From IMG/VR virus record IMGVR_UViG_3300020183_005424, positions 1-30,295 of that record: a stretch of DNA of 30,295 nucleotides; one strand, 5' to 3'. The first letter of the stretch is position 1; every line of letters begins with the position of its first letter. Position numbers and translations under genes: made by a program. The DNA comes from a virus. The notes under the pieces are model-generated. The model had not been told where the DNA came from, did no database searches, and saw only the letters and a list, made by a program, of their open reading frames with translations. Positions 1-30,295 of the stretch are shown in pieces.

Positions 1-74
1 TACGTGTTTTAGATGCATTACAAACAGACGAACTCTGTGAGTGTAATCGTCAAGTTGGGGGCGGGACTCTGTAA
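1..74 (+). CDS. 3' end of an upstream gene (partial)
   Basis: An open frame enters from the left edge and stops with TAA at 72-74. Only 23 complete C-terminal codons are visible, ending in VGGGTL. The stop shares its last base with the ATG of the next gene (TAATG), an arrangement typical of translational coupling in phage operons. Too little is visible to name a family. The call rests on the tight junction and the uninterrupted frame. Confidence 0.5.
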   Translation, partial: RVLDALQTDELCECNRQVGGGTL

Positions 75-700
75 TGTTAGAAACAATCTGCGAAACTCTT
101 GTAGAAGCCTATCATAGAAACTGGATTACCAGTAGAGATGGTAATGTTTCAATACGCCATCACGATCGAGATCATTTCTACATCACACCATCGGGTGTTC
201 GTAAGCCCACACTACAACCGGATCAATTTAAAAAAATCCGAATCGTAGACAACAAAGTGCCACTATGGCTGGAAGAATATTATACTGATATCAGTGACAA
301 ACTAAAGCCCAGCGGAGAGATACCATTGCACTTTGGCTTGCAACGGCGAATGGGCCAACACAGCAATGATGTGCGTGTGGTAGTTCACCTACATCCCACT
401 TACTGTGTGGCGGCCATGCACCGAGGTATTGAATTGAAGGATTTGGTAAAGCACTTTCCAGAACTCAGCCGTTACACCAAGGTTGCACCTAATGTGCCGG
501 ATGTTCCCCCTATCAGTCAGGAACTGGCCGATCACTGCCATCGTAACTTGGAACTAGACAAAGATGGCAATATCGCCTACGACATTGTAGGCATTAAGGG
601 TCATGGAGTAGTGGCCATTGACACCAGTCCATGGCGAGCCTTTGAACACATTGAACGATTGGAACACATCTGTAAGATTGTTCTGGCATCGGGGAAGTAA
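74..700 (+). CDS. class II aldolase/adducin-family protein
   Basis: This 208-residue protein has the hallmarks of class II (zinc-dependent) aldolases such as fuculose-1-phosphate aldolase and methylthioribulose-1-phosphate dehydratase. GNVS lies at 23-26 and ITPSG at 37-41 (phosphate-binding loops). The acid Glu82 sits in GEIPLH, and HLHP at 105-108 supplies two zinc ligands. A third histidine, His177, lies in GHGVV. The length matches the family (about 200-230 aa). Members cleave or dehydrate small sugar phosphates in the cytoplasm; the substrate cannot be read from sequence. The ATG overlaps the upstream stop by one base, and the next ORF begins two bases after this gene, so it is the middle of a rightward operon. 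A metabolic enzyme of this class is auxiliary cargo for a phage. Family assignment is secure, substrate unknown. Confidence 0.88.
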   Translation: MLETICETLVEAYHRNWITSRDGNVSIRHHDRDHFYITPSGVRKPTLQPDQFKKIRIVDNKVPLWLEEYYTDISDKLKPSGEIPLHFGLQRRMGQHSNDVRVVVHLHPTYCVAAMHRGIELKDLVKHFPELSRYTKVAPNVPDVPPISQELADHCHRNLELDKDGNIAYDIVGIKGHGVVAIDTSPWRAFEHIERLEHICKIVLASGK

Positions 701-701
701 T

Positions 702-905
702 ATGAGAAATGAAATAGTCAAAGCTAGCAGATTGTATTTTCAAAGCCAGATTGAAAAACACAGAGTAAATGTAGAAGTCATGTTGAACAAACCCATGGCC
801 ATCCACGACCACACAGATCTAATGGGCGCCATTGAAAAAGAAATTGAAACAATTTCTTCCTACGAAGACAAACTTGCGGTATTGGACAAATATTTTACTG
901 CATAA
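702..905 (+). CDS. small hypothetical protein, 67 aa
   Basis: The frame is open further upstream, but the likely start is the ATG at 702, one base after the aldolase stop. The longer version would begin deep inside the aldolase gene. The product is a charged, probably helical protein (MRNEIVKASR at the start, DKYFTA at the end) with no recognisable domain, signal peptide or membrane segment. It is the last gene of the left operon; a 9-bp hairpin begins at its stop codon. Function unknown. Confidence 0.6.
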   Translation: MRNEIVKASRLYFQSQIEKHRVNVEVMLNKPMAIHDHTDLMGAIEKEIETISSYEDKLAVLDKYFTA

Positions 906-922
906 ATGATAAGATCATTTAT
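902..922. terminator. 9-bp inverted repeat between converging genes
   Basis: ATAAATGAT and ATCATTTAT flank a 3-nt AAG loop, a perfect 9-bp hairpin that overlaps the stop of the 702-905 gene and lies just before the stop of the leftward gene. The position suggests a bidirectional terminator. The stem is AT-rich and has no good U-run, so it may be weak. Confidence 0.45.
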
Positions 923-929
923 TTGGTTA

Positions 930-1541
930 CTAAACTCCAAAATTGGATTCACGACCAAGTACATTGTAGGCCCATGCTCGTTCTTTACAATTAAAACAAT
1001 GATACTGGCAAGGGCTTGCTAACTGCAAACCACAACTATGAGTATGTGGTAATAAATCTTCTACGCCCAACTTGTAGAAAGCATCTATGATATGATATTT
1101 TTCTAATTGCTTAAATGGCAACTTTAAAGTTTCTGTGTCTTTAAAATGTTGAAATATATAATTAGGCCTGATAGATTGATCACTGGGATACTTGTTGACA
1201 CCAGACATAACGATTTCATGTTGATCTGCTAGTAGTAAACTGCCAACAATAACTTCTTTATGTTGTTCAACTCGGGGAATTTTAAGAACTTGTAACTCTA
1301 TCACAGTGTCAAATTTTTCTATAAGTAATCTGTGTATGTGTTTGGCCTTGGCAACTGGCCTATTATGCCTATCTATAACATAGGCACTGATTTTTTTAGA
1401 AAAGATTTGGTTTTCCAGCAACAATAAATATAGCAATAGGGTACTGTCAGCACCTCCTGAAAACAGCAGAGCTATGTCATTATACTCAGATATGTCAAAT
1501 TTAAAACAATAATTTTCAGGACCTAAATTAAGTTCTTTCAT
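930..1541 (-). CDS. PP-loop ATP pyrophosphatase, QueC-like
   Basis: This 203-residue protein has the PP-loop motif SGGADS at 28-33, which binds ATP and releases pyrophosphate to adenylate a substrate. A C-terminal cysteine set (Cys170, Cys178, Cys182, Cys185) resembles the zinc site of QueC, which makes 7-cyano-7-deazaguanine. The PFKQLEKYHIID segment before it also resembles QueC. Several phages use QueC-type enzymes to make deazaguanine DNA modifications, but no QueD, QueE, FolE or transglycosylase partner is visible here. A tRNA-modifying or unrelated adenylating role therefore remains possible. Its ATG overlaps the ATG of the divergent gene by two bases, leaving no room for a normal intergenic promoter. 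It is one of three PP-loop proteins in the window. Confidence 0.72.
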   Translation of the reverse strand: MKELNLGPENYCFKFDISEYNDIALLFSGGADSTLLLYLLLLENQIFSKKISAYVIDRHNRPVAKAKHIHRLLIEKFDTVIELQVLKIPRVEQHKEVIVGSLLLADQHEIVMSGVNKYPSDQSIRPNYIFQHFKDTETLKLPFKQLEKYHIIDAFYKLGVEDLLPHTHSCGLQLASPCQYHCFNCKERAWAYNVLGRESNFGV

Positions 1542-2379
1542 GCAATTATATATTGTCAGTTATATCAGTGGAATGTTTGGCGAATTTTTTTGTTCGATAC
1601 TGAACCAAAATTATAATTTTTATGGTGCAGAAAATTTCAAAGAGCTTTATGCATTTCAAAACACTAATAATAGGTGGTCATTCCCAGAATATTTAGCACC
1701 AATTAGCTTTCATACCAAGACCATGCCGTATAGTAAGCCATGGAATATTACTGATCAACAAAAACAGCAGTTACAAAATTTGTATGGCGATAAAGATATT
1801 ATAATACCAACTCATTGGTATCAACAAGATTTGCCAGCAATTAATATGCCAGTTAACGGCATACGCTTGTATTGCTCAAATGACCGTGTATTGTTATTAA
1901 GTTACATTCTGTTCTGGATTAAATCACACTTGTATGCAAACAATCCTTGGCCTAGCAGGGCGCAAGAATTACAAGAATTAATTGATGATAATCACCAATA
2001 TTCTAACCAATTTCGCGAACTATTAAAACCAGGTCAATATCATAATTGGAAATTCCTAAGCTATAGATACGGCACATTATTAGACGGTCGTGCAGATTTA
2101 GAATACTATATAGAACAGAAATGGAAATGGTATAAAAAAATTAATAAAATTTTTTCACACAGTTGGTACAACTTAGATATAGGCAATATATTACATGGAG
2201 ACCAATCCAATCTTGATAAATTTGAAAAATATTATTCAGTGCATCTAAACAGCACTGCCATTAGACAGTACGCTGTCGATAATATTGCCCTAATAGAAAC
2301 AGAATTGGGCATCACCATAGAAGAACTATATACATATTGGCAGTCAAAATTACTAAGGTATGTTAAAGAAAAAATCTAA
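1540..2379 (+). CDS. hypothetical protein, 279 aa
   Basis: No family was recognised with confidence. The N-terminus (MQLYIVSYISGMFGEFFCSI) looks like a beta strand, glycine-containing turn and helix, as in nucleotide- or PAPS-binding folds such as sulfotransferases, but no full P-loop consensus is present. The rest is rich in aromatic residues, with no signal peptide. The start was chosen because it keeps this N-terminal element; a later ATG would remove it. It is divergent from the QueC-like gene and its stop runs into an 8-bp hairpin. It may be a very diverged relative of the sulfotransferase-like gene at 10063-10710; that is a guess from the N-terminus only. Confidence 0.6.
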   Translation: MQLYIVSYISGMFGEFFCSILNQNYNFYGAENFKELYAFQNTNNRWSFPEYLAPISFHTKTMPYSKPWNITDQQKQQLQNLYGDKDIIIPTHWYQQDLPAINMPVNGIRLYCSNDRVLLLSYILFWIKSHLYANNPWPSRAQELQELIDDNHQYSNQFRELLKPGQYHNWKFLSYRYGTLLDGRADLEYYIEQKWKWYKKINKIFSHSWYNLDIGNILHGDQSNLDKFEKYYSVHLNSTAIRQYAVDNIALIETELGITIEELYTYWQSKLLRYVKEKI

Positions 2380-2399
2380 TAGGCCGAAAATGGCCTATT
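2378..2399 (+). terminator. 8-bp hairpin at the stop of the 279-aa gene
   Basis: AATAGGCC and GGCCTATT form a perfect 8-bp stem around a 6-nt GAAAAT loop, beginning inside the TAA stop. The GC core and position fit a terminator, but only a few scattered Ts follow, so termination may be weak or the hairpin may protect the 3' end. Confidence 0.5.
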
Positions 2400-2411
2400 A
2401 TCAAAGGCAGA

Positions 2412-2440
2412 TTGACACAAAATATAAATACTCTTATAAT
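2412..2440 (+). promoter_or_regulatory. consensus sigma70 promoter
   Basis: TTGACA at 2412-2417 and TATAAT at 2435-2440 are separated by exactly 17 nt, a perfect match to the bacterial housekeeping consensus. It faces non-coding DNA, with transcription expected from about 2447. Such a promoter would be read by host RNA polymerase early in infection. Confidence 0.8.
2423..2430 (+). promoter_or_regulatory. T4-type late promoter box TATAAATA
   Basis: A perfect TATAAATA, the T4 late-promoter consensus, lies inside the 17-nt spacer of the sigma70 promoter at 2412-2440. The same transcript could therefore be made early by host sigma70 and late by a phage sigma factor. No ORF starts directly downstream. 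Confidence 0.55.
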
Positions 2441-2544
2441 AAAGATTGTTTACAAATTCTGCCAACATAAAAGTTGGACAGCAAGGCCAAAGTAGCATAA
2501 GAACAATTGTTGTAGAAATACAACAAAAAGCCTGCCAAAAGTTC

Positions 2545-2573
2545 TTGACAGCAAGGATAAAAGGTTGTATACT
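2545..2573 (+). promoter_or_regulatory. second consensus sigma70 promoter
   Basis: TTGACA at 2545-2550 and TATACT at 2568-2573 are 17 nt apart. Transcription would begin near 2580, giving an RNA of about 220 nt up to the terminator. The -35 region shares GACAGCAAGG with an upstream copy at 2474-2486, suggesting local duplication. Confidence 0.65.
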
Positions 2574-2721
2574 AGAAGTAGTTAACTTATTTTTTTTGAA
2601 TGAAAAGTAGACAAATGATAACCACAGCGATACATTATTGTATAAAAGATGCCAAACAGGCAGGCTATGTGCCCACCTCTTGGTACCTATCAAGTAATGA
2701 TTGCACACCAGAGATTTGCCA

Positions 2722-2798
2722 GGGGTCCATGAGGATTGTAGCGTAAAATACACAAACTACTCCAAGGACCCCAGGATTAAACACCCTGGGGTTTTTTT
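2722..2798 (+). terminator. intrinsic terminator with competing alternative stem (possible attenuator)
   Basis: ACCCCAGG (2768-2775) pairs perfectly with CCTGGGGT (2785-2792) and runs into seven Ts (2792-2798), a textbook rho-independent terminator. Upstream, GGGGTCC (2722-2728) is perfectly complementary to GGACCCC (2766-2772), which overlaps the 5' arm of the terminator. The two stems are mutually exclusive, the geometry of an attenuator or riboswitch expression platform. A 52-aa ORF begins 17 nt downstream. The terminator is seen directly; regulation is inference. Confidence 0.75.
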
Positions 2799-2814
2799 AT
2801 TTACGGGAAAGATC

Positions 2815-2973
2815 ATGATAGAAAATGATAAACAAAGACAGGTAGATTGGTCAGAATTTCTCTATCTAACTGACGAACAAGCAGAATTACTGATTCAAGA
2901 AAAGTTAGAAAGAGCAAGGCTGTACTATGAAGCCATGAAAAAGCAGGAGGCACTGTTAGCAGAAAGCCTTTGA
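2815..2973 (+). CDS. small hypothetical protein, 52 aa
   Basis: The frame is open from 2701, but the chosen start is the ATG at 2815. Upstream codons run through the terminator hairpin, and a purine-rich GGGAAAG precedes this ATG. The product is acidic and helical (MIENDKQRQV at the start, EALLAESL at the end), rich in Glu, Gln and Lys, with coiled-coil character. It lies directly behind a terminator with an alternative fold, so its expression may be conditional. Function unknown. Confidence 0.5.
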   Translation: MIENDKQRQVDWSEFLYLTDEQAELLIQEKLERARLYYEAMKKQEALLAESL

Positions 2974-2978
2974 CGGCA

Positions 2979-3153
2979 AAGTGTGATATAAGGTAACGAG
3001 GACCTTGCCCTGCACTTAAAACATGGGACAACGGGCGGCCTACCGGATGGCTTATCCTTATGTGGATTAAAAAATGGTAGCGTATTAAAGCATATTAGAG
3101 ATAAGCTCGGTACTGTCTGCAGACGGAACGCCTCGTCTAGTATGCTTTAATAC
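2979..3153 (+). ncRNA. structured non-coding element before the tRNA array
   Basis: No gene is visible in this roughly 200-nt gap. A two-part hairpin is present: AAGTG (2979-2983) with CACTT (3013-3017), enclosing AAGGT (2990-2994) with ACCTT (3002-3006). Then GTATTAAAGCATA (3082-3094) and TATGCTTTAATAC (3141-3153) form a perfect 13-bp outer stem. It encloses about 46 nt with smaller hairpins (GAG/CTC, GTCTGCAGAC and GACG/CGTC), giving a branched fold. It may be a stable small RNA or a processing element for the tRNA transcript that starts about 30 nt later. No known ribozyme core was recognised. Confidence 0.45.
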
Positions 3154-3182
3154 ACACATTCCAAAGAGTGTGTTAAAAATTT

Positions 3183-3267
3183 GGAGTAGAAGCATCAATG
3201 GTGATGCAGTGGACTGTAAATCCGCCGCCTTCAGGCACGCCCGGTTCGATCCCAGGATACTCCACCA
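3183..3267 (+). tRNA. tRNA-Tyr(GTA)
   Basis: Class II tRNA of 85 nt. The anticodon loop CTGTAAA places GTA after U33. A short variable arm follows, the T-loop is TTCGATC, and the acceptor GGAGTA pairs with TACTCC. The CCA end is encoded. Confidence 0.9.
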
Positions 3268-3273
3268 AACGAT

Positions 3274-3347
3274 CCCGGAGAAGTGTTATGGTAGCACAAT
3301 AGCCTCCAAATCTATTGGCGGGGGTTCGACTCCCTCCTTCGGGCCCA
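3274..3347 (+). tRNA. tRNA with glycine-type body but CCA (Trp) anticodon
   Basis: The acceptor CCCGGAG pairs with CTTCGGG, the discriminator is C and CCA is encoded. The D-arm and anticodon-arm flanks (GGTAGCACAATAGC) are typical of tRNA-Gly(TCC). The 7-nt loop here reads CTCCAAA instead of CTTCCAA, which moves the anticodon from TCC to CCA and leaves a C-T mismatch at the base of the loop. It could be decoded as Trp, be an altered glycine tRNA, or be non-functional. A more normal tRNA-Trp(CCA) is three genes downstream. Confidence 0.7.
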
Positions 3348-3354
3348 TTAGTTT

Positions 3355-3429
3355 GCTCGGTTCGTCTATCGGTTAGGACGCTGGCCTTTCACGCCGGAAA
3401 GACGAGTTCGATTCTCGTACCGAGTACCA
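3355..3429 (+). tRNA. tRNA-Glu(TTC)
   Basis: The anticodon stem CTGGC/GCCGG encloses CTTTCAC, giving TTC. The acceptor GCTCGGT pairs with ACCGAGT (first pair G-T). The T-loop is TTCGATT and CCA is encoded. Confidence 0.92.
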
Positions 3430-3434
3430 AGCAT

Positions 3435-3509
3435 GGTCTCAAAGTGTTCATGGACGCATACTAGCCTGTCACGCTAGAGGAAGGGGATCGTTACCCCTTG
3501 GGACCGCCA
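3435..3509 (+). tRNA. tRNA-Asp(GTC)
   Basis: The anticodon stem CTAGC/GCTAG encloses CTGTCAC, giving GTC. The acceptor GGTCTCA pairs with TGGGACC, with CCA encoded. The T-loop is ATCGTTA rather than the usual TTCGANN, so position 54 departs from consensus. Confidence 0.88.
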
Positions 3510-3513
3510 TATC

Positions 3514-3589
3514 GGGACGTTAGCTCAGTTGGTAGAGCAGTAGACTTTTAATCTATTGGTCGTGGGTTCGACCCCCGCACGTCCTACCA
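3514..3589 (+). tRNA. tRNA-Lys(TTT)
   Basis: The anticodon loop CTTTTAA in a GTAGA/TCTAT stem gives TTT. The D-arm (AGCTCAGTTGGTAGAGC) and T-loop TTCGACC are canonical, and CCA is encoded. Confidence 0.93.
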
Positions 3590-3594
3590 AACAT

Positions 3595-3668
3595 GTATCT
3601 CTAATGTAATGGCAGCATGACAGTCTCCAAAACTGTTCGTCGGGGTTCGAGTCCCTGGAGGTACGCCA
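3595..3668 (+). tRNA. tRNA-Trp(CCA)
   Basis: The anticodon stem ACAGT/ACTGT encloses CTCCAAA, giving CCA. The acceptor GTATCTC pairs with GAGGTAC, the T-loop is TTCGAGT, and CCA is encoded. It is better formed than the upstream CCA-anticodon tRNA. Confidence 0.88.
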
Positions 3669-3674
3669 TAAATA
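3667..3674 (+). promoter_or_regulatory. possible late-promoter box CATAAATA between tRNAs
   Basis: CATAAATA starts in the CCA end of tRNA-Trp, 8 nt before tRNA-Arg. It matches the late boxes found at other starts here, but in AT-rich DNA a chance match is likely. Confidence 0.25.
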
Positions 3675-3681
3675 TATTAAT

Positions 3682-3757
3682 GCGGGTGTAGCTCAGTTGG
3701 ATAGAGGAACAGCCTTCTAAGCTGTGGGTCGGGGTTCGAATCCCTCTAGTCACGCCA
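3682..3757 (+). tRNA. tRNA-Arg(TCT), acceptor stem imperfect
   Basis: The anticodon stem ACAGC/GCTGT encloses CTTCTAA, giving TCT. The D-arm, T-loop TTCGAAT and CCA are present. The acceptor GCGGGTG against TAGTCAC has apparent mismatches at 2:71 (C-A) and 5:68 (G-G), so the gene may be decaying or need correction of the transcript. Confidence 0.8.
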
Positions 3758-3773
3758 AATTTAGTGTACGAAA

Positions 3774-4544
3774 ATGATAGTAAAATACGATAAAGATTTT
3801 GGTTTAATTGAAAACTTTGAACATGATTCAACTGCACCTATAGGGATAGGTAATAATCTTTTTGTGAATTTTACTAATTATTGTGATTTTGATTATCAAA
3901 AAATTGATGACGAAATTTGCCTAGGATTGGCGACAACCAATTTAGAAAAATTTCCTATGGTGAATGGCTCAATACCTCCAAAATTAAAAGAAAAAGAAAT
4001 TGATGCCGAGTTCGAAAAAACTATTATGCTTAATTATAAGGGCGATAGAAAAGCATTATCAGGACTAACACATCAAGAAAAAAGAAAATATCTGTTCTTT
4101 AGACATAAAAGTTTGATTCCATGGTTTTTTATCTTAGAACTTAAACCAAATAAATTTTCTAGTAAAACAAAAAACTTACATCCATGGAGTAGTGTTATAG
4201 AAAAATTTCCATACACTAAGGAGTGTATAGAAAAATTGCCCTTTAGTGAAATAGGAAGAGTTGTAATTTATGGGTCTTGGCCAGAAGCTAGGGTACCCTG
4301 TCATAGAGATACTAAACCTACTGTAAAATTTAATCATCATATAAATTTTAATCCTGGAGGCTACAGACCAGTCTATATTTACAATTCTGTAACTGACAGT
4401 AAAGTATACTTACCCGAAGATTATAAATTATATGCATATAATACTTCGGACTATCATGGAGTTGATGCTTTGCCCTATTTTTCTTACACTGTAAGGGTAG
4501 ACGGAATCTATGACAAAAATATACAAGATTTTATTGCATCCTAA
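3774..4544 (+). CDS. 2-oxoglutarate/Fe(II)-dependent oxygenase-like protein
   Basis: This 256-residue protein has a C-terminal double-stranded beta-helix signature. The iron-binding HxD is at 177-179 (CHRDTKP), a distal histidine is at 228 (SDYHGVD), and an arginine at 241 is placed to bind 2-oxoglutarate. Enzymes of this class hydroxylate or otherwise oxidise proteins, nucleic acids or small molecules using Fe(II), O2 and 2-oxoglutarate. The N-terminal half is not recognised. The gene sits between tRNA-Arg and tRNA-Cys, breaking the tRNA array like an inserted cassette. No clear Shine-Dalgarno sequence precedes its ATG. It is one of five such proteins in the window. The fold is likely; the substrate cannot be read. 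Confidence 0.7.
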   Translation: MIVKYDKDFGLIENFEHDSTAPIGIGNNLFVNFTNYCDFDYQKIDDEICLGLATTNLEKFPMVNGSIPPKLKEKEIDAEFEKTIMLNYKGDRKALSGLTHQEKRKYLFFRHKSLIPWFFILELKPNKFSSKTKNLHPWSSVIEKFPYTKECIEKLPFSEIGRVVIYGSWPEARVPCHRDTKPTVKFNHHINFNPGGYRPVYIYNSVTDSKVYLPEDYKLYAYNTSDYHGVDALPYFSYTVRVDGIYDKNIQDFIAS

Positions 4545-4650
4545 AAGTGATATCTATTGGTATGCTAAAGGTTATCTAAAATCTCATTGGCATGATTATA
4601 GACATCATCTACTATTACGTGATTTTGTTCGGCATTTAGTAATGAATTAA
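4510..4650 (+). CDS. possible small protein, 46 aa
   Basis: A short ORF starts with ATG inside the 3' end of the oxygenase-like gene in another frame, overlapping by 35 nt, and fills the gap up to tRNA-Cys. The product begins MTKIYKILLHPKSDIYWYAK, is basic, and is rich in His, Tyr and Trp. The overlap style matches other small genes here, but there is no strong ribosome-binding site and no family was recognised. It may be chance. Confidence 0.35.
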   Translation: MTKIYKILLHPKSDIYWYAKGYLKSHWHDYRHHLLLRDFVRHLVMN

Positions 4651-4669
4651 CACATTTACTGTAATTAGT

Positions 4670-4747
4670 GTGTCGGTGGCAGAGAGGCCCAATGCAAGAG
4701 TCTGCAAAACTCTAAAACCGTCGGTTCGAATCCGACCCGGCACTCCA
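4670..4747 (+). tRNA. tRNA-Cys(GCA)
   Basis: The anticodon stem AGAGT/ACTCT encloses CTGCAAA, giving GCA. The acceptor GTGTCGG pairs with CCGGCAC, the discriminator is T, and CCA is encoded. Confidence 0.9.
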
Positions 4748-4751
4748 AACA

Positions 4752-4828
4752 GCCTCCATAGCTCAGTTGGTTAGAGCACCGTCTTGATAAGGCGGGGGTC
4801 CTTAGTTCGAGTCTAAGTAGAGGCACCA
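4752..4828 (+). tRNA. tRNA-Ile(GAT)
   Basis: The anticodon loop TTGATAA in a CCGTC/GGCGG stem gives GAT. The D-arm AGCTCAGTTGGTTAGAGC is canonical, the acceptor GCCTC pairs with GAGGC, and CCA is encoded. Confidence 0.92.
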
Positions 4829-4835
4829 AAATTAT

Positions 4836-4911
4836 TCCCCGATAGCTCAGTCGGTAGAGCGACGGACTGTTAATCCGCAGGTCCCTGGTTCGAGCCCAGG
4901 TCGGGGAGCCA
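4836..4911 (+). tRNA. tRNA-Asn(GTT)
   Basis: The anticodon loop CTGTTAA in a CGGA/TCCG stem gives GTT. The acceptor TCCCCGA pairs with TCGGGGA, and CCA is encoded. Confidence 0.93.
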
Positions 4912-4918
4912 CAATATT

Positions 4919-5010
4919 GGAAGCGTGGCAGAGCTAGGTTTATTGCAACAGTCTTGAAAACTGTCGAGTCAGAAATGGCTCCGTGAGTTCGAATCTCACT
5001 GCTTCCACCA
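4919..5010 (+). tRNA. tRNA-Ser(TGA)
   Basis: Class II tRNA of 92 nt. The anticodon stem ACAGT/ACTGT encloses CTTGAAA, giving TGA. It has a long variable arm, a GGAAGC/GCTTCC acceptor and an encoded CCA. Confidence 0.92.
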
Positions 5011-5015
5011 TATTA

Positions 5016-5115
5016 GCCCCTGTAGCTTAATCGGTAAAGACGCGAGCTTATACCTCGCCAAAGCACCGGCCAGATAAGCCGGCGTGTGCAGGTTCGAGTC
5101 CTGCCAGGGGCACCA
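5016..5115 (+). tRNA. tRNA-Ile(TAT)-like with oversized variable arm
   Basis: A 100-nt tRNA with acceptor GCCCCTG pairing CAGGGGC, a normal T-arm and CCA. The stem GCGAG/CTCGC encloses CTTATAC, which would give TAT (Ile). About 27 nt then separate this arm from the T-arm, including a CCGGC/GCCGG hairpin with loop CAGATAA. That second hairpin also has anticodon-arm geometry (GAT, but without U33). Ile tRNAs normally have a 5-nt variable loop, so this is either an unusual class II-like tRNA or one carrying an insertion. Confidence 0.75.
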
Positions 5116-5134
5116 ATGATTAAATAAAAACAAA

Positions 5135-5217
5135 GCGGAGGTGATGTAATGGTAGCCATGCGAGTCTTAGAAGCTCGTGCCTTGTGCGTGTGGGTTCGAG
5201 TCCCATCCTCCGCACCA
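5135..5217 (+). tRNA. tRNA-Leu(TAG)
   Basis: The anticodon loop CTTAGAA in a CGAGT/GCTCG stem gives TAG. There is a class II variable arm. The acceptor GCGGAGG pairs with CCTCCGC, and CCA is encoded. Confidence 0.88.
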
Positions 5218-5271
5218 AATGGAGATTTCAATACTACTTGACTAAATTTACTTCTAATGTATAATTACTGT

Positions 5272-5379
5272 GTAGCCGTAAGCAAATAGGCAAAGCTCCA
5301 AGATTGGCATATCCTGCTATGAGGGACGGATTTGAACATAGTTCATTACTCCATGGAGGTTCGAAGCCTCCCGGCTACA
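5272..5379 (+). tRNA. tRNA-like element, anticodon not assignable
   Basis: A perfect 7-bp acceptor (GTAGCCG/CGGCTAC) and canonical T-arm (GGAGG, TTCGAAG, CCTCC) flank a middle of about 75 nt. A D-arm with a GG-containing loop can be drawn, but no 5-bp stem with a 7-nt loop and U33 is evident. No CCA is encoded, unlike every other tRNA here. It could be a tRNA with an insertion, a decayed tRNA, or a tRNA-shaped RNA with another role. Confidence 0.5.
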
Positions 5380-5388
5380 TGTATACAT

Positions 5389-5481
5389 GGAAGGTTGGCT
5401 GAGAGGCTGAAGGCAGCGGTTTGCTAAACCGTCGATCGTTGTAAAAGCGGTCCAAGGGTTCGAATCCCTTACCTTCCACCA
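5389..5481 (+). tRNA. tRNA-Ser(GCT)
   Basis: Class II tRNA of 93 nt. The anticodon stem GCGGT/ACCGT encloses TTGCTAA, giving GCT. It has a long variable arm, a GGAAGG/CCTTCC acceptor and an encoded CCA. Confidence 0.92.
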
Positions 5482-5575
5482 AAATTAAAGGATACTATGT
5501 GTAAAACAAATTATGAAGTATAAAGTTGGTACATTAGATGTACATGTATCAAGTTCTGTATTTCTCGTAAAATAG

Positions 5576-5604
5576 TTGACATTTTTGTAGAATAAGGATA
5601 TAAT
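5576..5604 (+). promoter_or_regulatory. consensus sigma70 promoter inside the tRNA array
   Basis: TTGACA (5576-5581) and TATAAT (5599-5604) are exactly 17 nt apart. The initiation point would be about 5611, at the first base of tRNA-Thr, so this promoter appears to drive the second half of the tRNA array and the structured RNA after it. Confidence 0.8.
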
Positions 5605-5611
5605 ACAGTAT

Positions 5612-5686
5612 GCCGACTTAGCACAGTGGTAGTGCAATCGCCTTGTAAGCGATAGGTCATCAGTTCGAATCCGATAGTCGGCACCA
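5612..5686 (+). tRNA. tRNA-Thr(TGT)
   Basis: The anticodon stem ATCGC/GCGAT encloses CTTGTAA, giving TGT. The acceptor GCCGACT pairs with AGTCGGC, and CCA is encoded. It lies immediately behind a consensus promoter. Confidence 0.93.
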
Positions 5687-6026
5687 GTCACCCGAGATCT
5701 CATACTCGTTATAAAATGGGGGTTAATTGTCCTATCCATAATGGGCACGGTGCATTGGATCTACCGCAAGGCCCACTATTCATGGGCGACTTGAGAAATC
5801 ACAAAGGCGAGAACACTAGTCGTCTAAATAAAATCAACGTGTGGACGGGGCAACAATCCAGTCTAGGGCTCCTGTGGTGGGAGTGGCTAGACACTTTATA
5901 AAAACTTTTTGTAGTAGCTACACTGGAATAATAGCAAAACTTCCGATGAAATCGGTCGAAGGCAGAATCTGCCAGGAAGAGCAGGGCTACCGTGGATTCA
6001 AGCGCCGCAGAGAGTTTCTACAAAGT
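5687..6026 (+). ncRNA. hairpin-rich non-coding stretch between tRNA-Thr and tRNA-Gly
   Basis: About 340 nt without a convincing gene; the short ORFs that cross it run on into tRNA-Gly. Several hairpins are visible. GTCTAG (5861-5866) pairs with CTAGAC (5887-5892) and encloses CTCC/GGGAG. CCGAT and ATCGG form a 5-bp hairpin near 5943-5955. GGCAG and CTGCC form another near 5961-5973. It would be co-transcribed with tRNA-Thr from the promoter at 5576. Large structured RNAs such as GOLLD and ROOL are known to sit among phage tRNAs, but I cannot match this to either by eye. Confidence 0.4.
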
Positions 6027-6104
6027 GCGGGTAGACAGGACAAGGGGCGTCCAGCAGCCTTCCAAGCTGAAGATCGCGGAGTTCGACTCTCCCTACCCGC
6101 TCCA
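6027..6104 (+). tRNA. tRNA-Gly(TCC)
   Basis: The anticodon stem CAGC/GCTG encloses CTTCCAA, giving TCC. The acceptor GCGGGTA pairs with TACCCGC, the discriminator is T, and CCA is encoded. The D-arm is slightly enlarged. Confidence 0.88.
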
Positions 6105-6145
6105 AAATAAACAAAGTACATCATAAAAATAAAAAAAGAGATATA

Positions 6146-6221
6146 GGAAGTTTAGCTCAGTTGGTAGAGCGGCGCCCTTACAAGGCGTAGGTCAGAGGTT
6201 CGACCCCTCTAACTTCCACCA
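6146..6221 (+). tRNA. tRNA-Val(TAC)
   Basis: The anticodon stem GCGCC/GGCGT encloses CTTACAA, giving TAC. The D-arm and T-arm are canonical, the acceptor GGAAGTT pairs with AACTTCC, and CCA is encoded. Confidence 0.93.
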
Positions 6222-6229
6222 AGTGAAAT

Positions 6230-6306
6230 CCGTGTGTAGCTCAGCCTGGTAGAGCTCCTGGTTTGGGACCAGGTGGTCGCATGTTCGAATCGTGTCACAC
6301 GGACCA
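6230..6306 (+). tRNA. tRNA-Pro(TGG)
   Basis: The anticodon stem CCTGG/CCAGG encloses TTTGGGA, giving TGG. The acceptor CCGTGTG pairs with CACACGG, and CCA is encoded. Confidence 0.93.
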
Positions 6307-6311
6307 GATAT

Positions 6312-6387
6312 GGGGGTATAGCTCAGCTGGGAGAGCAGTAGCTTTGCAAGCTAAAGGTCATCGGTTCGATCCCGTTTACCTCCACCA
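6312..6387 (+). tRNA. tRNA-Ala(TGC)
   Basis: The anticodon stem GTAGC/GCTAA encloses TTTGCAA, giving TGC. The D-arm is canonical, the acceptor GGGGGTA pairs with TTACCTCC, and CCA is encoded. Last tRNA of the array. Confidence 0.92.
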
Positions 6388-6391
6388 ATTT

Positions 6392-6859
6392 TTATTCGTA
6401 AATTAAATTGTTATACCATCTTACTGATTGTGGGTGAAATATTTCTCTAAAGTCAGCATAATTTTCTCTAACTGCGGATCCATTTTGATTGACCCAGATA
6501 AAACAAAACATAGCAATACTTCGTGCATCCCAATTAAAAACAATTTCAGAATCATCAAAACGATACATATCTTTTTGAAAAAAATCATCCATAATTAATT
6601 TTTTTGTAGATGCAACTGTGATTTTCTTTAAACTGTTTGCACCAAACACTACAATTGGCAGATTCACATTAGTAGATAAAGAATCAATTACTAGATTTTT
6701 TAATTTAGTGTCTTTTGGAAATACTCCATCTGCACTAACAACAATAGTATCAGTCCAGTGAGGATAGATTTTATCAAGAAATTCTTCAGCAGATTTTTCT
6801 GAATGTAAAATTGTAATAGAGTTAATTTGAACGCTTTCCGAGTGCCAATTGAACGTCAT
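6392..6859 (-). CDS. hypothetical protein, 155 aa
   Basis: No family recognised. The protein alternates predicted strands and helices (TIVVSADGVFP, NLPIVVFGANS), suggesting an alpha/beta fold; it has no signal peptide or membrane segment. The ATG at 6859 is preceded by AAAGGAG at good spacing although it lies 38 nt inside the upstream gene, so the overlap is real and the two genes are probably translated from one message. It ends just before tRNA-Ala on the opposite strand. Coupling to the asparagine-synthetase-like gene suggests a partner or accessory role. Confidence 0.65.
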   Translation of the reverse strand: MTFNWHSESVQINSITILHSEKSAEEFLDKIYPHWTDTIVVSADGVFPKDTKLKNLVIDSLSTNVNLPIVVFGANSLKKITVASTKKLIMDDFFQKDMYRFDDSEIVFNWDARSIAMFCFIWVNQNGSAVRENYADFREIFHPQSVRWYNNLIYE

Positions 6860-8270
6860 CGTAGGCTCCTTTTAAGTTTTGAAATTTGTTATCGTTTCCT
6901 AGAATACCAACACCTGTTTTATTCCAATTCCATGGCCAGTCTACCATATGATGTTTTATTAACTGGTAGCTAAGACTTCTACTCTTTCCGCCATTGGCTA
7001 GTTTATAGTTTCCAGGTATTCTCCAAATGTAATTGAATAAGTCAGCGTCTGCGAACGGATGAGCAAACTTTAAATCAAAGAACTGATTATAGTTATAAAC
7101 CCTATGACTGCCTTTATAAAAATATTGCATTAATTCTATTTTGTTTACAAGATCATCGGTTTCTATTTTATTCCATGTTTCTATAAACCATTGTTTTGCC
7201 GCGTTGTATGCTTCCATGATACGAGGAAGGTGAAATATTGCACTAAATTCTTTAGACTTGCTGACAACGTGAAATCTATTTAGGTCGCAATTTAAGAATA
7301 ATTCTGCTATTTCTTCTACACTGCAATTTGGATTTTGAATTATAAATTTAAGTAAAACTTTACCGAACCGAGATCCAAAAATTTGATCACCGACTTCTCC
7401 TGTAAAGATAACCTTATTTCTATGGCCTAATTCTCTTATAGCTCGATACTTTAAAAGCACATGTGGCTCTTGCCAGAACGCAGAATAAGTTCTATGATAA
7501 GCAGATTTAAATCCCAAATCATCGATACTAGAAGACCTTTGAGGATTCCATTCCCCAACATGTAACCAATCTATCTTAGTGTTGTAATGATCCGCAATTT
7601 TTTGAATATACGGAGCTTCGCTACAATATTCTTTCTGACCTTTTATACTGATAAAAGAACAACGATCTACTATATCTAATTTTCTAAAGTAACCAAACAC
7701 GGTATTACTGTCAGTACCGCTACTTAATAAAATTGCAAAGGGGTCTGATGTATTTTCTTTAATAAAATTTTCAATTATATTAGAAAGTTCTTCTAGATTA
7801 AAATCACCGGTAGGTTGCCTATAGATATTGTTGTACTGATATATTTTTTGTTTATTGTCTGGGGTTACTTCTAAGTAGCAGCCAGCTGGAACTAGTTTTA
7901 TTTCTTTCTTTGTTGTATCTTCTCCCACAGATCCTCCCCAGAAGAGGCGTATCTGTGTCCATATAACAGAGTTATCCGTTAACGGAAATCCATTTTTTTT
8001 AATTTCTTCTTGTACATTAAAAAAGATGTGGCCGCAGTAATGATCGCTATAAAACATTTGATAATTAGGTAAATGGTCAACTGCTATCACAGTTCTAGTG
8101 TTATCTTGATAGTAAAAAGCAAAGTTGCCTTTTATATTATTAGGAAAGCTTCCCTGTCGTAATAGGTCAAGGATACTGTTATAGTTTAGACTAGTCTTTC
8201 CTTTAATGTAAAATTGATAATCGTCTGTGATAAATTCTTGAAATTTCGGCCAACTATTTAAAAATTGCAT
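6822..8270 (-). CDS. asparagine-synthetase-like PP-loop protein without glutaminase cysteine
   Basis: The 482-residue product has the two-domain layout of class B asparagine synthetases. Residues from about 45 to 145 resemble the Ntn amidotransferase domain (GNFAFYYQDN, AVDHLPNYQMFYS, LVPAGCYLEV). A PP-loop, SSGTDS, lies at 183-188, followed by the ATP-pyrophosphatase domain and a C-terminal PFADADLF segment. The N-terminal catalytic cysteine needed for glutamine hydrolysis is absent: the protein starts MQFLNSW. It may use free ammonia or another amine, or form an amide or ring bond as beta-lactam synthetases and lasso-peptide cyclases do. The start at 8270 was chosen because upstream codons lie in the preceding gene, which it overlaps by 13 nt. 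It is the middle of a three-gene leftward operon behind a 2OG oxygenase-like gene. Confidence 0.78.
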   Translation of the reverse strand: MQFLNSWPKFQEFITDDYQFYIKGKTSLNYNSILDLLRQGSFPNNIKGNFAFYYQDNTRTVIAVDHLPNYQMFYSDHYCGHIFFNVQEEIKKNGFPLTDNSVIWTQIRLFWGGSVGEDTTKKEIKLVPAGCYLEVTPDNKQKIYQYNNIYRQPTGDFNLEELSNIIENFIKENTSDPFAILLSSGTDSNTVFGYFRKLDIVDRCSFISIKGQKEYCSEAPYIQKIADHYNTKIDWLHVGEWNPQRSSSIDDLGFKSAYHRTYSAFWQEPHVLLKYRAIRELGHRNKVIFTGEVGDQIFGSRFGKVLLKFIIQNPNCSVEEIAELFLNCDLNRFHVVSKSKEFSAIFHLPRIMEAYNAAKQWFIETWNKIETDDLVNKIELMQYFYKGSHRVYNYNQFFDLKFAHPFADADLFNYIWRIPGNYKLANGGKSRSLSYQLIKHHMVDWPWNWNKTGVGILGNDNKFQNLKGAYDDVQLALGKRSN

Positions 8271-9028
8271 TTTGTTAATCCCACATCTAACCAAGATTCT
8301 TGTAGTAGTGCATCATAGTCGAGTAATCCATCTAAGAAAATTACGCCTCGTCTATGCCCAACAGCATTAGCCCCGTGTTTAATATCAACTTCGTTAATGG
8401 CAAATAATTTATTAGATGCATTATAAAAATACCTACTTTGATCTATTTCAATTAATGGATTGCCATTGTTACCTTTAATTTCAGTCAGTGGAAATTTTAA
8501 AGTAAGATATCGATTTTGTAAGTAGTGATTGTTATTGATATCTATATCAATGTCCTTGGCAGGACCGGGTGCAAAGTATTCATCGGTATACGTATTTTTT
8601 ACTACTTTGTCTGTGTGTAACGGTATATCAGATCCTTGTTTTTGAACCAGTATCAATACACGATTGAATTTTTTATACAAGTGCTGAATAGAGTCCACGT
8701 AGTTTTTCACTATGGTAGTGATAGGAGTGTCGATCCATTCCCATTCTAAGTTAGGATCTAATCTACAGACCCAATTCAACCAATTTGAATTTATCGAAGT
8801 GTCAGCAGTTACTTTTTTAATACTTGAATCAGTTAACCTTGTTATCTGTATTCTTCCAAAGTAGTCCGTTCGACCCTCAGTACCTCCTTTACCATCCCAT
8901 ACTTGTACTTGGCCAGACCAACTATTAGCATTCTCATAGGCATAGTCTAAAATTTTGATTTGATCTTGATAGCCAATTGTATAAGGTAAGTTAAAGAGAA
9001 TAGGTCGTTTTGGATCTTTTAAGTTCAT
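8258..9028 (-). CDS. 2-oxoglutarate/Fe(II)-dependent oxygenase-like protein
   Basis: The 256-residue protein shows HTD at 138-140, a distal His218 in IKHGANAVG, and Arg226/Arg227 nearby, the order of iron and 2-oxoglutarate ligands in a jelly-roll oxygenase. The N-terminal part is unassigned. It is the first gene of a leftward operon with the asparagine-synthetase-like gene and a 155-aa protein. A TAAATA-core box lies 17 nt upstream. Its product might be hydroxylated and then amidated by the next enzyme, which is inference from order. Fold likely, reaction unknown. Confidence 0.7.
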   Translation of the reverse strand: MNLKDPKRPILFNLPYTIGYQDQIKILDYAYENANSWSGQVQVWDGKGGTEGRTDYFGRIQITRLTDSSIKKVTADTSINSNWLNWVCRLDPNLEWEWIDTPITTIVKNYVDSIQHLYKKFNRVLILVQKQGSDIPLHTDKVVKNTYTDEYFAPGPAKDIDIDINNNHYLQNRYLTLKFPLTEIKGNNGNPLIEIDQSRYFYNASNKLFAINEVDIKHGANAVGHRRGVIFLDGLLDYDALLQESWLDVGLTKCNF

Positions 9029-9044
9029 AAATAGCTCTTGGAGA

Positions 9045-9052
9045 TATTTAGT
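9045..9052 (-). promoter_or_regulatory. late-promoter-like box ACTAAATA
   Basis: Reads ACTAAATA on the minus strand, 16 nt upstream of the ATG at 9028. It keeps the TAAATA core of the T4 late consensus and is back-to-back with a plus-strand box at 9056-9063. Confidence 0.4.
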
Positions 9053-9055
9053 ATT

Positions 9056-9063
9056 ATTAAATA
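9056..9063 (+). promoter_or_regulatory. late-promoter-like box ATTAAATA
   Basis: ATTAAATA lies 28 nt upstream of the solute-binding-protein ATG, with AAGGG as the ribosome-binding site between. The identical box occurs at 14538 and 19658, each before a plus-strand gene. Confidence 0.45.
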
Positions 9064-9091
9064 TTCAACTTAACATAAAAAGGGTAAAAAA

Positions 9092-10012
9092 ATGTTCAAG
9101 AAAATAATTTTCACTGTTCTTTGTATGCTTTCAGCAATGTCTGTTAGTGCAGAGACTTCTAAAATTTACGGAGTCTGGGGATTCACCCCCGGAAGTACTC
9201 AAGGTTCTTACATAAGAGCAATTTTAGAAGAATCAAACCGGTTGCAAAAGAAATACGAATTTATCTTTGAACACAAGCCGGGCGCAGGCAGTTTTATTGC
9301 AGCTAAAAGCGTACTAGAAAGAAAAAATGCATTGCTTTCAAACAGTGCAGCTCATTTCGTGAGACCGTATCTATATCCCGAGACAGCTTGGAAATTCAAT
9401 GAATTTAAACCCGTAATGCTTATGGGTATGAATCCTGCTGTTCTTGTTACCAGCGGAAAAAGTTTGGACGACCTAATCAAGCAGCCAAAGATTAGTCTAG
9501 CAACCTCTGGTACAGGTAGCAGTACACACCTCATGGCAGAAGTTTTTGCTAAAGAGATTAAATCCAAGCATCCGAACAAAGATATTGTTATGGTTCACTT
9601 TAAAGATACCAACGAAGCATTTGTATCTGTAATGGGCGGACACACTGACGCAACTTTTGAATTCTTAGGAGACGCAAAAGCTAAAGCTACTGCAACAACT
9701 AGATTTATCGGACTTACTGGTAACAGAGTATTAGAGGGTGTGTCAACTTTGAGAAGTTTAGGTTATCCTGACCTAGCCGGCGTACAAGGTATCTTCGCAT
9801 GGTATGCTCCTTCGGATATGCCAAATGACCAAGTATTAGAATTTCAAAGGATTTTCCTAGAAGCAGAAAAATCTGAAAATGTACAGAGACTATATAGGTC
9901 TGATTATGCCAGTAGAGACTCAGAAGTACACAGAGGTGATAATTTAAACACTTGGTATCAAGATACTATTAGACGTTTTAGAAATTATACACAAGGTATT
10001 GAAGTCAAATAA
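9092..10012 (+). CDS. Bug/TctC-family periplasmic solute-binding protein
   Basis: The 306-residue protein begins with a typical signal peptide (basic MFKK, a hydrophobic core, cleavage near SVSA/ET at about residue 20). The mature part matches the tripartite tricarboxylate transporter receptor family (TctC, Bug): a PGAGSFIAAK segment corresponds to the family PGAGG loop, and LATSGTGSSTHLMAEVF to the ligand-binding SG-G-HLA region. Family members bind citrate, other carboxylates or amino acids in the periplasm and deliver them to TctAB or act as sensors. No TctA or TctB gene is here, so it would have to work with host membrane subunits, as phage PstS is thought to do. It is preceded by a late-type box and AAGGG. 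A secreted uptake protein is unusual cargo for a phage. Confidence 0.85.
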   Translation: MFKKIIFTVLCMLSAMSVSAETSKIYGVWGFTPGSTQGSYIRAILEESNRLQKKYEFIFEHKPGAGSFIAAKSVLERKNALLSNSAAHFVRPYLYPETAWKFNEFKPVMLMGMNPAVLVTSGKSLDDLIKQPKISLATSGTGSSTHLMAEVFAKEIKSKHPNKDIVMVHFKDTNEAFVSVMGGHTDATFEFLGDAKAKATATTRFIGLTGNRVLEGVSTLRSLGYPDLAGVQGIFAWYAPSDMPNDQVLEFQRIFLEAEKSENVQRLYRSDYASRDSEVHRGDNLNTWYQDTIRRFRNYTQGIEVK

Positions 10013-10062
10013 AAATGTCAATCCAATATTAAAATGTAGTTATGAATAATATAAAGATTACG

Positions 10063-10710
10063 CTATATTCTCTTCAGCTTGTTTTCAAACGCTTGTTTAA
10101 TATCTGCGTAATTTGATGGAAATGGCGTTTTCTTTATTTTTGTTTCATCTAGGTATGTTAAATCCTCGTAATAAAGATCTAAATCAAAATTTAAAGTTGA
10201 TTCATCTATTTTTTTATTTGCCATGAGGATTTCATTTACAATCCAATCCATATTTTGGTCATCTTTAATGGGGATTATTTCTTTTAAATATACATCTGTG
10301 TTTTCAGGAAGGACAACATACTCTTTGCCGGGTATTTTAGACTTAGACACAGATTTGTCTAAGTAATGATAGGTCCAATTTCTATACATAGCAACATATA
10401 GACTAGCCATTTGCGAAGCAGTATCTCGTCTACGTAATCTTATTTTTGAAGTTATAGGGGACAGTAGAAAATTTTTAAGGTCATCGCTGTACAAGTCAAT
10501 ACAGTAGTATAATATTTTTACTATAAAATCATAGTTTCCAGACTGTAAATTATTTCTAAATTTTTGCATCACTGAATGAGTCCAATCTGGTTCGATAAAA
10601 TATGTAGCAGTTGGAAATTGTTGTTGTTTAAAATATTGCCCTAACGCTGTGCTTCCTGTACGCGGTGATGCTAAAATAAGTAAGGGTGTTCGTAAATTAT
10701 TTGAAACCAT
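10063..10710 (-). CDS. sulfotransferase-like P-loop protein
   Basis: The 215-residue product starts MVSNNLRTPLL and has LILASPRTGSTALGQYF at 11-27, the PAPS-binding 5'-phosphosulfate loop of the sulfotransferase superfamily. Such enzymes move sulfate from PAPS to a hydroxyl or amine; marine and freshwater phages often carry relatives of unknown substrate. Later sulfotransferase motifs are not obvious, so the protein may be short or diverged. I chose the ATG at 10710 rather than 10740 because a CATAAATA box lies between them, only 6 nt upstream of 10710, implying a message with almost no leader. It is divergent from the next 2OG oxygenase-like gene. Confidence 0.72.
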   Translation of the reverse strand: MVSNNLRTPLLILASPRTGSTALGQYFKQQQFPTATYFIEPDWTHSVMQKFRNNLQSGNYDFIVKILYYCIDLYSDDLKNFLLSPITSKIRLRRRDTASQMASLYVAMYRNWTYHYLDKSVSKSKIPGKEYVVLPENTDVYLKEIIPIKDDQNMDWIVNEILMANKKIDESTLNFDLDLYYEDLTYLDETKIKKTPFPSNYADIKQAFENKLKRI

Positions 10711-10716
10711 GTACAT

Positions 10717-10724
10717 ATTTATGG
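10717..10724 (-). promoter_or_regulatory. late-promoter box CATAAATA
   Basis: CATAAATA on the minus strand ends 6 nt before the ATG at 10710. With T4-like geometry transcription would start at or near the A of the ATG, predicting a leaderless mRNA. Confidence 0.5.
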
Positions 10725-10761
10725 ATATATAATTATACACAGAAATTAATTGAGGAGGTTC

Positions 10762-11520
10762 ATGAAAAAATTATTATTAACCGATGACGAAGTGGAAACT
10801 TTACAGAATCTTTTTTTCCCTATTGGCAATGTTTTAAAATTTGATCCAAAAGAAAAAGTTGTCAATGTTCTTCCATCATCTATGCGCAGATATATTTTAG
10901 ACAGTAATTATACAAAAAAGTTACCGAAGTCTCAACTTCTATCAAATCCTAATAAAGGTGATTGTAATTACATAAGTTATGGTTTTTTTGAAACTCTTAA
11001 TGTCTTACTGGAAGCTAATTATGACCTTTATATTAAATTGTTTTCATACTTTGATTATATTGATTACACAATAAGTAAATTTTTGAAAAGTACAAATAAT
11101 AAAACTGTTTTATTTTCTAATCATAGATTTGGAGAAAAGTTATTTACACATATACATTTAGATAATGATAAAAAGGCTGATACTGTGAGTTTATTTTTTA
11201 AGTTAACGGATAAAAGTAATCAGTATCCAAATTTAATTTTATACGATCCACTAACACCCGATTCTAGAATTTTAGCAAAAGGATATACTGATTTTAAAAA
11301 ACTCGCATACCATGAAAAAACTAGTAAAACTATTCAAAATATTCAAATAGAAGATTTTTTACTAATTAAATTCAATGCCTCGATAATTCCTCACTCATTC
11401 ACCTATAATGAAGACCTTTGGGTAACTTTTGTTTATGATCATGCGCTAACAGAAACTTTAACATTTGAAGATAAAATTAATCACAGTGTATCTAAACTAG
11501 ATATTGTTTTAGAAGGATAA
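10762..11520 (+). CDS. probable 2OG-Fe(II) oxygenase-like protein, diverged
   Basis: The 252-residue protein starts at the ATG at 10762, six bases after a strong GAGGAGG; the open frame from a TTG at 10750 runs through that ribosome-binding site. A possible HxD is at 132-134 (THIHLDND) and a distal histidine at 211 (IIPHSFTYNED). Strands around them (VSLFFKL, VTFVYDH) fit a jelly-roll. No clear arginine follows the distal histidine, so co-substrate binding may differ or the protein may be inactive. It is followed 38 nt later by another oxygenase-like gene, 11559-12098, and the two are likely co-transcribed. The N-terminal 110 residues are unassigned. Confidence 0.55.
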   Translation: MKKLLLTDDEVETLQNLFFPIGNVLKFDPKEKVVNVLPSSMRRYILDSNYTKKLPKSQLLSNPNKGDCNYISYGFFETLNVLLEANYDLYIKLFSYFDYIDYTISKFLKSTNNKTVLFSNHRFGEKLFTHIHLDNDKKADTVSLFFKLTDKSNQYPNLILYDPLTPDSRILAKGYTDFKKLAYHEKTSKTIQNIQIEDFLLIKFNASIIPHSFTYNEDLWVTFVYDHALTETLTFEDKINHSVSKLDIVLEG

Positions 11521-11558
11521 AAAGTTTTATTCTTAAAAAACTTAACCAATCTTACAGT

Positions 11559-12098
11559 ATGTATTTTTACAAATTGAAAAATAAATTTAAGATTAATGAT
11601 TTCTCTGTGAAAGATGAAACAATTTACTACGGTATAAAATTTGGAAACAAAGTGCTTGGATTAAGGTATTGTAATGTTGATAGTATTGAAAAAGACACGT
11701 TACTATCAGTTTTACCAGAACGTTATCGAAGTGCGCCTGTGTTTTTATCAATGGAATCTAATAGCTATATCCCTCCTCATACTGACAGTATGATAAAAGC
11801 GACCATAAACTTTTATCTACGCCCCGACAATTGTCAGACTAATTTTTATAGTTTTAAGCAGTCTACCGAAGGATTTAAACTATCTAATCAAACAAACGGA
11901 TCAATGTATAATTTACAAGATTTAAATTTAGAAGCTAGCTTTATTGCCCAAGAAGGTGATGTTTATCTTTTAGACGTATCTAAACCTCATGCTGTGAAAC
12001 CGTTGGACAAAGTAGCTAATAGATTTAGTTTGTGTCTACAATTTGTAGATCACAATTTTGAAGAGGTATATGCCATGCTACAGGAAACTAATCAATAA
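11559..12098 (+). CDS. 2-oxoglutarate/Fe(II)-dependent oxygenase-like protein
   Basis: The compact 179-residue protein has HTD at 74-76 (IPPHTDSM), the distal His144 (SKPHAVKP) and Arg155 (NRFSLCL), the standard facial triad plus 2-oxoglutarate arginine. The spacing resembles aspartyl/asparaginyl hydroxylase-like and prolyl-hydroxylase-like folds. It is second in a pair with the diverged relative upstream. Its stop lies within a late-promoter box for the desaturase gene, which starts 8 nt later. That arrangement lets the desaturase be made separately. Substrate unknown; hydroxylation of a lipid or a small molecule from the neighbouring pathway is a guess. Confidence 0.72.
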   Translation: MYFYKLKNKFKINDFSVKDETIYYGIKFGNKVLGLRYCNVDSIEKDTLLSVLPERYRSAPVFLSMESNSYIPPHTDSMIKATINFYLRPDNCQTNFYSFKQSTEGFKLSNQTNGSMYNLQDLNLEASFIAQEGDVYLLDVSKPHAVKPLDKVANRFSLCLQFVDHNFEEVYAMLQETNQ

Positions 12099-12101
12099 AT
12101 A
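12094..12101 (+). promoter_or_regulatory. late-promoter box AATAAATA
   Basis: AATAAATA overlaps the stop of the upstream gene and ends 5 nt before the desaturase ATG at 12107. If used, it would give a leaderless mRNA; no Shine-Dalgarno sequence fits in the gap. Confidence 0.45.
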
Positions 12102-12106
12102 CCAAT

Positions 12107-12880
12107 ATGTATAAATTTGGAAAAAACTTCTGGCTTATCTTTTTACCCTTTCATATTTTAGGTAGCATTGGCTTATTATATGCTTGGGATAATCTGCTAG
12201 TATTATTCGTGCTATGGATGCTAATAGGAGTTATTGGAAACGGAGTAGCTGCTCATCGATACTTCAGCCATAATCAATTTGAAACTTATACTCCGGTGAA
12301 ATGGGTATTAGGTTTTTTAGCTACTTTAGGCGGGATAGGTCCGATTACACATTGGAAAGTGCAACATACCTTACATCATGCTAGAGCAGATACAGCACGT
12401 GATCCTCATAGTCCTAAGTATCATTCAGCATTCACTGCAATTTACGGTTGGACATTTATCCATGGAGATACGCAATATCAAAAAGAATATTTTAAAGAAC
12501 GTTTTGTTAAAAAATTAATGGTACGAATGTTACGTGATAATTTTTTTAGATTTTTCCATGTGTATTACTACCCTATTATCTTTACATTTTGTTTGATTTT
12601 ATTTTTAATAAATCCTATATTTCTTACATTATACTGTCTAGCATATTGTATAGATTTTTTAAAACTTGGTTTAATTAATTATGTTTGCCATACATATGGT
12701 TACCGGAATCATGCTACTAATGATTCAAGTAAAAACAATATATGGTTAGGATGGTTAGGATTTGGATTTGGCTGGCATAACAATCATCATGCCAGTCCTA
12801 AAAAATTAATACTTACTGAACGCTGGTGGGAATTTGATATCGAAGGATTGATAGCAAAAGCATTATCAAGAAAATCTTGA
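12107..12880 (+). CDS. membrane fatty-acid desaturase
   Basis: The 257-residue protein shows the three histidine boxes of the di-iron membrane desaturase family: HRYFSH (50-55), HTLHH (87-91) and HNNHH (224-228), plus His195 in VCHTYGYR. Hydrophobic segments at about 8-48, 65-82, 152-172 and 172-190 place it in the inner membrane. The first box, HRxFSH, is that of acyl-CoA delta-9 type desaturases, which insert a cis double bond into an acyl chain using O2 and electrons from ferredoxin or a cytochrome. No electron donor is fused or adjacent. It is slightly shorter than typical members (about 300 aa). It converges on the ABC1-kinase gene with a 15-nt overlap. It could modify host lipids or a phage-made acyl chain. 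Confidence 0.88.
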   Translation: MYKFGKNFWLIFLPFHILGSIGLLYAWDNLLVLFVLWMLIGVIGNGVAAHRYFSHNQFETYTPVKWVLGFLATLGGIGPITHWKVQHTLHHARADTARDPHSPKYHSAFTAIYGWTFIHGDTQYQKEYFKERFVKKLMVRMLRDNFFRFFHVYYYPIIFTFCLILFLINPIFLTLYCLAYCIDFLKLGLINYVCHTYGYRNHATNDSSKNNIWLGWLGFGFGWHNNHHASPKKLILTERWWEFDIEGLIAKALSRKS

Positions 12881-14110
12881 AAAGTGTTTTACTAGGATAG
12901 GTATCAAGGATTTGATAACATCGTTAGATGGTGCAAGTAATTTATTAAATCCGTCGACTGCAACTAGAGTTTTGATAAACAAAACTAAATGGGTTGGAAT
13001 ATCTACATCATAAGTATTTAACACGCTTACCAAACTAGACAAACTTTTTGCTATATTAAATTCTCTAGCTGTTTTTACATTTAAATCTTTTAATATATTT
13101 TCCAAAGACAGCTCAATACCGTCTAAGCTACTATTAGTCCAACCAGCATTTTTAATTAAATCTTTTACAGCTTTATATCTTTTGTTAAACAACATTACAG
13201 ATATTCGTAAAATTGTTTCCCTGTCTTCTTTGCTAATTTCTCCCATGATACCAAAATCTAAATAAATGCGATTACCGTTTTCATCTATCCATACATTACC
13301 AGGATGTGGATCGGCATGATAAAATCCATAATAAAACGCTTGGACCACAAATGCCTCAAGGCCTTGATTTAACATTTTTACTATGTCAATATTTTGATCT
13401 AATAGGTCTTGTTTTTGATCTATAGGTACACCGTACATTCGTTCTAACACTAATACATTCTTATCAGCATAAAACACTTTTGGGATTTTAATAAAATCAA
13501 ATTTCTGCATATTTTTTTGAAACCGCTCTACACTTTGAGCCTCAACAGCTAGGTCCAATTCTTTTTTAATACTTGTGTGCAACTCATCGATGATTTTATC
13601 AAGTTTTAACTTTCGAAACGTGCGTACAAGTTTGAAAAGTTTCGATGAATGTTTTAGAAATTTGAAATCTTCTTCAATTGTAAGATCTATACCAGGTTTA
13701 ATTACCTTTACAACAACATCTTTATTGGAATTAAGCTTGGCATAATATACTTGGGCAACACTACCTACAGCAGCAGGCAGTATATCTACATGTAATGCTA
13801 AAGGAATTTTTTTAATTGTAGGTGCAATTGAACTGTAATCTACTGGCTGAACAGAATCTTGTAATTTTTTTAATTCATTTATAATCGAAGGGTTTAAAAT
13901 ATCATGTCTTGTTGATAGAAGTTGTCCAAATTTTATAAAGACTGGTCCAAGTTCTTCTAATGCCAATCTTATTCTAAGAGGCAGTGGTCCGGGAACTGGT
14001 TCTATGTTAAATAATCCACGTAGCAACCCCAAGCCGCTTAAAACTTGTTGAGGAAATAAGTGTTCTAACTTATATTTTATAATAATCTTACCGTAGTATA
14101 GTAAGCGCAA
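12866..14110 (-). CDS. ABC1/UbiB-family atypical kinase
   Basis: The 414-residue protein carries the diagnostic UbiB/COQ8 motifs: KFGQ at 60-63 (KxGQ), the alanine-rich nucleotide loop AAVGSVAQV (113-121), the lysine in VVVKVIKPG (135), ERMYG (223-227), HADPHPGN (265-272) and DFG (285-287). Family members are ATPases needed for ubiquinone synthesis, probably helping to move lipid intermediates out of the membrane. E. coli UbiB is about 546 aa with C-terminal membrane helices; this protein ends earlier and shows no clear pair of helices. The start is TTG at 14110, directly after the upstream TAA, with AGGTG seven bases before it, so translation is probably coupled to the upstream gene. A UbiB-type protein in a phage is rare. 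Confidence 0.88.
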   Translation of the reverse strand: MRLLYYGKIIIKYKLEHLFPQQVLSGLGLLRGLFNIEPVPGPLPLRIRLALEELGPVFIKFGQLLSTRHDILNPSIINELKKLQDSVQPVDYSSIAPTIKKIPLALHVDILPAAVGSVAQVYYAKLNSNKDVVVKVIKPGIDLTIEEDFKFLKHSSKLFKLVRTFRKLKLDKIIDELHTSIKKELDLAVEAQSVERFQKNMQKFDFIKIPKVFYADKNVLVLERMYGVPIDQKQDLLDQNIDIVKMLNQGLEAFVVQAFYYGFYHADPHPGNVWIDENGNRIYLDFGIMGEISKEDRETILRISVMLFNKRYKAVKDLIKNAGWTNSSLDGIELSLENILKDLNVKTAREFNIAKSLSSLVSVLNTYDVDIPTHLVLFIKTLVAVDGFNKLLAPSNDVIKSLIPILVKHFSRFS

Positions 14111-14500
14111 TTATTCACCTGCTACTATTTGTTCTAAAGTAACCCTACTATATCCTAAAATTCCGCTAACAATATATTTAGGATCTAACCAGTTTTGATT
14201 TTCTTCTTTAGGTTGTTGTCGCTTTAATGTTATATTTCTAGCAGATGCCCATGCTTGTATTTCGGGATTTGTATAACCACGTTCAAACTCATGATCTAAT
14301 TGCCACTGTTTATAGGATTGTTTATTTTCCCAATGCATAAAAATCAAACCAACTGATCTATCTAAATTCCTAAGGATACCGATTCTGAGTATTCTAGGAT
14401 CTTTCAGTGATCCTTTGTTTTGATGTGGAAATGTTGTAAAAAATTCATACAACGGATCTCCACCGGGTTTTTGAAAAACGGTTCTAACTGTCCAGGTCAT
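14111..14500 (-). CDS. small ABM-like (dimeric alpha/beta-barrel) protein, 129 aa
   Basis: The central part (VGLIFMHWENKQSYKQWQLD) resembles antibiotic-biosynthesis-monooxygenase-type ferredoxin-like proteins, in which a strand reporting W-S or W-N is followed by a helix with a tryptophan. The N-terminal strand TWTVRTVFQ and C-terminal basic tail fit loosely. No catalytic residues can be assigned. It is translated just ahead of the ABC1 kinase with no gap, so the two likely act together. ABM-fold proteins are often small oxygenases or cofactor-free tailoring enzymes in polyketide and quinone pathways. Assignment is tentative. Confidence 0.5.
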   Translation of the reverse strand: MTWTVRTVFQKPGGDPLYEFFTTFPHQNKGSLKDPRILRIGILRNLDRSVGLIFMHWENKQSYKQWQLDHEFERGYTNPEIQAWASARNITLKRQQPKEENQNWLDPKYIVSGILGYSRVTLEQIVAGE

Positions 14501-14537
14501 ACGAGTTCCTTTATGAATAGCACTGTATCTAATTTCT

Positions 14538-14545
14538 ATTAAATA
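14538..14545 (+). promoter_or_regulatory. late-promoter-like box ATTAAATA
   Basis: ATTAAATA lies 22 nt upstream of the ATG at 14568, identical to the boxes at 9056 and 19658. No strong Shine-Dalgarno sequence follows. Confidence 0.4.
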
Positions 14546-14567
14546 GCTTAATAACTTTATTTACAAA

Positions 14568-15176
14568 ATGATAACTTATAGACCCTTAAATATAGAAGAT
14601 AAAGAACAACTGTTAGAAGTATTTGAATTAAACCCCGTAGTTTATACTAAACATACAGATACAGCTTTTAAAAATACATTTAGTAAAGTTTTAGAAGAAG
14701 AATTAGCTAACCCTCTGTGTTTTTTTCCTGGAATTTTTGTTGATAATAAACTGTATTCTGTTGTGTACTTTAAAGAAGTAGTAGATGCACCGGCATGGAT
14801 ATTGGCTCATTTAATGCTTCGTCCTTCGGATTTTACGACGTTTATTCAGCCAGAATATATTGATGCAGCTATTAAACTTGATGAAGCAATTACCAATGAA
14901 ATGATTGTGAAAAGAGGACTAAATCGTATGTATTTTGTATTTCCATACGACAAAATATCTACACTAAGGTCAATTGGATCAATAGATAGGCTATATCGTT
15001 ACATACAAAAGGTAAGACAATACGAAAGTTTCTTTTTAAAAATTAATCTATACACTGACTGCATAATTAAAGCTAATACTATGCCCCGATATACTTATCA
15101 GCAAAAAATAATTGGAGGAAGAACTTGGCCGTTTGATCTTGCTATAAGAATAGGTATGGTTAAATCAGAAGTCTAA
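14568..15176 (+). CDS. GNAT-like hypothetical protein, 202 aa
   Basis: The N-terminus (MITYRPLNIEDKEQLLEVF) has the form of the first strand and helix of GNAT acyltransferases. The middle (YSVVYFKEV, APAWILAHLM) could be central strands, but the acetyl-CoA-binding R/Q-x-x-G-x-G/A loop is not apparent. It may be a diverged acyltransferase or an unrelated fold. It lies between the ABM-like genes and converges on the 15165-15500 gene with a 12-nt overlap. It is the only gene between two such small proteins, so a role in the same pathway is plausible. Function unassigned. Confidence 0.5.
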   Translation: MITYRPLNIEDKEQLLEVFELNPVVYTKHTDTAFKNTFSKVLEEELANPLCFFPGIFVDNKLYSVVYFKEVVDAPAWILAHLMLRPSDFTTFIQPEYIDAAIKLDEAITNEMIVKRGLNRMYFVFPYDKISTLRSIGSIDRLYRYIQKVRQYESFFLKINLYTDCIIKANTMPRYTYQQKIIGGRTWPFDLAIRIGMVKSEV

Positions 15177-15500
15177 AGGTTCAAAAACTTCTCCAGTATC
15201 ACCATCTATAATCTGTAACTTAATATCATGTCTCATACATTCTAGCTCAAATCGAGTCCAGAACATCTTTCGTAGAGGATGATTTGTCGCTGTAATATAG
15301 TGTTCTTTAGTTTCCCATGTTGTAGTGATTTCCCATCGAGTATCATCAAAGAAATCATCAGTGGCACTGATAAATCCTGGAGATTTGACATTATAGGCTT
15401 TAGATAATTGCTCAAAAGTTTTTCCCTGTGTAGTAACAATCCTAAATCTTTTCATCTTAGGATCGCCTTCACAAATTAATTTAAATTTTCTAGTATACAT
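15165..15500 (-). CDS. small ABM-like hypothetical protein, 111 aa
   Basis: Residues 44-85 (FISATDDFF, WEITTTWETKEHYITATNHP) look like a strand followed by the helix of ABM-type ferredoxin-like domains: a chain with W-x-T-x-E-x-H spacing. The N-terminal strand RKFKLICEG and C-terminal strand KLQIIDG would complete the sheet. The length is normal for an ABM monomer. It starts at an ATG with TTAGGAG upstream and a CATAAATA late box 21 nt before that ATG. It is divergent from a second similar small protein. Fold is a tentative call; function unknown. Confidence 0.5.
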   Translation of the reverse strand: MYTRKFKLICEGDPKMKRFRIVTTQGKTFEQLSKAYNVKSPGFISATDDFFDDTRWEITTTWETKEHYITATNHPLRKMFWTRFELECMRHDIKLQIIDGDTGEVFEPLDF

Positions 15501-15521
15501 TTAGAAATCTCCTAACGAGAA

Positions 15522-15529
15522 TATTTATG
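15522..15529 (-). promoter_or_regulatory. late-promoter box CATAAATA
   Basis: CATAAATA on the minus strand lies 21 nt upstream of the ATG at 15500, with TTAGGAG between, giving a normal short leader. Confidence 0.5.
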
Positions 15530-15559
15530 ATCTAATTTTAATCAGTATCTTGTAGTTGA

Positions 15560-15567
15560 TGTAAATA
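15560..15567 (+). promoter_or_regulatory. late-promoter-like box TGTAAATA
   Basis: TGTAAATA lies 19 nt before the ATG at 15587, with AGGGAGAT as ribosome-binding site. With the minus box at 15522-15529 it forms a divergent late-promoter pair. Confidence 0.4.
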
Positions 15568-15586
15568 CCTACAGGGAGATAATATT

Positions 15587-15922
15587 ATGCATTCAGTTAG
15601 AACTATATTAGAATTAACAAATTCTTCAGATGCCGCAGCTTTACGATCATTTGGAGATACAATATTCTTTAACCCCATCTATATTGATGTTATGGCAGCA
15701 CTAAAAGAACGACCTGGGTTTATCAGAAAAACAAATACCTTAGTTGAAGGCAAGGATAATGCTTATGTTGTGATAGAAATCCTTTTTGATTCTAAAGAAA
15801 ATTGTGAAACATATTGGAGTGAGCCGTCTATTGTAAGCTTATGGGAATATTTTACCATGTATGCTGGAGAGAACGGGATAAATGTTAGTAGCGAACTTTC
15901 TAATAAATCATTAAATATTTAA
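15587..15922 (+). CDS. small ABM-like hypothetical protein, 111 aa
   Basis: Residues 40-88 (ERPGFIRKTNTLVEG, AYVVIEILFDSKENCETYW) match the strand-helix pattern of ABM/dimeric alpha-beta-barrel proteins, where a PGF turn leads to a strand, a second strand carrying V-x-I, then a helix with aromatic residues. The ribosome-binding site AGGGAGAT is good. It converges on the 2OG oxygenase-like gene with a 12-nt overlap. It is the third such small protein within 2 kb, suggesting a tailoring or cofactor-binding group. Function unknown. Confidence 0.52.
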   Translation: MHSVRTILELTNSSDAAALRSFGDTIFFNPIYIDVMAALKERPGFIRKTNTLVEGKDNAYVVIEILFDSKENCETYWSEPSIVSLWEYFTMYAGENGINVSSELSNKSLNI

Positions 15923-16714
15923 ATTATAATTGATTTTATCTTTGTATTTCGATACACTACGATCAATTAAATCTTCTAATTTCTTCGGATGAAGTATACC
16001 GTCTATACAAATAAGATGTTTTCTTGATCCTAAGAAATCACTTCCATGGATTTGACTGCCATTACTCCAACAGAAAGCATTTGTTTCTAATGCTCTTAAA
16101 TCGATGTAATTGATGTCTCCGTGTTCTATATCTGCAACATACAAAGTTGGTGTTGGATTTTCGTCGTTCAACATCACTCTAAATTCTGTAGGGCAATTCC
16201 AAAAAAAGGTTTGGTCTCTATGCGGGTATACAGCCTTGACACTTTCCCAAATTTTAGCATGATTAATTATATGAAAGGGCAGATACTCATGTAATTGTTC
16301 TATAATTCTTTTGAACATAGGATGGGTGAGATATTTGCGTGCAAATATGCCAGTTTCATCTGTTTCAAAAGTATCTGGATTTTTAGTATAAAAGTGTAGT
16401 CCTTTAAATTGAGGTTTGTAGTAGTTACTGTATTTTCCTAAGGGATGGTTATCTTTATCCCAAGGTTCTGCAGCACATGGTTGAGTCCTTACGACATCAA
16501 TACATTCATCCTCCCAGAATTTTAAAAACTCGTCAAAATCGTCAAATTCGATCTTAGGAACATCTAAGGGCAACCAACGTATGTTTCTGTATTTGTCTCC
16601 AAGCTCCTTCATCTTTTTGACGTACCAATCTGGCATTTTACTTTCATCATGATGGACTCTGCTATTATTAGCGAATGTTTTTCTTATTTGATCAACTATA
16701 CCTTGGTTTTTCAT
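15911..16714 (-). CDS. 2-oxoglutarate/Fe(II)-dependent oxygenase-like protein
   Basis: The 267-residue protein has HRD at 165-167 (AVYPHRDQT), the distal His223 (SQIHGSD) and Arg231 (SRKHLICID), the iron and 2-oxoglutarate ligands of the jelly-roll oxygenases. The N-terminal 120 residues are charged and unassigned. The gene directly follows the ketosynthase on the same strand. It also has its own AATAAATA box, overlapping the ketosynthase stop, and a GGGAG ribosome-binding site. It is therefore the last gene of the acyl-assembly operon and could hydroxylate the acyl product, an inference from position. Confidence 0.72.
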   Translation of the reverse strand: MKNQGIVDQIRKTFANNSRVHHDESKMPDWYVKKMKELGDKYRNIRWLPLDVPKIEFDDFDEFLKFWEDECIDVVRTQPCAAEPWDKDNHPLGKYSNYYKPQFKGLHFYTKNPDTFETDETGIFARKYLTHPMFKRIIEQLHEYLPFHIINHAKIWESVKAVYPHRDQTFFWNCPTEFRVMLNDENPTPTLYVADIEHGDINYIDLRALETNAFCWSNGSQIHGSDFLGSRKHLICIDGILHPKKLEDLIDRSVSKYKDKINYNLNI

Positions 16715-16729
16715 TCGGTGCTCCCGATG

Positions 16730-16737
16730 TATTTATT
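16730..16737 (-). promoter_or_regulatory. late-promoter box AATAAATA
   Basis: AATAAATA on the minus strand, 15 nt upstream of the ATG at 16714 and overlapping the ketosynthase stop; GGGAG lies between box and ATG. Confidence 0.55.
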
Positions 16738-17911
16738 ATTGTAAATTTTCAAAAATAGCTATATTCGTTCTTCCGCCAAATCCAAAACTAGCTTTAATAA
16801 ACTTATTACTGTTAAGTGTTACAGGATTTACAATAAGTCGAGGGTCATCAGACAGCGGATCTGTAAGGTTATGATTCCCCCATAACATTTTATTTTTAAC
16901 TGCTTGTAATCCATATGCAGATTCAACTAATCCGCAGGCACTCATCGTATGACCAATGTAACCTTTAAAACTAACCAGTGGACTATCACAGTCTTCAAAC
17001 GCCTTTTGAAATACGTCAACTTCGATATCATCTCCTATGGGAGTGCTAGTAGCATGGGCATTAAAAAATGCCATATCTTTAGAACTAAGCCCACTCATTC
17101 TATATACCTTATCAATTAGGCTTAATTGATTTGCACAAGTTTTATCATGAGCCGTCATACTAGTTACTTTTGCACCGCTAGTAATTGCTCTAATTTTAGC
17201 TTTAGGAGTTAAATTTTTCTTTATAAGAGTTTCTTCATTGCAAATAAGCCACAAAGATCCGCCTTCGCCTTGTAGAAAGCCATCTCTTGATTTATCAAAG
17301 GGTTTACAAGTTCCACCATCAATAGTGCTAATAGCACTTGTGCATTGCCAATAGTATTGCATACTAGGCAATACAGTCATGTCTACATTACCTACAAGAG
17401 CCATATTGCAATGTCCAGTTTGTATAAGCATGGTAGCATAGTGCAGATTAAACATGCCGCTAGAACAAGCAGCATTAAGACTAGTATTAATACCTTCTAA
17501 TTTGAGTTTGCCAGAGATAAATGCCGACATCAAATCATGATTGCCCATGAATAATTTCGTAGGACTAAAACGTCTTTGTTTAGCTTCAAATGCGGCGTCA
17601 AAGTCTTTTTTAAGATGTGCTCCTGGAGCAAACGATCCGAATACAACTGCGGTATCTTTATCTAAAATCTCAACAGGATATTTTTGTGTGACCATGTCCA
17701 CTAGGTCTAACAACATTTTGTAACAGTTGTAGTCATTGTCTACATAATCCATATGAAATCCTTTGGTGCATAGCACCTGCTCAAACTTAGCAGGATCATA
17801 TCGGATAGCGGTCGTGGCTCCTTTTGTATTGGGGAAATTTAAATAGTTTTCACTGACAGAGCTCCCCATGCAGTCTTTAACAGCATATTCTAGAACATAT
17901 AACTCTTCCAT
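16736..17911 (-). CDS. beta-ketoacyl-ACP synthase (KAS II / FabF-type)
   Basis: The 391-residue enzyme keeps the full Cys-His-His triad of condensing enzymes: Cys149 in LNAACSSG, His286 in NAHATSTPIGD and His321 in YIGHTMSACG. The typical C-terminal FGFGGRTN also remains. Length equals FabF (about 410 aa). It would condense an ACP-bound acyl chain with malonyl-ACP, releasing CO2. The frame is open to 17944, but the ATG at 17911 follows the ACP stop by one base and starts right before the conserved domain, so I chose it. The insert around 35-75 (ATTAIRYD, KGFHMDYVDND) differs from housekeeping FabF, suggesting a specialised chain, as in aryl-polyene or polyketide synthases. It sits in an operon with ACP and FabZ. 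Confidence 0.9.
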   Translation of the reverse strand: MEELYVLEYAVKDCMGSSVSENYLNFPNTKGATTAIRYDPAKFEQVLCTKGFHMDYVDNDYNCYKMLLDLVDMVTQKYPVEILDKDTAVVFGSFAPGAHLKKDFDAAFEAKQRRFSPTKLFMGNHDLMSAFISGKLKLEGINTSLNAACSSGMFNLHYATMLIQTGHCNMALVGNVDMTVLPSMQYYWQCTSAISTIDGGTCKPFDKSRDGFLQGEGGSLWLICNEETLIKKNLTPKAKIRAITSGAKVTSMTAHDKTCANQLSLIDKVYRMSGLSSKDMAFFNAHATSTPIGDDIEVDVFQKAFEDCDSPLVSFKGYIGHTMSACGLVESAYGLQAVKNKMLWGNHNLTDPLSDDPRLIVNPVTLNSNKFIKASFGFGGRTNIAIFENLQ

Positions 17912-17912
17912 A

Positions 17913-18278
17913 TTATTTTTTCTGTTTAGGAGGCTCCTGTGCATCTACAATGTAGCCAATTAAGTCATGCCAGCGAAGGAGAGTTGCAATTTCGCTATCG
18001 TCAATAACAACACCGAATTCTTCTTCAATCTGAATTACTAATTCAAGAATATCTATGCTGTCTACTTCATAGTTAGATTTTAGTGTTTCAAAATCTTCAG
18101 GATCTAAATCTGCAACTTCTTTTTTAATTCTTTCATCGCCGACTAATTTTAAATCCTTTAATGACATATTTGGGTCACAAGGATACTCTAAATTCATTTT
18201 TAGATACTGATTTATCATATCTATAAACTTACGTTCTACTTCCTCATGTGTTCGAGGTTTCCATTCTAGATCACTCAT
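17913..18278 (-). CDS. acyl carrier protein
   Basis: The 121-residue protein contains a carrier domain at about 35-115 with the attachment motif DSIDILELVIQIEEEFGV; Ser74 would carry 4'-phosphopantetheine. The acidic helix after the serine (IEEEFGVVIDDSE) is typical of the ACP surface read by partner enzymes. An extra N-terminal 30 residues and a basic tail make it longer than housekeeping ACPs (about 78 aa). The ATG at 18278 follows GGAG that overlaps the FabZ stop, and the stop is one base from the ketosynthase ATG, so the three proteins are translated as a set. A matching AcpS is coded divergently at 20221. Confidence 0.88.
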   Translation of the reverse strand: MSDLEWKPRTHEEVERKFIDMINQYLKMNLEYPCDPNMSLKDLKLVGDERIKKEVADLDPEDFETLKSNYEVDSIDILELVIQIEEEFGVVIDDSEIATLLRWHDLIGYIVDAQEPPKQKK

Positions 18279-18287
18279 AATTTCTCC

Positions 18288-18752
18288 TTACGGTCCATAT
18301 ATGGCCTTTAATTTAGCTTCTGCCACTACTCTGTTTTCCACAAAAATTTGTGTTTCAAAATCGAATAAATTACGTGCCTGTCGTATTAATTTGCTTTTAA
18401 TTTTCAGTTGATCACCAGGCACAACTACTTTTTTAAATCTTATTTCGTCCGCAGATGTAAACAATATACCAGTTCCTTTAGCTGTATATTTGATTAAATC
18501 TTTCATTTCCATATTTTTTTCGCAGAACTTAGTAGCTAATATAGCACTGGCTTGCGCCATTGCTTCTACCATCATAACACCAGGCATGATTGGATTGTTT
18601 GGAAAATGTCCTTGTGCATAGGGCTCATTGAAACTGAAGTTTTTTAGAGCAAGTATACTATTGTTGTCTAATTCTAACACGCGATCAATCATAACAAAAG
18701 GATAACGGTGCGGTAGTATATTTAAAATTTCTTGAATATCTAGTTGTATCAT
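18288..18752 (-). CDS. FabZ-type 3-hydroxyacyl-ACP dehydratase
   Basis: The 154-residue protein has the hot-dog-fold signature of FabZ: PHRYPFVMIDR near the N-terminus, then GHFPNNPIMPGV with the catalytic histidine at 49 and VEAMAQ with the acid Glu63. E. coli FabZ uses His54 and Glu68 in the same segments. It removes water from 3-hydroxyacyl-ACP to give trans-2-enoyl-ACP. The start is the ATG at 18752, which overlaps the upstream TGA as ATGA; the TTG two codons earlier is not needed. Placed between a PP-loop gene and the ACP, it belongs to the acyl-assembly operon. No ketoreductase accompanies it, so its substrate must come from a host enzyme. Confidence 0.9.
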   Translation of the reverse strand: MIQLDIQEILNILPHRYPFVMIDRVLELDNNSILALKNFSFNEPYAQGHFPNNPIMPGVMMVEAMAQASAILATKFCEKNMEMKDLIKYTAKGTGILFTSADEIRFKKVVVPGDQLKIKSKLIRQARNLFDFETQIFVENRVVAEAKLKAIYGP

Positions 18753-19618
18753 ATGCAAATATCTTTTACTAATGCATGGTATTCACAACGCCAAACACCA
18801 TCCCATTGTTTTCCGATTTTTTCTAGTTCTGAAAAGCTTTCATGCTGTTTTATTGGACTTTTTTCTATGCGTTCAAAGCCGTGGAACTTAGGTCTTTCTT
18901 TTAGATCTAGGCCGCCGTTACGATTATAAATTATCCATTTACTAGAATGAGAGCCTAACTTACCCACAACTGCGTTCTTTGCTAAATCTTGCATCCTAGC
19001 ATCGGTCAAATAGGATCTAAACATCTGTGGTGTATATCTATTAAAGTGAACTACTCCATTTATCTTACGACTTTGGAAAAAGTTAGTTAAAGAATATTCA
19101 AACTCATAGATACAGATATCCCAAGAGCTATCATTATTCTTAGCTAAATGAGGTTCTCCATCCCCGCAGATAACTGTACCGTCTAATTGGCTGGCGGCAT
19201 AAGCTGTAGTGGTATAGTGTGGTAAAGATGATTTCATCTCTATAGCTAAGTCAATCATTTTTCCACTTGTAACAAAATTATCATAATCAATGTCAATAAT
19301 TAAAGGTTGAATATTTTTTTGCTCACAAAATGATAAGGCATAATCAATATCATGTTTATTATAGCTTGAACTTAGTCTAACGATAACCGGAATGATATCT
19401 ATTTTTTGATTTAAGAAAACACTCAAAGCATATTCACTGTCTACACCGCCGCTATACATCAAATGTAATTGACCAGATTTATTTGCTTCAACCATTTGGG
19501 CTGCTATCACACTTTCTTTGTAATAATCTGTAGATTTATAAGTGATAGGATCTATTTCAATTTTGAAATATTTATTGTTGCCAGATGCCCTAATATAGTT
19601 TTGATGAACAAGTTTCAA
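18749..19618 (-). CDS. PP-loop ATP-pyrophosphatase-like protein
   Basis: The protein has the ATP-binding PP-loop MYSGGVDSEYAL about 50 residues in and a following VICGDGEPH segment, as in adenylate-forming amide synthetases and N-type ATP pyrophosphatases. It has no glutaminase domain. The longest frame starts with TTG at 19645, but a late box at 19648-19655 would begin transcription after that codon. I therefore prefer the TTG at 19618, preceded by AGGA at 8 nt (289 aa). Its TGA overlaps the FabZ ATG. As first gene of the acyl operon it may activate a carboxyl group, for example to join an amine to the acyl chain; that is inference. Confidence 0.75.
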   Translation of the reverse strand: MKLVHQNYIRASGNNKYFKIEIDPITYKSTDYYKESVIAAQMVEANKSGQLHLMYSGGVDSEYALSVFLNQKIDIIPVIVRLSSSYNKHDIDYALSFCEQKNIQPLIIDIDYDNFVTSGKMIDLAIEMKSSLPHYTTTAYAASQLDGTVICGDGEPHLAKNNDSSWDICIYEFEYSLTNFFQSRKINGVVHFNRYTPQMFRSYLTDARMQDLAKNAVVGKLGSHSSKWIIYNRNGGLDLKERPKFHGFERIEKSPIKQHESFSELEKIGKQWDGVWRCEYHALVKDICI

Positions 19619-19647
19619 CGTCCAAATCCTAAAATAAAAACTCAAAA

Positions 19648-19655
19648 TATTTATT
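19648..19655 (-). promoter_or_regulatory. late-promoter box AATAAATA for the acyl-assembly operon
   Basis: AATAAATA on the minus strand lies just upstream of the PP-loop gene. The predicted start of RNA, about 6 nt past the box, excludes the TTG at 19645 and favours the TTG at 19618. Confidence 0.5.
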
Positions 19656-19657
19656 GG

Positions 19658-19665
19658 ATTAAATA
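19658..19665 (+). promoter_or_regulatory. late-promoter-like box ATTAAATA
   Basis: ATTAAATA lies 16 nt before the ATG at 19682, two bases from the opposing minus-strand box, so the two divergent operons share a compact promoter region. Confidence 0.45.
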
Positions 19666-19681
19666 ACCTATATCTTTAATC

Positions 19682-20224
19682 ATGAATACTATTACTTGGA
19701 AACCTGGAACTGAACCAAAACTAGATTTGTTGTTTGACGAATTAAGAGAACGACAGCATCAAGACCAAACGCATCGCCTTTGGAAGAATTATAATCGAGA
19801 TGCTTTTAAAGAAGTTTCTGCATTGACTATTTGTTTTGACGATGCTGGCAATCCTGAAATGTGCTCTAGTATATTAGTAAGGAATTGTTGGCCAGCGGGA
19901 GCGGTCAGAGTGTTAAATCGATTATGGAAAAGTAATAATAAGATAGCTTACCCTAGAACAATGAGTCCAAGTTGGGGACTATCAGCACAAAGTCAATTTA
20001 CATGGTTGGAAAATAATTTGCCTCATGAATTGTGTTTTATTAGTAGACAAAGTAATAATTGGCAGGATTTCACTAGACAAGAGTTTTCTCGGCAATTTCA
20101 TATAAACTGGGACACTGATAATTTTAGATACTTAACGTGTTCAAACGAAAGTGACGAAAGTTGTTGGCAATACATATTACATATTGGCAATAAATCACTT
20201 TTAGAAAAATGGAAAAGAAAATGA
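19682..20224 (+). CDS. hypothetical protein, 180 aa
   Basis: No family recognised. The protein is rich in Trp, Asn and Arg, with strands such as VSALTICFDDAG and CSSILVRNCW and a conserved-looking RVLNRLWKS helix; a GNAT-like fold is possible but no acetyl-CoA motif is seen. It lacks signal peptide and membrane segments. Its stop TGA overlaps the AcpS ATG as ATGA, so it is translated with the phosphopantetheinyl transferase and opposite to the acyl operon. A role in the same pathway is plausible from position only. Confidence 0.6.
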   Translation: MNTITWKPGTEPKLDLLFDELRERQHQDQTHRLWKNYNRDAFKEVSALTICFDDAGNPEMCSSILVRNCWPAGAVRVLNRLWKSNNKIAYPRTMSPSWGLSAQSQFTWLENNLPHELCFISRQSNNWQDFTRQEFSRQFHINWDTDNFRYLTCSNESDESCWQYILHIGNKSLLEKWKRK

Positions 20225-20586
20225 TATTAGGTGTTGGTGTTGATATAGTTGAACTATCTAGATTTAAAGTAATGGGATCTGATCGCCGTGATAGATTGGC
20301 TGCTCGAATTTTATTATCTGCAGAATTTGATATCTATTTGAAATCTAAAAGTCAAGCAACCGCACTGGCCAAATATTGGGCTGCTAAAGAAGCAGTTGCT
20401 AAAAGTTTTGGAACTGGAATTAGAGGAAATGTAGTTTGGAAAAATATTTTACTAGAAAATACAGAATTGGGACAGCCCATCATCGAATTAAAAAATACTT
20501 TGGCTGAAACTAACAAAATATGTCATATAAGTATCAGTCATGATAACGGAATGGTTATAGCATATGCTATCCTGGAAAAACTTTGA
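20221..20586 (+). CDS. acpS: holo-[acyl-carrier-protein] synthase (phosphopantetheinyl transferase)
   Basis: The 121-residue protein matches AcpS throughout: MILGVGVDIVELSRF with magnesium ligand Asp8, LAKYWAAKEAVAKSFGTGI with Glu57, and ISISHDNGMVIAY at the C-terminus. E. coli AcpS is 126 aa, with Asp9 and Glu58 as equivalents. The enzyme moves 4'-phosphopantetheine from CoA to the ACP serine. The start at 20221 gives an ATGA overlap with the upstream stop and the normal N-terminus; an in-frame ATG at 20209 would add four residues. The phage therefore carries both a carrier protein and its activating enzyme, divergent from the ketosynthase operon. A reported phage copy of this enzyme is uncommon. 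Confidence 0.92.
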   Translation: MILGVGVDIVELSRFKVMGSDRRDRLAARILLSAEFDIYLKSKSQATALAKYWAAKEAVAKSFGTGIRGNVVWKNILLENTELGQPIIELKNTLAETNKICHISISHDNGMVIAYAILEKL

Positions 20587-20597
20587 GCATCACGAGG

Positions 20598-20625
20598 TTG
20601 AAAAATATATTTAAAATAGTATAAT
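20598..20625 (+). promoter_or_regulatory. sigma70-like promoter
   Basis: TTGAAA (20598-20603) and TATAAT (20620-20625) are 16 nt apart, about 95 nt before the 63-aa gene, leaving a leader of roughly 90 nt without an obvious ORF. Confidence 0.6.
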
Positions 20626-20719
20626 ACTTTTCTTTGCAGAATTTAAAAAATATAGCTACAGGGTTTAATACAACAAAGACTTAGCGATTAACTTTTGCAA
20701 TTGAACTAAGGAGAACGAG

Positions 20720-20911
20720 ATGAAACAGCAAGTTAAAACAAAGCCCGTTCGCCTGCGTAACATTAGAAATAATCAAGAAGTAATTTGCGATGACATCCAA
20801 AATGTTCGGACTATCGACGGGCAGGACTTCGTAGAAGTCCATTTTGAAAATCAGTCAAGAAAATTTTGGTTAAATCGAGCACCTTTAGAAAAGGTTAAAA
20901 AGAAGTCATAA
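20720..20911 (+). CDS. small basic hypothetical protein, 63 aa
   Basis: ATG at 20720 follows AAGGAG at good spacing. The product begins MKQQVKTKPVRLRNIRNN and ends in Lys residues. Strands QEVICDD, DFVEVHFEN and KFWLNRA suggest a small beta-barrel (SH3- or KOW-like), possibly nucleic-acid binding. No known family is claimed. It has its own sigma70-like promoter and precedes the long non-coding stretch. Confidence 0.65.
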   Translation: MKQQVKTKPVRLRNIRNNQEVICDDIQNVRTIDGQDFVEVHFENQSRKFWLNRAPLEKVKKKS

Positions 20912-20916
20912 AAGAG

Positions 20917-20945
20917 TTGACAACTAGACACTTAGACACTACAAT
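20917..20945 (+). promoter_or_regulatory. consensus sigma70 promoter facing non-coding DNA
   Basis: TTGACA (20917-20922) and TACAAT (20940-20945) with a 17-nt spacer. It begins 6 nt after the 63-aa gene and points at about 480 nt of gene-free sequence before the TROVE gene. Confidence 0.7.
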
Positions 20946-20951
20946 AGGTTT

Positions 20952-21404
20952 TTGATGATACGAAGTTCTAGGCTAGGCACAGCAATCTTTAAATATCGAG
21001 AATGGTCTAAGACAAGTAAGGACAGCAAACTCCTTACCCTTAGGCAAGGTGAGTTTCGATTTCTCACTAAAAACAAAAAGCAGATAACTAGCCTGATTGA
21101 TTTTTAGGATAGATACAGCATACTAATCAACTGAAGCCCGTAATGCAGTAGACGGTGATCTGGGAAAGATTAGGAATATTGGAGGAGCAATCCCGTGAAG
21201 GTATCCTATCTGTAGCAGTACAGACGCTTATGTAACTGGTGACTAGGGAAAGACCTATATGTTCATGTGCAGAATTCACATGATAGGCTTGGGGGACTAA
21301 ACCGATATACTGGGGATAAGGCCAAGCAGAATAATAAAAATCGTTCCGGCTATCCTGTCTAGTTTATTGAATGCTAACAGCAACCTAAAATCAAATTTGT
21401 AAAT
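20952..21404 (+). ncRNA. candidate structured RNA upstream of the TROVE/vWA gene
   Basis: About 450 nt without a convincing ORF, behind a consensus promoter. Hairpins include TAAGGA/TCCTTA near 21025-21044, GTGAG/CTCAC near 21050-21068, CTGTA/TACAG near 21211-21224, and TCATGTG/CACATGA (about 21263-21283) inside a longer CCTAT/ATAGG stem. GGATAG near 21109 can pair with CTATCC near 21351, closing much of the region. Ro60-type proteins bind Y RNAs coded next to them in bacteria, so this is a Y-like RNA candidate, but the Y-RNA Ro-binding stem was not found. It could also be a long leader of the TROVE gene or another large RNA class. Confidence 0.5.
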
Positions 21405-21436
21405 TGAAACAAAACGCATTCAGAAAGGAGATACAA

Positions 21437-22852
21437 ATGAACGGCTTTGTTAACGCAGTTCAAAATCAAGAAGCCCGTACTGAAAACGGTATGAAGGCTT
21501 GTAAAACCACAGCCAAGGCCACAGTAGATCTGTTTTACAAGATTGGTGCTAGCCGTGGCACTGACATCACTGGCGATTTTACAGCCGCTTTCGTTGAAAA
21601 CTCTGATGTGGCGCTGCGTATTGCGCAATGGGCACGTGATGTTCGTGGAGGTGCGGGTGAACGCCAACTTTTCCGTGACATACTGGTTCATCTAGAAAAA
21701 CGTGATCCAGATGCCGCACTGGCTCTGCTTCGCAAGATCCCTGAAGTGGGGCGTTGGGATGATATCTTTGTCTTTGCCACGCCGACTCTAAAGTCGGCTG
21801 CCTATAAAATGTTGGGTGATGCCCTTCGTGACTCAAATGCTCTGGCTGCAAAGTGGACTCCACGTAAAGGCAAGATAGCGGCTGAATTAAGGGCATTCCT
21901 GGGAATGACTCCAAAACGTTATCGCAAGAGTCTTGTGGCTAGTACAAAGGTCGTTGAAACACAGATGTGTGCCAACGATTGGGACAACATCAACTTTAGC
22001 CATGTGCCCTCTCAGGCAGCTCGTCTGTACAAGAAGGCATTTAACCGCCATACTCCTCTGTTTGCGGAGTACGTTGCCAAGCTAGTTAACGGTGAGGACA
22101 AGACAGTCAAGGTCAACGCTGGCGCAGTTTTTCCACACGAAATCTTAAAGGGTCTTGCTCACGGAATCCGCGCCACTGACAAGACTGTGGTAGACCACAT
22201 CAAGGCACAATGGGATGCCCTTCCTAACTATGTTGGTGAAGCCAGTATCCTGCCTATCGTTGACGTGTCCGGTTCTATGACCTGCCCAGCAGGTAAGAGC
22301 ACTGATGTTCGTTGTATTGATGTGGCAGTTGGGCTTGGTTTGTACTTGGCAGACAAGAACAAGGGCGTGTTTAAGGACACATTCCTGACTTTTTCCAGCG
22401 ATCCTGAATTGGTTACTCTTAAAGGCGACATAGTCCAAAAGGTTGACCAAATGGCTAAGTCTAATTGGGAAATGGGCACTGACCTACATGCGGCCATGAA
22501 CAAGATTCTAGACGTTGCTGTTGGAAACTCTGTGCCTCAAAGGGACATGCCAAAGATGTTGCTTGTATTGAGTGACATGCAGTTTGACCAATGTGCTCGT
22601 TATGACGACTCTGCTATGCAAATGATCGAACGCAAGTTTGAGGCCGCAGGTTACACTGTGCCACAAGTTGTGTTCTGGAACCTAAACGCAAGTGACAACG
22701 TTCCAGTCAAGGCTGACAAGTCGGGTGCGGCTTTGGTCAGTGGATTTAGTCCCTCAATCATGAAGGCTCTGCTTTCCGCTGATCTTGCTCAGTTCACCCC
22801 AGAGGGCATCATGCTTAAGACTGTAATGGTCCCACGCTACGACCTTAGCTAA
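21437..22852 (+). CDS. TROVE/vWA-domain protein (DUF2828, Ro60-related)
   Basis: The 471-residue protein has an alpha-helical TROVE-type N-terminus: RTENGMKACKTT, WARDVRGGAGERQLFRD, PEVGRWDDIF and KWTPRKGKIAAEL. A C-terminal von Willebrand factor A domain begins near 275 with the metal-ion site DVSGSM, later T-x-x-D residues and SDMQFD. This is the layout of DUF2828 proteins, relatives of Ro60/Rsr, which bind misfolded or Y RNAs and can tether RNA exonucleases. The start at 21437 has a near-perfect AAAGGAGAT; upstream codons from 21404 are not needed. It is followed by an intrinsic terminator and preceded by a long structured non-coding region, as Ro60 genes often are. The family is confident, RNA partner unknown. 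Confidence 0.85.
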   Translation: MNGFVNAVQNQEARTENGMKACKTTAKATVDLFYKIGASRGTDITGDFTAAFVENSDVALRIAQWARDVRGGAGERQLFRDILVHLEKRDPDAALALLRKIPEVGRWDDIFVFATPTLKSAAYKMLGDALRDSNALAAKWTPRKGKIAAELRAFLGMTPKRYRKSLVASTKVVETQMCANDWDNINFSHVPSQAARLYKKAFNRHTPLFAEYVAKLVNGEDKTVKVNAGAVFPHEILKGLAHGIRATDKTVVDHIKAQWDALPNYVGEASILPIVDVSGSMTCPAGKSTDVRCIDVAVGLGLYLADKNKGVFKDTFLTFSSDPELVTLKGDIVQKVDQMAKSNWEMGTDLHAAMNKILDVAVGNSVPQRDMPKMLLVLSDMQFDQCARYDDSAMQMIERKFEAAGYTVPQVVFWNLNASDNVPVKADKSGAALVSGFSPSIMKALLSADLAQFTPEGIMLKTVMVPRYDLS

Positions 22853-22870
22853 AAAGTAATACTTTTTTAG

Positions 22871-22896
22871 ATAGCACCTTAGGGCGCTATTTTTTT
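22871..22896 (+). terminator. intrinsic terminator after the TROVE gene
   Basis: ATAGCACC (22871-22878) pairs with GGCGCTAT (22883-22890) with one mismatch, loop TTAG, followed by six Ts (22891-22896). Confidence 0.8.
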
Positions 22897-22899
22897 AGG

Positions 22900-22931
22900 T
22901 TGACTGAACCAAAAATTATATATAGTATAAT
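22900..22931 (+). promoter_or_regulatory. probable sigma70 promoter with long spacer
   Basis: TTGACT (22900-22905) and TATAAT (22926-22931) follow the terminator, but are 20 nt apart, longer than optimal. An alternative TAGTAT at 22923-22928 would give 17 nt. It would drive the small ORF, cupin, AbrB-like and IF-1 genes. Confidence 0.5.
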
Positions 22932-22954
22932 ATAGTAAAAGAAGCGAAATCTTA

Positions 22955-23083
22955 ATGTTTTTGAATAGCAGAGATATTGCAAAGATTAATGTGCTAGAGC
23001 AGTTCCCTGACGTGGAAAGGTTTAAACTGAACAGAGACCTATACCAACTGGGTAAGTTAGTTATAAAGGACAATAATGAGTAG
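22955..23083 (+). CDS. small hypothetical protein, 42 aa
   Basis: ATG at 22955 opens a 42-codon frame (MFLNSRDIAKINVLEQFPDV) that ends TAG inside the first codons of the cupin gene, an 8-nt overlap of the type used through this region. It lies just downstream of a promoter. The ribosome-binding site is weak. No family recognised. Confidence 0.5.
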   Translation: MFLNSRDIAKINVLEQFPDVERFKLNRDLYQLGKLVIKDNNE

Positions 23084-23468
23084 ACTAGAAGGCTATGTGA
23101 AAAAAGGTTGGGGATATGAATTGATTTGGGCTACCAACGACAAATACTGCGGCAAGATTTTATGTTTTGAACATGTCGGGTCAAGATTCAGTATGCATTT
23201 TCATAGAGAAAAAGAAGAAACCTGGTTTGTTAACGCTGGACAGTTTCTTGTAAGATGGATTGACACCAACACCGCCCAGCTACATGAAAAGATCTTAAAG
23301 GAAGGCGATACATGGCACAATCCTCCGTTGCGGCCGCATCAATTACAATCGCTAGCCCCCAACAGTATGTTATTCGAAGTTAGTACAGCAGATAGTGTAG
23401 AAGATAATTATAGAGTAGGTCCAGGCGACAGCCAACTTAAACAGGAAAAAGAAAATGACAACAAGTAA
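23076..23468 (+). CDS. cupin-domain protein
   Basis: The 130-residue protein has a cupin fold: SMHFHREKEETWFV holds the first metal motif (H-x-H, Glu), and WHNPPLRPHQLQSL supplies the later histidines. The KGWGYELIWATND start resembles the phosphomannose-isomerase C-terminal/sugar-nucleotide cupins. The protein could bind a sugar phosphate or act in carbohydrate metabolism; substrate unknown. It overlaps the upstream small ORF by 8 nt and the downstream AbrB-like gene by 14 nt, so it is part of a compact operon. Confidence 0.8.
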   Translation: MSRLEGYVKKGWGYELIWATNDKYCGKILCFEHVGSRFSMHFHREKEETWFVNAGQFLVRWIDTNTAQLHEKILKEGDTWHNPPLRPHQLQSLAPNSMLFEVSTADSVEDNYRVGPGDSQLKQEKENDNK

Positions 23469-23631
23469 GCACGTTTATCTAACAGAAGAAATTTTTGAGG
23501 ACATTCCCGGAGATCCAGATAATGTGCTTATGAAAATACCTCCTGACATTATACTCAGCACTGGTTGGAAAGTGGGAGATACTTTAAAGGTCAAATTGGA
23601 GGATAATGCCATAGTGATCAGTAAAGAATGA
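23455..23631 (+). CDS. AbrB/SpoVT-like small protein, 58 aa
   Basis: The frame (MTTSKHVYLTEEIFEDIPGD start) ends with GWKVGDTLKVKLEDNAIVISKE. The G-x-K-x-GD-x-L-x-V pattern is that of swapped-hairpin AbrB/MazE-type DNA-binding domains. Such proteins are transcription regulators or antitoxins; no partner toxin is next to it. The short acidic N-terminus is unlike typical AbrB, so DNA binding is not certain. It starts inside the cupin gene and its TGA overlaps the IF-1 ATG. Confidence 0.6.
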   Translation: MTTSKHVYLTEEIFEDIPGDPDNVLMKIPPDIILSTGWKVGDTLKVKLEDNAIVISKE

Positions 23632-23846
23632 GTAAAGATGATCTTATAGTACTGAAAGGGTCAATCACTGAAGTTTTGCCAAATAATACATTCAGAGTCA
23701 AAATTGATGACATGCCTCATATCATACTATGCTATCTAGGCGGTAAACTTAAACAAAATAAAATTAAAATCATCTTAGGGGACAGTGTGAAAATCGAAGT
23801 CAGCACTTATGACCTTACCAAGGGCCGTATAACATATAGGCTATAA
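23628..23846 (+). CDS. infA: translation initiation factor IF-1 homologue
   Basis: The 72-residue product aligns over its full length with bacterial IF-1: DLIVLKGSITEVLPNNTFRV, then a GGKLKQNKIKI segment, GDSVKIEVSTYDL and TKGRITYR at the end. E. coli IF-1 is also 72 aa, with the same LPNTMFRV, GKMRKNYIRI, GDKVTVEL and YDLSKGRI blocks. IF-1 is an OB-fold protein that binds the ribosomal A site and helps IF-2 and IF-3. A phage copy could favour viral messages, for instance leaderless ones, or act as an RNA chaperone. Translation is coupled to the AbrB-like gene by ATGA. Confidence 0.85.
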   Translation: MSKDDLIVLKGSITEVLPNNTFRVKIDDMPHIILCYLGGKLKQNKIKIILGDSVKIEVSTYDLTKGRITYRL

Positions 23847-23855
23847 CCAAAACAT

Positions 23856-23884
23856 TTGACTTACAGCAACTTTGGAAGTATTAT
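23856..23884 (+). promoter_or_regulatory. sigma70 promoter
   Basis: TTGACT (23856-23861) and TATTAT (23879-23884) with a 17-nt spacer, just after IF-1 and about 30 nt before the 230-aa gene. Confidence 0.65.
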
Positions 23885-23915
23885 AACTACTCTCTAATTC
23901 AATTTGCGAGCGAAA

Positions 23916-24608
23916 ATGATACCAAAGTTTTATACTCAAAATATTTTAGAACTTGCCTGTGCGGCCCAGCGCATCAATGGCGACTATCTAAAAACCAATG
24001 AAAGTGTTTTTGACAAAGATGGAAAATTCTTGTTTGTCAAACATGATAATAAAACCCTAATACGCAACGCCTTAGGTCTGGTAACACTTGGTAATGACGA
24101 ACCCGAGTTCAAGGTTCATCCTATTACAGTTCTTGAAGAAGACAGGGTAACCGCTGAAGAAATTAGAAAATATTTCCGTAGATTGATGTTTAGTGCGATT
24201 AAGGGTGAAAACGAATTTCAAATTGAAGTTAACACTATTCTCAATGAAGATCAAGTGTCCGGAAATAAAATAGGCTATGTGGCCTGTTTACCTTCGGTAT
24301 ACTTGCGTGATCGCACACGTAGTAGTTTTGAAAAACGTTCGAAAGATTTAGATGATGGATACATCGCAGACAAAGACACTTGGATACATAATAAGGATTG
24401 CGAAATATTACAATGTATCCGATCCAAAAACTTTGAAGCTTTTAATGTTGATGCTATTATTAACAATAAATTAGTTAGTTGGTTCACTAAATTTGAACTT
24501 AAACAAGGTCCTGCGATAATTATTAAAGGTAAGGTTAAAGATCACAGTCATAATTGGTTAACCAAAAAGTCTACTACTAGACTGAATTATGTCAAGATAG
24601 CACAATAA
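23916..24608 (+). CDS. hypothetical protein, 230 aa
   Basis: No family recognised. The start is the ATG at 23916, since the upstream TTG at 23904 only adds four residues. The protein is charged, with strands around IIKGKVKDH and a YVACLPSVYLRDRTRSSFEKRSK stretch; no membrane segment. It has its own sigma70 promoter at 23856. Position among replication-type genes suggests a nucleic-acid function, which is not supported by a motif. Confidence 0.6.
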   Translation: MIPKFYTQNILELACAAQRINGDYLKTNESVFDKDGKFLFVKHDNKTLIRNALGLVTLGNDEPEFKVHPITVLEEDRVTAEEIRKYFRRLMFSAIKGENEFQIEVNTILNEDQVSGNKIGYVACLPSVYLRDRTRSSFEKRSKDLDDGYIADKDTWIHNKDCEILQCIRSKNFEAFNVDAIINNKLVSWFTKFELKQGPAIIIKGKVKDHSHNWLTKKSTTRLNYVKIAQ

Positions 24609-24663
24609 AATACACTAATATGGTAAATTTACATCACGTATTAACCTGGAAGCTGACTGTAAT

Positions 24664-24807
24664 ATGAGATTAATCTGTAATGACCACGATCAGGTTTATG
24701 TTTGGGTTGACGACTTGGATGAAACCATTGAACTTAGCCCCCACTTTGACTATGAAGAAGATGCGATAGTTTGGAGGAAAAGGATTGAAGATAAAACTGG
24801 TCAGTGA
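24664..24807 (+). CDS. small hypothetical protein, 47 aa
   Basis: ATG at 24664 opens a 47-codon frame (MRLICNDHDQVYVWVDDLDE) with an acidic middle and a basic tail, ending TGA inside the metallophosphatase gene (23-nt overlap). The upstream sequence has no strong ribosome-binding site. Family unknown. Confidence 0.5.
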   Translation: MRLICNDHDQVYVWVDDLDETIELSPHFDYEEDAIVWRKRIEDKTGQ

Positions 24808-25636
24808 TTTACATCTAGAATTCAGCGACGTCAACATAAAAAATGATGAAGGTTGCGATGTTCTAATTCTCAGTGGCGACATAATGGTTGCCCGGGATCT
24901 GCACGACCATCCTGAACCTACCAGTCCAATTGACCGGGCTATGGCTGCTGGCAGTCAGGGTCTAGGACGTAGGCAAGAAACTGCACAACGATTCCGAGAT
25001 TTTTTAAAGCGAGTAAGTTTTCAATTTCCCCATGTGGTTTATGTTGCAGGCAACCATGAATTTTATCATGGGAAGTTTGTTGCTAGCCTACAGCATCTGC
25101 GTGATGAATGTGCCAAGTATCATAACGTCTACTTCTTAGAAAGAGATACTAAAGAAATTGATGATGTAGTTTTCGTAGGTGCTACACTATGGACTGACTG
25201 CAACAAAGGCGATCCGCTGACACTACAGGCTTTGCCACACTTAATGAGTGACTTTAGAATCATACGCCACGATGGACACAGATACACAAAGCTGCGTCCT
25301 TCACACATTATTGAGCGTCATAGTCAAACACTAGGTTACTTTAAGAGTGCACTTACAGATCATAAAGATCGCAAGGTTGTCGTTGTCGGACATCATAGTC
25401 CTAGTCATCTCAGTGTGCATCCTAGGTATGCTAATAATCATGCTATGAACGGAGGATACCATAGTGACTTGAGTGAGTTCATTTTGGATCATCCACAGAT
25501 CAAATTGTGGACCCATGGTCATACGCATCATCCTTTTGATTATATGATCGGTGGCACTCGTATTGTTTGTAACCCTCGTGGTTACGAAGGCTACGAAGAG
25601 ACAGGTTGGAACCCTAACATTGTATTGGAGATATAG
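24785..25636 (+). CDS. calcineurin-like metallophosphatase
   Basis: The 283-residue protein has all five metallophosphatase blocks: SDLHLEF (7-13), LSGDIM (30-35), GNHEFYH, VVVGHHSPSH and WTHGHTHHP, which coordinate two metal ions. It hydrolyses phosphoester bonds of nucleotides, nucleic acids or proteins in the cytoplasm; its overall type resembles phage and bacterial small phosphodiesterases. The start is TTG, at good distance from GGAGG (24773), because there is no ATG near the conserved SDLHLE. It overlaps the upstream small ORF, and the next ORF follows closely. Confidence 0.88.
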   Translation: MKIKLVSDLHLEFSDVNIKNDEGCDVLILSGDIMVARDLHDHPEPTSPIDRAMAAGSQGLGRRQETAQRFRDFLKRVSFQFPHVVYVAGNHEFYHGKFVASLQHLRDECAKYHNVYFLERDTKEIDDVVFVGATLWTDCNKGDPLTLQALPHLMSDFRIIRHDGHRYTKLRPSHIIERHSQTLGYFKSALTDHKDRKVVVVGHHSPSHLSVHPRYANNHAMNGGYHSDLSEFILDHPQIKLWTHGHTHHPFDYMIGGTRIVCNPRGYEGYEETGWNPNIVLEI

Positions 25637-25683
25637 TGCCTAGCATACAAGAATTCATACCATTTAAAGACCCGGAGTTAAAG

Positions 25684-25860
25684 ATGACAAATGATTTAAA
25701 AACTGTTTCAGAAATGATTAGAACAACCGCAGAAAATCAAAGCACATTTCTGCTAAAAATTGCGGAGTACATACAGCGTTTAGAAATAGAAAATGCTAAT
25801 TTAAAATTAGAAATTAAAAAATGGAGTGTGACCCTTGAACATCAAAACAACGATCAGTGA
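25684..25860 (+). CDS. small coiled-coil protein, 58 aa
   Basis: ATG at 25684 follows GGAG by six bases. The frame is open from a GTG at 25636, which would add 16 residues, but the ribosome-binding site favours the shorter form. Residues 25-55 (FLLKIAEYIQRLEIENANLKLEIKK) form heptads, so the protein is likely a helical dimer. It overlaps the next gene by 26 nt. Function unknown. Confidence 0.6.
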   Translation: MTNDLKTVSEMIRTTAENQSTFLLKIAEYIQRLEIENANLKLEIKKWSVTLEHQNNDQ

Positions 25861-26074
25861 TACTTGTAAATTGGAATGTGTTGATAATGGCAAGACTATG
25901 ATTGCTGATATACTAGATTTTAGACAACAAAAAAGATTATCAGTAAGCGTAATGAAATCGGTGAAACTAGAAATGCGTTACAATGATCGCACCCATATTT
26001 ATGAAGGTAATATGGGTGGATTGACATTTACCACTGTTGGGCCTCTAATTGAAAATATCAAGCAAGGCAGATAA
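25835..26074 (+). CDS. small hypothetical protein, 79 aa
   Basis: The start is TTG at 25835 with GGAG about eight bases upstream; the alternative in-frame ATG is far inside. The protein has alternating strands (MIADILDF, LSVSVMKS, VKLEMRYND) and may be a small beta-rich phage protein. No family recognised. It ends a base before the start region of the next gene. Confidence 0.55.
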   Translation: MNIKTTISDTCKLECVDNGKTMIADILDFRQQKRLSVSVMKSVKLEMRYNDRTHIYEGNMGGLTFTTVGPLIENIKQGR

Positions 26075-26075
26075 A

Positions 26076-26495
26076 ATGAAAATCGGATTAAGTTATAGTC
26101 GTTGCGTTCGAGACATAGTTGAAGGCAAGGTAGATCTAGCCGACGTTTTGGTTATTATTTCCCGCACGGACTTCAATCCCAAGGACAATGAACAGTGGCA
26201 AGATATTTGGCAGGGATATCGTTCACGCTCGGGTCATAACTATCCCGAATGGGCCAGTTATACAGACGAAGATGAGGATCGATTTCGCAGCGTCAGCATT
26301 GAACTAGTTGAGTCTGGAAAATTCCATGAGCCACGAAAATTCGGCGTCAATCCTAAACGACTACCATGGTATTGGCTTGAAACTATCCTACCAAGTGATG
26401 AACTTGATAATAATATAGCGGCGAAGAAAGCATTTGAAAAATTTAAAATAGTCGCAGGATTGGTGTCGAAAAAACCATGGCAAATAGATCATTAA
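26076..26495 (+). CDS. hypothetical protein, 139 aa
   Basis: The ATG at 26076 is chosen over a TTG at 26049 that lies inside the previous gene; AAGG precedes it. The protein begins MKIGLSYSRCVRDIVEGKVD and has DVLVIISRTDF and LPWYWLETILP. It is acidic with an aromatic centre (EQWQDIWQGYRSR). No known family was recognised; similar proteins seem common in T4-like phages, but that is from memory only. Confidence 0.6.
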   Translation: MKIGLSYSRCVRDIVEGKVDLADVLVIISRTDFNPKDNEQWQDIWQGYRSRSGHNYPEWASYTDEDEDRFRSVSIELVESGKFHEPRKFGVNPKRLPWYWLETILPSDELDNNIAAKKAFEKFKIVAGLVSKKPWQIDH

Positions 26496-26524
26496 TACAT
26501 ACAGTTAACTTATAAAGGAACAAA

Positions 26525-27115
26525 ATGCCCAATCTAATACCTATGGTAGTCGAACAAGAAAGCAGAGGCGAACGTGCCTATGATATCTATAGTAGATTAC
26601 TGAAAGACAGAATAATAATGTTGGATACAGATGTTAACGAACACACTGCTAGTCTTATAGTAGCGCAGTTATTATTTCTTGAAGCAGAAGACTCTAACAG
26701 AGACATTTCCTTTTACATTAATAGTCCTGGCGGATCTGTCACTGCCGGTATGGCCATTTACGATACCATGCAGTTTATCAAACCAGATGTAAGCACCATT
26801 ATTATGGGGCAGGCCTGTTCTATGGGCAGCTTGTTAGCACAAGCCGGCGCCGCGGGCAAGCGTAAGATACTACCAAATGCACGCCATATGATACACCAGC
26901 CGTCGGGCGGTGCTCGTGGACAGGCTACAGACATGCAGATACAGGTAGAAGAAATCCTTAAAATGAAAAAGATTTTGATAGAAATTTATGTTAATCATAA
27001 TAGTAAAGCAAAGACTTTCGCCCAATTAGAAAATGACATGGAACGCGACAAATTTATGAGCGCAAAAGAAGCTTTAGAATATGGTCTTGTGGATGAAATA
27101 GTCCTAAAACGCTAG
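26525..27115 (+). CDS. clpP: ATP-dependent Clp protease proteolytic subunit, phage-type
   Basis: The 196-residue protein keeps the full ClpP triad: Ser99 in [10 protein letters not shown], His124 in ARHMIHQP and Asp175 in [18 protein letters not shown] and the [14 protein letters not shown] handle helix are also present. E. coli ClpP has Ser97, His122 and Asp171. ClpP assembles into two seven-membered rings and degrades proteins passed by ClpA, ClpX or ClpC; no such ATPase is nearby, so a host partner is needed. It starts at an ATG with AAAGGA upstream, after a gap of about 30 nt. Phage ClpP could digest host proteins or alter host Clp activity. Confidence 0.93.
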
Positions 27116-27158
27116 TTATGTAGGGTTTTAATGATGCTACAATAACTCAACAACGAAG

Positions 27159-27166
27159 GCTAAATA
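27159..27166 (+). promoter_or_regulatory. late-promoter-like box GCTAAATA
   Basis: GCTAAATA lies 19 nt upstream of the GTG at 27186, with AGGAG between. A TACAAT at 27138-27143 also occurs, without a good -35. Confidence 0.35.
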
Positions 27167-27185
27167 TACGGAATAGGAGTTTTTT

Positions 27186-27914
27186 GTGGCACTGGCAAAC
27201 ACGTTTAACTGGAGCGCTCTTACGAGAGACATGCTGTACAGCCTATTAAATGAGGTACAGAGTCGGGTTGTTGGCAAAAAACTTAAAATAGAAAAGTTCC
27301 AAAAAATAGTTAGTCAGCATTTAAAAGGTCATTTACCTATTAGGGTAGTTTGTGATCGTGATCCTGAGACAGAATCTGAATATGTGTTTGTTGGTGGTTG
27401 GTACTTTAGCGATCTGGATAAAAAACACAGAAAACCCATACAGGTGGTATTTTCCTATCATTTTTTTGATGAATTTATACAAGTATCTAGACACAAATGG
27501 CAAAGGATCTGTTGGTTATTTGCTGATACCATGCTACATGAAATAATACACATGAGGCAATTCAGGGCCAGAAAGTTTAAAAGCATACCCGGTTATCAAA
27601 GCACAGCCAGCCGCGGCCGTGACAGGCGCAACCAAAATTATTACGGCGACAAAGATGAAATTGGTGCCTACTCATTTAATATAGCCTGCGAATTATTAGA
27701 TAGATTTGGTTCAGATTTTTGCCAAATGAAGGCCTACATTGACAGCGACCAATACCGTAGGCATAAACGAACCACGTTTTACAAGTACATGAAGTCCTTC
27801 GATTGGAACCATAATCATCCAATAATTCGCAAAATAAAGAAGAAATCGCTGTCATACATACCTAATGCTCAAATAGGTAAACCATTCCGGACTACTGATT
27901 ACTTGACCTACTAG
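27186..27914 (+). CDS. HEXXH-type putative metallopeptidase
   Basis: The 242-residue protein has LHEIIHMRQF, an HEXXH zinc site at about 119-123, and a later acidic residue in DEIGAYSFN that could be the third ligand. This fits the SprT-like/zincin superfamily, but no SprT zinc ribbon is seen at the C-terminus. It could be a peptidase or a DNA-associated metalloprotein. The start is GTG at 27186 with AGGAG seven bases upstream. It precedes the ligase gene, whose promoter begins inside its last codons. Confidence 0.65.
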   Translation: MALANTFNWSALTRDMLYSLLNEVQSRVVGKKLKIEKFQKIVSQHLKGHLPIRVVCDRDPETESEYVFVGGWYFSDLDKKHRKPIQVVFSYHFFDEFIQVSRHKWQRICWLFADTMLHEIIHMRQFRARKFKSIPGYQSTASRGRDRRNQNYYGDKDEIGAYSFNIACELLDRFGSDFCQMKAYIDSDQYRRHKRTTFYKYMKSFDWNHNHPIIRKIKKKSLSYIPNAQIGKPFRTTDYLTY

Positions 27915-27931
27915 ATTATTGATGTTACAAT
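27903..27931 (+). promoter_or_regulatory. sigma70 promoter for the DNA ligase gene
   Basis: TTGACC (27903-27908) and TACAAT (27926-27931) are 17 nt apart; the element overlaps the upstream gene's stop and lies 30 nt before the ligase start. Confidence 0.65.
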
Positions 27932-27960
27932 AAGGCATTGATAAACTATTGGAGTCTACA

Positions 27961-29277
27961 GTGAGCGATCCATGTGCTAGTGTAATTTGGGCACTAGAAA
28001 CCCATAATAGTCGGTTAGATAAAGAAGCAATCATTGAAGTCCAAATGAAGCAGAAGAACGACGAGTTCTTTGCAGGATGTGCGTTGGCTTTGGATGCCAC
28101 AGTAACTTTCGGACTAAAACAAATACCGGAGAAAACGGATGAAAGCGGCCTTGGCTTATCTTGGGATGCTTTTCTTAGTGTTGCTCAGCGTCTATGTAAT
28201 CGTGAGCTCACAGGCAATAGTGCTAGGAGTGCAGTTGATGCCATAATGAATACTGCAACAAAATCCCAATGGAATGGTTGGTATAGACGCATTCTTATCA
28301 AGGATCTGCGTTGCGGAGTCAGTGAGAAAACTATTAACAAGGTAGTAAAGCGTGGACCTAAAAAGTATTCTATTCCTGTGTTTGAGTGTCAACTTGCTCA
28401 CGATAGTAGTAATCACGAAACTAAAGTGGCCGGAAGAAAACTCATCGAAGTTAAACTCGATGGAGTTCGTGTTATTACTATTGTCTATCCAAGCGGGCGT
28501 GTTGATCAGTTTAGCCGTAATGGCAAGGAACTGGTTAATTTTGAGCATGTAAAAGCACAGCTCAGCGAAGTAGGCAAGGGCTTTGACATACCTTATGTGT
28601 TAGACGGAGAGATCATGTCTAGCTCGTTTCAGGACTTGATGAAGCAGGTTCACCGCAAGGACAATGTCAATGCCTCAGATGCTATCTTGTATCTGTTTGA
28701 CATCATGCCTTTACATGATTTCCAAATTGGATTTAGCAATCTGTTACAGACAGAACGTTCGGGTATGCTACAAAGTTGGTATGAGCTTGAGCAAGGAAAA
28801 TTGCCTAACGTTCGTGTACTAGAACATGAACTGGTAGACCTCGATACTGATGCAGGTCGTAAACTGTTTAGAGAAATAAACCAAGAAGCCATCGATGGTG
28901 GCTATGAAGGCATTATGATTAAGGATCCGGATGCACCATATGAATGTAAAAGAACACACCACTGGCTAAAACTCAAGCCGTTTATCGAAGTTAGCCTTCA
29001 GGTTACCATGGTGGAAGAAGGTACCGGACGAAATTCCGGACGTCTTGGTGCACTGGTTTGCGAAGGTGATGATCTTGATAAGACAATCCGAGTCAATGTT
29101 GGCAGCGGCTTTAGTGATTCTGATCGTGATATTTTTTGGAGTTCACGTGATAAAGTGGTTGGCCAAGTAGTAGAGGTCAGAGCAGATGCTATTACTCAAA
29201 ATCAAGATGGCACTTTCTCGCTTAGGTTCCCCCGATTCTTAAGGTTTAGAGGATTTAAACAAGGTGAAAAAATCTAA
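27961..29277 (+). CDS. ATP-dependent DNA ligase (T4 gp30-like)
   Basis: The 438-residue protein carries the nucleotidyltransferase motifs: the adenylation lysine Lys165 in EVKLDGVRV (motif I), LDGEIM (motif III), GGYEGIMIKDP (motif IV) and WLKLKP (motif V). A helical N-terminus and C-terminal OB-fold region (KTIRVNVGSG) complete it. The size is close to T4 gp30 (487 aa). It seals nicks in duplex DNA during phage replication using ATP. The start is the GTG at 27961 with GGAG six bases upstream; a TTG at 27949 only extends into that site. Confidence 0.93.
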   Translation: MSDPCASVIWALETHNSRLDKEAIIEVQMKQKNDEFFAGCALALDATVTFGLKQIPEKTDESGLGLSWDAFLSVAQRLCNRELTGNSARSAVDAIMNTATKSQWNGWYRRILIKDLRCGVSEKTINKVVKRGPKKYSIPVFECQLAHDSSNHETKVAGRKLIEVKLDGVRVITIVYPSGRVDQFSRNGKELVNFEHVKAQLSEVGKGFDIPYVLDGEIMSSSFQDLMKQVHRKDNVNASDAILYLFDIMPLHDFQIGFSNLLQTERSGMLQSWYELEQGKLPNVRVLEHELVDLDTDAGRKLFREINQEAIDGGYEGIMIKDPDAPYECKRTHHWLKLKPFIEVSLQVTMVEEGTGRNSGRLGALVCEGDDLDKTIRVNVGSGFSDSDRDIFWSSRDKVVGQVVEVRADAITQNQDGTFSLRFPRFLRFRGFKQGEKI

Positions 29278-29521
29278 TTTGGACAAACAAATATTAAAGG
29301 ACATGATATACGGATGTCTAAGAGAATTAGGGGAAAACAAAGATCTGTTTTACCATAGTAGTTTTGGACAACAATACAGTCATTTTCATGACAAAGGCAA
29401 AGAACCTGTACTGGAAATTTTACATGATTTAATTTGTAAAATCCGAGAAGTTGAAGAACAGGCCTTCGAAGATCGTAAAAAGCAAGAAACCTTTGATGCG
29501 CTAAAGGGTGAAACAAAATGA
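29264..29521 (+). CDS. small hypothetical protein, 85 aa
   Basis: The GTG start at 29264 lies 14 nt before the ligase stop, with AGAGGA ten bases upstream. The product (VKKSNLDKQILKDMIYGCLR) is helical and charged, with a SHFHDKGKEPVL middle and a Glu/Lys-rich tail. Its stop overlaps the next ATG as ATGA. Function unknown. Confidence 0.62.
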   Translation: MKKSNLDKQILKDMIYGCLRELGENKDLFYHSSFGQQYSHFHDKGKEPVLEILHDLICKIREVEEQAFEDRKKQETFDALKGETK

Positions 29522-29715
29522 ATAAACAAATAGAAATCCACCCTGGCCAGTATTGGCTTAGTCCTAACATGACAGAGTTTTACATTGACGATGTAAGGCG
29601 TACTGATACAGGTGTTTGGATACACTATACCAACACATTCACACAGCAGACTCACAGTTGTTTGGAGGGTGCCTTTAGGCAGATATTTACATTGCACGGA
29701 AATAGACGTTACTAA
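29518..29715 (+). CDS. small hypothetical protein, 65 aa
   Basis: Coupled by ATGA to the previous gene. The 65-residue product begins MNKQIEIHPGQYWLSPNMTE and alternates strands (EFYIDDVRR, GVWIHYTN), consistent with a small beta-rich phage protein. A tail of basic residues ends it. No family recognised. Confidence 0.62.
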   Translation: MNKQIEIHPGQYWLSPNMTEFYIDDVRRTDTGVWIHYTNTFTQQTHSCLEGAFRQIFTLHGNRRY

Positions 29716-29718
29716 ATA
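29711..29718 (+). promoter_or_regulatory. late-promoter-like box ACTAAATA
   Basis: ACTAAATA overlaps the stop of the 65-aa gene and lies 19 nt before the BI-1-like ATG, with AAGGAGA in between. Confidence 0.4.
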
Positions 29719-29737
29719 ACTTTTTAAGGAGAAGAAT

Positions 29738-30295
29738 ATGTTTGGAACAGCATATACAGGCGGAATAGCAACATATCGTTCTGCTTCAGAAATTAACTCT
29801 GCTATGGGCCGTGTCTACGGACACATGAGCCTAGCGGTACTTACCAGCATGATTGTCAGTCTTTTGGTAGGTACTAATGCCACATTACTACAGTTTTTCT
29901 TTACTGGTGTAACAAAGTGGATTGTGATTTTTGCACCATTAGTGGCAATCTTTGCCTTTGCCTTTGCCGCTGAGAAGTTTAGCAAAGCAGGCTTGCAGGC
30001 ATTCTTGCACGGCTTTGCCGCATTGATGGGCTTGAGTTTTGCCACAATCTTTGCAGTTTTCACTATGGGATCAATTGTCAGTGCCTTTATGGGTGCGGCC
30101 ATCCTATTTGGTATTATGAGTGGTTATGGGTATTTTACCAAACGTGATCTAACCAGTGTTGGACAGTTCATGTTTATTGGCTTAATCGCCATTATCATTG
30201 CCAGCATTGTTAACATCTTTATTGGCAGCACCGTAATGCAGATGGTCGTCAGTGCTATTGCTATTATCATCTTCTTAGGTCTCACTGCCTACGAT
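29738..30295 (+). CDS. BI-1/YccA-family multi-pass membrane protein (partial, runs off window)
   Basis: ATG at 29738 follows AAGGAGA. The 186 visible residues hold about six or seven hydrophobic helices and the family's conserved blocks: INSAMGRVYGHMSLAVLTSM near the start and GLTAYD at the visible end, where BI-1 proteins have GLTAYDTQ. YccA, the bacterial member, binds and modulates FtsH protease; others affect membrane calcium. In T4-like phages a relative is unusual. A late-type box lies 19 nt upstream. The C-terminus is beyond the window. Confidence 0.85.
   Translation, partial: MFGTAYTGGIATYRSASEINSAMGRVYGHMSLAVLTSMIVSLLVGTNATLLQFFFTGVTKWIVIFAPLVAIFAFAFAAEKFSKAGLQAFLHGFAALMGLSFATIFAVFTMGSIVSAFMGAAILFGIMSGYGYFTKRDLTSVGQFMFIGLIAIIIASIVNIFIGSTVMQMVVSAIAIIIFLGLTAYD

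Follow-up and report, generated by a model that had tools for sequence, protein, structure and literature searches.

A syntenic phage gene cluster with candidate functions in acyl-chain assembly and tailoring

Described acyl-assembly systems and the phage locus

Phages carry single metabolic genes that support host pathways, and aryl-polyene or highly reducing type II polyketide synthase (PKS) clusters and ladderane-type clusters combine a ketosynthase (KS) with FabZ-like and acyl carrier proteins (ACPs). The type II PKS-like clusters for cispentacin and coronafacic acid (AmcB/E/F/G/H) have discrete ACP, DH-like and KS genes, take FabI from the host and require both a KS partner, AmcG, and a ligase, AmcH (PMC10698177). 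Acyl-metabolism genes occur in viruses too, as single phage ACPs (PHROG 5934 and 4154) and as the fabG/F/Z and desC genes listed in a virome survey (PMC10653327). Here we analysed a 30,295-nt stretch of viral DNA from IMG/VR (the window), for which an original prediction had placed an acyl-assembly cluster at 15911–20586. In contrast to the single genes or read counts of phage auxiliary metabolism, this locus holds a complete, co-conserved set whose synteny is shared by eight distinct IMG/VR phages (the window and seven other contigs), and the gene set is therefore not a chance arrangement.

All predicted ORFs are present and intact, and the junctions, re-read from the sequence, agree with the two divergent units and the ATGA or 1-nt spacings described. 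On the minus strand lie genes for a PP-loop protein (18749–19645), FabZ (18288–18752), ACP (17913–18278), KS (16736–17911) and a 267-aa protein (15911–16714); the FabZ ATG overlaps the PP-loop stop (ATGA), 9 nt separate FabZ from ACP and 1 nt separates ACP from KS. On the plus strand, a 180-aa GNAT-fold protein (19682–20224) and AcpS (20221–20586) are joined by a further ATGA overlap. The genes thus stand as predicted, but the limits do not, as the cluster extends over at least 12.1–20.6 kb. The added part holds a fatty-acid-desaturase-like membrane di-iron enzyme (12107–12880, plus strand; PF00487, 4.2e-17), an ABC1/UbiB-type atypical kinase (12866–14110, minus; PF03109, 5.1e-56) found in four of the eight complete KS clusters, the 129-aa protein ABMa (14111–14500, minus; relatives in contigs L002, L154 and L173), a 202-aa protein that is GNAT-like by eye only (14568–15176, plus), and the 111-aa proteins ABMb (15165–15500, minus) and ABMc (15587–15922, plus). 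Neither the 202-aa protein nor ABMb has a Pfam match. Every KS cluster (8/8) encodes AcpS, the 180-aa GNAT, the 267-aa and 202-aa proteins, ABMb and a desaturase; ABMb occurs on no other contig of the set, and ABMc is syntenic in seven at 45 bits and weaker in the eighth. Seventeen tRNA genes lie close to the cluster.

Core enzymes and missing activities

The four core proteins belong to the enzyme families of bacterial type II fatty-acid synthesis (FabF/FabB, FabZ, AcpP and AcpS) and keep their catalytic residues. The KS, whose listed ORF runs to 17944 with a likely ATG at 17911, matches PF00109 (7.8e-22) and PF02801 (5.3e-17) and has the N and C domains, Cys-His-His set and Lys of the ketoacyl-ACP synthase superfamily. 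Its C149/H286/H321, numbered from that ATG (C160/H297/H332 in the 402-aa ORF), and K327 align with Escherichia coli FabF and FabB, suggesting a complete condensing active site. FabZ matches PF07977 (1.1e-27), scores 158.3 bits on TIGR01750 (cut-off 155.15) and carries the H49/E63 pair, so that it is predicted to be able to dehydrate 3-hydroxyacyl-ACP. The ACP matches PF00550 (1.9e-6; 28.4 bits against a cut-off of 20.8) and bears Ser74 in a DSID motif that is invariant in four phage ACPs. AcpS matches PF01648 (8.8e-18), scores 90.3 bits on TIGR00516 (cut-off 59.8) and has the metal ligands D8 and E57; judged from these features, it should be able to convert the phage's ACP to the holo form. 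Each residue named in the original prediction was located, and the catalytic and metal residues of all four proteins are invariant among the first four phage relatives compared.

Other features set the phage proteins apart from ordinary fatty-acid synthesis. The KS scores 140.8 bits on the FabF model TIGR03150, against a cut-off of 493.75, and the ACP, which has a ~50-aa N-terminal extension, scores 28.9 bits on the fatty-acid synthase (FAS) carrier model TIGR00517 (cut-off 70.45). In the tree, the eight phage KSs form one clade (support 100/100) on a very long branch (3.08) outside bacterial FabF, and identity to any bacterial KS found is at most ~35%. The phage KSs therefore lie outside host FabF, as the original prediction needed, and the tree and identities rule out a captured host FabF.

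The cluster does not encode a complete type II FAS of its own. The predicted lack of malonyl loading held, with no malonyl transferase (PF00698) in 14 records of related contigs, which may be fragments. The predicted lack of a ketoreductase held in most cases: no SDR of that type (PF00106) was found in the 364 kb genome G001, itself possibly a fragment, but two of the KS clusters, as well as related clusters, do carry SDR genes. As also predicted, no thioesterase was identified across the KS clusters, nor was a starter-loading ligase. The phage pathway probably borrows host FabD and FabG.

These results bear on whether the phage KS, FabZ, ACP and desaturase simply boost or bias host fatty-acid synthesis for membrane lipid. 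That the FabZ scores as a true FabZ, that desaturases go along with the gene set and that the virome survey names fabG/F/Z and desC (PMC10653327) all fit such a takeover of lipid synthesis. We nevertheless consider it unlikely, given the distance of the KS from FabF in score and branch length, the dedicated extended ACP with its own AcpS, the missing malonyl transferase and the constant partner genes that have no known fatty-acid role. It is likelier, though well short of certain, that the cluster serves a dedicated product of specialised kind than that it supplies bulk lipid.

One such specialised route would be chemistry of the coronafacic-acid or cispentacin type, in which a single C2 extension and cyclisation occur on the ACP, the FabZ-like enzyme acts as a decarboxylase and no own ketoreductase is needed. 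The same trio of ACP, DH-like protein and KS is present, the AmcF, AmcB and AmcE models match below their cut-offs, and the known pathway likewise borrows a host enzyme, FabI; yet that pathway depends on AmcG and AmcH (PMC10698177), whereas the phage KS clusters have neither a KS partner (CYF) nor a recognised AmcH-like ligase, and the FabZ is ordinary by score (158 bits as FabZ, 69.5 as AmcE). A KS–CYF heterodimer takes two KS-like genes, and each phage contig has one. On the single KS and the model scores we reject a cispentacin-type KS, and we regard this chemistry as a whole as rather improbable. Aryl-polyene and ladderane-type clusters, compared through NCBIfam and Pfam models, share the KS, FabZ-like and ACP combination with the phages, some of whose clusters also contain B12-radical SAM and desaturase-like genes, but the phage clusters have one KS, no chain-length factor and no synteny that we could find with these systems.

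Phage origin and conservation of the cluster

One KS cluster sits on the 364 kb contig, which encodes a T4-type major capsid protein, gp23 (8e-100), and a terminase (TerL) 56% identical to that of jumbo phage PA5oct; the cluster is therefore phage DNA. A ClpP encoded near the cluster is 69% identical to that of the Atu_ph07/Phosso jumbo phages. A bacterial origin of the region, which the original prediction had named as a possible refutation, or a chimaeric one could be suspected from its GC content in the window (0.33, against 0.40 in the flanks), but the same cluster stands on the contig with gp23 and TerL and recurs in independent assemblies with the same flanking phage genes. We regard such an origin as scarcely credible, and the related contigs rule out bacterial contamination. 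All cluster genes are under purifying selection (window against L002: pS 0.69–0.88, pN 0.09–0.32). The module is very probably real, phage-borne and functional in acyl-ACP chemistry.

The full condense–dehydrate–activate set had been claimed to be undescribed, and this stands: we found no KS–FabZ–ACP–AcpS set in cultured phages and no such cluster in a search of the phage literature that covered few subscription papers and preprints, although virome surveys list fabF/fabZ/fabG reads. In this form, the cluster was not found in any bacterium searched here. KS, FabZ and AcpS matches in INPHARED (Listeria, Enterococcus, Acinetobacter and other records) were judged to be probable host-chromosome contamination because they resemble ordinary bacterial fab genes and many are on small unannotated contigs.

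Partner enzymes and a proposed product

Unlike type II fatty-acid synthesis genes, the phage set is embedded among GNAT-fold, PP-loop and oxygenase-like genes. The PP-loop protein (AF2 model, pLDDT 86.7) has the SGGxDS motif, here SGGVDSE, and HUP-like fold of the PP-loop ATPase superfamily. Motif and fold are shared with the N-type ATP pyrophosphatases LarE, NadE, AsnB and carbapenam synthetase, and the model also matches TtuA, TilS and MnmA; scores favour no single member. A pattern scan of ~85,000 bacterial genomes found no relatives, and 398 genomes of one phylum gave only partial generic PP-loop matches (≤29 bits). By these scans, it is a phage-specific sequence family. Its gene is present in seven of the eight KS clusters and absent from L159. 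The 180-aa protein (AF2 model, pLDDT 93; 43 viral contigs) has a GNAT fold; no relatives were found among cultured phages or, in a search without a positive control, in the same 398 bacterial genomes.

Beyond the KS clusters, ~38 more phage contigs carry the PP-loop and 180-aa GNAT genes along with desaturases, and most of these lack a KS; both genes belong to the core found most widely in a larger family of phage gene clusters that mostly has no KS module. Related clusters also hold AMP-ligases, ATP-grasp, Rieske and B12-radical SAM enzymes, and FabZ and ACP genes occur only where a KS is present (related phage contigs, 45-bit threshold). The 267-aa protein had been labelled a 2OG oxygenase: its alignment retains an H165-x-D167…H223…R231 motif, with the distal His replaced by Tyr in three paralogues, but it has no Pfam, PDB or AspH-profile match, and the support for the label is this motif. 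We refer to it as a putative Fe(II)/2OG-type oxygenase.

GNAT-fold and PP-loop enzymes might instead join an acyl chain or derivative to phage DNA, tRNA or protein. Phage Mom is among the structure matches of the GNAT model, the PP-loop model matches the tRNA enzymes TilS, TtuA and MnmA, and tRNA genes lie nearby. These are generic fold matches, however, and scans of the window, many of whose proteins match nothing, noted no DNA-hypermodification gene. We know of no nucleic-acid modification that employs a KS–FabZ–ACP set, and consider modification of nucleic acid or virion rather improbable.

The explanation we prefer, with a probability of roughly 0.5, is that large T4-type phages share a conserved biosynthetic cluster, type II FAS/PKS-like in character, that is active in infection and makes an oxidised acyl-amide. 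Malonate would be loaded by FabD of the host and reduction carried out by the host's FabG or, in clusters that encode one, by an SDR, so that a single round of elongation or a small number of them would give an enoyl-ACP. This intermediate may then be oxidised by the desaturase-like enzyme together with one or more oxygenase-like proteins. The 180-aa GNAT-fold enzyme may transfer the acyl chain to an amine, with ACP as the donor, and the PP-loop enzyme may convert a carboxylate to an acyl-adenylate and so form another amide bond or one of a similar kind. A small acyl-amide in oxidised form would result. Release through the GNAT and PP-loop enzymes is a tentative part of this scheme. Points against the explanation are the L159 cluster without a PP-loop gene, the 267-aa family without detectable 2OG homology, the KS clusters without an identified thioesterase or starter-loading ligase, and the GNAT model, whose Foldseek matches do not point specifically to LuxI types (RpaI ranks 31 and TofI 50 among generic GNATs). 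In addition, most contigs with the GNAT, PP-loop and desaturase genes have no ACP, so that these enzymes could draw on a donor other than acyl-ACP.

As read from its genes, the cluster would be a small factory with which very large bacterial viruses, while infecting a cell, make and then modify a fatty-acid-like molecule. It is an evenly balanced prospect that large T4-type phages hold a diverse family of true biosynthetic clusters making phage-specific small molecules in lytic infection, a virus-evolved specialised metabolism with a core of PP-loop ligase, GNAT-fold acyltransferase and desaturase-like enzyme and with optional KS–FabZ–ACP–AcpS, Rieske, B12-radical SAM, AMP-ligase and ATP-grasp modules. 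The condense–dehydrate–carrier–activate set is conserved and co-inherited, has an enzyme clade of its own and is accompanied by enzymes for tailoring and candidates for release, which implies that viruses may encode whole routes to products of their own. If so, natural products would have one more source, and phage–host chemistry would extend to a new kind.

A linked acyl-assembly gene set in phage DNA

The window spans the complete IMG/VR record of 30,295 bases, and an ORF check found each of the seven genes originally predicted at 15911-20586 to be intact. Ketosynthase (KS), acyl carrier protein (ACP), FabZ and AcpS were identified through Pfam and NCBIfam, with FabZ and AcpS passing curated cut-offs. 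The predicted catalytic-residue numbering agrees when counted from the likely ATG starts; these residues are invariant across the first four phage relatives compared, and when the KS is aligned with FabF and FabB of E. coli, its Cys160, His297, Lys327 and His332 (402-aa numbering) are likewise invariant. The ATGA and 1-nt junctions described at the outset could be read from the DNA, as ATGA overlaps at PP-loop/FabZ and 180-aa ORF/AcpS and spacings of 1 nt for ACP/KS and 9 nt for FabZ/ACP.

The complete KS-ACP-FabZ-AcpS set occurs in eight distinct phages, counting once the cluster that contigs of 165.8 kb and 364 kb have in common. The 180-aa GNAT-fold, 267-aa, 202-aa and ABMb (111-aa) proteins and at least one desaturase are each encoded in all eight, and the PP-loop gene in seven. 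Across related viral contigs, no FabZ or ACP without KS was found at 45 bits; AcpS occurs without KS in seven contigs, five with a divergent ACP-like match below 45 bits. Every cluster gene is under purifying selection between the window and its relative L002, since pS is near saturation (0.69-0.88) while pN is 0.09-0.32. Judged from sequence, carrier, activator, and condensing and dehydrating enzymes are present with intact active sites and are co-inherited.

That the region is phage DNA was confirmed by a related contig, by phage genes in the window and by common flanks. This contig, of 364,554 bases, carries the cluster together with a T4-type gp23 capsid protein (8e-100) and a terminase sharing 56% identity with its counterpart in Pseudomonas jumbo phage PA5oct. 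The window encodes 17 tRNA genes, a phage ATP-dependent DNA ligase, a phrog_850 RNA-binding protein (21404-22852; DUF7788 and DUF2828) and a ClpP 69% identical to those of Agrobacterium phage Atu_ph07 and Sinorhizobium phage Phosso, and the cluster flanks recur across contigs. Viral contigs hold close relatives of KS and FabZ, and further ones hold PP-loop and 180-aa relatives.

The tRNA genes form a single array at 3274-6387 that includes two tRNA-Trp(cca), and the PHROG 850 protein adjoins the cluster in several contigs. GC content is 0.33 in the cluster (12107-20586) and 0.40 in both flanks; in the 364 kb relative the cluster has 0.32 and the mean is 0.36. Extracellular solute-binding proteins, unusual in phages, lie in or near the clusters (TctC, window 9092-10012; DctP, viral contig L014:1961-2947).

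Placement of the ketosynthase

In a pattern-based search of ~85,000 genomes, the best bacterial KSs among the matches listed were 23-34% identical over the matched part. The KS tree proposed as a check (IQ-TREE, 98 rows) placed the phage enzymes outside FabF: all eight form a single clade with 100/100 support, although the tool itself describes its bootstrap values as rough. The clade has a branch length of 3.08 and is separate from FabF, FabB, NodE and the KSs of type I and type II PKS. Its nearest neighbour among the rows is the phage KS of L153, likewise on a long branch. Such a long-branch tree cannot reveal the source of the phage KS; the separate clade does exclude recent FabF capture from sampled bacteria.

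Accessory proteins and the wider cluster family

The 298-aa protein carries the PP-loop motif SGGVDSE, and its AlphaFold model (pLDDT 86.7) matches LarE, TtuA, TilS, NAD synthetase, asparagine synthetase and carbapenam synthetase, at whole-chain TM-scores of only ~0.3-0.5. This protein can be classed as an N-type ATP pyrophosphatase, and therefore as a probable adenylating enzyme. The 180-aa protein is modelled as a GNAT fold (pLDDT 93); its matches include acyl-homoserine-lactone synthases, not favoured over other GNATs. Both proteins are widespread in viral contigs; none was found in the cultured phages searched, or in bacteria by searches run without a positive control. Contigs with these two proteins and no KS encode AMP-ligases, ATP-grasp enzymes, and Rieske-like and additional PP-loop proteins, and two KS clusters include radical SAM enzymes, of the B12-binding type in L006 and another in L159. 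Five PP-loop matches within one 20 kb phage stretch (L144) suggest expansion of the family.

Further adenylating enzymes are encoded in the window: an asparagine-synthase-like protein (6822-8294; PF00733), ~4 kb away from the desaturase gene, and a QueC-like PP-loop protein (930-1541; PF06508), ~11 kb away from it, which has relatives in 12 other PP-loop/GNAT contigs. The PP-loop/GNAT/desaturase/AcpS clusters of L173, L154 and L166 directly adjoin long putative tail-fibre genes.

For the 267-aa protein, predicted to be a 2OG oxygenase, the family shows the Fe(II)/2OG pattern (H165-x-D167, H223, R231), but Pfam, PDB and a profile comparison with aligned Asp/Arg hydroxylases gave no match; the name serves as a pointer rather than an established assignment. 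Three paralogues (L006:13502-14446, L009:12032-12901 and L019:13528-14442) align with HRE for HRD and Tyr for the distal His, and are possibly inactive or altered in function; that of L019 is the sole copy at its locus.

A proposed route and its precedents

Of the functions predicted to be missing, malonyl loading was not found either, with no malonyl/acyl transferase (PF00698) detected in 14 related records. Ketoreductase was likewise not found in the 364 kb genome, where a search for SDRs gave no match, but this did not apply throughout: SDRs are linked to the KS clusters of L006 and L159 and to related clusters in L154 and L173. These absences are not proof, because the records are fragmentary or may be incomplete. 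Given one genome in which no SDR was found and clusters with them, most of the phages probably rely on host FabG for reduction, and some may use a phage SDR. Host FabD would load malonate, the phage KS would extend the chain, and reduction through FabG or SDR would precede dehydration by FabZ. Desaturase and oxygenase-like proteins may then oxidize the chain, the GNAT-fold enzyme may release it onto an amine, and the PP-loop enzyme may make a further bond via an adenylate.

The closest precedent is cispentacin, made by a KS/DH-like/ACP cluster dependent on a host reductase (PMC10698177); its KS, however, requires a partner subunit that the phage clusters lack, nor did the phage KS clusters show its ligase. 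A virome survey reported reads of fabF, fabZ and fabG (PMC10653327), whereas the phages here carry a linked set; consistent with the original view that a full set was undescribed, no report of one was found in the open literature searched. The phage cluster is a type II FAS/PKS-like cluster that evolved in phages from known enzyme families.
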